A stretch of 64,000 nucleotides of DNA, taken from NCBI GenBank assembly GCA_035968315.1, contig JAVYIN010000003.1, forward strand, positions 186,001 through 250,000. The letters run 5' to 3'. Of this stretch, positions 1-64,000 are shown piece after piece (positions within the stretch are counted from its first letter, which is position 1; every line of letters starts with the position of its first letter). The notes below the pieces were generated by a model. It did no database searches. It had not been told where the DNA came from and was given only the letters and a program-made list of their open reading frames with translations. The stretch comes from Nitrospira sp. Its GTDB lineage: Bacteria > Nitrospirota > Nitrospiria > Nitrospirales > Nitrospiraceae. Position numbers and translations under genes: made by a program.

Positions 1-599
1 GTGTTCCACGGCACAAGAATCGCCGTAGGAATGTGTCCGGGCCTCGGAATGCCGGAGATTTCCTTCCCGAGATATTCCTCCAGACTGCGGGCATCGAGCA
101 CGGCGGTCTGCGGATGCGGCTGCCGGACGATCAGCTTCAATTCGTCCTTGGTCATCATCACGCGCTTCACCGGCGCAGCCGTGAACGTGCCGGGCTTGGG
201 CGTCTCAAGGCCGTGGCTGAACGGCCGCTTCTCCGCCGTCCACTTCACCCACCCGCCGTCGAGCACCTTGAGGTTCTGATGGCCGAGGTACTCCAGCATC
301 CAAAACATCCGACCCTCATCGCCCCAGTTGTCGAACGGATTGGAGTAGATGATGACTTCGCTGTCGTTGCTGATGCCCAGCGCGCGCAGCCGCCGCTCGA
401 TCTGCGCCACATCGGGATTGAGCAGCCCTTTGGGAATGGCGTTGGGATCGCTGTATTCATGCCAGGTGGAATGGACCGCGCCGGGAATATGGCCGCCGAA
501 TTCGTAGGCCGACCGGCCGCGGACATCCAATATCACGAGGCCCGGTTCTTCCAGACGCTGCTGCAGGGTGTCGGTGTCGATGAGCAGTGGATGTGTCAT
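1..599 (-). CDS. Two-domain rhodanese sulfurtransferase (3' end off window)
   Basis: About 199 residues are visible; the gene runs off the left edge. The first rhodanese domain begins MTHPLLIDTD and contains the family stretch VILDVRGRSAYEFGGHIPGA, then a WVKW region ending the domain. A second domain starts near residue 165 (AVLDARSLEEYLGKE). This matches thiosulfate/3-mercaptopyruvate sulfurtransferases, where the catalytic Cys is in the second domain, which lies outside the window. No signal peptide is seen, so it is probably cytoplasmic. It starts 21 bases after the pentaheme cytochrome gene upstream, so the two are probably co-transcribed. Confidence 0.85.
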   Translation of the reverse strand, partial: MTHPLLIDTDTLQQRLEEPGLVILDVRGRSAYEFGGHIPGAVHSTWHEYSDPNAIPKGLLNPDVAQIERRLRALGISNDSEVIIYSNPFDNWGDEGRMFWMLEYLGHQNLKVLDGGWVKWTAEKRPFSHGLETPKPGTFTAAPVKRVMMTKDELKLIVRQPHPQTAVLDARSLEEYLGKEISGIPRPGHIPTAILVPWN

Positions 600-620
600 G
601 ATGTTCCTTCTCTTGAGCAA

Positions 621-1907
621 TCAGCCATCGGCTTTCAGTGGACAGCTTGTGGGTTCCGGCTGACGGCTGAGAGCGGACTGCTGATGGCTCTCACTGAGCG
701 CTGCAGCCAGCGCGCCGGATAACGGAAAATCCCGTTCATAAATCACGAACCGATAGGGATCGGTCCCGGTCAGGCCATACTTGGTTTGCAGCATCTCGTG
801 CTGCCCATCCGTTAGAATGTGGTACTGCACCCGCGCCTTGAGAATCAAGCCCTCTGATTGGGCCGGCACCTGATACGCAAACCGGTATTCCCGGCTGGCC
901 AGGGGCAAGAGGCGGTTGTCATAGAGTTCGACAATGGCCGGCTGCCAGAGAATCCAGCGCCCCATCGTCGAATGCTGCTCCGCCAGCACCTTCTTCTGGG
1001 CATCTTCCACCAAGAACTCGACAGTGAAGTGCCGGTCGGGATCTCCCGTCGGGATCTTATGGCCAGCCCCGGCATTGATCAATGTCAGCGTAAACGCCAC
1101 CGACTGCCCCGGCTTCGGATCAGGCGGATCGGCCTTCACCTGCACGGCCACCGCCCGCTGGATCATATCCGGGTCATGCCCCCCGCGCCACAAATGCTGG
1201 CGGCCCCGGCGAATCGGGCTGTCCGTCGCCACCGGCCGGTCGATCTCCGGCATGTGGCAACTCTGGCAGATGAATCCACGCTCCTGCATAAAAAACTTGC
1301 CTTCGTACTCCGCATAGGTTCCGCAGGGGCCGACATTGTAGAACTGCGCCGGACCAGACACCACGTTGTGGCAACGCTGACAGACCTGCGTCGTACGGAA
1401 GTTGGGATCGAACTTCGTGGGATGCGGCGCGGCGGAATCTTCGAACGGGCCATAGATCACCCCGTCGCGCACATGGCACGCCGCGCACGTCACCGATTCC
1501 TTTTGATACGCGGGATCGTAGTGCGGATTGGGCTCCTGCACCGCCTTCTCGACGCGGCCGCGCGGGATCTCTTTGATCAAGGTGGGCTGCTGATTTTCCA
1601 GCGGCGTGTGGCAGTTCAGGCAGACCCAGATGTTCTTGTCCTTTTTCCAGTACGCCTGGAAAAAGGGATCTTCATAGGCTTTGGAATGGATGCTGGTCTT
1701 CCACTCATCATAGATCTCGCGATGGCACTGGCCGCAGGATTCCGCGCTGAGACTCGTCAGTCCGTCGGGCACTTTCTGTAACGGAATCGCGTGGGCATAC
1801 TCGTCGCGCAGCCCGAAAATCACGACCGGCTTGATTTCGGTGTAATACACATAGATCGCCACCGCCAGCACAACGACCCCGAGCCCAATCTTGAGTCCCC
1901 GGCTCAT
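621..1907 (-). CDS. Membrane-anchored pentaheme cytochrome c with C-terminal beta domain
   Basis: 428 residues with an N-terminal membrane anchor (residues 5-23). Five CXXCH heme c motifs are present: CGQCH, CLNCH, CAACH, CQRCH and CQSCH. A C-terminal beta-sandwich-like domain begins at GHKIPTGDPDRHF. The same architecture occurs in the two cytochromes at 15.7-18.3 kb. It is probably periplasmic and transfers electrons; no enzymatic activity can be assigned. Its ATG overlaps the stop of the HDAC-like gene by four bases. The last ~20 residues come from a low-complexity intergenic-type repeat (bases 610-700), so the true functional C-terminus may be earlier. Confidence 0.85.
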   Translation of the reverse strand: MSRGLKIGLGVVVLAVAIYVYYTEIKPVVIFGLRDEYAHAIPLQKVPDGLTSLSAESCGQCHREIYDEWKTSIHSKAYEDPFFQAYWKKDKNIWVCLNCHTPLENQQPTLIKEIPRGRVEKAVQEPNPHYDPAYQKESVTCAACHVRDGVIYGPFEDSAAPHPTKFDPNFRTTQVCQRCHNVVSGPAQFYNVGPCGTYAEYEGKFFMQERGFICQSCHMPEIDRPVATDSPIRRGRQHLWRGGHDPDMIQRAVAVQVKADPPDPKPGQSVAFTLTLINAGAGHKIPTGDPDRHFTVEFLVEDAQKKVLAEQHSTMGRWILWQPAIVELYDNRLLPLASREYRFAYQVPAQSEGLILKARVQYHILTDGQHEMLQTKYGLTGTDPYRFVIYERDFPLSGALAAALSESHQQSALSRQPEPTSCPLKADG

Positions 1908-2848
1908 GCGGCTAACAACGCTTGGATGTGAGCATCAACGGACGCCGCCAAAGCCGTGAGGTTATACCCGCCTTCGAGCGACGAGAGCACGCGCCCCTGC
2001 GCATGCTGCTGCGCGATCCCGGCCACGATCCCCGTGAGGTCGCGGTACCCCTCCTCGGTCAATCCCATACCGGCCAGGGGATCGTCTTTGTGCGCATCGA
2101 ACCCGGCTGAGATGATCACGAAGTCCGGCTTGAAGGCATCCGCCGCCGGCACCAAGACCTCGTGAAAAATCCTGCGATAGTCGTCGTCTCCCTCACCCGC
2201 CTCCATCGGCACATTGATCGTGTACCCTTCTCCGGCGCCGCGCCCTCGCTCCGAGTCCCGGCCGCTGCCGGGGTAGTGCGGATATTGGTGGGTGCTGAAA
2301 AAGAGCACCGAGGGATCATCCTCAAAACTGTGTTGCGTCCCGTTCCCGTGATGGACATCCCAGTCAACGATCAAGACACGCGCAAGCCCATGCTGCTTCT
2401 GTGCATAGCGCGCGGCGATGGCCACATTATTGAAGAGACAAAACCCCATCGCACGGTTGGCTTCTGCATGATGGCCCGGCGGGCGCACGGCGCAGAAGAC
2501 ATGCGCCACCTCTTTGTTCATGATCGCATCGACCGCCGCGAGCGCGCCTCCGGCAGCCAGATAGGCCGCCGTCAAGGAACCGGGCGACATCGAGGTATCG
2601 GGATCGAGTGATACACGTCCGCTGGAGGGAGCCTGTTTCGCGAGCGACGCGAGGTAACTTGGCGTGTGGATCTGCGTGATCCATTCGTCTTCAGCTTTTC
2701 TCGGTTCGATTCTCGTCAACCGAGCCATAGTGCCGCTCTGCTCCAGCTGTTGCACAATGGCCCGCAGCCGGTTGGGCGACTCAGGGTGGCCCATGCCCAT
2801 ATCGTGCTCAAGGCAGGCAGGATGATAGACGAGGCCGGTTGTGCCCAT
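1904..2848 (-). CDS. Histone deacetylase-family hydrolase
   Basis: 314 residues, the usual length of bacterial class II HDAC-like / acetylpolyamine amidohydrolase proteins. Visible active-site elements are RPPGHHAEANRAMGFCLFNN (tandem His), VDWDVHHGNGTQ (zinc-ligand Asp and His), the SAGFDAHKDDPL metal-site Asp and the SLEGGYN loop. It is expected to be a Zn-dependent deacetylase acting in the cytoplasm; the substrate could be acetylated polyamine, protein or a small molecule. It is the first gene of a three-gene set with the pentaheme cytochrome (4-base overlap) and the rhodanese. Confidence 0.9.
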   Translation of the reverse strand: MGTTGLVYHPACLEHDMGMGHPESPNRLRAIVQQLEQSGTMARLTRIEPRKAEDEWITQIHTPSYLASLAKQAPSSGRVSLDPDTSMSPGSLTAAYLAAGGALAAVDAIMNKEVAHVFCAVRPPGHHAEANRAMGFCLFNNVAIAARYAQKQHGLARVLIVDWDVHHGNGTQHSFEDDPSVLFFSTHQYPHYPGSGRDSERGRGAGEGYTINVPMEAGEGDDDYRRIFHEVLVPAADAFKPDFVIISAGFDAHKDDPLAGMGLTEEGYRDLTGIVAGIAQQHAQGRVLSSLEGGYNLTALAASVDAHIQALLAA

Positions 2849-2856
2849 GACGCAAG

Positions 2857-2896
2857 CCGTGAAACGTTAGAGGTAAAACGTGAAACGTATCATCGT
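2857..2896. repeat. Degenerate GTGAAACG intergenic repeat, copy A
   Basis: Two copies of the unit GTGAAACGT occur in the short gap between the HDAC start and the TPR gene. Related sequence occurs near 6556, 18869 and 56010 (inverted in places). It looks like a dispersed intergenic repeat; function unknown. Confidence 0.5.
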
Positions 2897-2982
2897 GACA
2901 GCTAAAGTCAGATTAGCACGCAGCCGAGAGCATAGACAACGAGCGCTCGCCGCTGCTATCGTCGATGTAACTGGAGGACGAC

Positions 2983-3297
2983 ATGCCCAATCCCCGCATC
3001 GAACCGCTGAAGAGAGTGCTCGCGATTGAACCGACCGACGATGTGGCCTGGTTCGGTCTCGGGAAAGCCTATATGGAAGATGGCAATTTCGAAGAAGCGG
3101 CCAAGGCCCTGCAGCAATGTATCGTGGTGAAGCCCACCTACTCCGCGGCCTACTACGCGCTGGCCCAATCGCTCCAGAGACTCGGTCGTCTTGACGAATG
3201 CCGCACGATCTGCGGCACCGGCATCGACGTCTCCACCAAAAATGGCGACGCGATGGTGACGAAGAATCTGGAGATGCTAAAGGGGACGCTCGGCTAG
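2983..3297 (+). CDS. Small TPR protein
   Basis: 104 residues, preceded by a good ribosome site (CTGGAGGACGAC then ATG). It consists of about two and a half tetratricopeptide repeats: the segments VAWFGLGKAYMEDGNFEEAAKAL and SAAYYALAQSLQRLGRLDECR carry the W/L/G/Y/A/F pattern. There is no signal peptide, so it is probably a cytoplasmic protein-binding adaptor. It is transcribed away from the HDAC operon and stands alone. Partners cannot be inferred. Confidence 0.85.
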   Translation: MPNPRIEPLKRVLAIEPTDDVAWFGLGKAYMEDGNFEEAAKALQQCIVVKPTYSAAYYALAQSLQRLGRLDECRTICGTGIDVSTKNGDAMVTKNLEMLKGTLG

Positions 3298-3318
3298 GAG
3301 TATCCCCCACCCATCCGG

Positions 3319-4170
3319 CTACAGCAGCTGCGCGAAGGAATCGCTCACTCGCTCCGTGAGCGGGGAGGCGGCGCTGGGATTCCGAATGAGCATCCTGACT
3401 CGCGGACAGCCTCGCTGATGGCGGGTGCGCTCAATCAATTCGACGTTGGCTAATCGCGTGCCCGCCTTGGAGGGAATCGGCACGACGTCCCAGAGCGCGA
3501 TCATCACGGCACTGAGCGGGGTGAGCCTGGTGAGCAAGACCGTCACGGCCCCGGCCAAGGCCTTGAGATCCAGCCAAATTGCGTCAGTGCGCACGCTGCG
3601 CTCGCCCTGCAAATCCGCGCGCGGGATTGAGATGCTCAAGACTACGGGATCGCAGTAGTCGGCCAATTGTTTGGCCTTCTGTTGGATGCGGGCGAGAATC
3701 CGATGGATGAGGATGACGCCGCGATCCTCTTCATCTCCACGCGCGTCGTCCACTATCAGGCCACGCAGGGGAAGCCGCTGCCGCTCAGCCGACCCGACCA
3801 TGGCGGTGACTTCGACAAAGAACCGTTCGCGGCTGAGCTGGCATTCCAAATCGGCCGTCCTGGCCTGTGACTCTGGAAGAAAGTGGACCCGCGCGCCGAC
3901 CTGGAGCAACCGACTCGCCAGATCCAGCTCGGCCAGCGCGGACTCCCGGACCCCGCAATCATAGTGCGTCAATCGGCGGACAAGACGGCCGAGCCGGAGG
4001 TGGCTCGATTGATCGGCGCAATGCCGATGGAGGGTTGACCAGCGTTCTTCAAGCTCGCGCGACAGCCCCAGCTCTTCACGCTTCCAAGCGGGCACCGGCT
4101 GCGGCACCCCCTCCCGGAAATGCGCGACCAGCTTGACTGTCTTCCGCGGACGAAATCGCGCCATAACCAC
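3319..4170 (-). CDS. Hypothetical protein, possible nuclease-like fold
   Basis: 283 residues; the family is not recognised. The centre (about residues 80-125) reads ALAELDLASRLL ... ADLECQL ... RFFVEVTAM, which resembles the E / D / ExK order of restriction-endonuclease-like folds, but the third motif ends VEVT rather than ExK, so this is only a suggestion. No membrane segment or signal peptide. Starts at 4170 (MVMARF) or 4164 (MARF) are both possible. It converges on the TPR gene with a 21-base gap. Confidence 0.6.
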   Translation of the reverse strand: MVMARFRPRKTVKLVAHFREGVPQPVPAWKREELGLSRELEERWSTLHRHCADQSSHLRLGRLVRRLTHYDCGVRESALAELDLASRLLQVGARVHFLPESQARTADLECQLSRERFFVEVTAMVGSAERQRLPLRGLIVDDARGDEEDRGVILIHRILARIQQKAKQLADYCDPVVLSISIPRADLQGERSVRTDAIWLDLKALAGAVTVLLTRLTPLSAVMIALWDVVPIPSKAGTRLANVELIERTRHQRGCPRVRMLIRNPSAASPLTERVSDSFAQLL

Positions 4171-4255
4171 TGCCGTCTTTCGTTGCTCGTGACGCGCGCC
4201 TCACACCACACGCCCGGGCACTCGATGAACACACGACGATTCGCGAGTGACGGGT

Positions 4256-4585
4256 CTACACGGGCTCGGCCCCTTCGTCGTCCGCCGAGGTCTCGCCTTG
4301 CTCCGCGGATTTCTGCCGCTCCAGCTCTTCGTAGACTTCGTCCAGCCACCGCCCGGCGCACCCGAGAATTTCGCGCACCAGCGGCTCCGGCTGGCTGGTC
4401 TTCTTGATTGTCCATTGGCAGACATACTCCAGCAAGACCGTCCGCTCGAACCGTTGCGAACCGTGGGTCGCGAAATCAGCCAGCTCACTCAGACCGGTTT
4501 TCACGATTCCCGCAACGGTCTCCCGCCCATACGATGTGCTGGCCGTCACATATTGAATCGCCCGATTCATCTCTTGTTCTGTCAT
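4256..4585 (-). CDS. Hypothetical protein, about 109 residues
   Basis: The start at 4585 (MTEQEMNRAIQYV) is chosen because AGAGGGAGAT lies just upstream; the frame is open further upstream but without a ribosome site. The protein is helical and soluble, with an acidic tail (EQGETSADDEGAEPV). No family is recognised. It lies upstream of the hypothetical gene ending at 3319 on the same strand and is divergent from the oligopeptidase. Confidence 0.65.
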   Translation of the reverse strand: MTEQEMNRAIQYVTASTSYGRETVAGIVKTGLSELADFATHGSQRFERTVLLEYVCQWTIKKTSQPEPLVREILGCAGRWLDEVYEELERQKSAEQGETSADDEGAEPV

Positions 4586-4715
4586 ATCTCCCTCTTTAAC
4601 ACCGTGTGCAATTATACCGTGACCACCCGCTGCGGCGGCAATGCAGTTTTTCTCTCTTTCCAAAACACGGCAATGGTATGATCGCCAGCATTCAACTCAC
4701 GGAGGAGCGTCCCCC

Positions 4716-6536
4716 ATGGCCACCAAGACATCCCGCAAAGCCCCCGCGCATAAAAAAACGACCCCCCCGGCGAAATCCACCGTGCCGGACCGCTGGGACT
4801 TGAGCCACCTGGCTGAAAATCCGGTTCGCACGATCGAGACTCATCTAAGCGCGATCGAACGCCTGGTCACGGATTTCGAGTCGAGACGCCCGGCCTTAAG
4901 CCCGGCGATGGACGCATCGGCGTTTCAAGCCCTGCTCGACCTCAGCCAATCCATCACCCAACAGTCCTCTCGCTTGAGCGCCTACGCCTATCTCTGGTTT
5001 TCGGAAGACACGAAGAATCTGCAGGCCCGTTCGTTCAAAACCAAAGTCGAAGAACGCCTGACCGACCTGAGCAATCGCCTGCTCTTCTTCGACCTCTGGT
5101 GGCAAACCGTCGATCAGCCGAACGCCGAACGGCTGATGGCCGGATCCGGAGACCTGCGGTACCACCTGGAAACCATTCGCCGCTTCAAGCCCCATACGCT
5201 GACGGAGCCGGAAGAGAAAATCATCAATGTGAAGAACATTACCGGCCGGAGCGCGGTCCATACGCTCTACGACGTGGTCACGAACGGGTTTACCTTTACC
5301 CTGACCGTCAAGGGCAAAAAGAAACAGCTCTCGCGGGAGGAACTCACGTCATATGTGCGCAGCCAAACCCCGCGCGTCAGGGAAGCGGCCTATCGCGAAC
5401 TCTACCGGGTCTACGCGTCCCATCACGACCTGTTGGGCGAAATCTATAAGACGCTGGTCAGCGATTGGAAATCCGAAAATCTCCAGCTGCGGCACTTCTC
5501 CTCACCGATTGCCACCAGAAATCTCGGCAACGATATTCCGGATCGAGCGGTCGAGGTCCTGCTTGAGGTCTGCCGGAAGAATGCCGATGTCTTCCAGCAC
5601 TATTTCAAGCTGAAGGCCAAACTCTGCGGCATCAAGCCGATGACCCGCTATCACATCTACGCCCCGCACCGGACCGAGCAGAAATCCTATCGCTATGCCG
5701 ACGCCGTCCGGATGGTGCTGGAGGCGTATCGCGGGTTTTCACCGCGTCTCGCCGAGCTGGCCGAACGGGTGGTCCAGGAACGGCACATCGATGCCCCGGC
5801 AAGACCTGGCAAACTCGGCGGCGCCTACTGCTACAGCGTCGTCCCCGGCATGACGCCCTATGTGATGCTGAACTACACCGGCGAAGCACGCGATATCGCC
5901 ACCATGGCTCATGAGCTGGGGCACGCCGTCCACGGTATGCTGGCCGAACACCATTCGGTCTATACCTTCCACTCCACCCTCCCGCTGGCGGAAACCGCCT
6001 CGGTGTTCGGCGAACGCATTCTCTCCGACGCCCTCATGGCGCAAGAAACCAACAAGGGCGTCCGCCAAGGCTTGCTGCTCAGCCAGCTCGACGATATCTA
6101 TGCGACGGTCTTGCGCCAATCCTACTTTGTCCGGTTCGAAAATCAGGCCCATGGCATGATCGCAAACGGGGCCACCGTCGATGACCTCTCGCACACCTAC
6201 CTCGCAGAGCTGCGGCAGCAGTTCGGCAAGGCCGTCAAAGTGCCGGACGAGTTCCGCTGGGAATGGCTGTCGATTCCCCATCTCTTCGCAAGCCCCTTCT
6301 ATTGCTACGCCTATAGCTTCGGCAATCTCCTAGTGCTGGCCCTCTACCGGATGTACAAGGAGGAAGGAGCCGCCTTTGTCCCCAAATACCTCGACCTGCT
6401 GGCAACCGGCGGCTCGCAGTCGCCCCAGGACATCCTGGCCAAAGTCAGCGTCGATATGACCGCCGAGCGGTTCTGGCAATCGGGCTTCGACACGATCCGG
6501 GATATGGTACGGGAGCTGGAAGAGACTCTGGCCTGA
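4716..6536 (+). CDS. M3-family oligoendopeptidase (PepF-like)
   Basis: 606 residues from the ATG at 4716, which follows GGAGGAGCG; this start is preferred to the in-frame ATG at 4641. The zinc-binding HEXXH helix is visible as MAHELGHAVHG, with the downstream glutamate in the ETASVFGE stretch, as in M3 thimet/PepF peptidases. The N-terminal half is the helical cap domain. It is expected to be a cytoplasmic Zn peptidase degrading short peptides. It is monocistronic. Confidence 0.92.
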   Translation: MATKTSRKAPAHKKTTPPAKSTVPDRWDLSHLAENPVRTIETHLSAIERLVTDFESRRPALSPAMDASAFQALLDLSQSITQQSSRLSAYAYLWFSEDTKNLQARSFKTKVEERLTDLSNRLLFFDLWWQTVDQPNAERLMAGSGDLRYHLETIRRFKPHTLTEPEEKIINVKNITGRSAVHTLYDVVTNGFTFTLTVKGKKKQLSREELTSYVRSQTPRVREAAYRELYRVYASHHDLLGEIYKTLVSDWKSENLQLRHFSSPIATRNLGNDIPDRAVEVLLEVCRKNADVFQHYFKLKAKLCGIKPMTRYHIYAPHRTEQKSYRYADAVRMVLEAYRGFSPRLAELAERVVQERHIDAPARPGKLGGAYCYSVVPGMTPYVMLNYTGEARDIATMAHELGHAVHGMLAEHHSVYTFHSTLPLAETASVFGERILSDALMAQETNKGVRQGLLLSQLDDIYATVLRQSYFVRFENQAHGMIANGATVDDLSHTYLAELRQQFGKAVKVPDEFRWEWLSIPHLFASPFYCYAYSFGNLLVLALYRMYKEEGAAFVPKYLDLLATGGSQSPQDILAKVSVDMTAERFWQSGFDTIRDMVRELEETLA

Positions 6537-6555
6537 TTGAGCTGGCTACGGGGTT

Positions 6556-6590
6556 CGTGAAACGTGAGCCGTGAACGGCGAAACGATGGG
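6556..6590. repeat. Degenerate GTGAAACG intergenic repeat, copy B
   Basis: CGTGAAACGTGAGCCGTGAA followed by CGGCGAAACG lies just after the oligopeptidase stop. It resembles the copies near 2857, 18869 and 56010. Confidence 0.45.
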
Positions 6591-6660
6591 ATGCCTGGAG
6601 CTTCGGACGAGGCCTCAGATTAACCCATCTCAACACACCGAGCTTAGAGAACGAGGTAGC

Positions 6661-6689
6661 TTGACAGCCCTCAGGCAGGAGGTTATACT
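6661..6689 (+). promoter_or_regulatory. Consensus sigma-70 promoter of the Bfd-type ferredoxin
   Basis: TTGACA at 6661-6666 and TATACT at 6684-6689 are separated by exactly 17 bases. A transcript starting near 6696 would reach the ferredoxin ATG at 6753 after about 57 bases. Confidence 0.75.
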
Positions 6690-6723
6690 GATCAAAGTTG
6701 AGAACGGCTATCAGTATCGTTCT
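6685..6723 (+). promoter_or_regulatory. Nested inverted repeats overlapping the promoter, candidate operator
   Basis: ATACTGAT (6685-6692) pairs with ATCAGTAT (6710-6717), and AGAACG (6701-6706) pairs with CGTTCT (6718-6723). The first arm overlaps the -10 box, the position expected for a repressor site or a 5' leader hairpin. The regulator is unknown. Confidence 0.45.
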
Positions 6724-6752
6724 AGCCGGACGTCGACGGAGGATTCGCCGCC

Positions 6753-6998
6753 ATGTATATCTGTCTCTGTAACGGCATCACCGAGTCAGAGGTTCGCGAT
6801 GCAGGCCGCTGCGGCCTGGTCACCCCCTGCCAGCTGAAGGCGAAGTTCGGACTGAAGAAAAATGACCGTTGCGGCCGCTGCGCCAAGAATATCCAGGAAT
6901 TTGTCGCGCTCGCCAAAGAGGGGTGTGCGAATGCGTCCCCTGCCGTCTCACAACACTCAGACGCCCGCCCCGCCATTTCAGACCCCACGACCGCCTAG
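6753..6998 (+). CDS. Bfd-like [2Fe-2S] protein
   Basis: 81 residues. Cysteines at 4, 6, 40 and 43 (MYICLCNGIT ... DRCGRCAKN) give the CXC / CXXC [2Fe-2S] arrangement of bacterioferritin-associated ferredoxin. The last ~20 residues are an unconserved-looking tail. The family role is electron delivery to bacterioferritin for iron release. No bacterioferritin gene is in the window. A consensus promoter and nested inverted repeats upstream suggest a regulated single-gene unit. Confidence 0.85.
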   Translation: MYICLCNGITESEVRDAGRCGLVTPCQLKAKFGLKKNDRCGRCAKNIQEFVALAKEGCANASPAVSQHSDARPAISDPTTA

Positions 6999-7090
6999 TC
7001 TAATATATAGACAAGACCGTTCATGGACGCTGCCCCCTCCGTCCGAAAGACTGCGTTCCCTCTTGTATCGTTGTGAAAAAAATTGCCGGG

Positions 7091-7774
7091 CTACCGGGCA
7101 GAGTGGCCCCGAACAAGCTTGGCCACTTCGGCGACGCGCTGCCCTAAGGCGCGGGCGTCGGCCAGTTCCTTGCTGTCGATCCCGGGGCTGTCGCCCTCGG
7201 TGGTGGCGGACGCGCCGAAGGCCCCGCCGCCGCTGACGACGATCATCTGGTTGCCGAGCATCGCGGCAAGCATCGTGAGCATCGTCACTTCCTTCCCGCT
7301 CGACACCTGGCCGCCGGTAGCGAAGGCCGCGCCGACTTTGTTCTTCATCTTGAATTCGGGAAAGACGCCAAATTTGAATTGCCAGTTATCGAAGAAGGTT
7401 TTCACCTCACCCGCCATATTGGACCAATAGACCGGCGAGCCGACCACGACCGCATCGGCCGCAAACAACTCCTCTGCCGTCACCTGGCCCACTCGCTTCA
7501 GCAACACCTCCGTCCCTGCGACAAGCTTCACCCCTTCCACGACCGCTTCGGCCATGCGCTCGGTATTGCCGGAACGAGAATGGTAAGTGACGAGCACCCG
7601 CACCACCGGGGTGGGCTCTTCGGCGAAGGTTTCGCCGGAGCCGCTGCCCAGGAGCACAAGAACGGCGCAGAGAAAGGGAGCTACAAGGGAACGGAGTGGT
7701 GTGCTCGCGATGCTGAAGAAACCCATGGACTCACACCGGCTGGGAGAGGAGGCGCAGGACAGGCGCCGGATCAC
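7091..7774 (-). CDS. Exported flavodoxin / WrbA-like FMN protein
   Basis: 227 residues from a GTG at 7774 that overlaps the upstream stop. An internal ATG at 7726 gives a shorter protein starting MGFFSIAS. Either way a hydrophobic signal segment (PFLCAVLVLLGSGSG) ends before FAEEP, followed by a flavodoxin fold: RVLVTYHSRSGNTERMAEAV is the FMN phosphate loop and VVGSPVYWSNMAGEVKTFFDNW the second FMN loop. WrbA-family proteins reduce quinones and are normally cytoplasmic, so the signal peptide is unusual. It follows a small zinc-ribbon gene. Confidence 0.8.
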   Translation of the reverse strand: MIRRLSCASSPSRCESMGFFSIASTPLRSLVAPFLCAVLVLLGSGSGETFAEEPTPVVRVLVTYHSRSGNTERMAEAVVEGVKLVAGTEVLLKRVGQVTAEELFAADAVVVGSPVYWSNMAGEVKTFFDNWQFKFGVFPEFKMKNKVGAAFATGGQVSSGKEVTMLTMLAAMLGNQMIVVSGGGAFGASATTEGDSPGIDSKELADARALGQRVAEVAKLVRGHSAR

Positions 7775-7956
7775 CGGCGAAACGTTTCCTCTTCCATGCG
7801 CTCTTCAACGGACACGTCCGTCAAGGCTCCGCGATAGTCACACTTGTGACAACGCACCCGCCACGCTTCGATCCATTTTTCCTGGACATAGGACTGGCGG
7901 CAATTCGGGCACACAAACACACCCTTGACGTAATGGACTTTCCGAACTTCTTTCAT
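7771..7956 (-). CDS. Small zinc-ribbon protein
   Basis: 61 residues starting at the ATG at 7956, which follows CAGGAGGCCCGT; longer upstream frames lack a ribosome site. Two CXXC pairs, VCPNCRQSY and RCHKCDYRG, form a likely zinc ribbon. Function unknown. The stop overlaps the GTG of the exported flavodoxin gene, so the two are probably co-transcribed. Confidence 0.75.
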   Translation of the reverse strand: MKEVRKVHYVKGVFVCPNCRQSYVQEKWIEAWRVRCHKCDYRGALTDVSVEERMEEETFRR

Positions 7957-8094
7957 ACGGGCCTCCTGGCTGATAGGGCCGAGAATCGCACAGGTCTCCC
8001 CGGGATTGCAAGACTGGCGGTGCCCGCACGCTGCTCTGAACAGGGCCCCTAGACTTCTCTTGACTGACATCCCACTGGCCGGTACCATGCCCGC

Positions 8095-8562
8095 ATGTTG
8101 TCACGCATGTTTCCCGCTGGCGTCCTGTTATTGGCTATCCTGGCTCTATATACCGGAGAGGCGCTGTCTGCTCCGGCCGCTTCTCCGCTGATTCGCGTCC
8201 AGACTCCGTCCGGGACCGTGATCCAGGCCGAAATCGCCGACACCCCGCTCAAACGCTCTACGGGGCTAATGTACCGCGACCACCTGGAAAAGGACCACGG
8301 CATGCTGTTTTTCTTCGACCAGGCCCAGGAGTGGACCTTCTGGATGAAGAACACCAAGATCTCGCTCGATTTGATTTGGATGGACGCCAAGAAGCGGGTG
8401 ATTCACATTGAGCGCAACGTGCCGATCTGCACGAGAACCGACGACTCCTGCCCGCAGTACCGCCCGAACGAGGGCGCGATGTTCGTGCTGGAAATTGCCG
8501 GCGGGACGGTGGATGGGCTGAAGATCGAGAAGGGCACGAAGCTGCAGTTTGCGAATCCCTAA
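8095..8562 (+). CDS. DUF192 family secreted protein
   Basis: 155 residues with an N-terminal signal peptide (VLLLAILALYTGEALSAP). The mature part is the DUF192 fold: ADTPLKRSTGLMYRDHL, MLFFFDQAQEWTFWMKNT and SLDLIWMD are the hallmark strings. The biochemical function of the family is unknown. It is divergent from the zinc-ribbon gene and converges on rel with a five-base gap. Confidence 0.88.
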   Translation: MLSRMFPAGVLLLAILALYTGEALSAPAASPLIRVQTPSGTVIQAEIADTPLKRSTGLMYRDHLEKDHGMLFFFDQAQEWTFWMKNTKISLDLIWMDAKKRVIHIERNVPICTRTDDSCPQYRPNEGAMFVLEIAGGTVDGLKIEKGTKLQFANP

Positions 8563-8567
8563 AGCCG

Positions 8568-10745
8568 TTACTTTTCCTGCCAGGCCCGAATACGCCGCGC
8601 CGAAATCACCCCATCGACCCGTTCAATCGTCTTCAGCACCTGATTGATGTGTTTCGTGTCGTTGACCTCGACGACAAAATCCAGCACCGCTTTCCGGTCT
8701 TCGCGGGTCGTGATTTCCGCCCGGCTGATGTTGGCATGACATTCGGCAATCGCCGACGACACATTGGCCAGCACTCCCGTCTTATCGACGGCCATCACCG
8801 AGACTTTCACGGCATGGATCCCCGGCGTGCCCGCATCCCAATCCACTTCCACCAGACGCTCCCGGTCGTAATCGAGCGCTTCGAGATTGGGACAATCGAC
8901 GGAATGAATCGTGAGCCCCCGCCCGCGCGTGATGTAGCCGATGATGCGATCGCCGGGAACCGGATTGCAGCAGCGGGACAGCTGCATCAACAGATCCCGC
9001 GCGCCTTTGACCTTCACGCCCTTGTCGTCCGGCTTCCCCGCCGGGACCTTATGCGCCAGAGCCGGCTCCGCCGGCGGCGCGGGCGCCGCCGTGCCCGGAG
9101 ACGCGAGCTTGGCGACGATCTCCGCAGTGGCCATGTGGCCGAATCCAACGGCGGCGACTAATTCGTCGAGGGTGTCGTATCCCGATTGACGGGCCACCTC
9201 CACCAACTGTTCCGACTTCAGCATCTGAGCCGGGGCGAACCCGTGCCGCCGCAGCTCGGATTCCAGCAGCCGCCGCCCAATGTCCAGGCTCCGCGTCTGT
9301 TCTTCCGCCTTGATCCAATGTTTGATCTTCGTCTTCGCGCGCGAGGTGCGGACGAATTTGAGCCAGTCTTTGTGGGGGGTCTGATTCGGAGACGTCAGAA
9401 TCTCGACCGTGTCACCGCTCTCGACCTGATGCTTCAGCGGAACGATCTTGCCGTTGACCTTTGCTCCCACGCAATGGTCGCCGACCTCCGTATGAATGGC
9501 ATAGGCAAAGTCGATCGGCGTGGAGCCTTTCGGCAACTCCTTCACCGTGCCCTTCGGCGTGAAGATGTAGACCACGTCATGGAAGAGATCCAGCTTGACC
9601 GAATCCATGAACTGCCGGTTATCCGGCAAATCCTGGTGCCATTCGACAAACTGATGGAGCCAGCCGAACGCCTTGCTGTCTTTCTCCGCCACCCGGCCCT
9701 GTTCTTTGTATTTCCAATGAGCCGCAATCCCGTATTCGGCGACCCGGTGCATCTCTTCCGTCCGGATCTGAAACTCGACATGCTCGCCCTTCGGCCCGAC
9801 CACGGTCGTATGGAGGGATTGATAGAGGTTGGATTTCGGTATGGCGATGTAGTCCTTGAACCGGCCGGGCAGCGGCCGCCACAGCGAGTGGATGACGCCG
9901 AGCAGCGCATAGCAATTCATCTTCGTGTCGGTGATGATCCGCAAGGCCGTGAGGTCGTAGACTTCCTCGAAGGTAATATCCTGCTTGTTCATCTTCTGAT
10001 AGATGCCGTACAGGTGCTTTGGACGCCCGTACACCGTGCCGGGCAATCCGGCTTCGGCCAGCGCCTTCTCGACCAGCTCCCGCACTTCCTGAATATACTG
10101 CTGCCGGTCTTCATCCCGCTTCGCCACCCGCACACGCAGCATTTCATACACATCGGGCTTGAGATGCTTCAGGCACAAGTCTTCCAGCTCGTTCTTGACC
10201 CACCCGATGCCGATCCGGTTCGCGAGCGGCGCATAAATCTCCATCGTCTCCTGCGAGATTTCCTGGCGCTTCGCCTCGCTCATATGTTCGAGCGTCCGCA
10301 TATTGTGCAGGCGGTCGGCCAGCTTGATGATGACGACGCGGATATCGTCGGCCATCGAGAGGACCATCTTGCGGAAATTCTCCGCCTGCTTTTCTTCATA
10401 GTTGCGGAACGTGATCTTGCCGATCTTCGTCACGCCATCGACGAGGTGCACCACTTCCTTGCCGAACTCACGCTCGAGTTCCTCCGGCGTCGCCACCGTG
10501 TCCTCCAGCGTGTCATGGAGCAGCGCGGCCACCACGGCCGCCACATCCGTCTTGAGCAAGGTCAGCACCCCTGCCACCGCCACGGGATGCTGGACATAGG
10601 GTTCTCCCGAACGGCGCACTTGTCCTTCATGCGCTTTGGCGGAGAATTCATAGGCCTTCCGCACCAGTCCCAGATCGGCCTCCGGCTGATAGCTCCGGAT
10701 GCGATCGAGCAATTGATCGATGTCGGTGACCGTTTCGTAGACCAT
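8568..10745 (-). CDS. rel: Bifunctional (p)ppGpp synthetase/hydrolase
   Basis: 725 residues, typical of RelA/SpoT homologues. An intact N-terminal HD hydrolase domain shows LLHDTLEDT near residue 75, so hydrolase activity is likely. The synthetase domain spans about 230-350 (YGRPKHLYGIYQKM). A TGS domain follows near 390-450 (VYIFTPKGTVKELPKGSTPIDFAY), then a conserved-cysteine region (CCNPVPGDRIIGY) and a C-terminal ACT domain. It sets the alarmone level in starvation. It lies six bases after recJ, so the two are probably co-transcribed. Confidence 0.95.
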   Translation of the reverse strand: MVYETVTDIDQLLDRIRSYQPEADLGLVRKAYEFSAKAHEGQVRRSGEPYVQHPVAVAGVLTLLKTDVAAVVAALLHDTLEDTVATPEELEREFGKEVVHLVDGVTKIGKITFRNYEEKQAENFRKMVLSMADDIRVVIIKLADRLHNMRTLEHMSEAKRQEISQETMEIYAPLANRIGIGWVKNELEDLCLKHLKPDVYEMLRVRVAKRDEDRQQYIQEVRELVEKALAEAGLPGTVYGRPKHLYGIYQKMNKQDITFEEVYDLTALRIITDTKMNCYALLGVIHSLWRPLPGRFKDYIAIPKSNLYQSLHTTVVGPKGEHVEFQIRTEEMHRVAEYGIAAHWKYKEQGRVAEKDSKAFGWLHQFVEWHQDLPDNRQFMDSVKLDLFHDVVYIFTPKGTVKELPKGSTPIDFAYAIHTEVGDHCVGAKVNGKIVPLKHQVESGDTVEILTSPNQTPHKDWLKFVRTSRAKTKIKHWIKAEEQTRSLDIGRRLLESELRRHGFAPAQMLKSEQLVEVARQSGYDTLDELVAAVGFGHMATAEIVAKLASPGTAAPAPPAEPALAHKVPAGKPDDKGVKVKGARDLLMQLSRCCNPVPGDRIIGYITRGRGLTIHSVDCPNLEALDYDRERLVEVDWDAGTPGIHAVKVSVMAVDKTGVLANVSSAIAECHANISRAEITTREDRKAVLDFVVEVNDTKHINQVLKTIERVDGVISARRIRAWQEK

Positions 10746-10751
10746 CGCGTC

Positions 10752-12446
10752 CTACCCGGTGGAAGCCGCGCGCATGTCCCTGATGCGCAGTTGAATCCGG
10801 TCGTACCCGTTCCAATGGTTGAGCTCGGGCGTGAAGGCCAGATCGACCGGCGTCTTGAGCGAAAGCCCCTGCTCCGCGAGCGACTTCATCCCGAAGCCGA
10901 TGCTGTCGAACGGCAGCGACCGCCCTTGCCGCACTGTCATCTTCAAATGTTTCTCGCCGACGACCCGCGCCTCCATGATGGCCAGCCCCTTCACCGCGAA
11001 CATCGGTTCAGGATTCCCGGCGCCGAACGGGTGGAGGCTGCCGATTTCCTGAATCAGCCGCAGATTCACGTCCTCCAGCGCGACTTCGGAATCCAGGTGC
11101 AGGGTCGGCGTCACATCGCCGCTCAAGGCCCACTCCCCCACTACCGCCGCAAAGCGGGCTTGAAACTCCGGCAGGCGGGCTTCCTGAATCGTCATGCCCG
11201 CCGCGCTCGGATGCCCGCCGAAGGCCACGAGAAGATCATTGCAAGCGGCCAGGCCCTGATAGAGATCGAACCCGGGAGTCGTCCTGGCCGACCCCTTGCC
11301 GATACCCTGCTCATTAATCGCCATGACGATGGCCGGACGGTGGAATCGTTCCACCAGCCGCGCCGCGACGATGCCGACCACGCCCAAATGCCAGCGGCGC
11401 GAGCCCAGCACGATCGCCGGAGGAATCTCGCCCTCGCCCAAGACGTCCAAGGCCTCGCGCATGATCTCCGCTTCGAGCTCCTGCCGCTGGCGGTTCAGTT
11501 GATCGAGTTCCTGTGCGAGCATCCTGGCTTCCGCCTCGGACTCGGTCGTCAGGAGCTGCACCCCCTTGATCGCATGATCCATGCGTCCGGCCGCATTGAG
11601 CCGCGGCCCCAGCTTGAAACCGATGGTCTCCGCCGAACAGTCGCGCGTGATGCCCGCCACCTGTTTGAGCGCGCGAATCCCGCACCGGGATCCACGCGTG
11701 AGCTGCTGCAATCCCGCGCGGACAAACCCGCGATTCTCATCCTGCAATGGCACCACGTCGGCAATCGTCGAAAGGGCGACGAGATCCAGGAGCGACTCCA
11801 GCGGCACCGCGCCAGGGCCAAAGCGTTGCTGATAGGCATCGACGACTTTATAGGCCAGCCCGCCGGAACAGAGCCCGCGAAAGGGATAGCGCGCGTCGCG
11901 CCGGTGAGGATTCATCACCGCCAAGGCGGGCGGCATCTGCTCGTCGGTTTGATGGTGGTCCGTGACCAGCACATCCATGCCGAGCTCCTTGGCCAGAGCA
12001 ATTTCACGATGGGACGTCGTTCCGCAATCCGAGGTGACCAGCAGCGTCACGCCCTCCGCCGCCAGCGAGCGAATCGCGCCTTCGTTCAACCCATAACCTT
12101 CACGAATCCGGTGCGGCACATAGGCCCGAACATCGGCCCCCAGGCCGCGAAAAAAGGAGAGATAGATACTCGTGGCGGACATGCCGTCCACGTCATAGTC
12201 GCCGTAAAAACAGACGCGCTCGCCCTGCTGCATCGCCTGGCGCAAACGGTCGATCGCGACCTCGATGTCGGGAATCAAAAACGGATCGTGCGTGCGCACT
12301 GGCGCAAGCCAGGCCGTCGCTTCGTCCGCCGTCGTCACGCCCCTCGCGAGCAGCAACGACGCCGTCGCCGGCGCGATGGAGAGGGCCTGAGCCAGGGCCG
12401 CTCGCCGGCCGGGATCGATATCGCGAAAGACCCAGAGCTTAGACAT
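10752..12446 (-). CDS. recJ: Single-stranded-DNA-specific exonuclease RecJ
   Basis: 564 residues from the ATG at 12446 (MSKLWVFRDIDP). DHH-family motifs are in place: CFYGDYDVDGMSATSIY, LLVTSDCGTTSH, VLVTDHHQTDE and the DHHA1 motif FGGHPSAAGMT. The family degrades single-stranded DNA 5' to 3' in recombination and mismatch repair. It is followed six bases later by rel. The frame is open upstream to 12587, but that extension looks non-coding. Confidence 0.94.
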   Translation of the reverse strand: MSKLWVFRDIDPGRRAALAQALSIAPATASLLLARGVTTADEATAWLAPVRTHDPFLIPDIEVAIDRLRQAMQQGERVCFYGDYDVDGMSATSIYLSFFRGLGADVRAYVPHRIREGYGLNEGAIRSLAAEGVTLLVTSDCGTTSHREIALAKELGMDVLVTDHHQTDEQMPPALAVMNPHRRDARYPFRGLCSGGLAYKVVDAYQQRFGPGAVPLESLLDLVALSTIADVVPLQDENRGFVRAGLQQLTRGSRCGIRALKQVAGITRDCSAETIGFKLGPRLNAAGRMDHAIKGVQLLTTESEAEARMLAQELDQLNRQRQELEAEIMREALDVLGEGEIPPAIVLGSRRWHLGVVGIVAARLVERFHRPAIVMAINEQGIGKGSARTTPGFDLYQGLAACNDLLVAFGGHPSAAGMTIQEARLPEFQARFAAVVGEWALSGDVTPTLHLDSEVALEDVNLRLIQEIGSLHPFGAGNPEPMFAVKGLAIMEARVVGEKHLKMTVRQGRSLPFDSIGFGMKSLAEQGLSLKTPVDLAFTPELNHWNGYDRIQLRIRDMRAASTG

Positions 12447-12620
12447 GATTCTCGCCTTCGGGCAGCGCGCTGCCGTGACATGAGCCCACTGATCGAATTT
12501 ATCGGGATGGTAATGGCTCCCTATCCCTTTGTCAAACCGTGCAAAAACGGACAATCGCGATGAAATTCGGCCTGTACCGACGCGCACCGGACGGAGAGAT
12601 GAGGACGGAGGAATAGGCGG

Positions 12621-12662
12621 GAAACAGAAAGGGGAGCGCGAACCGACGGTCCGCTACTCCCC
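12621..12662 (-). terminator. Rho-independent terminator after pup
   Basis: On the minus strand, GGGGAG at the 3' end of pup pairs with CTCCCC, with a second inner stem GCG-CCG / CGG-CGC. It is followed by TTTCTGTTT. The outer arm includes the pup stop codon. Confidence 0.6.
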
Positions 12663-12851
12663 TCCCTTTTGCACGTAGTTCTTGACGAATTCTTCGGCGT
12701 TCTTTTCAAGCACGTCGTCGATTTCGTCCACGAGCTTGTCGATATCTTCTTTGAGCTTCTTGCCGGCCTCGACGACCTTGGGGTTCGCCTTGACCTCGTC
12801 CTTGGACTGCGGCTCTCGTTTGGGCTCCTGCTTACGCTCTTGTTTCTCCAT
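12654..12851 (-). CDS. pup: Prokaryotic ubiquitin-like protein Pup
   Basis: 65 residues, the usual length for Pup (about 64). The charged N-terminus (MEKQERKQEPKREP) is followed by a coiled-coil region and the signature C-terminus DEIDDVLEKNAEEF ... YVQKGGE. The last residue is Glu, encoded directly, so PafA ligation would not need prior deamidation by Dop (established Pup biology). The coiled coil normally binds the Mpa/ARC ATPase. A GGGAGGTG ribosome site precedes the ATG and a terminator hairpin follows. No dop, pafA, arc or proteasome gene is in the window; the neighbours are recJ and a pyrophosphatase. Confidence 0.9.
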   Translation of the reverse strand: MEKQERKQEPKREPQSKDEVKANPKVVEAGKKLKEDIDKLVDEIDDVLEKNAEEFVKNYVQKGGE

Positions 12852-12969
12852 CCGAGCACCTCCCGTGTATCAGGGAAACCCTCGTGGATCAGCACCAGCG
12901 TGATCCCTACGATGACCTTACCCCAGGGTTCTTTCAGCCGTCAAGCCGAGCATGAAAGCGAGACGAGCA

Positions 12970-13037
12970 CGATGGGCGGGACTTGCGCGACAAGCTCAGA
13001 GCCTTCGTTCCCCCAGTCACGCACGTCTCGCCCATCG
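12970..13037. repeat. 13-bp inverted repeat downstream of the pyrophosphatase gene
   Basis: CGATGGGCGGGAC (12970-12982) and GTCTCGCCCATCG (13025-13037) pair with one mismatch around a 42-base loop, directly after the pyrophosphatase stop. There is no T tract, so it may be a weak terminator or mRNA end structure. Confidence 0.4.
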
Positions 13038-13039
13038 CG

Positions 13040-15094
13040 CTATTTCACGATCAGCGACACGATCAGCAAGGCCACGATGTTGATGACCTTGATCATCGGG
13101 TTGATCGCCGGACCGGCCGTGTCCTTGTACGGATCGCCGACCGTGTCGCCGGTCACCGCCGCCTTGTGCGTGTCGGTGCCTTTCAGCCCCTGCTCCTCAA
13201 TGAACTTCTTCGCATTGTCCCAGGCGCCGCCGCCGCTCGTCATCGAGATGGCGACAAAGAGGCCGGTCACGATGCTGCCGACCAGCACGCCACCGAGCGC
13301 CTGCGGCCCAAGGAGCACACCGACCAGGATCGGTGAGATGACCGGAATGAGCCCTGGGATCATCATCTTCTTGATGGCCGCCTGCGTCACGATATCGACA
13401 CAGGTGCCGTACTCGGGCTTTCCCGTCCCTTCCATAATCCCTTTGATCGTCCGGAACTGCCTCCGCACCTCTTCCACGACAAGACCAGCCGCCTCACCCA
13501 CGGCTTTCATGCACAGGGCGCCGAAAATAAACGGCAACATGCCGCCCAAGAACAGGCCGACCAGCACGGAAGGATTCGACAGATCGAACGTGCTCTCTCC
13601 GCTCCCTTTCCCAACCTCACGCGCGTATTCGGCAAACAGCACCACCGCCGCCAATCCGGCCGACCCGATCGCATAGCCCTTGGTCACGGCCTTGGTCGTG
13701 TTTCCCACCGCGTCCAACGGATCGGTGATGTCCCGCACTTCCTTGCCGAGGTGCGCCATTTCCGCGATCCCACCGGCATTGTCCGTGATCGGACCGAACG
13801 CATCGATCGCCACGACAATACCCGCCATTGACAGCATCGACACCGCCGCCACTGCCACGCCATACAAGCCGCCGGACGCCGCGCCGCCGCAAATCCAGTA
13901 ACTGGTCAGAATCGCCGCCCCGATCACGACCACCGGAGCGGACGTGGCCTGCATCCCCACCGCCAGGCCGGCAATGATGTTCGTCGCATGCCCCGTTTCG
14001 CTGGCCTTGGCAATCGCCTTCACCGGCGCATAGCTCTTGGAAGTGTAGTAATCAGTGATAAACACCAGCGCCAGCGTCACCGCTAACCCGATTAACGCCG
14101 CAATATAGTAGCTCATGCCGCTCACGCCGCCCACGCCGGCCATGATCATATTCGTGATCGGAAGAAACGCGACCGCTGCAATGCCGCCGGCCACGAACAG
14201 GCCCTTGTACAGAGCCGGCATAATTTCGCCGCCCGGGCTCACTTTCACAAACAGAATGCCGATGATCGTCGCAAAGATCGTGACGCCGCCCAACGCGAGC
14301 GGATAGAGAATCGGCGCGCTCGCGCCCTTGAACAGCGTGAAGGCCAGCACCATCGCCGCCACCGTCGTGACCGCATAGGTCTCAAACAGGTCGGCCGCCA
14401 TACCGGCGCAGTCGCCCACATTGTCACCCACGTTGTCCGCGATCACCGCCGGATTCCGCGGATCGTCCTCCGGAATCCCCGCCTCGACCTTGCCGACGAG
14501 GTCCGCGCCCACGTCCGCCGCTTTCGTATAGATGCCGCCGCCCACCCGGGCAAAGACGGAAATCAAACTGCCGCCGAACCCGAGGCTAAGCAACGCATGA
14601 ATCGCCTTCTCCTGGCCGGCCATCGACTGCGCGATCGTGTAGAAGCCGGTAATCGCGAACAGCCCCAACCCGATCAGCAAGAGCCCCGTCACCGCACCGC
14701 CGCGAAAGGCCACCGTCAAGGCGGCATTCATCCCATCGTGGGCGGCCTGCGCCGTCCGCACATTCGCGCGCACGGCGATGATCATGCCGACATAGCCGGC
14801 CAGCGCCGACGCGCCGGCGCCGACCAGGAACCCGACCGCCGTCAAGAGTCCGAATTTATCCGAGACTGCCCCGGCGCCCAACAGCACCACAAACAGCACC
14901 GCCGCCACCACACCCACCGTCTTGTACTGACGGTTCATGTAGGCGCCGGCGCCTTCCTGAATGGCCTTGGCAATCTCCTGCATCTTGGCGTTGCCGGCGT
15001 TCAGCTTGAACACCCACATCGCCAAATACAGGCCATAGGCAATGCCCGCTACTGCCGCAATCAATGCAAAGGAAATGATGGCTGAGTCGCTCAC
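13040..15094 (-). CDS. hppA: Proton-translocating membrane pyrophosphatase, K+-independent type
   Basis: 684 residues with about 16 membrane segments. The pyrophosphate-binding motif is [20 protein letters not shown], and [19 protein letters not shown] is a second acidic motif. The string [10 protein letters not shown] has Lys where K+-dependent enzymes have Ala, which indicates the K+-independent H+-pumping class. It couples PPi hydrolysis to proton export across the cytoplasmic membrane. The start is a GTG at 15094 behind AGGAGGGG. It stands as a single gene between pup and a small hypothetical. Confidence 0.95.
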
Positions 15095-15360
15095 GGGTTC
15101 CCCTCCTAGTGGTTAAACGACCGTTGAATGTCGCTCACTACCCCGTGGCCTTCAACCCATCCGAAGGACCATTCCGAGAAGAAGTCCGCAGGGTGGTACA
15201 GGTGCCGCTATGTCGCTAACTAGCCGAAAAACTGGGCCATTCTATAGAGATGGTGGAAATGGATCAAGATGAAAGATGGCGAAACTGGATGTTGGCGTTT
15301 CCAATCTCCTCCAAGCGCACCACGGACCTGCAGATGGCGACAGCCAATACAACGCCATCT
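15095..15360. other. Intergenic region of about 315 bases between hppA and a small gene
   Basis: It holds the hppA ribosome site at its left end and, at the right end, the promoter of the 84-residue gene. No convincing gene, RNA structure or repeat was seen in the middle. Confidence 0.5.
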
Positions 15361-15389
15361 TTGCAGTCCCCAAAGAGACTTGCTATAGT
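15361..15389 (+). promoter_or_regulatory. Sigma-70 promoter of the 84-residue hypothetical
   Basis: TTGCAG (15361-15366), a 17-base spacer and TATAGT (15384-15389). The ATG at 15410 lies about 14 bases from the expected transcript start. Confidence 0.65.
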
Positions 15390-15409
15390 CCGCGCGAGTG
15401 GAGGGCCGT

Positions 15410-15664
15410 ATGGGACTGGAACCGAACTACATCGTGATCGACGGGCAAACGTTCAGTAAGGCCAAGCTGGCGCTGGACAATCACGTCTATAAAAATTGCC
15501 AGATCGACGATTGCGATCTCTACTACAGCGGCGGGCAATACGAACTGCTCGATACCCACATCACCAACTCACGCCTCATCCTCAACCACCCCGCCAAGGG
15601 CATCTACAGCGCGCTGCAGATCTTCAAGATGAAATCGCCGGGCTCGCGGATTGTGTTTGAGTAA
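15410..15664 (+). CDS. Hypothetical protein, 84 residues
   Basis: Starts MGLEPNYIVIDGQTFSKAKL, after GTGGAGGG and a good promoter. The pattern of short alternating beta segments (NCQIDDCDLYYSGGQYELLDTHI TNSRLIL in outline) suggests a small right-handed beta-helix/pentapeptide-like solenoid, but the family is not recognised. No signal peptide. Confidence 0.65.
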   Translation: MGLEPNYIVIDGQTFSKAKLALDNHVYKNCQIDDCDLYYSGGQYELLDTHITNSRLILNHPAKGIYSALQIFKMKSPGSRIVFE

Positions 15665-15669
15665 CGCTC

Positions 15670-15742
15670 CCAGGCTAGAGGCACGAGGCTAGGGGCCAGG
15701 GGAACATCCCGCCTCAGGAGGAGGCTCTGGCCTCTCGCCTAT
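15670..15742. repeat. GAGGCTAG / CCTCTCGCC intergenic repeat
   Basis: Between the 84-residue gene and the pentaheme cytochrome gene lies AGGCTAGAGGCACGAGGCTA followed 40 bases later by GGCTCTGGCCTCTCGCC. It resembles the secD-secF gap at 36460-36525. Confidence 0.45.
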
Positions 15743-16986
15743 TTCGTGACCGGAATATTTTCCGTTCGCTTGACGATATCGATAGGTTGGAAGACGGGGT
15801 CTTGCGAGCCTTTTGAGGATTCGGCTTCGACCCGCTGGAGGAATACTGCGGGGCCAGTGATTGGGGCGTAGTTGAGCGTGACTTCGACGTCGAAGGTCTT
15901 GGTGTCTTTCGGCGTGGGGAAGGTGAAGGTTTCGATGCGGGTTTCTTCCGGCTTCAAGACGGTATCTTCCAGCACCTTGACCGCCTCGAAGTCGAAGTTG
16001 GTCTTCTGGCCTTTGGCGTCCTGATAGACCCGCCCATACAGACGTTTATCGGTAAACACCGTCTTCAGATTCTTGCCCTTGATATCCAAATCCAGGGCCA
16101 CGCTGGCCCAGGCCGGATGGGTTGTGGGCAAATTGTGCGGCACGAGGCTCTGGACCGTCACGGTCACCGTCGTCTTCTCTCCCTCAACCTTGGTCTGCAC
16201 ATCCAGCTTGGCCGCTTCCTGGCGCAGCTTGCCGATGCGGCCCGGGAAGGTATGGTTGGCCGTTTTCCGCTTCTTCTCGCCATTGGCCGATTCACCGACC
16301 TGTTCCGGCATGTGGCAGCTCTGGCATTCTTTGCCGGACTTCACGGCCTTGCTCTGATCCCAGCTCCCCAGCAGATCGTTGGCCTTCCCCAGATTCACGG
16401 CTGACGGCACGGATTGGTGGCAGTTCAGGCAGAGATCGGATTTCTGAAACAGGCCCAACTCCATCGACTGATGCGCCAGGTTCTGCACAAAATCCTTGTA
16501 AGGCCCGTAGAGAGTCTTGCTGCCCAGTTCGTATTTCGGCTCCGGCGGATGCTTGGCGCGATCGACCTGCTTGATCAAATGGCACTGGGCGCAGGCGACC
16601 CCATCGAGCGACGGCTCGCCCGACTTGGCTTGATCGACAAAGAGCTGGGCCTGATCGGGAAACTCGCGCACATGCGGCGCATGGCAGCGGAAACAGAGCG
16701 CTTTGTCCTTGCCCGCAGAGGAATTGAGATAGGCATCAAGCGAAGCCCGGAACGCGGCTGAATGGATCGACTTGGAGAGAGGCGAGGTTTCCCACTCTTC
16801 GAACACGCGCTCGTGGCAGCGCTTGCACTTGCCGGAATTCGGGAACGCCTTTTCGATCACCGCCTGCGACTTCGCATCCTGCGCCGATGGGGCATCGACA
16901 AACACGACGCTCAGCACCGCCACCGCCATCGACAGCAATCCCACAAACAGATTCCATCGCTTGCCGGCTTTCACGATTTGCTCCAT
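15739..16986 (-). CDS. Secreted pentaheme cytochrome c
   Basis: 415 residues from the ATG at 16986, chosen because AAGGA lies seven bases upstream; this exposes a signal peptide (LFVGLLSMAVAVLSVVFVDAPSAQ). Five CXXCH motifs: CKRCH, CFRCH, CAQCH, CLNCH and CQSCH. A beta domain with PHNLPTTHPAW follows, equivalent to the HKIPTGDP region of the cytochrome at 621-1907. Probably a periplasmic electron carrier. It is the last gene of the minus-strand cluster running from about 25.3 kb. Confidence 0.85.
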   Translation of the reverse strand: MEQIVKAGKRWNLFVGLLSMAVAVLSVVFVDAPSAQDAKSQAVIEKAFPNSGKCKRCHERVFEEWETSPLSKSIHSAAFRASLDAYLNSSAGKDKALCFRCHAPHVREFPDQAQLFVDQAKSGEPSLDGVACAQCHLIKQVDRAKHPPEPKYELGSKTLYGPYKDFVQNLAHQSMELGLFQKSDLCLNCHQSVPSAVNLGKANDLLGSWDQSKAVKSGKECQSCHMPEQVGESANGEKKRKTANHTFPGRIGKLRQEAAKLDVQTKVEGEKTTVTVTVQSLVPHNLPTTHPAWASVALDLDIKGKNLKTVFTDKRLYGRVYQDAKGQKTNFDFEAVKVLEDTVLKPEETRIETFTFPTPKDTKTFDVEVTLNYAPITGPAVFLQRVEAESSKGSQDPVFQPIDIVKRTENIPVTK

Positions 16987-17040
16987 TCCAATTTCCTTAC
17001 GGCCGAACCCCTCACGCATCACCCATCGCTTGTCACTGGG

Positions 17041-18336
17041 CTAGAGCGTCTTGGCCCGATAGGTCAGCAGGCGCGGCTGGGTATATTCGTCGAGCACCTT
17101 CTTGGCCTCGTCCCGCTCCTTGTCGCTTCCCAGCGTGGCCAGGTACTTGTCGCGCAAGGCCGGTTCAGGAGTTGGGATCAACGCATAATTCAGCACGGCT
17201 TCCACCGTCGCCGGCGCGGCACCGGCCGCAAGCGGCAGCGTGAAGGGCACTTTGCGGGTGTTGCCGCCCTTGATGAAGGGATCGGGGATCGGGCCACGGA
17301 GAATCTTGTCATAGGGCAACCCGAAGCGTTTCGTGTCTTCGCCCAGCACCTTGCCCTGCGCATCCTTGACGGTGATCGTCAGCATGAACTGTTTCAACAC
17401 CGGATCGCCGTCCGGGAAACTATGCGGCAAACTGCCCACCTTGACCAGCGCGGTGCCCTCCAGGACACCGCTCGACTTGGCCACATCGATATCGACCCGC
17501 GGCATCCATTCAGCTTGCAAGTTCCGATTCTTCAAGAGCGTTCCCGGAATGACAACGCCTCTGAACCAGTGCCGGCCGATCGCACGGGTCATCGACCCGC
17601 GCCTGGACGTCGAACTGCCCGTCGAGGGCTCCATGTGGCAATCCTGACAGACGGTTCCCTGCAAAATTTCTCCGGGCAACTCCTTTTGGGTCACGTCCTT
17701 CACTTTATCGAAGTGGCAGGAGGCGCAGAAGTTCGCGCCACGGAACAACTCCGACTGCACGCCGACATGGACCAGATTTTCTTCCGGATCCGCAAAGGGA
17801 CCATACATGGCCGCCCCCGGCGAGAGCTTGAAGGTCGGCGGAGAACTTGGCGTCTTCTCCACTGCATTGATCATGTGACAGGAGGCGCAGCCGATGCCTT
17901 CAACCTGCGGTTTCCCGGCCAGGACCTGCGCCGTAATTTTTTCGACATGCTGGGGGAAGACCGTGGTCGAAGGAACATGGCACGCAAGGCAGCGCCGGCG
18001 CTCATCGAGCGTGGGATTCGTCTGCATCCAGACGCCTAACACGGTGCGAAAGACGGGGGACTCCAGCGCCGTGCCGTGCAGGAGAGCCGCATCGACCCGG
18101 CCGAAGGTTTTCAGATCCGGCGTCTGCTCACGCACGCCTTTCCACTCTTCATAGTGGCGATCGTGGCATTGTTTGCAATCCTCGGAGCGGATAAAGACCT
18201 TCTCGATCTCCGCGACCCATTCGGCCGGAGCCTGGCCATCGGCTTTCTGCGCAATCGCCCGCTCGTGAGGCAGCGCCTGCAGCCAAATGGCAAGCAGCAA
18301 GAAGAGCCAGGCTGCCAGTCGTCGTATCGGCATCAT
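17041..18336 (-). CDS. Secreted pentaheme cytochrome c
   Basis: 431 residues with a signal peptide (LAAWLFLLLAIWLQALPHERAIAQ). CXXCH motifs: CKQCH, CLACH, CASCH, CASCH and CQDCH. The C-terminal beta domain contains PHSFPDGDPVLKQF. It is a paralogue of the cytochrome immediately downstream (54-base gap) and of the one at 621-1907. Probably periplasmic electron transfer; the donor and acceptor are unknown. Confidence 0.85.
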   Translation of the reverse strand: MMPIRRLAAWLFLLLAIWLQALPHERAIAQKADGQAPAEWVAEIEKVFIRSEDCKQCHDRHYEEWKGVREQTPDLKTFGRVDAALLHGTALESPVFRTVLGVWMQTNPTLDERRRCLACHVPSTTVFPQHVEKITAQVLAGKPQVEGIGCASCHMINAVEKTPSSPPTFKLSPGAAMYGPFADPEENLVHVGVQSELFRGANFCASCHFDKVKDVTQKELPGEILQGTVCQDCHMEPSTGSSTSRRGSMTRAIGRHWFRGVVIPGTLLKNRNLQAEWMPRVDIDVAKSSGVLEGTALVKVGSLPHSFPDGDPVLKQFMLTITVKDAQGKVLGEDTKRFGLPYDKILRGPIPDPFIKGGNTRKVPFTLPLAAGAAPATVEAVLNYALIPTPEPALRDKYLATLGSDKERDEAKKVLDEYTQPRLLTYRAKTL

Positions 18337-18342
18337 TCGTTC

Positions 18343-18807
18343 CTAGTCCCGCTTACAGCCTACGAAATGAAAGTTCACTCCCCATCCCACCGGATCGCCC
18401 GGATCGCCCGGCTCGTAGGTCCCGACGGTAAAATTGCACTCGTTCATCGCCTTCTTGATCGCCTGGCCGAAGTCCGCCATGTTTCGGATTTCATGCTTGT
18501 CGATTTCCTTGATAACGGACCGCACCTTGATGCCCGCATAGTCGGCACGGGAATTCCCGATCACTTCGAACACCGCCACGCCTTGAGGGGCAGGCAGCTT
18601 CAACTCTTTTTGAATCTCTTCATCGACGGCCCCCACGACGATGCCGAACTCTTCCCCCAGCCGTGCGGCCTCTTCTTCTGTCATCGCCGGCGCCGCGGTA
18701 CCAGCCTGCGCCACCTCAGCCAAGCCGAGCAACGCAACCAGCACCATCGCTCCGCCCCAACCACGCGCAAAGGACATGCAGGACATCACTCCTAGAACTT
18801 TCATCAT
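18343..18807 (-). CDS. Secreted PDZ-domain protein
   Basis: 154 residues with a signal peptide (GGAMVLVALLGLAEVAQA). A PDZ-like domain follows (GVAVFEVIGNSRADYAGIKVRSVIKEIDKHEI). No protease domain is attached, so it is probably a periplasmic peptide-binding or scaffold protein. It is followed after six bases by the pentaheme cytochrome gene, which suggests a joint role in the same envelope complex or its assembly. Confidence 0.75.
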   Translation of the reverse strand: MMKVLGVMSCMSFARGWGGAMVLVALLGLAEVAQAGTAAPAMTEEEAARLGEEFGIVVGAVDEEIQKELKLPAPQGVAVFEVIGNSRADYAGIKVRSVIKEIDKHEIRNMADFGQAIKKAMNECNFTVGTYEPGDPGDPVGWGVNFHFVGCKRD

Positions 18808-18868
18808 TACCAGTCCGCAGGATGCTCAACATGGCCGTCCAGCAAGGCCGCAACTCGGGACTTCCCCT

Positions 18869-18907
18869 CGTTTCACCTTTCACGCCTCACGTTTCACGAT
18901 TCCTGAG
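18869..18907. repeat. Degenerate GTGAAACG intergenic repeat, copy C (inverted)
   Basis: CGTTTCACCTTTCACGCCTC followed by ACGTTTCACG lies in the gap between the PDZ gene and the NxrC-like gene. It is the reverse complement of the repeats near 2857 and 6556. Confidence 0.5.
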
Positions 18908-18938
18908 AACGCTGCTGGCGGACTTTTTCAGCATCCTG

Positions 18939-19823
18939 CTAAAGCTTCACCGGATCGATCGCGAGCTGAAACCACGGTGCCACGGATTTCTGTCCGTTCC
19001 GCTCTTTATTCTCTCCATTCCAGACGGCGAACGAAATGGTCTGCACCCGGCCCGGAATCAGCTTCGCCTCGTTCTCCTGCTCTTCACTCGACAGCGGGCG
19101 GCGCATCACCACATGCCAGACGCCGTCTTTCCATTGGGCTTTCCCTTGAATACGCCCCTGCTTTTCTTTGGTGGTCAGGGTACTGAATCCGCCGCCGATC
19201 AAGTCTTCCACCGACGAGACCCGGCGGGGAATGACTTCGAACGTGCGGACACCGCCCTCCTTTTTTTCCGATTGGCGCGCGGCGCGCCGGTCGATGTCGC
19301 TCTGCCAATCCGCTTTCCAATGCCAGATATTGATGTAGTGATCCAACTGCCCCATGCAGAAAAAGGCGGGGGCATCGCCGAGCGGGAGGCCGATCGCCAC
19401 GCCATCCCGGAACGTGCCCGGCGTCAGACGGTCGTTTTTCGTATTGTCCTGCCATTCCAGCAGAAAGGCGATCTCTGTGCCGTTATGGATAGACCGGACC
19501 GTCAGTGCCCGTGCCGTGGGCTCTGGCCAGACCGGACGGGTGATGACCTGTCCGCTGAGCGGCAGGGTCATGGGCGGCACTTTGGTCCAGGCGGCATCTT
19601 CGGGCGCCGATGGCAGCTCACCCTCGACCAGATGGGACCGGATAATCATCCCTTCCGAACTGACCAAAGGGATGCCCCATCCGCCCAGGACGATGCCGAT
19701 CACCAGGAGACTTGCGAGAAAAGCAAACAGGAGCGGACGGGAGCGATTGAGAGTCGTCATTCGCACCATGCAGGAGGTCGGTAACTCGACGGCATCCGTC
19801 GAGATGGTTGCCTGCTCGCACAC
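18939..19823 (-). CDS. NxrC-like heme-binding protein (ethylbenzene dehydrogenase gamma type)
   Basis: 294 residues; the true start may be the ATG at 19760, just before a membrane segment (LLFAFLASLLVIGIVLGGWG). The rest is the beta-rich ethylbenzene-dehydrogenase-gamma-like heme b domain: WTKVPPMTLPLSGQVITRP, EIAFLLEWQDNTKND, and FFCMGQLDHYINIWHWKADW, whose Met is a plausible heme ligand. In Nitrospira such proteins are candidate gamma subunits linking nitrite oxidoreductase to the electron chain. It is a paralogue of the protein at 25532-26485. Confidence 0.8.
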   Translation of the reverse strand: MCEQATISTDAVELPTSCMVRMTTLNRSRPLLFAFLASLLVIGIVLGGWGIPLVSSEGMIIRSHLVEGELPSAPEDAAWTKVPPMTLPLSGQVITRPVWPEPTARALTVRSIHNGTEIAFLLEWQDNTKNDRLTPGTFRDGVAIGLPLGDAPAFFCMGQLDHYINIWHWKADWQSDIDRRAARQSEKKEGGVRTFEVIPRRVSSVEDLIGGGFSTLTTKEKQGRIQGKAQWKDGVWHVVMRRPLSSEEQENEAKLIPGRVQTISFAVWNGENKERNGQKSVAPWFQLAIDPVKL

Positions 19824-19827
19824 ACCC

Positions 19828-21081
19828 TTACGGAAGCTTCACCCGGCGAATCTTGTTTTCACCGCGCTCGCACATATAGAGGTGGCCTTGCGAATCCAGC
19901 GCCAGGCCGACGGGCGAGTTCACCACCGCTTCCACGCCCAACAAGCCGTCTCCATGCTTCACTGTGCCGGCGGATTCTTTCGCCACGAAGCGGGCGGCGC
20001 CGCAGCCCCCCATATTCTTGTCTTCGTAGCCGCTGTCGCCATTCCCGGCGACCGTCGTAATGAGGCCTGTCTGCGCGTCCACTTTGCGCACGCGGTGATT
20101 CATGGTATCGGAGACGTAGAGATTGTCCTGCTGGTCGAACACGACGGCTTCCGGGGCATGCAGCATGGCCCGGATGGCCGGCTTGTCGTCGCCGTCGAAT
20201 CCGTAGCGGCAGACTCCGGCCACCGTCGAGATAATCCCGGTGCGGGCGTCGATCTTCCGCACGCGATTGCTGCCCTTATCGACGATGTGCACGTCGCCGT
20301 GGCTGTTCACCGCAATGCCGACCACGTCATAGAGCCGGGCCTCGATCGCCGGCTTGCCGTCGTCCAGATACATCGACATATCCAGCCCGTCCGAGCACAC
20401 CGGCATCAGCCATCCATGATCATCACTAAAATCGATGCCGATTGCATCGCCGGAAAGCACCACGAGGTTGCGGGCTACCAGGGGCTGTTCACGGGATTCA
20501 TCCTCGGCGGTCCACGTTCCGGCAATGGTGGTGACCATCCCGGTCTTGGGATCGTAGCGCCGGACTTTATGGGCCTGAGTATCGGCGATATACATGACAT
20601 CGTCGCGGTCGAAGGCAATCGCGGCCGGCCACGTGAGATTCACCTCAAGCGCCGGACCGTCCCCGTTGAATCCATGCTGGCCGGTGCCGACCACGGTCGT
20701 GATGATGCCGGTGTCCCGATCCACTTTTCGGATCCGGTTGCTCCCGGAATCGCAGATATAGAGATGGTTCTGTGAATCGAAGGCGACATCAAGCGGCAGA
20801 TACAAACCGGCTTCACCGCAAGGGCCCTCGTCGCCGCTATAACAGGTTTCGCCGATGCCGGCGAAATTGTGCAGCGTGCCCTCTTGGAGATTGATGCGGC
20901 GAATGCGATCGGACCCGGACTCGGCAAAGTAGAGCCACTTCTCCTCTTTGTCCAGCGCCACGTGGTGGGGAAGCGGAATCCCGGCCTTCACCGCCCGCTT
21001 GCCGTCACCGGTGCTGCGGGCCTTCCCGTTGCCTGCAAAGGTTTCGATGTACCCGCCTGCCAACTGCAGTTCTGTGTCCAT
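19828..21081 (-). CDS. NHL-repeat beta-propeller protein
   Basis: About 417 residues; the ATG at 21081 is preferred because AAGGA lies five bases upstream (21087 is the alternative). About six NHL repeats are visible, with recurring units such as GIITTVVGTGQHGFNGDG, GLITTVAGNGDSGY and NRIRKVDRDTG. No signal peptide is seen. Such propellers are usually binding scaffolds. The gene ends just before the NxrC-like gene and follows tatA, so it is in the respiratory accessory cluster; its specific role is unknown. Confidence 0.85.
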   Translation of the reverse strand: MDTELQLAGGYIETFAGNGKARSTGDGKRAVKAGIPLPHHVALDKEEKWLYFAESGSDRIRRINLQEGTLHNFAGIGETCYSGDEGPCGEAGLYLPLDVAFDSQNHLYICDSGSNRIRKVDRDTGIITTVVGTGQHGFNGDGPALEVNLTWPAAIAFDRDDVMYIADTQAHKVRRYDPKTGMVTTIAGTWTAEDESREQPLVARNLVVLSGDAIGIDFSDDHGWLMPVCSDGLDMSMYLDDGKPAIEARLYDVVGIAVNSHGDVHIVDKGSNRVRKIDARTGIISTVAGVCRYGFDGDDKPAIRAMLHAPEAVVFDQQDNLYVSDTMNHRVRKVDAQTGLITTVAGNGDSGYEDKNMGGCGAARFVAKESAGTVKHGDGLLGVEAVVNSPVGLALDSQGHLYMCERGENKIRRVKLP

Positions 21082-21123
21082 GCCCATCCTTCGTGCGTCT
21101 GGCCGCCGCCGTGTTGCTGTCGG

Positions 21124-21411
21124 TTAGGCGCGCGTAGCCGGCTGCGCGACGGCGGCCGACTGATCGACCGTGATCGCCTGTGCGGGCGCGGCCGTGATGA
21201 CCTGAGCCGGCGCCGCGGCTTGCTGCTGCGCGGCTTGCGCTTGGGCCTGCGCCTCGGCCTCGATGGCGTCGGCTTCGTGCACGGACTTCTTGAAGCCCTT
21301 GATGGCCTTGCCCAATCCTTCTCCGAGCTGCGGCAGCTTGCCCGCGCCGAAAATGATCAACACGATCACAAGGATGAGAATCAACTCTGTAAATCCAAGA
21401 CTCCCAAACAT
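21124..21411 (-). CDS. tatA: Twin-arginine translocase subunit TatA/E
   Basis: 95 residues with the classic N-terminus: one membrane helix ([19 protein letters not shown]), the hinge [22 protein letters not shown], and an amphipathic helix. The C-terminal tail is Ala/Gln-rich ([15 protein letters not shown]). It forms the pore of the Tat system exporting folded cofactor proteins. It lies in the cluster with the TorD-like chaperone and NxrC-like proteins, consistent with export of a molybdenum enzyme. A ribosome site GAAGGAG precedes the ATG. Confidence 0.93.
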
Positions 21412-21436
21412 GATGGACTCCTTCGTGAGGGGTAAA

Positions 21437-22249
21437 TCAGGATGCGGAACTTTCTTTGGCTTTCTTCGCGAATCGCTCTTTCAGCCGTTTGCGGGCCTCT
21501 TCAGCCTGCTCGAACATCTTGCACTTGTCGTACACGCTGATCAGGTTGTAATAGGCCAGCGGCTCGTCGGGGTTGTGCTCGACGGCGCTTTCCATGACCT
21601 TGATCGCCAAATCCGTCTTCTTATGATTCAGCGCGATTTCCATCAGTTTGAAGCTGGCCTCCAAATGCCTGGGCTCCAGCTCCAAGGTCCGCAGATAGCA
21701 CTGAATGCCCATATCGATCGTGTTGTAATCCGACACCTGCGGATTATCCAGCTCGATATAGACCCCGGCCAGATTGTACCAGGCGATCGGATCCTCCGGC
21801 GTAATTTCGACCAGCCGCTCGTAGTAGTCCTTGGCTTCCATGTACTTCTTCTTGTCCGCATAGACGCGGCCAAGATTGAACAACGACAGCACGTCGTGGG
21901 GGAAGACTTCGAGGGCATGCTTGAACTCGGCCTCCGCCTCGTCGGCCATATTCTTGGTGGCGTAGATGGTCCCGAGATTCGAGTAGTACATCGCCAGCGA
22001 CCGGTTCATTTCCGCGCGCAGACCCTCGGCCATCTCGATCGACTTCTTGACCTCGGCCAGCGCATCGTCGAGACGCCCCTTGCTGAAGTACAGCTCGCCC
22101 AGCCGGCAGCGGGCCTGAAAATCGTCCGGCTCGGTCGCCAGCAGCTTCTCGATTTCGACGATTTCTTCGTCCGGAGAGAGCGGCTGATCTCCCGGATCCA
22201 GGGCAGTGGCAGCAGGCATTGGTTCAGATGTCGGCTTCGTTGTGTCCAT
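21437..22249 (-). CDS. TPR protein
   Basis: 270 residues made of about five to six tetratricopeptide repeats ([77 protein letters not shown]). No signal peptide; a cytoplasmic protein-interaction scaffold. It sits between a polytopic membrane protein gene (30-base gap) and tatA (26-base gap), so it is probably translated from the same transcript. Possible role in assembling the neighbouring redox enzymes. Confidence 0.85.
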
Positions 22250-22278
22250 ACGTGTACCTTGTGTGTCTGTGCTGAGGG

Positions 22279-23397
22279 TTAAACCTGTTCCGTCACCAGT
22301 CCATCCGACGAGCCTACCAACGGACTCTCCGTCGGCACCGCCGATTCCGCAGCCACCGGCTTGGCCCGATCAAGCGTCAACAACATCACTCCGAGAATCA
22401 CCATCAACGTCAGATTGGAAAACAGCAACGCATACCCGGCGATGAACATGAGCCCGATGCCATACCCGGCCAGCCGCCCCATATTGAGCAGCTTGATCAC
22501 CGTGTAGGACCAGCAGAGCAACCCTCCCATGTAAATCGCAAACGGGAGATAGAAGGTATAGCCCATGCCGAACTGGAAAATCCACCCGATCCCCTGCGAT
22601 GCCTGGCGCACCGCAGAGGCCATGGCCGGATCATACAGCCCGAGAAGATAGTCGGTAAAGATCAAGGTCGTGAAAATGATCCCCGTCGTGCCCCAGAACC
22701 AGATGGCCCGGTTGCGCTGGCGGCGGTTCTTCGTGCGGAGCGAGAGCCCCTGGCCATACGCCACGAAGGTGAGATAACTCGCCAGGACCATCAGTCCTTC
22801 GCCGATGCGATGCGCTTCATAGACGAATGGCGGCGCCGCCACCGTGCCTGCCACGCTGTAGGCCGTGGAGACGATCTGATAGTACAGCCAGCCCGATATC
22901 CCGACAGCGAACGTCAGACCCAATATCCGCTGCGCGCGGCCCTGATGGGTCGCGAGGTACTCGGCCATCAGCAACACCAGGGTCACAAATGCAATTCCGT
23001 TGTACACCAGGGAGCCCACCATCCCTGGAGGGACTACTAAAAACCCCGCCGTAAGAAGTAAAAGCAGCGCGGCGCAGGCCATCGCTACCTTGGATACCCG
23101 GCTGGTATCGGGCCCCACCCCCCGATTGACCATGGTCACGATCAAGGCGAGAAACAGGAGGATCGCCACAATATTGAGCAACCACGTTCCGATTTCAGTG
23201 AGCGTACTAAAGGTCGGGGTAATCCACGGATGGGCCACGGCCAACTTGCTGAGGTGCATGCCCAGCCGCGAGACCAGGCGATACAGCACCAGCTCGAGAA
23301 AGGACGTCAGGAGGACGAGCTTGACCGTATACTCGAAGAGCGGGCCATAATCGCTCACCCTGCCCGTGAGCCGCTCTCCCATCGTCGCAATCTTCAT
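22279..23397 (-). CDS. Polytopic membrane protein of unknown function
   Basis: 372 residues with about nine hydrophobic helices (for example LLNIVAILLFLALIVTMV, LLLLTAGFLVVPPGMVG, TGIIFTTLIFTDYLLGLY). No family is recognised. There is no CXXCH; a few His residues are near the helices (HLSKLAVAHPW, ATHQGRAQR), which would allow heme or quinone binding but do not prove it. It follows the radical SAM gene and precedes the TPR gene and tatA, so it may be part of the respiratory accessory cluster. Confidence 0.7.
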   Translation of the reverse strand: MKIATMGERLTGRVSDYGPLFEYTVKLVLLTSFLELVLYRLVSRLGMHLSKLAVAHPWITPTFSTLTEIGTWLLNIVAILLFLALIVTMVNRGVGPDTSRVSKVAMACAALLLLLTAGFLVVPPGMVGSLVYNGIAFVTLVLLMAEYLATHQGRAQRILGLTFAVGISGWLYYQIVSTAYSVAGTVAAPPFVYEAHRIGEGLMVLASYLTFVAYGQGLSLRTKNRRQRNRAIWFWGTTGIIFTTLIFTDYLLGLYDPAMASAVRQASQGIGWIFQFGMGYTFYLPFAIYMGGLLCWSYTVIKLLNMGRLAGYGIGLMFIAGYALLFSNLTLMVILGVMLLTLDRAKPVAAESAVPTESPLVGSSDGLVTEQV

Positions 23398-23491
23398 CGC
23401 ATGCGCTCCGCCTGAATCACGCCGGATTATAGCCGTCGAAAAAAAACGAGGTCAATGCCGGATCGACCGGGTACTTGGCCGCTCTCTCGGC

Positions 23492-25273
23492 CTACGAGGA
23501 ACCGATCGGTTGCGGCGCCTGCTTCTCCCGGGCGATATACAGCAAGCCGTCCGCCATTGAATAGTTGAACGGCAGTTCGCACACCACTTCGCTGATCCGT
23601 TCATAGACATACTGGTACAGTTTCTCCGACTGCTCCGGCGTCATCCCTTCCTGCACTTCGTAGAAGAACCCCAAGCTGAGGTCCTCCGCCGACGGCCGCA
23701 TGATGCGGCGGATGCCGTACCCGCCGGGATCGCTCATGATCGGCGCCTCTTTTTCAAGATCGAAGAGGCAGGGCTGGCAGGAGAAGCCGAACGATTCGTG
23801 CAGCTTCTTGTTTTCCACGACAAAGTTCATCGTTTCCAGCGCTTCTTCTTCTTTCTCGGTGGGGAAACCCACAATGATATAGCAATGGACGGCGATGCCC
23901 AAATCCACACAGTCGTCGGCGATGCGCCGCACCCACTCCTGCTTGATGCCCTTCTTCATGAAATCCATGATGCGCTGGTTGAACGATTCCAGCCCGAATA
24001 CGATCTTGAGACAGCCGGCATCCCGCATCGACGCCAGCAATTCGCGCGACAGATTCTTTTCAAACCGCATCTCGCAGGTCCACTTGATGTCCAGCTTGCG
24101 CTCGACCATTTGCTGGCAGAGCCGTTTGGTCGGCGCCAGGGCAAAACATTCGTCGGTGAAGAAGAAATACTGCGCCCCGTACCGCTGCTTGAGCCATTCC
24201 AATTCTTCGATCGTGCGCCCCGGATCCTTCTGCCTGAAATTCTGGTGGTCGAGCGTCAGCGCGCAAAAGGCGCAGTCCTTGTAGTAACACCCGCGAGAGA
24301 ATTGCACCGGCAGCACCGGCTCCGGCGACAAGTATTTATCGAGGGGGAATCCGTCGTAATTCGGAGCGGGCAATTGATTCACATTTTCGGAATAGAAGGG
24401 CTGATTAACCGTAATTTTCCCGTTCTGACGGTAAATCAGATTCGGCACCCTGCTGAAATCCTTTTTGCCGGCCATCTGATTCACCAGCTCCAGCAGCGCC
24501 GTTTCGCCCTCAAACACCACGATATCATCCGCAAGGTCGAACAAGCTTGGGCACCGCCTGATGTTGTCCACCAAACGCGTGAAAATGCTGCCACCAATCG
24601 TCACATGCAGATCCGGTGCGGCTTCTTTGATCAAACGGCACAAAGTCAGCCCAGGGATGATCTGTGAGGTGGCGGTAATCGACACGCCGATGATATCCGG
24701 ACGATCGCCCACGATCGACGGGATGAACCGATCACGGAAGAGGCTAATGTACGGGTTTTGCGCCTCATCCCGAATGACCTTCATGAGGTCTTTCGAGGAA
24801 TAGATGGAATAGTTGCTGAACTGATTATCAACCACCGTCAGCCTGGTCGGAAAATAGACGGAAGAAATCAGCTCCAGCCATTTATCGATCATGAAAAGGC
24901 TGCCTCGATAGGCATCCAGGTCGTAAAACCCTTCGCCCCGCAGCGTTTCTTTGGCCAGCTCCACGCGATCAATGAGGTAGGAGAACCGATCCAGTGATTC
25001 GACGACCTTCGCGTAATGCTCCCGGCTCCCAGGACCGGTATCTCCGGACTGGCTCCGCTCAAGCGCTCGTTGCTTGTCCAGCAATTGCTGGTGAACTTCG
25101 ACCCCGAAAGACCTCGTCAGCACCTGATCCAGCAATTCGATGCCAAGATCCCGCTGGGAGACGTTCGTCACCCCGGCTTGATGCAGAAATCCGGTCAATG
25201 ATGGGAGACTGAGATAGGGCTGCGAGGGATGCCACGTCGGAGGGAAAAGCAACGAAACTTTCATGGAAGACAC
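23492..25273 (-). CDS. B12-binding-type radical SAM protein
   Basis: 593 residues. An N-terminal cobalamin-binding-like domain (MKVSLLFPPTW ... DIIGVSITATSQIIPGL) precedes a radical SAM core with the sequence SRGCYYKDCAFCALT; the cysteine spacing is C-x4-C-x2-C rather than the usual C-x3-C-x2-C. Further core strands are YFFFTDECFAL and KIVFGLESFNQRIMDFMKKGI. It is expected to use a [4Fe-4S] cluster and SAM for methylation or rearrangement; the substrate is unknown. A candidate promoter lies at 25324-25353. Confidence 0.85.
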   Translation of the reverse strand: MSSMKVSLLFPPTWHPSQPYLSLPSLTGFLHQAGVTNVSQRDLGIELLDQVLTRSFGVEVHQQLLDKQRALERSQSGDTGPGSREHYAKVVESLDRFSYLIDRVELAKETLRGEGFYDLDAYRGSLFMIDKWLELISSVYFPTRLTVVDNQFSNYSIYSSKDLMKVIRDEAQNPYISLFRDRFIPSIVGDRPDIIGVSITATSQIIPGLTLCRLIKEAAPDLHVTIGGSIFTRLVDNIRRCPSLFDLADDIVVFEGETALLELVNQMAGKKDFSRVPNLIYRQNGKITVNQPFYSENVNQLPAPNYDGFPLDKYLSPEPVLPVQFSRGCYYKDCAFCALTLDHQNFRQKDPGRTIEELEWLKQRYGAQYFFFTDECFALAPTKRLCQQMVERKLDIKWTCEMRFEKNLSRELLASMRDAGCLKIVFGLESFNQRIMDFMKKGIKQEWVRRIADDCVDLGIAVHCYIIVGFPTEKEEEALETMNFVVENKKLHESFGFSCQPCLFDLEKEAPIMSDPGGYGIRRIMRPSAEDLSLGFFYEVQEGMTPEQSEKLYQYVYERISEVVCELPFNYSMADGLLYIAREKQAPQPIGSS

Positions 25274-25323
25274 TTTCTAATATCTTCGGAAAATCAGATA
25301 GTTTCGAGTGGTTTGATCGTTCG

Positions 25324-25353
25324 TTTATACACTCCCCCATTTGCCAATTGCAA
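25324..25353 (-). promoter_or_regulatory. Candidate sigma-70 promoter of the radical SAM gene cluster
   Basis: On the minus strand TTGCAA (25353-25348), an 18-base spacer and TATAAA (25329-25324). The radical SAM ATG is at 25273, about 45 bases from the expected start. Confidence 0.55.
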
Positions 25354-25411
25354 CCCTGTCTCCCGTCCCATCTTCCACGGAGAACAGGCCTGACTGGCTG
25401 CGCGAACGGAT

Positions 25412-25470
25412 CGCCAAAAGAAGAAGCCCCGGATCATTTCGCCACTCACGTGACGCCGACCCGGGGCCCC
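25412..25470 (-). terminator. Probable terminator after the NxrC-like gene
   Basis: On the minus strand GCCCCGGG and CCGGGGC flank a ~30-base loop that itself contains the palindrome CACGTG. It is followed by TTCTTCTTTT. This would separate the NxrC/TorD unit from the radical SAM cluster. Confidence 0.5.
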
Positions 25471-25531
25471 TCTATTTCACGACGCTCGACGCCTTAGCGA
25501 AGAACGCTGGTCTCTCCAGAGACCGGTTCGC

Positions 25532-26485
25532 TCACGGAAGCTTGAGCGTGAACCAGGTGGAGAGCGCCTTCATACCGTTGCGCTCGATGTTGTTCCCATC
25601 CCACACCGCAAACGCGATGGGCACAGACATCCCCGCCTTGAATTGCGTATCGTTGGCATCGCCGGTCTCCAGGCTGCGCTTGATGACCACGCGCCATGTC
25701 GGACCAGTGTATCCACCGCCCTTGACGGAACCTGACGGCTCCCACACGCCATTCCCGATCACATCCTGATGGGCCTGGGTGGTCAAGGTGCTGAATCCGT
25801 TGGCATTCAGGTCTTCCACCGAGCTCACACGGAGCGTCGGATCGGACATGATGTTACCGGACCAAATGCCTGAGTTGAAGGGCCCAAGGCTCCGACCGAT
25901 CCGGTCAGGATAGGTCACGCCGCCAGCCGGCTCTTCAAAGTAGTAATCCCAGAAAATGCCGGGATACTGATCGTCCACATCCCACATACCAGCGCTGTCC
26001 TTGCCCAAGTCCTTCTGCCATTCCGCGTTCCACCGCCAGATGTTGGTGGTTCCGCCAGACTGGCCCATGCACTGGAAGGGCGGCGCACCGGCTGTGTTCA
26101 CCGGGAACATGATCGCGGCCTGGTCACGGAAATCCTGCGGACCGATGGCCGTATCGTTCTTGGTCTGATCGCTCCACTCCACCCGCAACCCAAGCTCCTT
26201 GCCATTGCTCATGGCCTTGACGAACATCGACTTCACGGAGATGTTCGGGTGCATCGGGGTGGTGATCAGCTGACCGCTCAAAGGAACCACGACACCAGGA
26301 ACGCTCTCCCACACGGGATTTGCGCCATCCATGGGAATCGGGCCCTTGACCGCCTTCGCCGGGATGGTCACCGGCTGGCTTACGGCCAATGGGACTTGCC
26401 CGATCGTCAGCATCACGCCGACAACGAGGGCAGAGAGAAGAATGCCAAACACCAATTTCTTGTTGGTCGTCTGCACAACTCTCAT
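25532..26485 (-). CDS. NxrC-like heme-binding protein (ethylbenzene dehydrogenase gamma type)
   Basis: 317 residues from the ATG at 26485, which has GAGGAGGGG upstream. A signal segment (LVFGILLSALVVGVMLTIGQVPLAVSQ in outline) precedes the heme b domain: NPVWESVPGVVVPLSGQLIT, LGLRVEWSDQTKNDT and FQCMGQSGGTTNIWRWNAEW, with Met as a likely axial ligand. It closely resembles putative NxrC of Nitrospira, the proposed membrane-side gamma subunit of nitrite oxidoreductase, and is larger than the copy at 18.9 kb because of an insertion around PGIFWDYYFEEP. It follows a TorD-like chaperone gene. Confidence 0.85.
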   Translation of the reverse strand: MRVVQTTNKKLVFGILLSALVVGVMLTIGQVPLAVSQPVTIPAKAVKGPIPMDGANPVWESVPGVVVPLSGQLITTPMHPNISVKSMFVKAMSNGKELGLRVEWSDQTKNDTAIGPQDFRDQAAIMFPVNTAGAPPFQCMGQSGGTTNIWRWNAEWQKDLGKDSAGMWDVDDQYPGIFWDYYFEEPAGGVTYPDRIGRSLGPFNSGIWSGNIMSDPTLRVSSVEDLNANGFSTLTTQAHQDVIGNGVWEPSGSVKGGGYTGPTWRVVIKRSLETGDANDTQFKAGMSVPIAFAVWDGNNIERNGMKALSTWFTLKLP

Positions 26486-26572
26486 ACGACTAACCCCTCC
26501 TCTCAATTAAATGATTAATGACATCGCCCAATATGACTGCCGACTAGAAAACTGAAAATAATTGCACGGAAC

Positions 26573-27547
26573 TTACGCAGTTCCGACCGGTCCACCCTCC
26601 TCTTTATCCTTCTCCTTGTCCTTCACGTCCATGAACGACTGCGCCCCGACTTCGTTCAGGAGCATGCTCAACTCATTGCCCTGGTCCTGCGCACCGCACT
26701 CATAGGTCTGGCCTTCCGGCGAATTGAAGGTGGCCGGACGATAATCGGTTTCCGTATAAGGCTGCGGTGTCACACCCAGGAAGGCGGTCTCAAACTCCAT
26801 CCAATCGGACGTCATATCGGCCACGATTTTGAAGAGGCCCGAATCCGACTTCTTCGTCAACATGCGGCAAAACAGCGGAACCCACCGGCCGATATGGTTT
26901 TTAACGAATTTCTTTTGCGCATCGACGACGATCTGCGTCTTCTCGGCCCCGTCGTGACACCGCGAATACGACTCTTTGTAAGCGAGGAAATGCATGAACT
27001 CAAATTCGACGCTCAGGTGGTCGAGACGCTCGTGGATATCCTTCGACAGCTCGACACCGAAGGCCTTGTAGAATCCCGCGATGTCGCCCATGGTGTGCGA
27101 TTGCGCAAAGACGTGGTCGTTGCCGAACAGGGTCTCGTAAGGAGGACAATCGAGCGTAATGACATTGCTAAACACCCGCCGGTGCTCCGACTGGAGATCG
27201 CTCAACTGCCAGTTCACACATTCGGTCGCAATGAGCTTTTCAATATGATCGAGCTGCTTCTTCAGCGCCGCCAGCTTCTGCTTCGCGCGGTCGCCACCCT
27301 GATTCGCGTCCAGCGCAGCCTGCAAGGCGTCCAGCGCGGCACGGCCATCCTCAACGAACTCCCCGCACTGCAGATAGTCAAGAAATTCCTCGTCTTCTGG
27401 ATACAAAAGGCTCCAGGAGATCAAGAGATAGAGCTTGCTGCGGTTCAGGGCTCGCTCGACGGCGGGGGAATCTTTAATGGTCGGGGTAGTCGGAATAACG
27501 GCAGCAGCCGTGGTTGTTGCGCTCTGCACCGGTTGTTTACTCGTCAT
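26573..27547 (-). CDS. TorD/NarJ-type molybdoenzyme chaperone
   Basis: 324 residues from the ATG at 27547, chosen for the CCAGGAGAC ribosome site. The N-terminal ~40 residues are low complexity; then an all-helical domain (NRSKLYLLISWSLLYPEDEEFLDYL, LSDLQSEHRRVFSNV, CPPYETLFGNDHVFAQ, AGFYKAFGVELS, DHLSVEFEFMHFLAYKE). The Y-E-T and D-H-L-S-V-E-F-E-F motifs are typical of TorD/DmsD/NarJ proteins. It should bind the apo-catalytic subunit of a molybdenum enzyme before cofactor insertion and export. Its client is probably NxrA, which is elsewhere in the genome. Confidence 0.85.
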   Translation of the reverse strand: MTSKQPVQSATTTAAAVIPTTPTIKDSPAVERALNRSKLYLLISWSLLYPEDEEFLDYLQCGEFVEDGRAALDALQAALDANQGGDRAKQKLAALKKQLDHIEKLIATECVNWQLSDLQSEHRRVFSNVITLDCPPYETLFGNDHVFAQSHTMGDIAGFYKAFGVELSKDIHERLDHLSVEFEFMHFLAYKESYSRCHDGAEKTQIVVDAQKKFVKNHIGRWVPLFCRMLTKKSDSGLFKIVADMTSDWMEFETAFLGVTPQPYTETDYRPATFNSPEGQTYECGAQDQGNELSMLLNEVGAQSFMDVKDKEKDKEEGGPVGTA

Positions 27548-27640
27548 GGCAATTGTCTCCTGGATGTCAGACTCAACCCAGGCCTCACAGCTCACACAAG
27601 TCCCGCACTAACTGCACACACTACCTTCACGGGCCTGCGT

Positions 27641-27669
27641 ATGATAGGTAAAGGTCCTCTGGATGTCAA
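27641..27669 (-). promoter_or_regulatory. Consensus sigma-70 promoter of the TorD-NxrC unit
   Basis: On the minus strand TTGACA (27669-27664), a 17-base spacer and TATCAT (27646-27641). Transcription would begin about 85 bases upstream of the chaperone ATG and continue through the NxrC-like gene. Confidence 0.7.
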
Positions 27670-27778
27670 GCAAGAACTCCTGCGCGAACCAGCAAAATCG
27701 AACGAACAAATTTCCTCTTTCAATCGCTGCGAATTTCATGATTTTCAGACAGTCACGTTCAAATCCTGTCTTGACTTT

Positions 27779-28375
27779 TTACCACAAACCGGCCATCTGC
27801 CTGGCCGGCGTCACCCGTATGGCAACATGATCGTTCACCGTCTTGCACACATGCTCACAAATGCCGCAGCCGACGCACCGCTCGTGTGAAATCACTAATC
27901 GCATCTCGCCGAAATCCATCGCCAACGCATCGACCGGACACCTGGAGACGCAGGCGTGGCAACCCTGGCCAGCGGTACAGAGCCGATGCGTGACCACGGC
28001 ACTGCCCATCCGGACATCCCGCACATGGCTAACCGGCTCCAGCGCCTCCTCCGCACAGGCAGCGACGCAGGGCAGATCCTCACAAAGCAGGCAGGGCGAC
28101 TGGTCTGCATAGAGAATCGGCAACCCATCCGCCGGATGACATACGATCGCGCCCGGATCACACGCCTTCACGCAATCGCCACACTTGGTGCAACGATCCA
28201 GAAACAGCGCTTCTTCAACCGCGCCGGGCGGGCGCAACCAATCCGCGCGCAAGACCGGCGCAGAGACTTCCGGCGTCACCTCGGTCTGCTTGGAGAATTC
28301 CTGGGCGGCCTTGGCCACAGACAGGACGGAGTCCTTCAGAAAATCACGCCGCCCGTATGATGGATCGGAAGCCAT
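27779..28375 (-). CDS. NapF/NapG-like ferredoxin with four [4Fe-4S] motifs
   Basis: 198 residues. The N-terminus has a twin-arginine-like GRRDFLK but no hydrophobic segment follows, so export is doubtful. Cysteine groups: CTKCGDCVKACDP, CLLCEDLPCVAACAEE, CTAGQGCHACVSRCPVD and CVGCGICEHVCKT, enough for four [4Fe-4S] clusters. This matches NapF/MauM/NapG-type electron carriers, which serve molybdoenzyme maturation or electron transfer. It is 11 bases after the HExxH protein gene and upstream of the TorD-like chaperone. Confidence 0.85.
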   Translation of the reverse strand: MASDPSYGRRDFLKDSVLSVAKAAQEFSKQTEVTPEVSAPVLRADWLRPPGAVEEALFLDRCTKCGDCVKACDPGAIVCHPADGLPILYADQSPCLLCEDLPCVAACAEEALEPVSHVRDVRMGSAVVTHRLCTAGQGCHACVSRCPVDALAMDFGEMRLVISHERCVGCGICEHVCKTVNDHVAIRVTPARQMAGLW

Positions 28376-28386
28376 ATGCGCGCAAC

Positions 28387-29385
28387 CTACATGACGCCGT
28401 CTGCACGCAGCTTATATACTTCTACACAGCGATCGCAGGCGCCGTACTCGATGTCCCACCCCGGATGATTTTCCCGGATAAAGTCCAGCACATAGGGCTC
28501 CAGCTTTGTGCCCATATCCTCCACCCACGAATAGGTCGGAAAACGGCACAACGGACAGGGGAACCCCGGCATCAGCATGACTTTATTTTCGGACTCCGGA
28601 ACTTCTCCCCCCTCCACATCGACGGCGCGATCCATGACACGCAACGTGTCAGTCGACATTTCGATCAACTCGGAGTGGGTGAAATAGGACGTCTGCCACA
28701 ACCCTTCGAACACTGACTTCAGCTGAGGCGGGGGAATCTTCCGGTACCAGGACCGGAACTCTTTGAACCGGTCTTCCTTGCTCAGCATCGGTTCCTTGCC
28801 CGCCGTGCTCAGCCGGCTATCGACACTCACGCTCCAGAGCACGCGGTACCGCTGGAGAATCAGCGTTTCTTCTCCGGGGTTCTGCCCCACCTTCGTATCG
28901 GGATCGTAGCCGAACACCGGATCCAGCATATCGGAGATATGCATCAGTTCATGGCGGCAATAGCGCGTGAGGGCCGGATCGTAAAACCGGCGGGGAATCA
29001 GCTTAATACCGACGCCCTTCAGGCCCTTTTCCTCAAACTGCTTGGCCAGCTCCTGCTCAACAGACCCCCACTTGCGCAGAATATCGACGCCTTCCTGGTC
29101 TTCCTTCAACACACCCTTGACCAGCACGATGCCGACCTTGTCTTTCAACAACGGATACTCATTGAACGAATCGCGGATAATGTCCGAGAACCCCCAGGTG
29201 CCGAACAGATACTGATAGAGCTTCTTGAACTCCCCTTCCCGATCCTCCAGCATAAACTTCTCGTAGATCGGATCGGCATACTCATGGAACTCCTTATAAT
29301 AGGTCGGATCGCCCTCGCGTTCCGTCTTTTCCACAAAGGAGTCAATGACCTCTTGGAGCAATGCGGGCTGAAACCTGATTTCCAT
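28387..29385 (-). CDS. Uncharacterised protein with HExxH motif and zinc-ribbon-like end
   Basis: 332 residues; no family recognised. Near residue 145 it has RYCRHELMHISDMLDPVFGYD, a gluzincin-like HEXXH motif. The C-terminus has CPLCRFPTYSW and, 35 residues later, CDRCVEVYKLR, which look like a zinc-binding pair of CXXC knuckles. No signal peptide. It may be a cytoplasmic metalloprotein or maturation protease. The position next to the ferredoxin and TorD-like chaperone suggests a maturation role for the same molybdoenzyme. Confidence 0.7.
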   Translation of the reverse strand: MEIRFQPALLQEVIDSFVEKTEREGDPTYYKEFHEYADPIYEKFMLEDREGEFKKLYQYLFGTWGFSDIIRDSFNEYPLLKDKVGIVLVKGVLKEDQEGVDILRKWGSVEQELAKQFEEKGLKGVGIKLIPRRFYDPALTRYCRHELMHISDMLDPVFGYDPDTKVGQNPGEETLILQRYRVLWSVSVDSRLSTAGKEPMLSKEDRFKEFRSWYRKIPPPQLKSVFEGLWQTSYFTHSELIEMSTDTLRVMDRAVDVEGGEVPESENKVMLMPGFPCPLCRFPTYSWVEDMGTKLEPYVLDFIRENHPGWDIEYGACDRCVEVYKLRADGVM

Positions 29386-29475
29386 TGGAAGCCTCGAAGC
29401 GTTGGGGTTGCGTCAGATCGAACCGGAGCACCAGCCGAGCCTCTCGGAGCCTCGTTACCGGCGGCTGGAGCCACC

Positions 29476-29505
29476 TTGACTTGGCTGCTGAGCATCTCTT
29501 ACGAT
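29476..29505 (+). promoter_or_regulatory. Candidate promoter of the WD40 gene
   Basis: TTGACT (29476-29481), 18 bases, TACGAT (29500-29505), about 50 bases upstream of the ATG at 29565. The -10 box is imperfect. Confidence 0.4.
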
Positions 29506-29564
29506 CGTTCAGATTCGACCGGAGTATACTGGCCTGAAAAGCCGATTTGCAATCAAGGGGGACC

Positions 29565-30695
29565 ATGAGCGTGTCCCCGGTGACTGGAGACCCTATGCCT
29601 GAACACACGATGACCCCGCCGATGCCAAACGCCGCCCAGGGAACGCAGCCAACCACGGCGCCCACCGCGCCGATCGATTTTCTGGAGTACTGGAAAACCG
29701 ATTGCCGCGAGATCAAAACCTTTCGCGGCCATTCGCACGGCGTCTGGGCCGTCGCTTTCTCGCCCGACGGATTGACGCTCGCCAGCGGCGGCGCCGAACG
29801 CCTCGTCCGCATGTGGGACATCGAAACCGGCCGGCTCCTGCGCTCGCTCCGCGGCCATACCAATGACATCCGCGCCATCGTCTATACCCCGGACGGCCAA
29901 ACCATCGCGACCGCGAGCGAAGACCGGACCATCCGCTTGTGGAATCCCAAAACCGGCGAACCGACGAAATTGCTCTTTACCCGCTACGACCACAACGTAT
30001 GCAGCCTCTCCCTGTCGCCCGACGGCCTCATGCTCGCGCGCGGCAGCCACAACAAAGACATCAAAATCTGGGAAGTCACCACCGGCACCGAACTGATGAC
30101 CCTGCTGGGCAAAGACCAGTACGACCACCATTGGTCCGTATGCGTCGCCTTCTCGCCGGACGGCATCCACCTGGCCAGCGGCACCGACATCGGAAAGATC
30201 AAAGTGTGGGAAGTGCTGCCCAGCGGGGAAGAGAAAGTCCTGCACGACGGCCATTGGCAGCGCGACAACGAAGATTCCACGGAAACGCGCGGCTACTTCA
30301 TCGAAGACGACGGCGGATTCCAAAAACCGATGGATTACTGGATCGGCGCCATGATCTATACCCCGGACGGGAAGACCCTCATCACCGGGAGCCGCGACAA
30401 AACCATCAAGTTCTTCGAGATGCCGAAAGTCGTCGAGACCAAATGCCTGACCGGGCACACCGGCTGGGTGAGATCTTTAGCTGTCTCGCCGGACGGGAAA
30501 GTCCTGGTCAGCGCCAGTGACGACAACACCATCAAGTTCTGGGATATCGCCGCTGGCCGCCACTTCAAAACCGTGAAGGGCCACACCGGCGGCGTCCGGC
30601 AAGTTGTCTTTTCACCAGACGGGAAACGCCTCGCCACCGCCTCCTGGGATCGCACCATCAAGCTGTGGGAAGGCGGAGCGGAACCGGCAGAGTAA
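29565..30695 (+). CDS. WD40-repeat beta-propeller protein
   Basis: 376 residues from the ATG at 29565, behind AAGGGGGACC. Seven WD40-type repeats are visible, each with the GH ... VAFSPDGLTLASG ... RMWDIETG pattern; the fifth has an insertion (the region around NEDSTETRGYFIEDDGG). No enzymatic domain and no signal peptide. Probably a cytoplasmic scaffold. It is transcribed away from the HExxH gene and converges on the two-component operon. Confidence 0.88.
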   Translation: MSVSPVTGDPMPEHTMTPPMPNAAQGTQPTTAPTAPIDFLEYWKTDCREIKTFRGHSHGVWAVAFSPDGLTLASGGAERLVRMWDIETGRLLRSLRGHTNDIRAIVYTPDGQTIATASEDRTIRLWNPKTGEPTKLLFTRYDHNVCSLSLSPDGLMLARGSHNKDIKIWEVTTGTELMTLLGKDQYDHHWSVCVAFSPDGIHLASGTDIGKIKVWEVLPSGEEKVLHDGHWQRDNEDSTETRGYFIEDDGGFQKPMDYWIGAMIYTPDGKTLITGSRDKTIKFFEMPKVVETKCLTGHTGWVRSLAVSPDGKVLVSASDDNTIKFWDIAAGRHFKTVKGHTGGVRQVVFSPDGKRLATASWDRTIKLWEGGAEPAE

Positions 30696-30811
30696 GCAAC
30701 CTCACGCGCGTCCTGTGCCGCACCGGGCACAGGGCGCGCCGACTCCCCTCGCACCCCTCGGCATTACCCCCGGTCGCAAAAAATATCCACCAAGAAAGCA
30801 GGGAGCACCGC

Positions 30812-32260
30812 CTAGCCCTCGTCCTCCTCGCCTTCACTATGGGCGGAGGGGATGCCGTAGCGTTTGCACTTCTCCCAGAGCGCTTTGCGGGAGAGACCGA
30901 GGATTTTCGACGCGGTCGTCCTGCTGCCTTCCACCCGCTCCAGCACGGAGAGGATGTACTCTTTCTCAAACCCCTCCCGCGCAGTCGAAAGGGCCGTCAA
31001 CGGCACGTCTTTCTTCTTCCCACCGCCACTGAGCCCTTCGTGGCAGAACCCGCAGGACTCTTGCGGCTCGCCGCCCAAGTACGGACAGGTTTGAAACCCG
31101 CACAGATCGGCCGGTTGAATCGGCTCCCGGTCGCGCCCCAGTGCCACCGCCCGCTCGACCATGTTTTCCAGCTCTCGGACATTCCCCGGATAGGAATAGC
31201 GCAACAGCAGCTCCCGCGCCGGCTGGGAAAAGCCCCGCAGTTTCTTGTTCATCTTTTCCGAACAGGTCTGCAGCACATGATCGGCGATTACCGCGATATC
31301 TTCCTGCCGCTCACGCAACGGGGGCACCACCACTTGGACGACGTTCAGGCGGTAGAAGAGATCGTCACGGAAGCGGCCCGCCGCGACTTCCTTCCGCAAG
31401 TCTTTCTGTGTCGCGCACACGAGCCGCACATCCACATCGATGGTTTGATTGCTGCCGACCCGCTCGAACTTCCGCTCTTGGAGCACTCTCAGGAGCTTGA
31501 CCTGCACAATGGGGGAGATCTCCCCGATTTCATCGAGGAACAGCGTCCCGCGATTGGCCATTTCGAACCGTCCGCGCCGCTGGCGCAACGCGCCCGTGAA
31601 GGCGCCCTTTTCATGGCCGAACAGTTCCGCCTCCAACAGGGTTTCCGGCAGCGCGGCACAGCTCACTTTGATCAGCGGATAGTCGCGGCGCGGGCTGTTC
31701 TGATGCACGGCGTTGGCGGCCAGCTCTTTTCCCGTGCCGCTCTCGCCGAGGATCAGCACCGTAGAATCCGTCGCGGCGACCATCTTGATCTTCTCCAGCA
31801 CCGCGCGCATTTTCGTATTCGCGCCGAGAATCCCGCCGAAACTGAATTTATTCTCCAGGGTGGCCTTGAGATCCTGGTTCTCTTTGCGCAGCGCCACCAC
31901 CGTCCCCACCCGCTCCACGATCAACAGCAGCTCGTCCATATTGAAGGGCTTGGTAATGTAATCGAACGCCCCCAGCTTCATGGCGCCCACGGCCGTTTCG
32001 ACGGACCCGTGCGCGGTAATCATCACCACTTCCGTCTGCGCGCTGGCCTCCTTCGCGGCCTTGAGCACCGCCAGCCCGTCGGCGCCGGGGAGCCGGAGGT
32101 CCGTGATCACAAGATCGAACCCGCGCTGCCGCACCTGCTCGATCCCCTCGGTGCCGGTCGCCGCCGCGCTCACCTCATGCCCCACCGCTTCAAGGGCGTC
32201 CACGATGGACAGGCGCATCAAGGGTTCGTCATCGACGATCAGAATGGTCATCGGCATCAT
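30812..32260 (-). CDS. NtrC-family sigma-54-dependent response regulator
   Basis: 482 residues. Receiver domain 1-120 with phospho-acceptor Asp in [14 protein letters not shown]. The AAA+ domain has GESGTGKE (Walker A), the sigma-54 loop [12 protein letters not shown] and [10 protein letters not shown] (Walker B). A Fis-type DNA-binding helix-turn-helix ends the protein ([20 protein letters not shown]). Between AAA+ and HTH is an unusual Cys group, [11 protein letters not shown] ... CGFCHEG. It activates sigma-54 promoters after phosphorylation by the kinase, whose gene overlaps it by four bases upstream. Confidence 0.93.
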
Positions 32261-35200
32261 GATACCCGCTCCATCGGCTCCCGTTCGCGCGACACCGGCA
32301 GGCAGAGGGTAAAGACCGTGCCCTTCCCGACCTCGCTCTCCACCAGAATCTTACCGCCATGCCGTTCCACAATGCCAAGACTGACCGAAAGGCCCAGTCC
32401 CGTCCCCTCGCCCTGGCCCTTCGTCGTAAAGAACGGATCGAAAATTTTCGGCAGCACCGAGGCCGGAATCCCGGACCCCGTATCGCGGATCTCCACCATG
32501 CAAATTCCCTCTTCCACCCAGGTCCTGATCGAGAGCACGCCGCCCTCCTTCATCGCCTGCACGGCATTCAAAATGAGATTCATCAGCACTTGCTCGATCA
32601 TATGCCGGTCGATCATCACGCTCGGCAGGCCCGTTCCCAGCGCCGTTTCGAGCGTAATCCGGTTGGGGGCAAACAGATGGTTGGTCAGCACGAGCACCCG
32701 CTCGATCACGGCATTGATCTCGGCCAGCGCGAACTCCGGCTGATGCTGCTGCGAGAAATCGAGCAGCTGGCGGACGATTTTCTGAACACGCCGCAGCCCG
32801 TCTTCCATCGACGCGAGATACTCCTCGCGCCGGGCCGGGGGAATCGTCCCCTTCCCGAGGTTGTACAGGCAGTTCAGGATGCCCCCGAGCGGGTTGTTGA
32901 TTTCGTGCGCCACGCCGGCCGCCAGCTTGCCCACCGACGCCAGCTTCTCCGAATTCCTGATCTGCTGCTCCAGCTTCTTCGTCTCCGTCATATCCCGCGC
33001 AATGCCGAGCACGCCCAGGATCTCGCCATCCACCCCATGCAGCGGAGAGACGCTCACCATCACCGACCGGGCCTCTCCCGTGCGGGTGACGACCTCCACT
33101 TCATAGACCTGTTTCGCGCCGATATCGAGCGTGCTCTTGAGGCGGCGACCCCGATGGCGCTTCGACAAGAGCGACAGATAGGGCCGGCCGAGCAAATCCT
33201 CTTTCCGGTACCCCCAGGCCTCGATCTTGCTGTTGACGTACGTGAAGCGCTGCTCGTTGTCCAGGGTATAGATGACATCGTTGGCGTTTTCGAGCAGATT
33301 TTCCAGGTACTGTTTGGTCTCTTCGATTTCCTTCGTGCGCTCCCGCACTTTCACTTCCAGTTCTTCGCGGTACGACTGGAGCTGCCGCTCCATCCGCTTG
33401 CGGTCGGTGATGTCGCGCAGCTGCACCATGGCCAGCGGCGCCTCGTCGGATCCGACGCGAATCAAATCCATCTCGACCGGCATCTCGACGCCGGCCGCAT
33501 TGCGGACGGCGATTTCATGCGTGGGCACCTGCCGTTGCCCGCCCGCCAATTCCAACAGCAGCGCGCGGACGCCTTCATGGAACGCGGGCAGCACCACCTC
33601 GAAAATGCTCCGCCCGACGACCGACGATTCGGAATAGCCGAGCGCCTGCTCCTCCCGCTTGTTCACGGCCACCACAGTACCCTGTTGATTCACCATAAAG
33701 ACCGAATCGGCCACCAGGTCGAAGAGGGCCTTATAGCGCGCCTGGGAGGCCACCAGTTGTTCGGTCCGCTCGGACACCGCCACTTCCAGCTTGTTGGTGT
33801 ACTGTTGCAGCTGCCGCTCCAGTTGATGCCGCTCGGTGACATCGCGGACAAAGGCGCGCGTATGCACGACCCCGCCGCTTTCCTGATCGAACAGCGCCGT
33901 GGCATGGATCTCCACATCGATGGAGCGTCCGTCCTTGGCGAGAAACACCGTTTCAATCGTGTTGCGCCCCTTCGACATCAGGCGCTCAAGATAACTGAGC
34001 ACCTGCCCGCCCTGGTTCTCCGGCACCAGTTCCCACAGCCGCATCGCCAGCATCTCGTCGAGCGTATAGCCCAGCTTCTCCAGGCCTGTCTGATTCATAT
34101 GGACGAAGCGGCCCGTCCGATCCAGCTGATAAATCATTTCCGGCGAGTGCTCGATCAGGTCGCGATACTTTTCCTCCAGCCGGCGCACGTCCCCCATGCG
34201 GGCTTCGATCTGCGCGAAGGACAGTTGGAGATTCCCCGCCATGCGGTTGAACGCGTCCGCCAAATCCTCAATCTCGTCCCCGGTCTTGATCTGCAATTGC
34301 TGATCAAGCCGGCCGCTGCCGATTTCCTGCACCCCGTCGTGCAAGGCCTTGATCGGACGGGCGATCCGCCTGGCGACGATCAGCCCCGTTCCCCACAACA
34401 CCGCAAACACCAAGACGCCATAGAGCAGAGTCTTGCCGACCAGGCGGCCCAGCGGCGCGTAGGTCTCCTCCGGGTCCTGCCGCACGACCGTCACCCACTG
34501 TGTGCCGCCCATGCTGCCCGGCGCGAGCGCCTCGCTGAACCGCACGGGGGAAAATCCGATCAGCGCGTCCCGGCTGCCATGGGAGTCGTCCTGCGTCAGC
34601 GCCCAGCCCGGCTTGTCCTGAGTGATCGTCCGGATCAGGTCCGGATTCACCGTATGCTCTTCCGGAGAAAGGATCGGGCAGATGAGCGGCGCCCCGTCGG
34701 TGCTGAAGAGCATGGCATGGCCGGTCGCTCCGATGGCCACTTCGGAAATGGAGTGAAACAAGGTGTCCCGGCGAAGCAAAATCGTCACGGCACCGATGAC
34801 CCCGCGCTTGCCATCCTCCAGAATCGGCACCGCCACCACCACAACGTGGGTGCCAAAGGCCGGATCGAAGGCGATGTCGCTCACGTAGGGATTGGGGACT
34901 TGCGACTTCACGACCGCCGCCCACCAGGGCGTTTTGCCGTAGTAATACTCAACCTGGGGAATGGAACTCACCACCAGCGCGCCGCGCGCATCCGTGACGA
35001 GAATCCCCACATAGTCCGATTTGCGGATGTCGTGCCAGCGGATGAGATAGTTCGTGACGATGCGGTTGATGAACAGCGGGAACTCGCTCCGCTTGTCGCG
35101 CTGCCGCCATCGCTGCTGCCAATCCTTGATGATCTCCTCGACGGCGCGGTCGTCCTTGCCCTCGTAGGTGCGATTCGATTCCGTGACGGCGGTGCGGAGA

Positions 35201-35436
35201 AAGGGCGTGGTGGCGAGCTGCTGCGCCTCGTTGATCCCGCGCGTGACGTGCATCTCGATGCGGCGCGAGGCTTCGACCGCCACTTCCTTGAAGCTGCCGC
35301 CGATGGTTTCGCGCAGCGCGCGCCGCTCTTCGAGATAGCTCAGGAACAGGGAGAGGCCAAGGGGGAGCAGACCGACCATCACGATGGCCGTGATGATCTT
35401 ATGCTGGAGACTGTGAGACCGACTCCAGAATGCCAT
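32257..35436 (-). CDS. Membrane sensor histidine kinase with Cache, HAMP and multiple PAS domains
   Basis: 1059 residues. Membrane helices near residues 15-30 and 335-355 flank a ~300-residue periplasmic Cache-like sensor domain (YVGILVTDARGALVVSS). HAMP follows (RPIKALHDGVQEIGSGRLDQ), then three PAS domains (YRDLIEHSPEMIYQLD, YKALFDLVADSVFMV, LENLLENANDVIYTLD). The HisKA box is GVAHEINNPLGG, and the ATPase domain has DTGSGIPASVLPKIFDPFFTTK. Cognate to the response regulator encoded next. Confidence 0.92.
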   Translation of the reverse strand: MAFWSRSHSLQHKIITAIVMVGLLPLGLSLFLSYLEERRALRETIGGSFKEVAVEASRRIEMHVTRGINEAQQLATTPFLRTAVTESNRTYEGKDDRAVEEIIKDWQQRWRQRDKRSEFPLFINRIVTNYLIRWHDIRKSDYVGILVTDARGALVVSSIPQVEYYYGKTPWWAAVVKSQVPNPYVSDIAFDPAFGTHVVVVAVPILEDGKRGVIGAVTILLRRDTLFHSISEVAIGATGHAMLFSTDGAPLICPILSPEEHTVNPDLIRTITQDKPGWALTQDDSHGSRDALIGFSPVRFSEALAPGSMGGTQWVTVVRQDPEETYAPLGRLVGKTLLYGVLVFAVLWGTGLIVARRIARPIKALHDGVQEIGSGRLDQQLQIKTGDEIEDLADAFNRMAGNLQLSFAQIEARMGDVRRLEEKYRDLIEHSPEMIYQLDRTGRFVHMNQTGLEKLGYTLDEMLAMRLWELVPENQGGQVLSYLERLMSKGRNTIETVFLAKDGRSIDVEIHATALFDQESGGVVHTRAFVRDVTERHQLERQLQQYTNKLEVAVSERTEQLVASQARYKALFDLVADSVFMVNQQGTVVAVNKREEQALGYSESSVVGRSIFEVVLPAFHEGVRALLLELAGGQRQVPTHEIAVRNAAGVEMPVEMDLIRVGSDEAPLAMVQLRDITDRKRMERQLQSYREELEVKVRERTKEIEETKQYLENLLENANDVIYTLDNEQRFTYVNSKIEAWGYRKEDLLGRPYLSLLSKRHRGRRLKSTLDIGAKQVYEVEVVTRTGEARSVMVSVSPLHGVDGEILGVLGIARDMTETKKLEQQIRNSEKLASVGKLAAGVAHEINNPLGGILNCLYNLGKGTIPPARREEYLASMEDGLRRVQKIVRQLLDFSQQHQPEFALAEINAVIERVLVLTNHLFAPNRITLETALGTGLPSVMIDRHMIEQVLMNLILNAVQAMKEGGVLSIRTWVEEGICMVEIRDTGSGIPASVLPKIFDPFFTTKGQGEGTGLGLSVSLGIVERHGGKILVESEVGKGTVFTLCLPVSREREPMERVS

Positions 35437-35471
35437 GAAGTGTGCCCATCCGGGCGCGCGATGATGTAACT

Positions 35472-35502
35472 GGGGCGCCCCGCCGTCACGGCGGGGCGCC
35501 CC
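35472..35502. repeat. Perfect 14-bp GC-rich hairpin
   Basis: GGGGCGCCCCGCCG and its exact complement surround a TCA loop, in the gap between secF and the kinase gene. There is no T tract on either side. It could be an mRNA 3'-end stem or a binding site. Confidence 0.6.
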
Positions 35503-35515
35503 GGAACGTGCCGTG

Positions 35516-36433
35516 CTAACCCCGCTTCATCATGCGTCCAGCCGCGCCAGGCCAGAGCAACAGCAGCGGGCTGGCGACAAACACCGACGAATAGGTCCCG
35601 AAAATCACGCCCCACAACAGCGCCAGCGAGAAATCGTGCAGCACTTCGCCGCCCGCCAGCGTCAAGGGGATCAACACCAGCACGACAGTCAAGCTGGTGA
35701 CAATCGTGCGGCTCAACACCTGATTCACCGCGCCGTTGATCGTAGCCTCTTCCGACTCCCGCCGGCGCAGGCGGAGGTTTTCACGAATCCGGTCGAACAC
35801 GACCACGGTGTCGGTCAGCGAATACCCGGCCAAGGTCAGGAGGGCCGTCACGACCAAGAGCGTAATTTCTTTATCCAGAACATAAAACGCCCCCAGGACC
35901 GCCAGCACGTCGTGGAACGTCGCCAGCGCCGCCGCCACGCCGAACCGCAGCTCGAAACGCATCGCAATGTACAGAATAATCCCGATGAACGAGATGACCA
36001 CGGCGATCAGCGCATCTTCCTGCAGCTTCTTCCCGATCGTCGGCCCGATCTCAGTCGAGGCATCGACGACGAACTTGTTGGTCGGGAAGTCTTTCGTAAA
36101 CACGGCCATCACCCGTTCGGCGGTCTTTTCTTCGATGGTTGTGGAGGCTTTCACACGGACCAGCAGCTTGTTCTCCTGCCCGAACTCTTGCAGTTCGGCA
36201 TTGTTCACCCCGTTCGCATCCAGCGCGCGGCGCGCTTCGTCGATCCGAATGGGCTGCTCGAACTTGAGCTGCACGGCAGTGCCGCCGGCGAAATCGATGC
36301 CGAGATTGGCTGCGCCTCGGCTGATCTGCACGACCGCGACCAGCCCCAGCAACACCATGATGCCGGAAAAGAGAAACGCGATCTTGCGCTTCCCCATGAA
36401 ATCAAAATTGGTTTTCCCCAGGATCTCTAACAT
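35516..36433 (-). CDS. secF: Protein translocase subunit SecF
   Basis: 305 residues, standard length. N-terminal helix (KIAFLFSGIMVLLGLVAVVQ), the periplasmic segment with LGIDFAGGTAVQLKF (the SecF hallmark), and a five-helix membrane part including LVVTALLTLAGYSLTDTVVVFDRIRENLR. With SecD it uses the proton-motive force to support Sec export. It is downstream of secD in the argS-tgt-yajC-secD-secF order. The gap to secD holds a GAGGCTAG-type repeat. Confidence 0.95.
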   Translation of the reverse strand: MLEILGKTNFDFMGKRKIAFLFSGIMVLLGLVAVVQISRGAANLGIDFAGGTAVQLKFEQPIRIDEARRALDANGVNNAELQEFGQENKLLVRVKASTTIEEKTAERVMAVFTKDFPTNKFVVDASTEIGPTIGKKLQEDALIAVVISFIGIILYIAMRFELRFGVAAALATFHDVLAVLGAFYVLDKEITLLVVTALLTLAGYSLTDTVVVFDRIRENLRLRRRESEEATINGAVNQVLSRTIVTSLTVVLVLIPLTLAGGEVLHDFSLALLWGVIFGTYSSVFVASPLLLLWPGAAGRMMKRG

Positions 36434-36459
36434 GAATACACTCCTCTGCTGGCAAGGGG

Positions 36460-36525
36460 CGCGGGGCTAGAGGCTAGGTGACACGTTTTCTCCGACCTTG
36501 CCTCTCGCCTCATGCCTCAAGCCCT
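36460..36525. repeat. GAGGCTAG / CCTCTCGCCT intergenic repeat between secD and secF
   Basis: The secF-secD gap contains GGGGCTAGAGGCTAGG and, on the other side, TTGCCTCTCGCCTCATGCCTC. A very similar arrangement is at 15670-15742 after the 84-residue gene. Probably a dispersed hairpin-forming intergenic repeat. Confidence 0.45.
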
Positions 36526-36532
36526 TTCTCGT

Positions 36533-38176
36533 TTAGATGCTGAGAGTCTCGACTTTAGGCCGCTGGTTGAGGACATCGAAGATGACCTTCGTGCCCACCA
36601 AGGCCGTAAACAGGTTAATGGCAATGCCCAGACACAGGGTGACGGCAAATCCCTTGATCGGACCCGTGCCGAACAGGAACAAGGCGACCCCCGTGATCAG
36701 CGTCGTGACGTGCGAGTCGATGATCGTCAGCAAGGCCTTGTTGTACCCGCCGTCCACTGCCAGGCGGACCCCTTTGCCCTGGCGCAACTCTTCACGAATG
36801 CGTTCAAAAATCAGCACGTTGGAATCGACCCCCATGCCGATCGTCAACACAATACCGGCGATGCCCGGCAAGGTGAGCGTGGCATTCAACGCCGACAGCG
36901 CCCCCAGCAGACACACGAGATTCAGCACCAGGGCGAAATCCGCGATCGCGCCGGACAGGCGGTAATAGACGATCATGAAGACCACGACCATGGCGCCGGC
37001 AAAGAGCGTCGATTGCACGCCCTTGTCGATGGAATCCTGGCCGAGCGACGGGCCGACCGTCAGGTCTTGAATGATTTTGAGCGGCGCCGGCAGCGCGCCC
37101 GCGCGCAGGACGATCGCCAGGTCGCTGGCCTCCTGCGTGCTGAAGGTGCCGGTGATCTGCGCCCGTCCGCCGGTGATGCGCTCTTGAATCACTGGAGCGG
37201 AATAGATCGTATTGTCGAGCACCACGGCCATCCGCTTCTTCACGTTCTCGCCGGTAATGCGCTCGAATTCACGTCCGCCTTTTCCGTCGAACGTAATGGA
37301 CACGTAGGGATCGTTGAACTGGCCGATCGACACGCGGGCATCGCTCAACACATCGCCGGTCAGCATGACCCGCTTCTTCACGAGATAGGGAACCCGGAAC
37401 TCCCGTCCGGTCTCTTTCTCAAACACCCGCTCGAAAAGGATCTGATCGCCCTCGGGGATTTTGGCCTCGAACTGCCTGACGGTCTCGGCCTCTTTTTCCT
37501 TCGGGATACGGGCCGGGAAATCCATCTTCATCTGGTTGTCTTCGTCGAGCATCTTGAACTCGAGCAAGGCGGTTTCCTTGATGAGATCCTTCGCCCGCTT
37601 CGGCTCTTTGACGCCCGGCAATTGCACGACGATCTGCTTGAGCCCCTGACGCTGGACCAGCGGTTCCGACACGCCGAACTGATCGATGCGGTTCCGGATG
37701 GTTTCCAGGGCCTGATTGATCGCGGAATCCTTGATGCGCTTGATTTCGGTGTCGCGCAGCTCCCAGACGACCATATTGGCCGAACCAGCCGCCTCGACCT
37801 CGAAGAACGTCGGGTAGTCCTCAAGCAGCTTCTGCACCTGCGCCTTCAGTTCCCCGTTGGCAAACTGAATGGTGACCTGCTGCGGCGCCGTCCGCTTGAC
37901 CGATTCAGCCGGAATCTTCTTATCGACCAGCACGTCTTGGAGGGAATTGACGGACCGATCGACGGCAATTTCCACCGCGCGATCCTCATCGACCTCCATC
38001 ACCATGTGAATGCCGCCCTGGAGATCCAGCCCCAGCGTAATGCCCTTGTCCGGCAACACCTTGCGCGCCCAATCAGGCAACGCCTGATAGAGCGGCTTGT
38101 ATGACGGCAAGAAAAACACGACCGACAGCACCACCACCAACGCGAGTACCGCAAACCGCCCGCTCACTTTTTTCAT
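36533..38176 (-). CDS. secD: Protein translocase subunit SecD
   Basis: 547 residues. N-terminal helix, then the SecD motif GLDLQGGIHMVMEV, the P1 head domain, and the membrane part with LPAPLKIIQDLTVGPSLGQD and GIAGIVLTIGMGVDSNVLIFERIREELRQG, the family signature. Acts with SecF in the inner membrane. It lies 32 bases after yajC. Confidence 0.96.
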   Translation of the reverse strand: MKKVSGRFAVLALVVVLSVVFFLPSYKPLYQALPDWARKVLPDKGITLGLDLQGGIHMVMEVDEDRAVEIAVDRSVNSLQDVLVDKKIPAESVKRTAPQQVTIQFANGELKAQVQKLLEDYPTFFEVEAAGSANMVVWELRDTEIKRIKDSAINQALETIRNRIDQFGVSEPLVQRQGLKQIVVQLPGVKEPKRAKDLIKETALLEFKMLDEDNQMKMDFPARIPKEKEAETVRQFEAKIPEGDQILFERVFEKETGREFRVPYLVKKRVMLTGDVLSDARVSIGQFNDPYVSITFDGKGGREFERITGENVKKRMAVVLDNTIYSAPVIQERITGGRAQITGTFSTQEASDLAIVLRAGALPAPLKIIQDLTVGPSLGQDSIDKGVQSTLFAGAMVVVFMIVYYRLSGAIADFALVLNLVCLLGALSALNATLTLPGIAGIVLTIGMGVDSNVLIFERIREELRQGKGVRLAVDGGYNKALLTIIDSHVTTLITGVALFLFGTGPIKGFAVTLCLGIAINLFTALVGTKVIFDVLNQRPKVETLSI

Positions 38177-38208
38177 GTCCCCGCCACCCTCTCTTGTCTT
38201 GGACTCAG

Positions 38209-38541
38209 CTACTCTTTGTCGTCGTCATCCGCGCGCAACTTGGCAATATGCTCTTTTTGAATCTTGATCTTCGTGTTGTCGGCCACCTGCAGCGTCACGG
38301 TCTCCTTCCCGAGATTCGTGATCGTGCCCCAAATGCCGGACGCCGTGATGATCTTGTCGCCCTTTTTCAAATCATCCAGCATCGCCTTCTGCGCCTTCTG
38401 CCGCTTCTGCTGCGGCAAAATGAGCAGGAAATAAAAAATGACAAAAATCAGGACGAACGGCACCAGCGACAGCAAGGTCCCCGAATTGGACCCTCCGCCG
38501 CCGCCAAGCCCCTGCGCCCATGCTACTGACGCCATCACCAT
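38209..38541 (-). CDS. yajC: Preprotein translocase subunit YajC
   Basis: 110 residues: one membrane helix (LSLVPFVLIFVIFYFLLILPQQKR) followed by the YajC cytoplasmic domain with DLKKGDKIITASGIWGTI and KETVTLQVADNTKIKI. It is an accessory component of SecDF. Gene order tgt-yajC-secD-secF is the common bacterial arrangement. The start at 38541 may be preceded by a signal-like segment (MVMASVAWAQG). Confidence 0.94.
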   Translation of the reverse strand: MVMASVAWAQGLGGGGGSNSGTLLSLVPFVLIFVIFYFLLILPQQKRQKAQKAMLDDLKKGDKIITASGIWGTITNLGKETVTLQVADNTKIKIQKEHIAKLRADDDDKE

Positions 38542-38567
38542 GTCGCTGCACTCCTTTTGCTCGGGTC

Positions 38568-39734
38568 TTAATCCAGCCCGGTCCGGCGGTCATCGTCAGC
38601 GCTCTCCCGCGCGTCTCCAGCCGGCGCCACCTCGGCGCGCGCCCGGTAAAACTCGTCGCGCAACGCGAGAAACGTCCCGCGCTCGATCGACGACCGAATC
38701 CGCTGCATGAGATCCGCAAAATACCAGAGGTTATGGATGGTATTCAGCCTCGATCCCAGCATTTCTTTCACGTTGAACAAGTGATGCAAATAGGCCCGCG
38801 AGTACCGTTTGCAAACCGGGCATCCGCAATCGGGATCGATGGGCCGTTCATCGCGCGTATACTGCGCCTGCTTGATCGACACCCGGCCAAAGCCGGTGAA
38901 CAGCCAGCCGGTCCGGCCATGCCGGGACGGCACCACGCAATCGAACAAATCGACGCCGCGCGCCACGCCTTCGATCAGATCTTCGGGCAGGCCGACCCCC
39001 ATGAGATACCGTGGCTTGGTCTCCGGCAGTTCGGGCGCCGTGACGTCCAGCATGGCATACATATCCGCCTTGCTCTCCCCGACTGACAGCCCGCCGATGG
39101 CATACCCTTCAAAGTCGAGCGCGACCAGCTCCTGCGCCGAGCGCCGTCTTAAATCTGCTTCCAGGCCGCCTTGCACGATGCCGAAGAGGGATTGATCGGC
39201 CCGCCGGCGGCTCCCTTGGCAGCGCTTGGCCCATTCGGTGGTCCGGCGCACGCCCTCTTGAATCGCCTCGCGCGAGGCCGGCAAGGCCACACATTGATCG
39301 AACGCCATGATGATATCGGCGCCGAGCGCCTCTTCGATCTCGATCGCGGTTTCCGGCGTGATGAAATGCGTCGAGCCGTCGATATGCGACTGGAATGTCA
39401 CGCCGTCATCGGTGATCTTGCACAGTTTCGCGAGACTGAAGATTTGAAACCCGCCGCTGTCCGTCAGAATCGCGCCGGGCCATCCGGTGAAGGCATGCAG
39501 TCCGCCCAATTCCGCGACCACTTTGTGCCCGGGCCGGAGGTACAAATGATAGGCATTGTTGAGCATCAGCCGAAAACCCAGGTTCTGCAAATCGTCCGGC
39601 TCCAGCCCCTTGACCGGGCCCAACGACCCTACCGGCATGAACGCAGGCGTGTCGATCACGCCCCGCGCCGTGCGCAGCTGGCCGAGCCGTGCCTTCGTCT
39701 GCCGGTCCTGCTGCCTGAGCGTAAACTGAATCAT
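38568..39734 (-). CDS. tgt: tRNA-guanine transglycosylase
   Basis: 388 residues. Contains VIDTPAFMPVGSLGPVKGL, ILTDSGGFQIFSLAKL (catalytic Asp), YAIGGLSVGES and LMGVGLPEDL. The Zn-binding end is DCGCPVCKRYSRAYLHHL. It exchanges guanine for a queuine precursor at the wobble position of GUN tRNAs. The ATG overlaps the stop of argS by four bases. Confidence 0.96.
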   Translation of the reverse strand: MIQFTLRQQDRQTKARLGQLRTARGVIDTPAFMPVGSLGPVKGLEPDDLQNLGFRLMLNNAYHLYLRPGHKVVAELGGLHAFTGWPGAILTDSGGFQIFSLAKLCKITDDGVTFQSHIDGSTHFITPETAIEIEEALGADIIMAFDQCVALPASREAIQEGVRRTTEWAKRCQGSRRRADQSLFGIVQGGLEADLRRRSAQELVALDFEGYAIGGLSVGESKADMYAMLDVTAPELPETKPRYLMGVGLPEDLIEGVARGVDLFDCVVPSRHGRTGWLFTGFGRVSIKQAQYTRDERPIDPDCGCPVCKRYSRAYLHHLFNVKEMLGSRLNTIHNLWYFADLMQRIRSSIERGTFLALRDEFYRARAEVAPAGDARESADDDRRTGLD

Positions 39735-41485
39735 GCCGTACTCGCCTGTTGCGACATCTGGTCCGGCGCGGAGAGCCCCAGCACCCCTAATCCGTTCTTG
39801 ATGACCTGCTGCACCGCCCGCATCAAGACCAGCCTCGCCACCGTAACCTTCGGCGAAATCTCTTCCGCCACGGGAGCCTCTGGACTCTCCTGAGGCTCCT
39901 GATCCGCCGCCGGCGGAAGAATCCGATGCTTGTTATAGAAGGTGTGGAGCAGGGCCGCCAGTTGCTGCAAATAGTAGGTCAGACGGTGCGGTTCGAAGGC
40001 CGCGGCGCTCGCGCCCAACACTTCGGGATAGGCCGACAACTTGCGGATCAGCCCAAGCTCATCGGGATCGGTCAGCACCGTCAGATCGGCTTCGGCAGCC
40101 GATGGGCACAGGATGCCGCGCGCCGCCGCCACGCGCCCCAGGCTCGATATTCGAGCATGCGCATATTGCACATAATAGACGGGGTTATCCGCCGACCGTT
40201 GCTTGGCCAATTCGAGATCGAAATCCAAATGCGTCTTCGAGTCGCGCATGAGGAAGAAAAACTTGGCCGCATCGGCGCCGACTTCGTCCAGCACTTCACG
40301 CATGGTGATGAATTCGCCGGAGCGCTTCGACATTTTTACTTCTTCGCCGCCCCGCAGCAGCCTGACCAGCTGCACGAGCACGACTTGAAGACGCTCCTTC
40401 GGATGTCCGTACGCCTGCATGACAGCCTGCATGCGCGGGATGTACCCGTGATGATCGGCGCCCCACACATCGATAAGCAGATCGTATCCCCGCTGCAGCT
40501 TGTCGCGATGATAGGCGATGTCGGAGGCGAGATAGGTACACTCGCCGTCCTGCTTGCGCACGACCCGGTCTTTCTCGTCGCCAAATTTCGATGACCGGAA
40601 CCAGAGCGCCCCTTCGTTCTCGAACAGCAAATCCTGTTGTTTCAGATCGGCAAAGGCCCGCTCCACGGCGCCGGATGCGAGCAACGACGCTTCGCTGAAC
40701 CAGGACTCAAACTCGATCCCTAAGGCCGCGAGGTCCTCCCGAATAAGCTGCAGCAGGGCCTGATAGGCCAAATCGCGGCAGCGCTGTTCCGCCTCAGCCG
40801 GAGCGAGTTCCGCCAGGCGCGCGCCTTCGGACTGGTGAATCCGTGCGGCGACCTCGCGAATATACTCGCCATGGTACCCCTCTTCGGGAAACGTCACGGT
40901 CTTCCCCGCAAGTTCCTGCACACGGGCGAATACCGATGCGCCGAGCAGCTTCATCTGCCGGCCCGCGTCGTTGATGTAATATTCGCTGACGACGTCGTAT
41001 CCCACCGCTTTCAGGAGCCGCGCGAGCGCCTGCCCCACGGCGGCCCCGCGGCCATGCCCCACATGCAGCGGGCCGGTGGGATTGGCACTGACATATTCAA
41101 CCAACACGCGCTTCCCGACTCCCAGCGTCGAGGTCCCGAAGGCTGCGCCCTGTCGTTCGATCTCTCGAAGCACTTCCAGCCAGACGGCCCGTTTGACGGT
41201 AAGATTGAGAAATCCCGGCCGCACGATCTCGACTCGCTCGAACAGTTGATCGCGGGCGGATAGATTATCGGCAATGATCTGCGCAATGTCATGAGGCGCA
41301 CGCTTCTCGGATGCCGCCAATGCCATCGCAACCGTCGTCGCCAGATCACCCCACTCAGGACGCTTGGGTGCATCCAACGTCAGGGCCGGCCAAGACTCGA
41401 TCTTCAGTTGGCCTTTCGCCTTGGCATCGGACAACGCACCGTGAAGTGCGTTGACAACCTGTTCCTGCACGAACCCTTGCGTCAC
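39731..41485 (-). CDS. argS: Arginyl-tRNA synthetase
   Basis: 584 residues from a GTG at 41485, chosen because TTAGGAGA lies just upstream; an ATG at 41524 has no ribosome site. Class I motifs: HVGH in SANPTGPLHVGHGRGAAVG and KMSKRSGEF. The N-terminal Add1 domain and C-terminal anticodon-binding DALR domain are present. It charges tRNA-Arg. First gene of the argS-tgt-yajC-secDF block. Confidence 0.95.
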   Translation of the reverse strand: MTQGFVQEQVVNALHGALSDAKAKGQLKIESWPALTLDAPKRPEWGDLATTVAMALAASEKRAPHDIAQIIADNLSARDQLFERVEIVRPGFLNLTVKRAVWLEVLREIERQGAAFGTSTLGVGKRVLVEYVSANPTGPLHVGHGRGAAVGQALARLLKAVGYDVVSEYYINDAGRQMKLLGASVFARVQELAGKTVTFPEEGYHGEYIREVAARIHQSEGARLAELAPAEAEQRCRDLAYQALLQLIREDLAALGIEFESWFSEASLLASGAVERAFADLKQQDLLFENEGALWFRSSKFGDEKDRVVRKQDGECTYLASDIAYHRDKLQRGYDLLIDVWGADHHGYIPRMQAVMQAYGHPKERLQVVLVQLVRLLRGGEEVKMSKRSGEFITMREVLDEVGADAAKFFFLMRDSKTHLDFDLELAKQRSADNPVYYVQYAHARISSLGRVAAARGILCPSAAEADLTVLTDPDELGLIRKLSAYPEVLGASAAAFEPHRLTYYLQQLAALLHTFYNKHRILPPAADQEPQESPEAPVAEEISPKVTVARLVLMRAVQQVIKNGLGVLGLSAPDQMSQQASTA

Positions 41486-41568
41486 AAAATCTCCTAAGTA
41501 CTTAGAGAAGAAAGAGAAAAACAATTCGGCACTGTAGCATACGGCATAGGAGGTGACAAGGTGAGGGG

Positions 41569-42582
41569 TCAGGAATTTGTTACCTGGCGGTAGCGAGCAA
41601 GAAGATTGTCCAGCCCATGCAGCACCCCTATCACCGGCACTTGAAGACAGGCCTTCTCACGACAGGTCTGCACCGCAGACCACCCACTGCAAGAGCAGGC
41701 CGCGCCGGTGGCCACCGAGACATGAGCCCCTCGGGGAGCCCACTGCTGCGGATCAGTGGGGCCAAACATCGCCACGGTCGGGACCCCGAGTAAGGCTGAG
41801 AGATGCGTCACACCGGAATCATGGCCGATATACCCCTTGGCTTGCGCTAGGATTCCCGAGAGCGCTGTCAGATTTTTCGGCCGCAGGACAGGAATGTCCT
41901 TCAGCCCTTCTTCGCCTAGCGCCTGCACCGCTTGCTCATCTGCCGGCCCGGCCACAATAACTGGCGCAAGGCCCCGTGCTCGACAACCGGAAAGAATATC
42001 GAGCCACCGGTCGGCCCTCACACATTTATGCGGACTCCCGCTCCCCGGATGGCACACAACATAGGCCACTCCCTCTCCGAGACCGGTCTTTTTCAACTCA
42101 GTGATAGCCGCTTGAAGCAATGACTCGGGCAAAGTGAGACGGACAGATCCTTCGTGGCCCGTTCCGATCACCTTCTCCACTGACGCGAGAAACCGCTCGC
42201 TTTGATGACGGCGGGTCCCGCTCATCGGAGCTTCTACAATCACGCGGGGAATCCCCGCCTCCCGCAATGTTCCAAGAAGGGAACCATCGGAATCTTTCAA
42301 CCACCCAATAGCCAGCTCACAACGCTTGGCAATATTGTGTATCGATGGCGATAGCTGTTGGGGGCCGATGAACAGCGTGGCCAGGTGGCCTGCTTCCATT
42401 GGCAGAATTCGATCGACAACCCCGCATTGCTGTAAGAGATGCCCCACTTCCGTACCGGCAAGCAGGACTAATTCCTGTGTTGGATAATGAGACCGAATCG
42501 CCTGCAAGGCTGGAACAGCAAGGAGCACATCACCCAATCCGCCCGGGTGAATGACGAGGACGCTGCACAGGTCGCTTGCCAT
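41569..42582 (-). CDS. Glycosyltransferase family 9 (heptosyltransferase-like)
   Basis: 337 residues from the ATG at 42582, which overlaps the stop of mobA by one base (TGATG). It has the GT-B fold of GT9 enzymes: VLVIHPGGLGDVLLAVPALQAIR at the N-terminus, VVCHPGSGSPHKC, and the nucleotide-sugar motif GHDSGVTHLSALLGVPTVAMFGPTDPQQWAPRG in the C-terminal half. The family adds heptose or similar sugars to lipopolysaccharide. Acceptor unknown. Confidence 0.85.
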   Translation of the reverse strand: MASDLCSVLVIHPGGLGDVLLAVPALQAIRSHYPTQELVLLAGTEVGHLLQQCGVVDRILPMEAGHLATLFIGPQQLSPSIHNIAKRCELAIGWLKDSDGSLLGTLREAGIPRVIVEAPMSGTRRHQSERFLASVEKVIGTGHEGSVRLTLPESLLQAAITELKKTGLGEGVAYVVCHPGSGSPHKCVRADRWLDILSGCRARGLAPVIVAGPADEQAVQALGEEGLKDIPVLRPKNLTALSGILAQAKGYIGHDSGVTHLSALLGVPTVAMFGPTDPQQWAPRGAHVSVATGAACSCSGWSAVQTCREKACLQVPVIGVLHGLDNLLARYRQVTNS

Positions 42583-43205
42583 CACAAGGAAGGATGAATC
42601 CCTGAAATTGCAGCCCTTGCGGCTTGCAGATCGGCCGGTGAATTGACGTTCTGAAAGGAGCGCGACTCGGGATCCAGGTCCCTCCACTCTGAGGGCAAGA
42701 CAATTCTCACGCGCAACGACGGCTCTGAGGCCACCGTCTGAATCTTCAGCTGCCGCGCCTCAGCCCGCTGCTTGAGATAAGGAAGGGTACGCTTTCCGTA
42801 GACCGCATGCAGTGGCTGCAAACCGGTTTCCAGCTGCGCTATCACGATATCCGCCTCTTGGTCGCGGGCAAGAAACCACCCAATCATATCCGGGTTCACA
42901 AACGGCATATCGCAGGCCACGACAAAGATCCGGCCACGAGACGCTTGCACCAGCCCTGTATAGAGCCCCCCGAGACTGCCGCAATCAGGAATCAGATCAC
43001 GATGGACTACGCAACCGGGCACATCTAACGCGGGGCTGTCTTGTGCGATGATGACCAATACTTCTGAGAAAACCCGGGACATCACATGGATAGACCGCTC
43101 CAGCAGAGTAGCCTCTCCGACCTTCAAAAAGCGTTTGTCTTCACCCATTCGCCGGCTCTTCCCACCGGCCAGGATGACTCCCGTTGCATCTCGTTGAAGC
43201 CTCAT
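42582..43205 (-). CDS. mobA: Molybdenum cofactor guanylyltransferase
   Basis: 207 residues from the ATG at 43205, preceded by GGGAGA. The nucleotide-binding N-terminus GVILAGGKSRRMGEDKRFL is diagnostic of MobA, with VACDMPFVNPDMI further on. It attaches GMP to molybdopterin to give the bis-MGD cofactor used by DMSO-reductase family enzymes such as nitrite oxidoreductase. Translationally coupled to the GT9 gene. Confidence 0.92.
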   Translation of the reverse strand: MRLQRDATGVILAGGKSRRMGEDKRFLKVGEATLLERSIHVMSRVFSEVLVIIAQDSPALDVPGCVVHRDLIPDCGSLGGLYTGLVQASRGRIFVVACDMPFVNPDMIGWFLARDQEADIVIAQLETGLQPLHAVYGKRTLPYLKQRAEARQLKIQTVASEPSLRVRIVLPSEWRDLDPESRSFQNVNSPADLQAARAAISGIHPSL

Positions 43206-43220
43206 ATTCTCCCAGCCCTC

Positions 43221-43257
43221 AAAAAGCACGAAGGGGGTGGGTTACCCCACCCCCTTC
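43221..43257 (-). terminator. Strong Rho-independent terminator of the oxidase operon
   Basis: A perfect 12-bp stem, GAAGGGGGTGGG / CCCACCCCCTTC with a TTAC loop (43230-43257), is followed on the minus strand by GTGCTTTTT. It lies 31 bases after the cytochrome/NxrC fusion gene and overlaps the mobA leader. Confidence 0.85.
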
Positions 43258-43288
43258 GCTAGAAACAACCCTCACTCCCAATCAGAGA

Positions 43289-45067
43289 TTAGAGAGTCTT
43301 GCCTTTCCGCTTGTTTGCACGGCGGGTCAGGACCCAGGCTTCCAGGATCACGATACCACCGGCAATCACGAACGGATAGATATAGACTTCCTGAGGAATC
43401 GGAGGCTGCAAGAAGGTGTAATAGAAGGCCGACACGGCCATCTTCCGTCCTGCATCCCCGTTATGACCGTCCCAGGCAAAGAACACGGTCGGGATGTACT
43501 TCCCCATCTCGAACAGCGTGTCTTCGTCATAATCCTGATCCTTCTTGTTGCCAAGCGGACGTTGAATCATGACGTACCAGCGGCCATTCTTCCACTCAGA
43601 CTTCAGAACCTTCAGGTTCTCTTCATAGCTGTCACGCTCTTCGAAGTCCTTGTCCCAACCGGTACCCTTGAAGGCCCGGATGGATCCATCAGCTTCCCAC
43701 TTCACGATATCGACAGGGAACTGCTCATTGCTTCCGAAGAGATACCGGGGCTTAATCGGAGCCGGAAGCTCCTGCCACTTCACAGGCGTCTCGATGGCGA
43801 TGGCATCGTTATAGACCGTGTAGTTGTTCTGATGAGCCGCAATGGACCCTTCTTCACCGGTCTTGGGATCCTGCTCCTTGATGTCGAGGTTCACTTCGGT
43901 CGGAGCCCAGGGCAACTTCCCTTCGGCCACGCTCTTGGTCCGGTCATCCCACTCAAGCAAATACACGACATGCTTGTCGTTATAGAGCGACCGCACCCAG
44001 ATATCGTCGATACGATTGACGAAGTTACGGGGCTTGTGCGTGATCTGGCCGCCCATCGCCACATAGCGCTTGGGGGTCTTCTGCCAGGCTTCATTTTCCA
44101 TATCGGCAGGGATCTCGCCTTCAACCACATAGGACGGAACAACGAAGTTAATTTTCGGCTTATCCGTCAACGGATCGATAGGGAGCGGCTGGCCAAGCGC
44201 ATCCCGCTCACAGAGCGAGTTGACGAAATTGGCAATGTCCCAACGGTCATCGACGCTGGTGCTATCCGCAAACGACGGCATCGGCGTCCCGTTCACACCC
44301 GTCGAGAAGGTGCGGAAAATGTTTTTCACATTATACGGATCCTGGCGGCTGCCTCTAAAGTTCCAGCACTTGTGCCAGTTGGCCGGCTGAATCGAGAAGC
44401 CCCAGTCATCCTTCAGATTGAAGGCGTTTCCATCTCCGCGGCCTTCCATGCCGTGGCATTCCACGCACTTCTTTTCAACGATGAGCTCAGACCCTCTCTT
44501 GCGGCTTTCGTCCGTCGCCTCTTTGGGCTTCAAATCCGCAAGCTGCAAGATCGTCTGGGTTTCAGACTGCTTATCCGTGAACTTCCGATCCTTCACCAAT
44601 TGTGTGGTGACGAACGCGAGCACCTGGAGGCGCTGCTCTTCGGTCAAGATACCTTCCCACGAGGGCATAGCCGATCCTGGCAAGCCATGTGTGACCGTTT
44701 CATAGAGGTCGTTTTGCCCAGGGATCGGCTTCTTGGCGTCAAACAAGGGCAATTCACCGCTGGCGGTGTGCCGGATCTTGAATGTTCCCTGATTGAAGTT
44801 GCGGGGACGCGGCCAGAGACGATCCGCACCGGGACCATCGCCAGCGCCTTCCACGCCATGGCACCACACGCACTTGGTAAAGTAGACCCGCTTGCCCGCC
44901 TCAATCATATCGGCAGGCGGCTCAGGCGCCAATTCGCCCTTTTTGAAACCTTGCGGAACATCCTCTGCCGATGCCAGCTGAACCAAAGGACCGGCAGAAA
45001 ACAATGCCAGACCAAAGGCCGAGGCAAGGAGGATCCCTGCTGTTCTGCCCTTCGACGTATTCATCAT
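43289..45067 (-). CDS. Diheme cytochrome c fused to an NxrC-like heme domain
   Basis: 592 residues from an ATG at 45067 behind GATGAGGGA (45091 is the upstream alternative). A signal segment (ILLASAFGLALFSAGPLVQLASA in outline) precedes two cytochrome c domains: CVWCHGVEGAGDG near residue 70 and CVECHGMEGRGDG near 205. From about 330 it is the ethylbenzene-dehydrogenase-gamma-like domain (PADMENEAWQKTPKRYVAMGG, VVYLLEWDDRTKS). The Met-containing QCMGQ of the other two copies is replaced by YLFGS. A C-terminal membrane helix (IYPFVIAGGIVILEAWVL) anchors it. Last gene of the oxidase operon. Confidence 0.85.
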   Translation of the reverse strand: MMNTSKGRTAGILLASAFGLALFSAGPLVQLASAEDVPQGFKKGELAPEPPADMIEAGKRVYFTKCVWCHGVEGAGDGPGADRLWPRPRNFNQGTFKIRHTASGELPLFDAKKPIPGQNDLYETVTHGLPGSAMPSWEGILTEEQRLQVLAFVTTQLVKDRKFTDKQSETQTILQLADLKPKEATDESRKRGSELIVEKKCVECHGMEGRGDGNAFNLKDDWGFSIQPANWHKCWNFRGSRQDPYNVKNIFRTFSTGVNGTPMPSFADSTSVDDRWDIANFVNSLCERDALGQPLPIDPLTDKPKINFVVPSYVVEGEIPADMENEAWQKTPKRYVAMGGQITHKPRNFVNRIDDIWVRSLYNDKHVVYLLEWDDRTKSVAEGKLPWAPTEVNLDIKEQDPKTGEEGSIAAHQNNYTVYNDAIAIETPVKWQELPAPIKPRYLFGSNEQFPVDIVKWEADGSIRAFKGTGWDKDFEERDSYEENLKVLKSEWKNGRWYVMIQRPLGNKKDQDYDEDTLFEMGKYIPTVFFAWDGHNGDAGRKMAVSAFYYTFLQPPIPQEVYIYPFVIAGGIVILEAWVLTRRANKRKGKTL

Positions 45068-45117
45068 GTTTTCCCTCATCTCATAATCCATGGGTTATCC
45101 GTAATACCGCTGGACGA

Positions 45118-46155
45118 TTAGTCCCAGGTTCTGGGGTAGTAACCCGTGTGCCAATATTCGAAAAGAATGACTTTCCAAATTTCATCCACGGTCAAATGCT
45201 GCTCCCATGGCGGCATCACAGAGGCCCAGGGGAACCCTTCGTTCGGCAACCCGATGCCACCCTTGGCGACGCGCCAGAAAATGAACGTCTCCTGAAGCTG
45301 GGCGATTGTTCCCGGATCGGTAAAGTTCGCGGGAATCGGGTTGAAGGCAAATGCGTGCAATCCACGGCCATTCAAATTGTCGCCGTGGCAGAAGTGGCAG
45401 TTTTGGAAGAAAATCTCTCCGCCCTCCCGCACATACTTCAGATACCCTTCGTTCTTTTCATCCCATGGATTGGCGTTAGGGGCCATCAATCGCCCCATGC
45501 CCTGTTCGACGATCAGCTTGTTGCTGTATTCCTGATCGAACTTGCCCTCAGGGTTCACACGATAGGGATTCTGTGACGTCTGCAGTGTATAGGTCTTCCC
45601 ATGCACTTTCGTGCTGGCAGGAGGAGCCGGGTGCACTGTGCGCAACTCGATCGGCTCTTCGGACTTCGGCTTCATTGAATTGAACGAGGTCCATCCAATC
45701 AAGACCGGGATAAGAATCAGATACGCATAGCGGAGCATCTTATTTGCTCCCGACTGCGCATCAAGCACGTTCATGATCGGCTGCTTGAACTTCTTCCAAT
45801 CCTCTTCATTGGCGGACACCCACATGAACACCGCCACAAGCGACACGGTGCCATACATGGCGCGCACGCTGAACGGGATGGGCGGATACACGCGGAACTT
45901 GAGGTACAGCAGGACAAAGGCCCAAAAACTGATTCCCTGCCAGAATCGCGGAAGAGCCATGCCCATCGAGCTCAAGAGATAGCTCAATCCGGTAAATCCT
46001 GCCACAAAGCAGGCTACTTCGAAGAGCATCTGCATCGGCATGTAGCCTTCGACTAAGCGCACGGTGTTCGACGGGACGACGTCGAGGATCATCCCCACCA
46101 AGAGGAGCAATCCGATTGCTCCAATCAGTGCACCGACTGACATCAATGCTTTCAT
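45118..46155 (-). CDS. Membrane-anchored monoheme cytochrome c
   Basis: 345 residues. Four to five membrane helices in the first half (GALIGAIGLLLLVGMILDVV, LFEVACFVAGFTGLSYLL, ISFWAFVLLYLKFRVY, YGTVSLVAVFMWVSA), one more near residue 145, then a soluble domain with one CXXCH (FFQNCHFCHGDNLNGRG) and a distal Met region (FAFNPIPANFTDPG). Likely transfers electrons to the bd-like oxidase subunit of the same operon. A ribosome site AAAGGGAGTG precedes the ATG. Confidence 0.85.
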   Translation of the reverse strand: MKALMSVGALIGAIGLLLLVGMILDVVPSNTVRLVEGYMPMQMLFEVACFVAGFTGLSYLLSSMGMALPRFWQGISFWAFVLLYLKFRVYPPIPFSVRAMYGTVSLVAVFMWVSANEEDWKKFKQPIMNVLDAQSGANKMLRYAYLILIPVLIGWTSFNSMKPKSEEPIELRTVHPAPPASTKVHGKTYTLQTSQNPYRVNPEGKFDQEYSNKLIVEQGMGRLMAPNANPWDEKNEGYLKYVREGGEIFFQNCHFCHGDNLNGRGLHAFAFNPIPANFTDPGTIAQLQETFIFWRVAKGGIGLPNEGFPWASVMPPWEQHLTVDEIWKVILFEYWHTGYYPRTWD

Positions 46156-46194
46156 GGGTTCACTCCCTTTAGTCTAAAAGTTCGCCACTCAGTT

Positions 46195-47505
46195 TTACGA
46201 AATCTTCGGAGGCTCTTTCCCCTCATACACCTGCGAGAGGTAATCCACGATCTTCTTAAGCGCTCCGGCACTGAGCTTCTGCCCGAACACCTTAGGCATT
46301 GTGTTATCCGGGAACGGCTTCACGACATAGGCACTCGGATTGACGATCGACTCCATAATATAGTCCGGAGTCGTCTTCGCGGTCCCTTTGTAATCCTTGT
46401 CCTTGATGCGAGTCGGTGCGTTGGTCCCTTCGACAAGCTTCGGGCCAATTGTTCCGTTCGCACCAGGAATACCAGGAATCGTATGGCACGATACGCACTG
46501 GGCCTTGGCAAAAATTTGATCCACAGGCTCAGTACCATCAGCCATCAACGCGCTCGGAGGGCCAGCCTTTTCTTCGCTCTTCTTAGGCCGATCCGCTTCA
46601 GGGATAAACTTTTCGTATGACTTCACGATTTCATCGAATGACGGAGCGTCACGTCCTTCGCGAAGATAGAGCCAGGTATCAACCGCTGCCAATTCATCCA
46701 AGCTAAGTGAAATCGGCGGCTTGTGGATTGACGGCATTGGGCTTTCCTTGTCGTTCGTACCCTTCACACCGTATCCAGCCACCACGTAGCAATTCGGACA
46801 CGCATGGGACTCTGCGATGTATTCCTGTCCATTTTCAGCCGTCCCTGATCCAGGGAAGGCTTCCTTCTGAGCATATTCACGCTTCTCGGGATGCCCCTTT
46901 GAATACTTCGGATCTTCCAGACGTTCTTTACCGGCGCGTTCAGGCAACCCCTGCAAGTTCGGCGCACGCTCTCCGAGCATGCCTGCATGGAACGCATGAC
47001 ACAATGGGCACTGACCTTTTCCGATTGCGCCCTGCTCCTTGTTCTTCCCCACGCCGCCGAAAATAATCTTTTCACCCTCGTCAGCCAATTGCTGAGGAGT
47101 CATACCGCTGTACTCGAGCTTCTCAACCTTCGGAGGAAATCCGCCTTCAACCTGCGGCAACCAATTTCCATAACCGGAAAGAAAGGCCGCCACGAAGAAC
47201 ATCAACCCACCAATCTTCAAAAGCGCCCCAAGATTGGTGAAGTAGATCGCCAGCATGAAGGTTGTCGCCGTCACCATGACAAGAGACACCGGCAAGAGAC
47301 GATTCTCGCCGTAGAAATTCTCTTTGTAGTTCGCGATCGCCATGAACAACATCAGCGTTGCGAGCATGCCGATAAACGTCTTGAACGTGGCCCGCTTCTT
47401 GGCAGCAGGATCGCTGATAGAAACCTGAAAGTACACTAAAAGGCCAGCCAGCAGTGCGAGCGCTGGCCACCCCATATCAAGTGCCTGTTTAATCAAATCG
47501 CCCAC
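46195..47505 (-). CDS. Membrane-anchored cytochrome c with a degenerate third heme site
   Basis: 436 residues. Four membrane helices in the first 130 residues (WPALALLAGLLVYFQVS, FIGMLATLMLFMAIANY, LVMVTATTFMLAIYFTN, IGGLMFFVAAFLSGYGNW). The soluble part has CXXCH at GQCPLCHAFHAG and AQCVSCHTIPGIPG. Between them is SHACPNCYVVAGYG, a CXXC with Tyr in place of His, so heme attachment there is uncertain. Probably an electron donor to the bd-like oxidase; it is encoded 78 bases after it. Confidence 0.85.
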   Translation of the reverse strand: MGDLIKQALDMGWPALALLAGLLVYFQVSISDPAAKKRATFKTFIGMLATLMLFMAIANYKENFYGENRLLPVSLVMVTATTFMLAIYFTNLGALLKIGGLMFFVAAFLSGYGNWLPQVEGGFPPKVEKLEYSGMTPQQLADEGEKIIFGGVGKNKEQGAIGKGQCPLCHAFHAGMLGERAPNLQGLPERAGKERLEDPKYSKGHPEKREYAQKEAFPGSGTAENGQEYIAESHACPNCYVVAGYGVKGTNDKESPMPSIHKPPISLSLDELAAVDTWLYLREGRDAPSFDEIVKSYEKFIPEADRPKKSEEKAGPPSALMADGTEPVDQIFAKAQCVSCHTIPGIPGANGTIGPKLVEGTNAPTRIKDKDYKGTAKTTPDYIMESIVNPSAYVVKPFPDNTMPKVFGQKLSAGALKKIVDYLSQVYEGKEPPKIS

Positions 47506-47583
47506 GGTTTTGACCTCCTGCGCCTACCTGGGGAAGAAGGGCGCTACTGGCCCCTCCTCCACAAGCAAGTTGCTCAATAATAG

Positions 47584-49497
47584 TTAGTGGCTACCTGCCG
47601 GCTGCGGCGCACTACCGGGAACCGCTGCCTTTGCTTCGACCGGTGCCTTCTTAGCGGCCAAGCTGCCAAGCCAGAACACAAAGAGAATGCTAATCCAGAA
47701 GAACAACACGTTGAACGAAATCATGTTCGCGGCAAATCCGACCGTATGGGTATAGGCCCAGGGTGAATTGTCGCGCATAATTTCATTCACGTGCCAGAAG
47801 AGTCTGACCGATGAGCGGATGTAGCCCATCAAGCCCATCATCCAGGTAAAGGCGGTCGCCAGCATGATCAGAGCATATTGCGAACGGGCAGAAATCTTGC
47901 CCCACTCAATCGCCCCTGTCTGCTTGGCCCCCTTCATCATGACGCTATTGAGCGCGAACATGAAGAAGAGACATGAGAGCGTCGTCGCCACCTGCGGGAC
48001 AGACAAACCTACGCGAACGTTCGCCGGAATGTAATACCCGTAGATAGCGAGACCGACAATATTGATGTAGGCAAAGAAGAAGAAACATCCCATGAAGATG
48101 TTTCCGAATTTCGCCCAAGACACAGTTGAAACCTTATTACCCCGCATGTACCACACGAAACTCAACACCGTGGTGGTAATAATGACGTTGATGCCGCCGT
48201 TCTTGGCCGACATAACTCCATAGTTACCCAACACCGGGTGCTGCTGTCCACCCATGGCCTTCAACTCCGCAGGAGTCATAACCATGGTGTGCGGCGTGAT
48301 AAATACGAGATATCCGCAAGCGAGAATAAAGACCAGATACTTGATGTAGCGCTGATATTTTTCCGCGCCACGCATCCGGCCCATGGCCTGCCAGAGGTAG
48401 TAGTTCGTGCTCAAAAACAGAATCCCGATCATGGTTGCCTGAATGATAAAGAGCCAGGCAAGCAATCCACCCATGAGCGTAATACCCATCTGCTGCCGAT
48501 AGGCATACACTTCGCGCATGAGCCAGTAGCCAGCGAATGGCAACGGGATCAAGAACGCGACACCGAGCGCCATCGCGATATAGCCCATCCAGTCGTAATG
48601 GGCGCGGTCTTCGTCGGTCTTCGACGCAAGGAACTTGTATGCCGCATAGGCCGCGACGACACCGCCACCGAACGCCATATTTCCGAGAATGCGGTGGAGA
48701 TTGAGCGGATTCCACAATGCGGTGTGCAGCACGTGCCAGATATTCCCCAGATACCGTCCCTGCTCGTCAACACCGGCCGGCGACATCATGAAACCGATCC
48801 ACGAATTCGCCAAGAACATGAGCAAGGTGCCGATGATGTTCAGAATGACCGACATGCTCAAGTGGATCCACTTGAGGAACCCTTCCTTCATCTTGTCCCA
48901 GCCATAATAATAGATGTAGAGGGTCCCGCTCTCAGCCACGAACATCAATGCATAGATGTGCATAACCGGACGGAAGATGCTGGACAGATACCCGAAGAAG
49001 GCAGGATAGAGAGTCAAGAACGTAAAGATAAGAATACCGCCGAGCACAGCGGTCAGCGAGTAGGCCGTCAGACTGATCTTAATAAAGTCGTAGGCGAGCT
49101 GATCGTACCGCTTCGCAAGAGCCTTATCCTTCGTCACCACCCCCATAAATTCGACGACCATACAGAAGATCGGCACGGCCAGCACGAAGCTGCCGTAATA
49201 GAGGTGCTGCTGATTCGCAAACCACAGCAGGACGCGGCTCTCAAAGTTATACCGCGGATAATCCTTCGGGCCATCCGTCGTCACCGGAGCAGGGGCGCCA
49301 ACAACGATACCCTCCGTCTTGTAATAGACGTCACGCCCCTTCTCAACCTTCGCCTCTTCCTTCTTCCCCTCTTCCGCAAACGCCACCCCACCGGAAGTCA
49401 GTGAGGGCAACGATACGGCGATCGGAAGCAGGAGGAGGCCGACCATCGCGCCCAGCGCCATGATCGACATCATCTTCTTACGGGTTAAAAAACCCAT
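47584..49497 (-). CDS. Cytochrome bd-superfamily oxidase-like subunit, no quinol loop (copy 1)
   Basis: 637 residues from the ATG at 49497, with AAGGAGG eight bases upstream. After a signal/anchor helix and the leader FAEEGKKEEAKVEKG there are about 14 membrane helices. CydA-like landmarks: NQQHLYYGSFVLAVPIF (His of the first heme site), MFVAESGTLYIYYYGWDKM (equivalent to the CydA Glu-99 helix), FLANSWIGFMMSPAG. Other conserved His: WHVLH, NPLNLHRI, ITPHTMVM. The GRQPW quinol-binding motif of CydA is not found. In Nitrospira such proteins are the proposed terminal oxidase, probably fed by cytochrome c. Confidence 0.85.
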   Translation of the reverse strand: MGFLTRKKMMSIMALGAMVGLLLLPIAVSLPSLTSGGVAFAEEGKKEEAKVEKGRDVYYKTEGIVVGAPAPVTTDGPKDYPRYNFESRVLLWFANQQHLYYGSFVLAVPIFCMVVEFMGVVTKDKALAKRYDQLAYDFIKISLTAYSLTAVLGGILIFTFLTLYPAFFGYLSSIFRPVMHIYALMFVAESGTLYIYYYGWDKMKEGFLKWIHLSMSVILNIIGTLLMFLANSWIGFMMSPAGVDEQGRYLGNIWHVLHTALWNPLNLHRILGNMAFGGGVVAAYAAYKFLASKTDEDRAHYDWMGYIAMALGVAFLIPLPFAGYWLMREVYAYRQQMGITLMGGLLAWLFIIQATMIGILFLSTNYYLWQAMGRMRGAEKYQRYIKYLVFILACGYLVFITPHTMVMTPAELKAMGGQQHPVLGNYGVMSAKNGGINVIITTTVLSFVWYMRGNKVSTVSWAKFGNIFMGCFFFFAYINIVGLAIYGYYIPANVRVGLSVPQVATTLSCLFFMFALNSVMMKGAKQTGAIEWGKISARSQYALIMLATAFTWMMGLMGYIRSSVRLFWHVNEIMRDNSPWAYTHTVGFAANMISFNVLFFWISILFVFWLGSLAAKKAPVEAKAAVPGSAPQPAGSH

Positions 49498-49563
49498 GGC
49501 AAACCTCCTTGATGCACTCCAAAATATGATGAACCAATCTTCAAACAACCCTGCCAGGCCAGA

Positions 49564-49686
49564 CTACTTCCTGAACATGTACCAGAAATCCAACCCCTGC
49601 GCGTCCATCAGGAAATGGTCAACCGCCAAAAAGTACGCCACACAAATCGCCACTGAAACTATCGCGTAGAAAATTGTCTGCCCCAT
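49564..49686 (-). CDS. 40-residue single-helix membrane protein
   Basis: Starts MGQTIFYAIVSVAICVAYFL, preceded by TTTGAGGGAGGCAGCGAG, a strong ribosome site. One membrane helix and a short polar end finishing WYMFRK. It lies 66 bases upstream of the bd-like oxidase gene on the same strand. The size and position resemble small helper subunits of bd oxidases (CydX/CydS), but there is no sequence similarity that I can claim. Confidence 0.7.
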   Translation of the reverse strand: MGQTIFYAIVSVAICVAYFLAVDHFLMDAQGLDFWYMFRK

Positions 49687-49745
49687 CTCGCTGCCTCCCT
49701 CAAAATGAGTGCTACACCGTTACCATCATCGCGCTGAATACCGTA

Positions 49746-49868
49746 TTAGCAAGGGCACTGAATGCCGGCGAACCAATAAAAGAACCACATGCCCACGGCG
49801 CACGTGATGTAGAAAATCATCTTCCCGACCTTAACCATCAAATCGCTGTCAGCTGGTGCTGTCGCCAT
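49746..49868 (-). CDS. 40-residue single-helix membrane protein
   Basis: Starts MATAPADSDLMVKVGKMIFY, preceded by TTTTAGGGAGGGGGAATACG, a strong ribosome site. One membrane helix (MIFYITCAVGMWFFYWFAG) ends in IQCPC with two terminal-region cysteines. It is the first gene of the minus-strand oxidase operon. Function unknown; a small structural subunit of the oxidase or a partner of a c cytochrome is possible. Confidence 0.7.
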   Translation of the reverse strand: MATAPADSDLMVKVGKMIFYITCAVGMWFFYWFAGIQCPC

Positions 49869-49919
49869 CGTATTCCCCCTCCCTAAAATCGAATGAGTTG
49901 ATCGAAATCGGCGAAATCC

Positions 49920-49948
49920 TTGACACTCAAAAATCTGTGTGCTATTCA
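49920..49948 (+). promoter_or_regulatory. Consensus sigma-70 promoter, plus strand
   Basis: TTGACA (49920-49925), a 17-base spacer and TATTCA (49943-49948) point rightwards in an AT-rich gap. Expected transcript start near 49955, about 30 bases before the 34-residue membrane peptide. Confidence 0.65.
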
Positions 49949-49986
49949 AAATTCATCGCAAGTCACTTAAAAACAAAGGGAAAATC

Positions 49987-50091
49987 ATGACCAAAAACTC
50001 AAAATTGTTCGACATTATAGTTTTGGCTGGAATGGTTGTCAACATCATTTTGGCCGTGTTTCTGATTCTCTACTACTTTGACTTTCTGTAA
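49987..50091 (+). CDS. 34-residue membrane peptide, divergent from the oxidase operon
   Basis: ATG at 49987 behind AAAGGGA. It starts MTKNSKLFDIIVLAGMVVNI and continues as a single hydrophobic helix ending YYFDFL. A consensus promoter lies 40-70 bases upstream. The last 47 bases overlap, on the opposite strand, the end of the FGE-fold gene at 50045. Too short for normal gene callers; similar in size to CydS-type small oxidase subunits. Confidence 0.55.
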   Translation: MTKNSKLFDIIVLAGMVVNIILAVFLILYYFDFL

Positions 50092-50995
50092 TTTTCTCCA
50101 GGCCAGATGCCCCTGAACCATCCCCCCTGTCAGCGGATTTAGCGCATCGAAACCCGATCGTTTCATCGCGAAAATCAGGCACCATTTTACTGCGGCTGGT
50201 GATTCTGACATCGGCCCCGGCTGTGGTATAGCCCCCGCCACGGAGCACTCGATAGACGCCATGCTCCGGGCTGGGGGGATTCCGGTCTGGCGACTCCTTG
50301 AAATAGTTCTCTGCGTACCAATCCTCGACCCACTCCATGACGTTCCCGGCTCCATCCGCCACTCCGAACGGACTCACATCGGACTGAAAGGCCCCCACCG
50401 ATGCCGCAACCTCATAGCCGTCATTGACACGTGCCCAATTCGCCCCGTTGGGCCGATCGGCATTGCCCCACGGCCACAGACGCCCATCGACACCGCGCAT
50501 GGCTTTTTCCCATTCCGCCTCGGTCGGCAACCGCTTCCCTTTCCACTGACAATAGGCCTGCGCATCGTCCCAGGATACATAGACCGCCGGCTGATTCGGC
50601 CCGCGCATTTTGCCCACATTCTTCGCGTATCGCGCCGGAGGACCCGCCTTGCGATGGCCCGTTGCAGCCGCAAATTGTCCGTAGTGATAGTTCGTCACTT
50701 CATACCGGTCGATCTGAAACGGATCGAGGAGAATTTCTCTGGCCGGCTGCTCATCAAATCCTCCCACATTGGTCCCACGCACGAACGGGCCACCAGGAAT
50801 GAGCACCATCTCGTCCTTGAGCGGCTCCTCAGCGGCCTCTCCTGGGCCTTCGCCCGTCTTCACCGGCTCCAGCAGCTCTTCAGGCGAGTCCTCCAATGGG
50901 GTACTGGTCGTCCCTCGCAGGATCGCAATAATGGGCATGGAGGCAAACAGCAGCACGGTAATTCCAAAGACAACCTTGAATCGAGTCTCCAGCAT
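50045..50995 (-). CDS. Membrane-anchored FGE/SUMF1-fold protein (copy 2)
   Basis: 316 residues from the ATG at 50995. N-terminal membrane helix (VFGITVLLFASMPIIAIL), a linker rich in Glu/Pro, then the formylglycine-generating-enzyme fold: MVLIPGGPFVRGTN, YEVTNYHYGQF, PAVYVSWDDAQAYCQWKGKRLPTEAEWEKAMRG, GNVMEWVEDWY and GFRCAKSAD. The pair of active-site cysteines of true FGE is absent. There is no sulfatase nearby. Probably a ligand-binding or structural domain in the periplasm. Confidence 0.85.
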   Translation of the reverse strand: MLETRFKVVFGITVLLFASMPIIAILRGTTSTPLEDSPEELLEPVKTGEGPGEAAEEPLKDEMVLIPGGPFVRGTNVGGFDEQPAREILLDPFQIDRYEVTNYHYGQFAAATGHRKAGPPARYAKNVGKMRGPNQPAVYVSWDDAQAYCQWKGKRLPTEAEWEKAMRGVDGRLWPWGNADRPNGANWARVNDGYEVAASVGAFQSDVSPFGVADGAGNVMEWVEDWYAENYFKESPDRNPPSPEHGVYRVLRGGGYTTAGADVRITSRSKMVPDFRDETIGFRCAKSADRGDGSGASGLEKITESQSSRESETRPK

Positions 50996-51000
50996 GGCGG

Positions 51001-51918
51001 TTACTGCCCGGCCGCTTCCACTCCGGAGTCCAGATCGCTCGCGCACCGGATTCCGATCGTGATGTCATTCCGCCAATACTTGGCGGCAAACCGCTTGGAC
51101 AGCCTTGCGTTCTGCTCCGTTTCTCTCCAGGAGCCGCCACGCACCACCTTAAGCTGGCTATCGTCGATGACTTTCGGGTCTCGATACACCCCTTTTTTAT
51201 AGAAATGTTCGTCGTAGGAATCGGCGACCCACTCCGCGACGTTTCCGGTCATGTCATGCAACCCGTAGGGACTGCGGCCCGCCTCGAAGGAGCCGGGAGG
51301 CGCAAGATACTTATAGCCATCCTCAGGCCCATCCACATTGGCAACATTGTTCAAGAACTTGTCGCCCCAGGGATACTTTCGTTTCCCCTCGCCGCGCCCG
51401 GCCTTTTCCCACTCGGCCTCGGTCGGCAACCGTTTCCCGGCCCACTTGCAATAGGCCGCGGCATCTTCCCACGAGACGCTCATGGCCGCCAGCTCCGGCT
51501 TGAGCACCTTGGACTGATCGTCTTCAAATACTTCGATGCGCGGCTCGGGCCGCTTCGTCATTTTGGCAAAACGCAAATATTCGTCCTGCCGCACTTCATT
51601 GCGGTCGATATAGTAGCCTTTCAAAAACACCTGATGCTCGGGAGCCTCGTCCGGATCGCCGTCATTGCTCCCCATCGTAAAGGGGCCGGCAGGAATCTGC
51701 ACCATCTCCCGGCCTTCATCCCCGACTCTGGTTTTGTACATGGAGTAATCCTGCGCCACCGTCTTGGCCGCGGCCGGACGAGCCTCCGTCTGGATGCTCA
51801 TGACCAATTTCCGCATCTGCTTGTCCTTGTACGACTCGTAGACCAGCCCGGCGATCAGGAGAATAAACGACCCGAATACAAAGACGATTGACCCGATCAG
51901 CACACCCCTGTTTTCCAT
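51001..51918 (-). CDS. Membrane-anchored FGE/SUMF1-fold protein (copy 1)
   Basis: 305 residues. N-terminal membrane helix (IVFVFGSFILLIAGLVYES). FGE-fold: MVQIPAGPFTMGSNDGDPDE, NEVRQDEYLRF, MSVSWEDAAAYCKWAGKRLPTEAEWEKAGRG, GNVAEWVADSY and VVRGGSWRETEQNARLSKRF ... IGIRCAS. As in the next gene (gap of five bases), the catalytic Cys pair of FGE is missing. The two are tandem paralogues at the 3' end of the second oxidase-like operon. Confidence 0.85.
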   Translation of the reverse strand: MENRGVLIGSIVFVFGSFILLIAGLVYESYKDKQMRKLVMSIQTEARPAAAKTVAQDYSMYKTRVGDEGREMVQIPAGPFTMGSNDGDPDEAPEHQVFLKGYYIDRNEVRQDEYLRFAKMTKRPEPRIEVFEDDQSKVLKPELAAMSVSWEDAAAYCKWAGKRLPTEAEWEKAGRGEGKRKYPWGDKFLNNVANVDGPEDGYKYLAPPGSFEAGRSPYGLHDMTGNVAEWVADSYDEHFYKKGVYRDPKVIDDSQLKVVRGGSWRETEQNARLSKRFAAKYWRNDITIGIRCASDLDSGVEAAGQ

Positions 51919-51954
51919 ATGTCTCCGAGCGCCTCAAAAATTCGACGATGACCC

Positions 51955-52356
51955 TTATTGGCGAGCGTCCTGAGCCGCACCGTCAACCGACGCACCCGCC
52001 GCCTCGGCCTTGCGGGCCGCACGCATATCCAACAGCATCGACACCTGAACCCCGAGAAATCCACCCATTGCGGCCCCGGCACCGGCCCCATATGAGATCC
52101 GCTCCGGTCCAGCCAACACCCAGGCCAGCAGACCGCCGAAGACAGTCCCCACCAAAATGCTGATCAAAAACCGGCGCCCTCCAAGAAAGCCGACGACGCC
52201 CCCCATCACCAACCCGATCCCGATCGCCGGCAGCATGAATTCACTGCCCATGATGAGGCCGATGAGCGTTCCCACCGTCCCCATCACAAGGATGCCCAAC
52301 ACGATATCCACGATTTTTTGCGTGGGAATCCCCTGCGCTGCGCCAGCCTCAGTCAT
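51955..52356 (-). CDS. Small glycine-rich membrane protein
   Basis: 133 residues, with about four glycine-rich membrane helices (IVLGILVMGTVGTLIGLIMG, PAIGIGLVMGGVVGFLGGRR, SILVGTVFGGLLAWVLAG, AGAGAAMGGFLGVQVSML). No family recognised. The glycine zipper pattern suggests helix packing or oligomer formation. It lies between DUF3047 and the FGE-fold genes in the same operon. Confidence 0.7.
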   Translation of the reverse strand: MTEAGAAQGIPTQKIVDIVLGILVMGTVGTLIGLIMGSEFMLPAIGIGLVMGGVVGFLGGRRFLISILVGTVFGGLLAWVLAGPERISYGAGAGAAMGGFLGVQVSMLLDMRAARKAEAAGASVDGAAQDARQ

Positions 52357-52377
52357 ACCACTCCCGAATGCCTTCCT

Positions 52378-53046
52378 TTACTTGGCAGGGCTCGCGACCA
52401 GCGAACCAAAGTCGATCTCGACACCCGGCGCCGCGATAATCGAAATACCCCAGGCTTTGGGCGCGGGCTCATGCTGATGGATGCGCTTGAAATCTTCGTA
52501 GACATTCACCCGCTCCTCAAACCACTGGCCGACGTCCTTCGTGCCGCTTTGCACCACGATCTCGGCCCCGCTGAACATCCCGCCCTCCGTCAAGGTGCCG
52601 TCGGGCTTCGTCCCGCTCCAGACATACTTGGTAAAGACCGGTATGAACATGAGGTCCGTATCCAATGACGCATAAATGGCCGCGATCTGATCGGTGCCGG
52701 CCGGCGCCTTCTGCAACCGCCACCGCCAGGTTAAGACCGGATAGGCCTTGGGGTCCCAATCGATTTTCTTCTTCTTGATCCGCTGCCCGGCATCCTTCGC
52801 CGAAAGAAAATTGACGCCGTTCTCCGTATGCACCTTGTAGGCTTCCCGCCCTTTGGAGTGGCTGCGCTGATTCTCGTGGTCCCAGGCGGAAGGAAATCCA
52901 TCGGCCTCTTTCCCCTGAAAATCCTCCAGCACCAACACCTGGCCTTCGGCTGAAGCCCGCTCGCTCATCAGCATGCCCGCACACAACACCGCACCGAATA
53001 CGGCCACCGCACTCCACACCGCTCTGCGCTTCATATCCTTCATCAC
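52378..53046 (-). CDS. DUF3047 family secreted protein
   Basis: 222 residues with a signal peptide (AVWSAVAVFGAVLCAGMLMSERASA). The mature part matches DUF3047: LEDFQGKEADGFPSAWDHENQ, YPVLTWRWRLQKAPAGTDQIA, DVGQWFEERVNVYEDFKRIHQ and GISIIAAPGVEIDFGSL. The family function is unknown; a periplasmic beta-sandwich binding protein is likely. Encoded 12 bases after the second bd-like oxidase gene. Confidence 0.8.
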   Translation of the reverse strand: MMKDMKRRAVWSAVAVFGAVLCAGMLMSERASAEGQVLVLEDFQGKEADGFPSAWDHENQRSHSKGREAYKVHTENGVNFLSAKDAGQRIKKKKIDWDPKAYPVLTWRWRLQKAPAGTDQIAAIYASLDTDLMFIPVFTKYVWSGTKPDGTLTEGGMFSGAEIVVQSGTKDVGQWFEERVNVYEDFKRIHQHEPAPKAWGISIIAAPGVEIDFGSLVASPAK

Positions 53047-53058
53047 CTTTCTTCCCGT

Positions 53059-54930
53059 TTAGGCTTCCTGCGACGACGACGGCGCCAAGGCCGGAGGCTT
53101 CTCCTCAAAGAACTCCTCCCCCATCACCGGCTGCTGCCCGCGCTGACACATCCAGAACAACCCCAACACCGCGCCCCAAAAGACCACCATGTTGAGCGTG
53201 ACCATTTTCGCGGCGAATTCCAGATCCGGCGTAAAGGCCCAGGGAGACACATCCGCCATCAGCTCGCTCACATGCCAGGCCAATCGTCCGGACGACCGAA
53301 TATAGCCCATCAGCCCCATCACCCAGGTGAAGGCCGCCGCCAAGCCAAAGAGCCCCACCATCCCGCGCACCGAAATCTTTCCCCATTGCACCGGGCCGTG
53401 CACAATCGAGCCTCTCAGCATGAGACGGTTGATGATGACCCCAGCCACAATCACCGTCAGCGTGGTAAAGGCTTGCGGCGAAGAGAGTCCGACGCGGATC
53501 TTCGCGGGCAGATAGAATCCATAAATCGACAGCCAGATCACATTCACCATGCCCACCGCATACAACGTCCCGATCAGCGCATTGCCGGTCTTGACCCACG
53601 ACACCGTCATCGTGCGATTCGCCCGGCGATAGTAGAGAAAGCTGAGGGCCGTGATGAGGATCATCACGTTCACCGCGCCGTTCTTCGCCGACATGACCCC
53701 GTAGTTCCCGACCACCGGATGCTGCGCCCCGCCCATGGCCTTCACTTCACCGGCCGACATCATCACCGTGTGCGGCGTCAGCCAGATAAACAGCGCCAGC
53801 GTCAGAACCCCGAGCAGGAACTGGTAGTACGGCTGATAGCGCTCCCCGCCCTTGATCCGCGCCATGCTTTGCCAAATGTAATAGTTGATCCCCAGCAGCA
53901 GCGCCCCGATCAACAACGCCTGCACGACAAACAGCCAGGTCAACAGCCCGCCCATCATCGTCACGCCCATGCTCTGGCTGAAGGCATACACCGAACGCAT
54001 CAACCAATAGCCGGCGATCGGCATCGGCAGCAGCGCGCAGACCGTGACAAACAGGAAAATATAGCCGACCCAATCGAAATAGGCCCGCTCCTCGCTGGTC
54101 TTGCTGGTGAAAAACCGGTAACAGGCGTAGGCCAGCACCACCGCGCCGCCGGACATAATGTCCGCGAGAAACCGGTGGACGTTGAGCGGATTCCAGAGAG
54201 ACGAATGGAGCAAATGCCACACGTTCCCCAGAAACCGGCCCTGCGCATCCACACCGGCCGGAGCCATCATAAACGCCGACCAGGCATTCGCCAGCAGCAG
54301 CAAGGCCGTGCCGAAAATATTCGTCAGGACGCCGATGGCGGCATGGATCCACTTCAATCCGCGTTCAGCCATCCGATTCCAGCTGTAGTAATAGAGAATC
54401 AGCAGCAGCGACTCCCCGACAAACACGATGGCGTAGACCGGCATGAAGGACTTGAAGGTTCCGCCCATGTACTTCATGAACGACGGATAGAAGTAGATGA
54501 ACATGGACAGCATGAGGCTCCCGACCACCGCCGTCACCGAGAGGGCCAGCAACGCGACCTTCGCCAAGTCTCTGGCCAGGCCGTCGTAGCGCAGCGACAA
54601 CGCCGGTTTTTTCGTGATGAGCCCGACAAATTCCAGCAAGGCGCAAAACAGCGGCAGCGCGAGGACGAATCCGCCGAAGTAGGTATGCTGCTGCGTCACG
54701 AACCAGACCAGCAACCGGCTGTCGAATGACCCGATCCGTGAATAGACGGTCTCATGAGGACCCGGAGCCGGCGGACCCTGCGGCGTCCCCGGCGTCTTAA
54801 AATACAAATCCGTCGTCTCCTCGGCGAAGGAGAGGCCCTGCGTCCCCCACCCCATTCCCACGAGACTGACCAAGAGCAGCAGCCCTGCCCAGAACGCCAC
54901 TGAAAGAGAGCCGAATCGTGTCATACGCAT
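53059..54930 (-). CDS. Cytochrome bd-superfamily oxidase-like subunit, no quinol loop (copy 2)
   Basis: 623 residues from the ATG at 54930 (MRMTRFGSLSVAFWAGLLLL). Same architecture as the protein at 47584-49497: signal/anchor, then about 14 helices. Matching landmarks are TQQHTYFGGFVLALPLF, IVFVGESLLLILYYYSWNRM, LLANAWSAFMMAPAGVD, WHLLHSSLWNPLNVHRF, TPHTVMM, GAQHPVVGNYGVMSAKNG and RLAWHVSEL. No GRQPW quinol motif. A distinct paralogue in a different operon without any c cytochrome, so its electron donor is unclear. Four bases separate its ATG from the preceding stop. Confidence 0.85.
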   Translation of the reverse strand: MRMTRFGSLSVAFWAGLLLLVSLVGMGWGTQGLSFAEETTDLYFKTPGTPQGPPAPGPHETVYSRIGSFDSRLLVWFVTQQHTYFGGFVLALPLFCALLEFVGLITKKPALSLRYDGLARDLAKVALLALSVTAVVGSLMLSMFIYFYPSFMKYMGGTFKSFMPVYAIVFVGESLLLILYYYSWNRMAERGLKWIHAAIGVLTNIFGTALLLLANAWSAFMMAPAGVDAQGRFLGNVWHLLHSSLWNPLNVHRFLADIMSGGAVVLAYACYRFFTSKTSEERAYFDWVGYIFLFVTVCALLPMPIAGYWLMRSVYAFSQSMGVTMMGGLLTWLFVVQALLIGALLLGINYYIWQSMARIKGGERYQPYYQFLLGVLTLALFIWLTPHTVMMSAGEVKAMGGAQHPVVGNYGVMSAKNGAVNVMILITALSFLYYRRANRTMTVSWVKTGNALIGTLYAVGMVNVIWLSIYGFYLPAKIRVGLSSPQAFTTLTVIVAGVIINRLMLRGSIVHGPVQWGKISVRGMVGLFGLAAAFTWVMGLMGYIRSSGRLAWHVSELMADVSPWAFTPDLEFAAKMVTLNMVVFWGAVLGLFWMCQRGQQPVMGEEFFEEKPPALAPSSSQEA

Positions 54931-54934
54931 GTCA

Positions 54935-55990
54935 TTACGCCTTTGAACCGGGAACCGCGGAGACCGCAGCCGTGCCCCCGATCGTCTTCCCGAGAATCCC
55001 CATGACAAACGGACAACGCAGCAACGCCGACGAGAGCCCTTGCCCTTGCGCCTCTTCCACATGCCGCCGATATCCGAGATAGTAACAATACAACGCCATC
55101 ATGGCCGCCACGCCTCCGCCGCTCGCCACCGCATAGGGCGGAGACAAGCCCGGCTGCCTCAGCACAAAAATCACAAATCCCGCCGCCACCAAATAGTAGG
55201 TTGACGCAAAGGCCAGCCCCGGCCACCACCAATATTTCAACAGCTCACCGGGAGCCGTCTGCCTGAGCCCTTGCATCCACGGCGCCGCCGGCCGGAGCCC
55301 GCCGAAATAGGCACAGAGGGCGACCGTGCCACCCAGCACCGTGACCGCCGCCAACTGAATCAGCGCGGCGATCTGATGATCCGCTGAAACACTCCCCAGT
55401 GCGGCGCCCAGTGCGCCAAGCACCAGGCCGGCCACGACCCAAGAGCTCAGTGGTGCCGGCTGCGCGCTCACCATGGCACGAAGCTCCGTGCCATCCGGGA
55501 AGGTCGGAAACGGCCGCCCCAACACCGCCATCTTTCGCACATGCCCGATTTCAAACGCGTCCCGCGCCACCGCCGTGCAGGAAATGATAATCGCCATCAT
55601 GGCCGGGCCATCCGGATGTTTCAGATAGTCGTATCCCACCAGCCAGAGCAGCGCCAGCACCAGCAACGATAGCTGCACTCCGTAGACAAAGCCAATCCAG
55701 CCGGCCAGCCAGCCAAGCCTGCGAAGGCCATCGGCAGGAACGATCTCCCGCCAGGCAACCGCACGCCCGACGCGATAGGCCAGCAACGCCGTCACGACCG
55801 CCACCAGCCCGCTGACCGCTAACAGCACCACCGGTTCCGTCAACGGCAGCAGATGCTTCGCCAGCCGGTACACCCCAAACGCCACGAGGCCGGGAACGAA
55901 CATCACAATCCGCTTGGTTTTTCGGACCGACTCTTCCGTCACCGCCAGCGTCAAACTGGGCAACACCCGCAATGCCATCCGATGCAGCAT
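54935..55990 (-). CDS. Polytopic membrane protein of unknown function, oxidase partner candidate
   Basis: 351 residues with about nine hydrophobic helices (VMFVPGLVAFGVYRLAKHLL, VVLLAVSGLVAVVTALLAYR, LGWLAGWIGFVYGVQLSLLVL, WWWPGLAFASTYYLVAAGFVI). No family recognised. Its stop is four bases before the start of the second bd-like subunit, so translation is probably coupled. It could be the second structural subunit, in the place CydB takes in classical bd oxidases, but no CydB motif is visible. Confidence 0.7.
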   Translation of the reverse strand: MLHRMALRVLPSLTLAVTEESVRKTKRIVMFVPGLVAFGVYRLAKHLLPLTEPVVLLAVSGLVAVVTALLAYRVGRAVAWREIVPADGLRRLGWLAGWIGFVYGVQLSLLVLALLWLVGYDYLKHPDGPAMMAIIISCTAVARDAFEIGHVRKMAVLGRPFPTFPDGTELRAMVSAQPAPLSSWVVAGLVLGALGAALGSVSADHQIAALIQLAAVTVLGGTVALCAYFGGLRPAAPWMQGLRQTAPGELLKYWWWPGLAFASTYYLVAAGFVIFVLRQPGLSPPYAVASGGGVAAMMALYCYYLGYRRHVEEAQGQGLSSALLRCPFVMGILGKTIGGTAAVSAVPGSKA

Positions 55991-56007
55991 AATTGACTCG
56001 TTAGACG

Positions 56008-56065
56008 TAAGACGTGAAACGCGAAACGACAGGCTCTAATTTCGTTTTACTTTTCACGTTTCTCC
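56008..56065. repeat. Degenerate GTGAAACG repeat, copy D, both orientations
   Basis: GACGTGAAACGCGAAACG and, about 25 bases later, TTCGTTTTACTTTTCACG and CACGTTTC form an imperfect inverted repeat in the gap between the PCP_red gene and the polytopic gene. Related to the copies near 2857, 6556 and 18869. Confidence 0.5.
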
Positions 56066-56067
56066 CA

Positions 56068-56562
56068 TCACGCCTTCTGCGCCGCCATCCCGAAATACTT
56101 CGCCTTGATCTCTTCCATCAACGCAACCGTGATTCGCGTCTGTCCGCGGTCTGCCGCCGTGCGTTCCAATTCCACACGGGCCATGGCACGCACCGGGGCC
56201 GGCACCTTATCCAATCGCCGTTCCGCTTCAGGGTCCCACACAATCCGCTCGCCGGTGCGCGGCCGCAGCAATGTCTCGTAAGCCACGACGCGCTCACCCC
56301 TGATCCGCACATCCTGCTCGACTTCTTCGCGTACGAGCGGGGCCAGATACGGCGGCATCCGCTCCAGCCGGTGCAAGGCCTCGTCCGTCCAGGTCAACCG
56401 ATCGATCAGCCCGCTCAGCTGCCCGGCCGGCACATCCACGCCGACTTTCAGGCCGCACCCGCGGCACTCCGAGCGCACAAACCATTGCGGCACCCCGTCC
56501 TCACCGGTTCGTTCCTCAACACCCTCCGTGTGCATCCAGCGCCCACAGCCGCAGGTCAACAT
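56068..56562 (-). CDS. PCP_red-domain protein with zinc-ribbon start
   Basis: 164 residues. The start (LTCGCGRWMHTEG ... RSECRGCGLKV) carries two Cys pairs, a probable zinc or iron-sulfur site. Two tandem ~45-residue repeats follow: WTDEALHRLERMPPYLAPLVR and WDPEAERRLDKVPAPVRAMAR, both resembling the PCP_red domain at the end of the light-independent protochlorophyllide reductase B subunit. No photosynthesis genes are nearby, so it must have another role, possibly in cofactor assembly. It starts three bases after DUF420 ends. Confidence 0.8.
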   Translation of the reverse strand: MLTCGCGRWMHTEGVEERTGEDGVPQWFVRSECRGCGLKVGVDVPAGQLSGLIDRLTWTDEALHRLERMPPYLAPLVREEVEQDVRIRGERVVAYETLLRPRTGERIVWDPEAERRLDKVPAPVRAMARVELERTAADRGQTRITVALMEEIKAKYFGMAAQKA

Positions 56563-56565
56563 CGC

Positions 56566-57279
56566 TTAGCCAATCTTGCCGGGATAAAAAATATAGAGCA
56601 TCGCGTAGGTGGTGGTCCCGGTAATGAACAGCACACAATAGATGATCATCGTAAACAGGCCGAGCGCCCGGTGCCGCCGCGCGCCGTTCGGCCAGATCCG
56701 CTGAATCGTCATCTCAATGGAAAAGACAAACGCCACGAGGGCGAGGAGGCCAAGATAGACCTCCATTTTCCTCAGTGAGAATCCCGCCGTCGCCACTCGA
56801 GAGAGGAACAGCAGCACGACTACAGCCGTCACGGCCCCGAAAATGAGGCCCACCTTCCGCCATGACGTCAGCAGGAGCGACTCCTTGAGCGTGCGCACCC
56901 CATCCAATACCTGTTGGGACCGAAAGCCCAGCACGATCATGTAGACCGCCATGACCAAGCCGATGATCACCAGAATGATGTGGAGCGTCAGGACGGGAAT
57001 AAACACATAATCGTAGAGCGCCTGCGAGCCGCCGAACCCTTCCTTCCCCTCAAAGGCCAGAACCCCAAGCTGCCGGAAGAGATAATAGGCGACGAAGAAA
57101 CTGAGCATCGCGATCATGCCACCGAGCATCAGCCAATGATGCGCATGCGCCCGATTCCGTTTGGCCTGAATCCAGCCGATCACGAAAAGCGCGGTGAAGA
57201 ACGTCGCCATCAACTGGCTGACGTCAGCGCCGACCGTGGCGTGTGTGCCAAAGAAGCCCGGATCGCGTAACCAGTCCAT
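56566..57279 (-). CDS. DUF420 family membrane protein (CtaM/YozB-like)
   Basis: 237 residues with six to seven membrane helices. The DUF420 signature is visible: FFTALFVIGWIQAKRNRAHAHHWLM, LYDYVFIPVLTLHIILVIIGL and RRHRALGLFTMIIYCVLFITGTTTY, including several His residues in membrane positions. The family includes CtaM, which helps assemble heme-copper oxidases. Its presence in this operon suggests a helper or subunit role for the bd-like oxidase. Confidence 0.8.
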   Translation of the reverse strand: MDWLRDPGFFGTHATVGADVSQLMATFFTALFVIGWIQAKRNRAHAHHWLMLGGMIAMLSFFVAYYLFRQLGVLAFEGKEGFGGSQALYDYVFIPVLTLHIILVIIGLVMAVYMIVLGFRSQQVLDGVRTLKESLLLTSWRKVGLIFGAVTAVVVLLFLSRVATAGFSLRKMEVYLGLLALVAFVFSIEMTIQRIWPNGARRHRALGLFTMIIYCVLFITGTTTYAMLYIFYPGKIG

Positions 57280-57294
57280 GAATCCTGCGCCCCT

Positions 57295-58275
57295 TTATCC
57301 CTTGATGCCCTGCACGACCGCCGTCCGCTCCAGCTCCGTGACCGAGGCAAACCCGGCCGCCGTCATCCACTGGATCGCTTCGCCGGTCTTGTAGCACCCG
57401 CCCTGTTGCGTGTTGACCAAAATATGGACCGCGAAGGCCGTGGTCCAGGCCGGACCGGTCCCCGCGTCATCGAGAAAACGATCCTTAATCACCAACCGCC
57501 CCCCCGGCGCGAGATGCGTGAACACTTTTTTGACCAGCGCCGCATTCGTCTCAAAATCTTGATAGTGCAGAATGTCGGACATGAGGGCGACATCGTAGGG
57601 GCCGCCCAGGGCATCCTGGTTGAAATTCCCCGGATGCAGCGCGATCCGCGATTCCAGCCCCGCCTCTTTCACCGTGCGCTCGGTCAGCCGCAACGTCGCA
57701 GGCAAATCGAACACCGTTGCCGTCAATTCCGGGTACACCCGGCAAAAGGCAATCGAGTTGGTCCCGGCCCCGCCCCCCAAGTCCAGCAGACGCACCGGCC
57801 CAGAGAGCTGCAGGCGCTTCGCCAAATCAGGGCCGCTCTGCTGGCCGATTCGATGCAAGACGGCCAGCACATTGCCGCCAAGTTCCGGATCGGTTTCAAA
57901 GACATGGCGATCGACGGCTCGCTGGCCGGTTTTGATCGTCTGCTCCAGCTTGCCCCAATTCTCCCATTCGGCATCGTGCAGCAACAGCAGATGCCCGATA
58001 TATTGAGGAGATTGCCGCACCAAATGAGTCTCGGCAGCCGACGCATTCCCGTAGGTTTCGCCGTCTTTGTTCAAGAGACGCATCGCCACCAAGGCATTGA
58101 GCAATAGCGCCAGCGTCCGTTCGTGCGCGCCAATCCTGGCCGCAATTTCAGCGGCCGTTTTCCGCTTGCCATCCAACGCGGAAAAGACGTCCAGACGGAC
58201 GGCCGTCAGCAGGATTTTGGTTTCCCAGTAATAGCCGAGCTGAAAGATTTCCGCGAGTGAGAGTTCCCGTGACAC
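57295..58275 (-). CDS. SAM-dependent O-methyltransferase, family 2
   Basis: 326 residues from a GTG at 58275 behind AAGGGGA. N-terminal winged-helix dimerisation domain (KILLTAVRLDVFSALDGKRKTAAEIAARIGAHERTLALLL in outline) and a C-terminal methyltransferase fold with the SAM loop LLDLGGGAGTNSIAF and ALMSDILHYQDFE. Resembles acetylserotonin/hydroxyneurosporene O-methyltransferases; substrate unknown. First gene of the ten-gene operon down to 50045. Confidence 0.85.
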   Translation of the reverse strand: MSRELSLAEIFQLGYYWETKILLTAVRLDVFSALDGKRKTAAEIAARIGAHERTLALLLNALVAMRLLNKDGETYGNASAAETHLVRQSPQYIGHLLLLHDAEWENWGKLEQTIKTGQRAVDRHVFETDPELGGNVLAVLHRIGQQSGPDLAKRLQLSGPVRLLDLGGGAGTNSIAFCRVYPELTATVFDLPATLRLTERTVKEAGLESRIALHPGNFNQDALGGPYDVALMSDILHYQDFETNAALVKKVFTHLAPGGRLVIKDRFLDDAGTGPAWTTAFAVHILVNTQQGGCYKTGEAIQWMTAAGFASVTELERTAVVQGIKG

Positions 58276-58314
58276 ACCAATCCCCTTGAGCCTGAATGGC
58301 CTAAAAATTCAGGC

Positions 58315-58344
58315 ATCTTACCCAGTTCAGAAAGTGAAAGGCAA
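58315..58344 (-). promoter_or_regulatory. Candidate promoter of the second oxidase operon
   Basis: On the minus strand TTGCCT (58344-58339), 18 bases, TAAGAT (58320-58315). A small hairpin, CCTGAAT/ATTCAGG (58291-58313), lies in the leader before the methyltransferase GTG. Confidence 0.45.
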
Positions 58345-58371
58345 GGCAGCCGGACGCGGAACCGAGGCGGC

Positions 58372-58407
58372 AGAAACACAAAGGGCAGCGGATTGCTCCG
58401 CTGCCCT
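58372..58407 (-). terminator. Terminator after the copper-site protein gene
   Basis: A perfect 11-bp stem, AGGGCAGCGGA / TCCGCTGCCCT with loop TTGC (58382-58407), followed on the minus strand by TTTGTGTTT. It is about 37 bases after the stop. Confidence 0.75.
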
Positions 58408-58444
58408 CGATGAGGCGAGTGACCTCGCCGGAAGAATAGAAACC

Positions 58445-59242
58445 TTACTTGATCTCGGCCTTGAGGTTCGCGGTGCCGCCATCGGCCACTTCCACCTCAA
58501 ACTCGACCTTCTTGCCCTTCGCGGCAAAGGGGTGCCAGGCCACCACTTTGTGCTTGCCGGCCGGGACATCCTTGAGCTCGAACGAACCGTCTTCCTTCAC
58601 AACGGCATAGTGCTTGTTCGAAACCGGGAGGAAGAAGGACTGCATGAACTCATGCTGGTCGCACTGCAACCGATAGTAGCCTTCCTTTTCGGCGCCGCCG
58701 CGGAACGTCACCGGCTTCTCGAGCTTGTCACCCTTCTTGGCGAGACCGATGTTGAAACCGGTCGCCGAGGTGGAGCCCTTCACGGTGAAGCTGTGCGGGT
58801 TGTGGAGCACGCCTTCCTTGGACTTGGGATCGTCAGGATCCGCATCGTGGTTCTCGGCGCGGAAGTTCTTGTTGTTGACCACGATGCCCGTGAACGGGAG
58901 GAATTCGCAGAATTCCGCGACCACATCCGTGCCGGCATAGGCATCCATGAACGCCTTGTCTTCGATATCGACCACGGCCACAACCGCACCCTTCAGACCA
59001 CCATCCTTGCCCACTTCGATGGTCTTGAGGAAACGCTTATCGCCATCCATCAAGCTCTTGTTCGGGTTCTTCGGGCAGAACTTGGGATTCGGGAACTTGG
59101 CGAAGGAGAATTCCTTCTGCTCAGCTTTCCCGGCATAGGTCACTTTCCCGGCAATGGTTCCGCCGGCATTCGCAGCCAACGGCGCTGCAATCAACGCCAC
59201 TGCGGCCGCACCAAACACAACTGATAACGCACCCTTCTTCAT
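58445..59242 (-). CDS. Secreted cupredoxin-like protein with regulatory-type beta domain
   Basis: 265 residues with a signal peptide (VVFGAAAVALIAAPLAANA). The mature part starts with a carboxypeptidase-regulatory-like strand set (GTIAGKVTYAGKAEQ). A blue-copper-type ligand set is visible: His in HNPHSFTVKG and Cys-His-Met in LQCDQHEFM (C-x2-H-x2-M, the amicyanin spacing). It ends with a second regulatory-like domain (GSFELKDVPAGKHKVVAWHP). Probably a periplasmic electron carrier or copper protein. A consensus promoter and terminator make it a single-gene unit. Confidence 0.75.
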   Translation of the reverse strand: MKKGALSVVFGAAAVALIAAPLAANAGGTIAGKVTYAGKAEQKEFSFAKFPNPKFCPKNPNKSLMDGDKRFLKTIEVGKDGGLKGAVVAVVDIEDKAFMDAYAGTDVVAEFCEFLPFTGIVVNNKNFRAENHDADPDDPKSKEGVLHNPHSFTVKGSTSATGFNIGLAKKGDKLEKPVTFRGGAEKEGYYRLQCDQHEFMQSFFLPVSNKHYAVVKEDGSFELKDVPAGKHKVVAWHPFAAKGKKVEFEVEVADGGTANLKAEIK

Positions 59243-59397
59243 GTGACTGCCTCCTTGTGATGAACTAACCGCCCCTGATTTCTTGCTTGTGATTCCCTTC
59301 CGTCACCCACCGGCCTGATGAGGAGAATGGAAGGACTCGCTTCCCCTCTGGTGTACTCGATCAACATCCTGCTGGCGAGGCTGATCTGGACCGAGTA

Positions 59398-59427
59398 TGT
59401 ATATAAAAGTCTACCGTCCCCTGTCAA
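59398..59427 (-). promoter_or_regulatory. Sigma-70 promoter of the copper-site protein
   Basis: On the minus strand TTGACA (59427-59422) with TATATA (spacer 16) or TATACA (spacer 18) as -10. The leader is about 150 bases long, which leaves space for post-transcriptional control. Confidence 0.65.
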
Positions 59428-59430
59428 TCT

Positions 59431-59453
59431 GAAACAAGGGGGCACTCTGCCCC
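59431..59453 (-). terminator. Terminator after the HEAT-repeat gene
   Basis: On the minus strand GGGGCA-GAG-TGCCCC followed by CTTGTTTC, starting nine bases after the HEAT-gene stop. Confidence 0.6.
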
Positions 59454-59461
59454 ACCCGCCA

Positions 59462-60826
59462 CTACAGTTTCCGCTGCAGCAGGTGCAGCAGCGCCCCGGC
59501 CGCCGTCGCCCGCACCGCCTCATTCGCATCGTGCAACTGCGCTTTCATCAGCGGAATCTGCTCCCGGTCCCCAATGTGGCCGAGCGAACGAATGGCCACA
59601 ATCTTCGGCCCAGGAAGCGGATCGTCCGTCAAGCCATTCAAGAACGCAATCGCATCGTTCGCATTCGGCTTTGTCGCCTTGCCCAACGCAAACGCAATCG
59701 ACGCCCGGGCGGCCGTATCGTTTTGCTGCGCCAAGGCTCTGGCAGGCTCCGCCACCTTCTCGAACGGCTGCCCGAGCTGAAGCAGCGCCGCGATCGACGC
59801 CGCCCGGACCGTCACTTGTCCATCTCCTAATAACTGCGCGATGGCCGGCACCGACTCACCTGTGCCCAGCTCAGCCAGACTCGACACGGCGGATTCGCGC
59901 ACCGCCGGGATAGGATCCTTCAGCAACAATTCGATCTTTTCGCGGGCATCTTTGCGCCCCAGCTGTCCCAGCCCTCTCGCCGCCGTCCCCCGCACCGAGG
60001 GCTGCTGATAGGTCAGCATCTCCATGAGGAGAGGCGCGCCCCGCTGATCCTTCAGATCGGCGATGGCCCTGATCGCATCGGTTCGATCATCCGGGTTGGC
60101 CGCCTCGGCGGCCTTCCGCAAATCGTCCCAGGCCTCTTTCTTCCCGAGCCTGACGAGCGCCGCATACGCGGCAATCCGCACGGGAGAGAGCTCATCCTTG
60201 GCTGCGGCCTCAATGAGCGGCAGCACAGAGGGATCGCCCGAACGTCCGAGCGCTTTCACGACGCGGGCCTTCACCAGCCCGGCCTGATCCTCCAGCGCGC
60301 CGCGCAACTTCTTCGACTTTCGACCGGCTTCCGACCGGCCCAGCCCTTCGACCGCCAGCACGCGCACCGGTCCCGACCCATCGCTCAACCCGTCTTCGAA
60401 AAACGGCACCGCCTCGGCGGAATCGATTTCCTTCAACGCCGTGTAGGCCGCGCCGCGCATCTGCTCGCGCATGTCCTTCACGAGCACGACGATCATGCCG
60501 AGCGCCACCTCGCGCAACACCGGCTCATCGTCGTGCTTGAGAGCCTGGGCCAGCAGATCGTACTCCTCCAGCGCGTCTTTGGGCTTGCCCAGATTAATCA
60601 GCGACCGGATTTTGAGCCGCCTGACATCGGGCGCCGCTCCTTTCTCTTTATCAAGCTTGGCCAGCTCATCAAGCGCCTGCTGGTACGCCTTTTTCTCAAA
60701 GGCCGCTTGAGCCTCTTTGGGAACGGCGGGCGCTCCCGCCGTGAGCACCGACGGGCTCATTCCCGCCAGCACGCACAGCAATCCCGCGACCACGATCCCG
60801 CGACGATGGAATAGCCTTCGTGTCAT
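59462..60826 (-). CDS. Secreted HEAT-repeat protein
   Basis: 454 residues with a signal peptide (GIVVAGLLCVLAGMSPSVLTAGAP in outline). A short TPR-like start (AAFEKKAYQQALDELAKLDKE) is followed by about nine HEAT/PBS-lyase-type repeats, for example LVKARVVKALGRSGDPSVLPLIEAAAKDE and AVRESAVSSLAELGTGESVPAIAQLLG. Probably a periplasmic scaffold. Last gene of the unit that begins with the multicopper-oxidase-like gene, or of a sub-operon with the next gene upstream (20-base gap). Confidence 0.85.
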   Translation of the reverse strand: MTRRLFHRRGIVVAGLLCVLAGMSPSVLTAGAPAVPKEAQAAFEKKAYQQALDELAKLDKEKGAAPDVRRLKIRSLINLGKPKDALEEYDLLAQALKHDDEPVLREVALGMIVVLVKDMREQMRGAAYTALKEIDSAEAVPFFEDGLSDGSGPVRVLAVEGLGRSEAGRKSKKLRGALEDQAGLVKARVVKALGRSGDPSVLPLIEAAAKDELSPVRIAAYAALVRLGKKEAWDDLRKAAEAANPDDRTDAIRAIADLKDQRGAPLLMEMLTYQQPSVRGTAARGLGQLGRKDAREKIELLLKDPIPAVRESAVSSLAELGTGESVPAIAQLLGDGQVTVRAASIAALLQLGQPFEKVAEPARALAQQNDTAARASIAFALGKATKPNANDAIAFLNGLTDDPLPGPKIVAIRSLGHIGDREQIPLMKAQLHDANEAVRATAAGALLHLLQRKL

Positions 60827-60846
60827 CCTGTTTCCTTGCCGCCCCG

Positions 60847-61491
60847 TTACCCTTGCACTCTGGGCCCGGCGGGGCTCGCTCGTTTTTTATATCCGGGCGG
60901 TTCGTCGAAATAATAATCCGGCTGCGGCGAGAGGCGAATCCGTTCGTACGCGATCGACCAATCCCGGTCGCGGCTCACCAGCTTCAACACGATCCCCGCT
61001 TCCACATCGACCCATTCGAAAAACCGTTCAACCCGGCCATGGCGATCCGTCTGCACCTCGAACAATTGCGCCGCGCGGCCGACCGCCGTGGCCTCTCCGA
61101 CCAACACCCGTTCCTTCTCGCCCGGCAAGGCCGGACGAACCGGCAGCACATCATCCACATCCACCGGCGTGACCAGCAACTCCTTCCGCTGCGCAAGCAG
61201 ATACCAGGTTTCGGCCTTGTCCAAGCGAACGATCTCGATCGCGGCATACCCATAGTCGGTCTTGAGGGCATACTTATACTCCAGACGGATCCGGTCCTCC
61301 TTCGCAAAGACTTGCGCCTGATGCCGACGGCCGTTCACCTGCTTGATGAGCGTCCCGGAAAATTCAACGGCCGGTGCCGCCGCCTCACCGCCCCACGCCT
61401 GGCCGAGTACGCTGCCTGACAGGAACGCCAGCCCGAGACACAGTAATCGGACTGGCGCCCTCATGCGAACGGTGGCGGGGAAGGGCCTCAA
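60847..61491 (-). CDS. Secreted hypothetical protein, DUF4412/LolA-like fold
   Basis: 214 residues with a signal peptide (LLCLGLAFLSGSVLGQAWG). The mature sequence alternates strands: VEFSGTLIKQVNGRRHQAQVF, IEIVRLDKAETWYLLAQRKEL, and a late FFEWVDVEAGIVLKLVSRDRDW, resembling the half-barrel of outer-membrane lipoprotein carriers or DUF4412. Function unknown. The ATG overlaps the stop of the copper-site protein upstream by four bases. Confidence 0.65.
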   Translation of the reverse strand: MRPFPATVRMRAPVRLLCLGLAFLSGSVLGQAWGGEAAAPAVEFSGTLIKQVNGRRHQAQVFAKEDRIRLEYKYALKTDYGYAAIEIVRLDKAETWYLLAQRKELLVTPVDVDDVLPVRPALPGEKERVLVGEATAVGRAAQLFEVQTDRHGRVERFFEWVDVEAGIVLKLVSRDRDWSIAYERIRLSPQPDYYFDEPPGYKKRASPAGPRVQG

Positions 61492-62444
61492 TGCTGACGT
61501 TCCACAAACGGCTGGATGTCGATCGAATAACCGAGGGATTCCGGACCGAAGCGGGGATTATCCATCACCTTGTAGGCGGAACGATTCCCTTTGGGCGCCT
61601 GCAGCGAGAACTGCTCCTGCACCTTGCCATCGGCGTGGATCGTCACGGTTTTCGTCAACCCCGGCCCGGTCTGTGGATGCCAGACCACCATCTGATAGGT
61701 CCCCGGCGGAATGCGATCGATGGTGAAGGCCCCATTCTCATCGGTCAGCGCATAATAGGGATTGTTCACCGCCATCGCCCAACTCTCCATATAGGCGTGA
61801 AATCCGCACTGCATATAAAAGGTCCGCCGCCCTTTGTTCAGGTACACCGGCCCAATCAGCGAGGCCCCCGGCGCATGATTGTGCATTGCATGAATATCAC
61901 CCCGGTGGTGCTGGTGATTCATGACCAGCGGGGTGTTGAAGAGCGTCCGCGCCCCGGATTCCAGCGACGTCTCATACCCCTGAATATCGTGCATCACGGG
62001 ATCCATGTTGATCACTTCCACCGCATGCCCATTCCGCACGATCGTCATAAAGGGCAGAAACAAACAGTCGCGCGCCTCGATCAGGGGCACGGAAATTTCA
62101 AACGGCTTGCCCGACTCCACCCCCTCCAGGAGCACGATCGCATCCTTCAACCCCGCATTCGGCCCGACCACAAAATCTCGGAGCAGCCGCCAGCCACGGC
62201 CATTCGAGATGCGTCCGCAATAGGCCGGATCGGGAAAGGTAATCAGGTTGAAGCCCTTGGGCTCGGGAATCGGACCATCCAGCCGCACGACACCTTCGAT
62301 GGATCCGCCATGCGGCACGTCCACCACTTCATATGCCGCCGCCGGCAACACACCAACCGCCAGAACCAGCAGCCAGAGGGCCGCTATCGCCGCCTTGCTT
62401 GCCCGCTGCCAAACCGCCTTGCCATTCACCGCGTCGTCCTCCAT
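61488..62444 (-). CDS. Secreted cupredoxin-like protein, paralogue
   Basis: 318 residues from the ATG at 62444 (a GTG at 62462 is possible). Signal segment IAALWLLVLAVGVLPAAAYE. Ligand-like residues: His in PVMHDIQGYE and MQCGFHAYM (C-x2-H-x2-M, amicyanin-like). A regulatory-type beta domain follows (GAFTIDRIPPGTYQMVVWHP), closely matching the end of the protein at 58445-59242. A His-rich segment, NHQHHRGDIHAMHNHAPG, may bind additional metal. Downstream of a terminator that follows the multicopper-oxidase-like gene. Confidence 0.75.
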   Translation of the reverse strand: MEDDAVNGKAVWQRASKAAIAALWLLVLAVGVLPAAAYEVVDVPHGGSIEGVVRLDGPIPEPKGFNLITFPDPAYCGRISNGRGWRLLRDFVVGPNAGLKDAIVLLEGVESGKPFEISVPLIEARDCLFLPFMTIVRNGHAVEVINMDPVMHDIQGYETSLESGARTLFNTPLVMNHQHHRGDIHAMHNHAPGASLIGPVYLNKGRRTFYMQCGFHAYMESWAMAVNNPYYALTDENGAFTIDRIPPGTYQMVVWHPQTGPGLTKTVTIHADGKVQEQFSLQAPKGNRSAYKVMDNPRFGPESLGYSIDIQPFVERQH

Positions 62445-62490
62445 CCGGATGTGAATTTGCACCGCGTCCGCATCGTATCAAAAGGCCGCC

Positions 62491-62527
62491 ACAAAGCAAA
62501 AGGGGGAAGCCTTTCGGCTTCCCCCTT
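62491..62527 (-). terminator. Terminator after the multicopper-oxidase-like gene
   Basis: A perfect 12-bp stem AAGGGGGAAGCC / GGCTTCCCCCTT with loop TTTC (62500-62527), followed on the minus strand by TTTTGCTTTG. Confidence 0.8.
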
Positions 62528-62569
62528 CGCGATCGCCCATGCCCCCGCCGCAAGGCAGGAGGCCGGAGA

Positions 62570-64000
62570 TTACTTTACGGACACCGGGATCGCCATCGCC
62601 GGCGGTTCAGCCGACGCGCTCTTCATCCCGGCCGCCGCTCCGTGCAGCGGCAAGAGCCGCTGATCGCCGGACGGCAACACCCGCACATACCCCCACTGGC
62701 CGGACTGCGAGTACGGCAACCGCTGGTTGCTGTACACATAGTCGCCAGGCAGGCGATAGGGACCGCCCGCGGAGGGGATAAAGGCATCGATCGTCTCAGA
62801 GCCGGAGAACTCCACGACACTGATCTGATCCGCGCCGCGCATGAAGGGCTCGATCGGCCACTCGTGCTTCTCGACGCTGAACATGCCGTTTTGTTCGTTG
62901 CTCACACCCAGCACGTGAATGCGCACGGGATCGCCGGCATGCGCCTCGATCAGAGGCGTCGCGGGATCCTCGGGCTTGTCCGCCTTGCAAGGCTGGAACA
63001 CCTTGCCCAGCGAGCAGCCCTGCTCTTCACGGAACTTGTACGGCTCGGACCGGTAGTTCACACCGGTCAGGCCCGCCACGTTCTGCACATAGGGCATGAA
63101 GCTCGTGCCGATGATGTTGTCTTCGTCCTGGAAGAACAACGCCACGTCACGATAGTTCGGCCGGTTTTCCATGCCGGGCAACGAGTGATCGAGGATCACG
63201 TCGGCCGCCCAGGCATTCTTGTTCGTCAAATCGGCACCGGTCTTCGGATCGCGGTACTTGGCGCCCTTCGGGCCCACCACGATGGCGCCGAACAGCCCGT
63301 TGCGCGGATTGGTCATCGCATTGCCCCAATCCCACACCAACGAGGTCGTCTCGCCGTTGAACGGATCCGCGTAGTACGTATAGGTCCGCTCCGCGCCCGG
63401 CGCGATCGTCTGATCGCCGGGGTTCATGCCGATGTTGGCGCCCATCGAATCCTTCGGGTCGAACGCCAGCCCGATGGCCGAGAAGGACGCCTTGCTCTCC
63501 TTCATCTTGTTCTTCAGATTCACCTTCACGCAATCGCCCACGTTCACGCGGAGCGTGAGGGGCATCGGCTGCGCGCCGCTCGCCACCTTGGCGGTATCTT
63601 CCTCCAAGGCGTAGATCTTCGCGTCCGGATTGGTCATGAGGATCTTCCGCTCGAAGTCCACTTCGATGGTCTCAGGAGCCTTCGCGTTGAACTTCATGGA
63701 CGGATAATCCAGCGCCACCACATTGAACGACTTCACCGGAGCATCCGCCGGACACACCGGCAGGGCCTTCGGGATTTCGTTCTTCGTGGAGAAGCCCGAC
63801 GTGAGCTTCTTCAGATCGGCCTGTTCCTTGTCATACACGCGCACGATACCCCAACCGCCCTCGGAGAACTTTGAGGACCGGCCGTTGAAGTGAATGTAGT
63901 CGCCGGCCTGCAAGCGAGGCCCACCGGCCTGCGGCACCACGAGATCGTAGCGCTCCGCAATACCGACGTGCATCGAATTCTTGCGATTGGCGTCACCGGC
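62570..64000 (-). CDS. Multicopper-oxidase-like protein without visible copper ligands (5' end off window)
   Basis: The frame is open through the right edge, so the start is outside the window; 476 residues are visible. At least three cupredoxin-like domain ends can be seen: GDYIHFNGRSSKFSEGGWGI (near 63900), SLVWDWGNAMTNPRNGLFGA (near 63320) and GDYVYSNQRLPYSQSGQWGY (near 62710). In active multicopper oxidases these positions carry HCHxxxHxxxM; here they do not. The protein could be a structural, copper-free relative, or the ligands may be in the missing part. Only eight or so His residues are present in the visible region. Confidence 0.75.
   Translation of the reverse strand, partial: AGDANRKNSMHVGIAERYDLVVPQAGGPRLQAGDYIHFNGRSSKFSEGGWGIVRVYDKEQADLKKLTSGFSTKNEIPKALPVCPADAPVKSFNVVALDYPSMKFNAKAPETIEVDFERKILMTNPDAKIYALEEDTAKVASGAQPMPLTLRVNVGDCVKVNLKNKMKESKASFSAIGLAFDPKDSMGANIGMNPGDQTIAPGAERTYTYYADPFNGETTSLVWDWGNAMTNPRNGLFGAIVVGPKGAKYRDPKTGADLTNKNAWAADVILDHSLPGMENRPNYRDVALFFQDEDNIIGTSFMPYVQNVAGLTGVNYRSEPYKFREEQGCSLGKVFQPCKADKPEDPATPLIEAHAGDPVRIHVLGVSNEQNGMFSVEKHEWPIEPFMRGADQISVVEFSGSETIDAFIPSAGGPYRLPGDYVYSNQRLPYSQSGQWGYVRVLPSGDQRLLPLHGAAAGMKSASAEPPAMAIPVSVK

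Follow-up and report, generated by a model that had tools for sequence, protein, structure and literature searches.

Nitrospira genomes encode several bd-like proteins, which have been termed enigmatic in the literature. PMC6606698 describes one of them in a cluster that also encodes two cytochromes c and an alternative NxrC, a diheme membrane protein, and notes a duplicate bd-like gene, bd-like_4, a few genes off in all Nitrospira genomes. According to PMC6606698, PMC3578206, and PMC8026999, the bd-like protein of this cluster is also present in strictly anaerobic anammox bacteria. PMC3578206 proposes a complex-III-like role in reverse electron transport for it and reports that bd-like proteins lack a Q-loop. 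Some Nitrospira bd-like proteins, such as the NIDE0901 type and the OR-N CydAA' proteins, are treated as oxidases (PMC12342949, PMC10839748). A further related system is the DUF420 oxidase assembly factor CtaM (PMC13344008, PMC4958251); oxidase assembly requires DUF420 proteins, which possibly handle copper (PMC13344008, PMC9145763).

The window (the whole stretch of 64,000 nucleotides of Nitrospira sp. DNA that was analyzed) contains such a cluster on the minus strand. The CydA-like protein bd1 (47584..49503; PF01654, 1.7e-20) is encoded together with a diheme membrane cytochrome c (46195..47505; two CxxCH, PF00034), a monoheme membrane cytochrome c (45118..46155; one CxxCH, PF13442), and an alternative NxrC-like protein with an EB_dh and two cytochrome c domains (43289..45091). 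The last protein has a mass of 68.0 kDa, two CxxCH motifs, and a C-terminal hydrophobic segment, in agreement with the published alt_NxrC_2 (about 67 kDa, diheme, with a signal peptide and a C-terminal TM). With bd1, two cytochromes c (one monoheme, one diheme), and an alternative NxrC that is diheme and held by a TM segment, the locus has the composition of the alternative-NxrC/bd-like cluster. A second CydA-like gene, bd2, lies a few genes off, as the published duplicate does. Judged from protein features rather than locus tags, bd1 is probably the published bd-like_3 and bd2 is probably bd-like_4.

An earlier reading made from the sequence alone had proposed the bd2 neighborhood as an undescribed system. 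This is only partly right: the duplicate gene had already been noted in PMC6606698, but a literature search on Nitrospira with DUF420 or other module gene names found no description of the module. Relative to the accessible part of PMC6606698, the present analysis adds a module of seven genes, the site of its insertion, its restriction to three Nitrospirales families (f1 to f3), micro-ORFs, and residue changes. We also considered whether bd1 is the terminal oxidase NIDE0901 and ruled this out, because the HH and HWH residues sit in another bd-like protein, bd3, and the N. defluvii pair near 0.87-0.88 Mb is bd4/bd3, with bd1/bd2 at 3.26-3.27 Mb. NIDE0901 is most likely bd3 (877.6-879.3 kb in N. 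defluvii).

The seven-gene module and its insertion in the bd1 locus

The bd2 gene is part of an operon of nine tightly packed genes on the minus strand (58275-50045), with intergenic gaps of 15, 3, 77, 4, 12, 21, 36, and 5 bases. The sequence-only reading had counted ten genes, but our recount reproduced its coordinates, strand, and gap range of 3-77 bases. The operon limits that it gave are consistent with a terminator-like hairpin at 58408-58381, preceding the methyltransferase gene, and with a perfect sigma-70-like promoter on the minus strand (50042-50014, TTGACA-17-TATAAT, 12/12 consensus bases), which lies past FGE2 and is directed at the sm1-sm2-bd1 operon. Comparison of orthologs places the likely bd2 start at 54930 and the most likely FGE2 start at ATG 50995. 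Pfam returned the domains that had been named in that reading (Methyltransf_2, DUF420, PCP_red, the N-terminal part of Cyt_bd_oxida_I, DUF3047, and two FGE-sulfatase), and the two proteins described as an unknown polytopic protein and a glycine-zipper protein are indeed an unmatched polytopic protein and a small glycine-rich membrane protein. The cluster had been said to carry no cytochrome c, and a sequence scan found no CxxCH motif in any of the nine proteins; Pfam detected no CydB-type domain among them.

We define the module as the seven genes for the methyltransferase, DUF420, PCP_red, eight-helix, bd2, DUF3047, and glycine-zipper proteins, all on the minus strand. The first gene encodes a Methyltransf_2-type SAM methyltransferase (57295..58275; PF00891, 1.6e-20, and PF08100), and its position is constant in every f1 to f3 locus that extends that far. 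Its best NCBIfam relative is BchU/CrtF, at 68.8 bits against a cut-off of 276; with a BchU score so far under the cut-off, heme modification by this protein and the PCP_red protein was retained as no more than a lead. The DUF420 (CtaM family) protein (56566..57279; PF04238, 1.1e-16, 61.7 bits against a cut-off of 30.5) has six hydrophobic segments and conserves His47, 48, 100, and 203 among orthologs. It shares with CtaM the DUF420 domain, the polytopic form, and a link to respiratory genes, but at 237 aa it is the longer protein, and its link is to bd-like proteins instead of heme-copper oxidases. DUF420 was present in 28 of 29 tested genomes of the class Nitrospiria, where the genes adjoin thioredoxin-like genes and lie near alternative NxrC. 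The PCP_red-domain protein (56068..56562; PF08369, 1e-21) keeps a CxC...CxxC arrangement (C4, C6, C33, C36), a pattern that suggests it probably binds metal.

The eight-helix membrane protein (54935..55990) has no Pfam, NCBIfam, or PDB match. Its N-terminus is MLHR, an RDxxEIG motif is invariant, and its predicted model has a pLDDT of 87; a fold search with this protein gave no significant Foldseek match and a best VIA Z of 5.9. It was found in 138 Nitrospirales genomes, together with nine distant homologs; those in family f7 adjoin MlaA-MlaC-MMPL genes, a neighborhood that is uninformative on function. Downstream lie bd2 itself (53059..54930; PF01654, 1.1e-17), a DUF3047 protein (52378..53046; PF11249, 4.3e-18) whose single N-terminal hydrophobic segment points to export or anchoring, and, as the last module gene, the small glycine-zipper-like membrane protein (51955..52356), which has three hydrophobic segments and many glycines that are invariant in 16 orthologs. 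The remaining two genes of the operon encode membrane-anchored FGE-fold proteins, each with an FGE-sulfatase domain: FGE1 (51001..51918, minus strand; PF03781, 5.8e-53) and FGE2 (50045..50995, minus strand; PF03781, 7.9e-57). The stretch from RGGS to GFR, the presumed location of the catalytic Cys pair of a formylglycine-generating enzyme, contains no Cys in FGE1 or FGE2.

In the ancestral order, as seen across the class Nitrospiria, the cupredoxin-like gene is followed by FGE1 and FGE2, a pair of micro-ORFs, bd1, the genes for two cytochromes c, and that for alternative NxrC. FGE1 directly adjoins the cupredoxin-like gene, at a distance of 121-284 bases, in three module-free loci (L184 and L185 of family f6 and L190 of f5). 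In f1 to f3, the seven module genes are found exactly between these two; the left border in the window is an exported cupredoxin-like protein with C-x2-H-x2-M in its sequence (58445..59242, minus strand). Because the module is nested between these ancestral neighbors, both FGE genes are part of the older bd1 locus; in f4 and in other orders, too, FGE2 is located upstream of bd1. The cluster first described as one unit is therefore one operon, but not one evolutionary unit.

The gene set is conserved together across related genomes, the check that had been proposed for it, and its order was constant in about 35 loci or genomes examined. The eight-helix gene, the most specific marker of the module, was detected in 138 of 144 sampled Nitrospirales genomes (0 of 3 in f4). 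In the loci examined, the module and bd2 were limited to f1 to f3, with bd2 always beside bd1. Families f4 to f13 have one bd1-type ortholog per genome and no bd2, so bd1 does not require bd2 as a partner. A strong NXR beta match was obtained only in genomes of the module-carrying families. The module is thus present in nearly all sampled Nitrospirales of NXR-bearing families, missing from their relatives, and located inside an NXR-associated complex; since NXR and the module are both limited to one clade, the association may reflect a single historical event. An AU test rejected neither a recent bd2 duplication within Nitrospirales (p 0.165, 0.194) nor an older one.

Sequence and fold of bd2

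The bd1 and bd2 proteins are paralogs that are about 50% identical. The tree groups bd1, bd2, and bd3 in one clade, with bd4 apart, and bd2 forms its own clade with a support of 1.0. Mean pairwise identity in the same 13 genomes was 62% for bd2 and 81% for bd1, indicating that bd2 is the faster-evolving protein. The identities of bd1 and bd2 are correlated (0.96), but we did not take this as a sign of pairing, since vertical inheritance is sufficient to produce such a value.

The predicted model of bd2 has the CydA fold, consistent with its PF01654 match. Its alignment with E. coli CydA (7ose_A) gave a VIA Z of 31.0 with an rmsd of 3.8 over 351 residues, and the next family had a Z of 22; across CydA of E. 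coli (6rko, 7ose) and Geobacillus (5doq), Z was 28-31. Equivalents of H19, H126, and H186 are retained. In contrast to CydA, to which it is about 15% identical, bd2 lacks the quinol-binding residues of the Q-loop: the Pfam match does not reach as far as the Q-loop, and additional helices come after it. The NIDE0901-type and OR-N CydAA' proteins resemble bd2 in superfamily, in the N-terminal CydA core, and in extra helices that replace the Q-loop.

The canonical ligand set of H19, H186, E99, E107, and E445 is incomplete in bd2. Tyr occupies the E99 position throughout bd1 to bd4, Leu is found at the E445 position, and E191, the equivalent of E107, is lost in 3 of 35 bd2 sequences, representing three lineages that include the N. 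defluvii genome. Moreover, E331 is replaced by S or A in 34/35 and N275 by D in 35/35 bd2 sequences; bd1 is invariant at E191, E331, and N275. The residues on which another Nitrospira bd-like protein, of the NIDE0901 type, has been called an oxidase are the heme and copper ligands of heme-copper oxidases, and bd2 lacks this HCO-like set. The relevant columns, which we deduced from the Q and F substitutions that PMC8026999 names, show H to Q in 34/35 and H/F to G/A/S/E/T in 35/35 bd2 sequences, and H is kept in 10/10 and 8/10 bd3 sequences. The motifs are HH and HWH in bd3 and QH and G/A/S/E-W-H in bd2.

Interpretation of the module

The module is probably an added part, with its helpers, of the known bd1/alternative-NxrC electron-transfer complex rather than a separate second oxidase. 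More specifically, we see about an even chance that bd2 is a second CydA-like subunit that joined, along with a dedicated set of assembly genes, the membrane complex of bd1, cytochromes c, and alternative NxrC in Nitrospira-type nitrite oxidizers. This reading draws on the insertion of the module in the bd1 locus, its conserved order, its occurrence in 138/144 genomes, and the bd1 proteins without bd2 in f4 to f13; on the CydA fold, the faster evolution and residue losses of bd2, and the co-distribution with NXR beta; and on the role of DUF420 in oxidase assembly and the location of DUF420 genes next to thioredoxin-like genes and close to alternative NxrC. Under the subunit reading, bd2 probably does not reduce O2, and it would be paired with bd1 as a heme-bearing partner in a CydA/CydB- or CydAA'-like arrangement, where it might relay or buffer electrons between a cytochrome c or cupredoxin and the membrane. 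The other six module proteins would serve metal or heme loading and assembly. Several points weigh against this reading: other families have bd1 but no bd2, the retained canonical histidine heme ligands may give bd2 some redox role of its own, the link with NXR may stem from a single event, and the separate promoter before bd1 would permit separate regulation. The module provides a short list of testable parts for the routes by which Nitrospira electrons pass from nitrite to O2 and, in the uphill direction, to quinone.

It is rather unlikely, in our judgment, that bd1 is a mere neighbor and that bd2 works in a separate non-oxidase complex, for example, as a cytochrome c/quinone oxidoreductase for reverse electron transport. 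The transcription unit between hairpin and promoter, the eight-helix protein as a membrane partner with no known fold match, the proposal in PMC3578206, and the anammox occurrence of the published cluster all agree with such a complex, but bd2 is the sole evident redox subunit of a module without CxxCH, and the module is nested among bd1-locus genes and always near bd1 in the loci examined. We consider it unlikely, too, that bd2 and its companions, the eight-helix and small membrane proteins, make up an electron-transfer complex of aerobic nitrite oxidizers that has not been described before, in which a copper or modified-heme center built by the CtaM-like, PCP_red, and methyltransferase set would couple nitrite-derived electrons to the membrane, e.g., for reverse electron transport.

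A quite improbable alternative is that the module is chiefly a copper/heme assembly and homeostasis set for Nitrospira respiratory complexes generally, with bd2 as a heme chaperone or redox sensor rather than a subunit. DUF420 occurs in nearly every tested Nitrospiria genome, with bd2 or without, and has thioredoxin-like neighbors, relatives of the PCP_red protein and the methyltransferase act on tetrapyrroles in other organisms, and some catalytic positions of bd2 have degenerated; however, bd2 is a sizable protein that shows strong overall conservation and retains heme ligands, and assembly genes alone need no full CydA-like protein.

Least probable, and in our view very doubtful, is a second terminal oxidase fed by periplasmic cytochrome c or cupredoxin: the CydA fold, the three retained histidines, and the treatment of some Nitrospira bd-like proteins as oxidases are offset by the altered HCO-like ligands, the losses at E107 and E331, an operon without an electron-entry subunit, and the membership of the published oxidase candidate in the other Nitrospira pair, bd3/bd4. 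The proposed operon and its conservation hold, but not an independent second oxidase locus, as bd2 is a bd1 paralog inside the bd1 locus and the supposed first oxidase, bd1, is the alternative-NxrC bd-like protein reported also from anammox bacteria. Of the two options in the sequence-only reading, the better one is thus not a distinct oxidase but a respiratory complex of another kind with its own assembly set.

Micro-proteins at the bd1 locus

Three single-TM micro-ORFs accompany bd1. On the minus strand, sm1 (49746..49868, 40 aa) has a Shine-Dalgarno sequence and a C-terminal GIQCPC and is conserved in f1 to f3 loci, and sm2 (49564..49686, 40 aa) has an MDxQGLDYFYMFR motif and is conserved in f1 to f4 loci. 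A 34-aa micro-ORF on the plus strand (49987..50091), divergent from the bd1 operon, was detected in 44 loci, including other orders, with a pN/pS of 0.26 at a pS of 0.66. These conserved micro-proteins may be overlooked by standard annotation.

Composition and origin of the operon

The minus-strand operon from 58275 to 50045 had been read as ten genes; we found nine, encoding in order a methyltransferase, a DUF420 protein, a PCP_red protein, an eight-helix protein, bd2 (53059 to 54930), a DUF3047 protein, a glycine-rich small membrane protein (glycine zipper), and two FGE-fold proteins (FGE1 and FGE2). Their tight packing was confirmed, with intergenic gaps of 3 to 77 bases. The set is preceded by a terminator-like hairpin; past its last gene, a perfect sigma-70-like promoter is directed at the next operon. 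None of the nine proteins contains a CxxCH motif.

Outside Nitrospirales, the locus of the CydA-like protein bd1 (47584 to 49503, minus strand, in the window) comprises a cupredoxin-like gene, FGE1, a 34-aa ORF on the opposite strand, FGE2, micro-ORFs, bd1, a diheme cytochrome c, a monoheme cytochrome c, and the alternative NxrC, with certain pieces absent in certain families. The cupredoxin-like gene adjoins FGE1, with 121 to 284 bases between them, in L184 and L185 (family f6) and L190 (family f5), and exactly seven genes separate the two in Nitrospirales families f1 to f3. The operon is therefore a seven-gene module, from methyltransferase to glycine zipper, followed by FGE1 and FGE2, which belong to the older bd1 locus; the sequence-only reading of one set stands for the conserved order and gives way to two evolutionary parts. 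The simplest reading is that Nitrospirales gained the module, with its loss from all other families formally allowed as the alternative. Elsewhere in the class, a methyltransferase-DUF420 pair occurs in f7 and f10, and in f6 and f8 DUF420 has thioredoxin-like and PCP_red genes as neighbours. At L184, L187, and L196, the genes after DUF420 encode a NUBPL-type ATPase, a PCP_red protein, a haem-oxygenase-like protein, and a second PCP_red protein; this cluster recurs in other families and may serve metal or tetrapyrrole handling.

Relationship of bd2 to bd1 and its proposed role

bd1 and bd2 are paralogues, about 50% identical, and bd2 forms a separate, fully supported clade with a long stem. Duplication within Nitrospirales was not rejected (AU p 0.165 and 0.194); the trees are compatible with this or an older origin. 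The protein at 43289 to 45091 (minus strand), the alternative NxrC, has a mass of 68.0 kDa, two CxxCH motifs, and a C-terminal hydrophobic segment, features from which we infer that bd1 and bd2 are the bd-like_3 and bd-like_4 named in PMC6606698.

The predicted bd2 structure (mean pLDDT 75, core 85 to 93) matched solved CydA chains with Z of 28 to 31, versus 22 for alternative complex III subunits. In E. coli CydA numbering, equivalents of H19, H126, and H186 are retained in all bd1 to bd4 groups, with Tyr at the E99 position and Leu at the E445 position. Only in bd2 is E331 (bd1 numbering), glutamate in all other groups, replaced (34 of 35 sequences have S or A there); N275 is D in 35/35, and the E107 equivalent is lost in three of the 35, including that of N. 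defluvii.

Our leading reading, held at even odds, is that the bd1/alternative-NxrC complex contains bd2 as an additional haem-bearing CydA-like subunit, one that probably does not reduce O2 and has its own assembly set. DUF420 proteins are needed for oxidase assembly and are proposed copper movers (PMC13344008, PMC9145763). Paralogy, fold, insertion point, conservation, and residue changes were demonstrated here; we infer the pairing with bd1, the electron path, and the roles of the other six module genes. Placement of bd2 in a separate complex seems rather unlikely. An assembly or homeostasis role for the module is more doubtful still. PMC8026999 describes a Nitrospira bd-like variant that has every haem and copper ligand of the haem-copper oxidases, and a second type in which Gln stands in for one of these His residues and Phe for another. 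The matching columns are H and H in bd3, Q and mostly F in bd1, and Q and G/A/S/E/T in bd2, which, judged by its residues, lacks the oxidase-type ligand set. The earlier suggestion of a distinct, second oxidase is the least probable reading. The bd1-type cluster is also reported from Nitrospina and anammox bacteria (PMC3578206, PMC8026999), and because it occurs in strict anaerobes, O2 reduction is disfavoured as its general function. We judge the module to be genuine, highly conserved, and little described, and regard it as a variant form of a known complex rather than a new oxidase.

Distribution and association with NXR

The gene set co-occurs across genomes, as the sequence-only reading required: the order running from the cupredoxin-like gene by way of bd2 to bd1 and its cytochromes c is identical in all f1 to f3 loci read (about 35), the exceptions being pieces broken off at contig ends. 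In a scan of named genomes, the best 80 matches to bd2 were all Nitrospira-type records, including the Candidatus Nitrospira defluvii chromosome. Of 396 genomes of the phylum, 147 carry the eight-helix gene, the module's most specific marker. These comprise 138 Nitrospirales (f1 to f3) and nine members of other families of the class, whose homologues are distant (E about 1e-27 to 1e-39). The marker is missing from all three sampled genomes of Nitrospirales family f4 and from three further Nitrospirales genomes. In f7 (L113, L118), distant homologues adjoin MlaA, MlaC, and an MMPL transporter, a setting of lipid-transport genes that differs from the one in Nitrospira.

Most module-bearing genomes tested have a strong NXR-beta match (about 140 to 180 bits); the f4 and other-order genomes tested all lack one. 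Because module-bearing genomes all belong to one clade, this is a consistent association rather than independent evidence. The window's own genome, rated 99.97% complete, has no NXR-beta match, perhaps an assembly gap; the multi-copy nxr genes may have dropped out during assembly. This 3.11-Mb genome has four bd-like genes, bd1 and bd2 in the window and a second pair, bd3 and bd4, on another contig. In two f6 genomes (G180 and G300; 95 to 96% complete), bd1 is the sole bd-like gene of any type found, so in these genomes it seems independent of bd3 and bd4.

Micro-ORFs and cupredoxin-like genes

A 34-aa single-TM micro-ORF (MTKNSKLFDIIVLAGMVVNIILAVFLILYYFDFL; 49987 to 50091, plus strand) overlaps the bd1 operon promoter on the opposite strand. 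Its conservation extends over 44 loci of the class, with pN/pS 0.26, and its product is a candidate small subunit. Two 40-aa single-TM micro-ORFs (49746 to 49868 and 49564 to 49686, minus strand), conserved in Nitrospirales, lie between this promoter and bd1; the first ends in GIQCPC, and their products are possible CydX- or CcoQ-like subunits. Two exported cupredoxin-like proteins (58445 to 59242 and 61488 to 62462, minus strand) carry a C-x2-H-x2-M motif; such proteins are reported for the NXR-associated cluster (PMC3578206), and these two are possible electron carriers for the complex.
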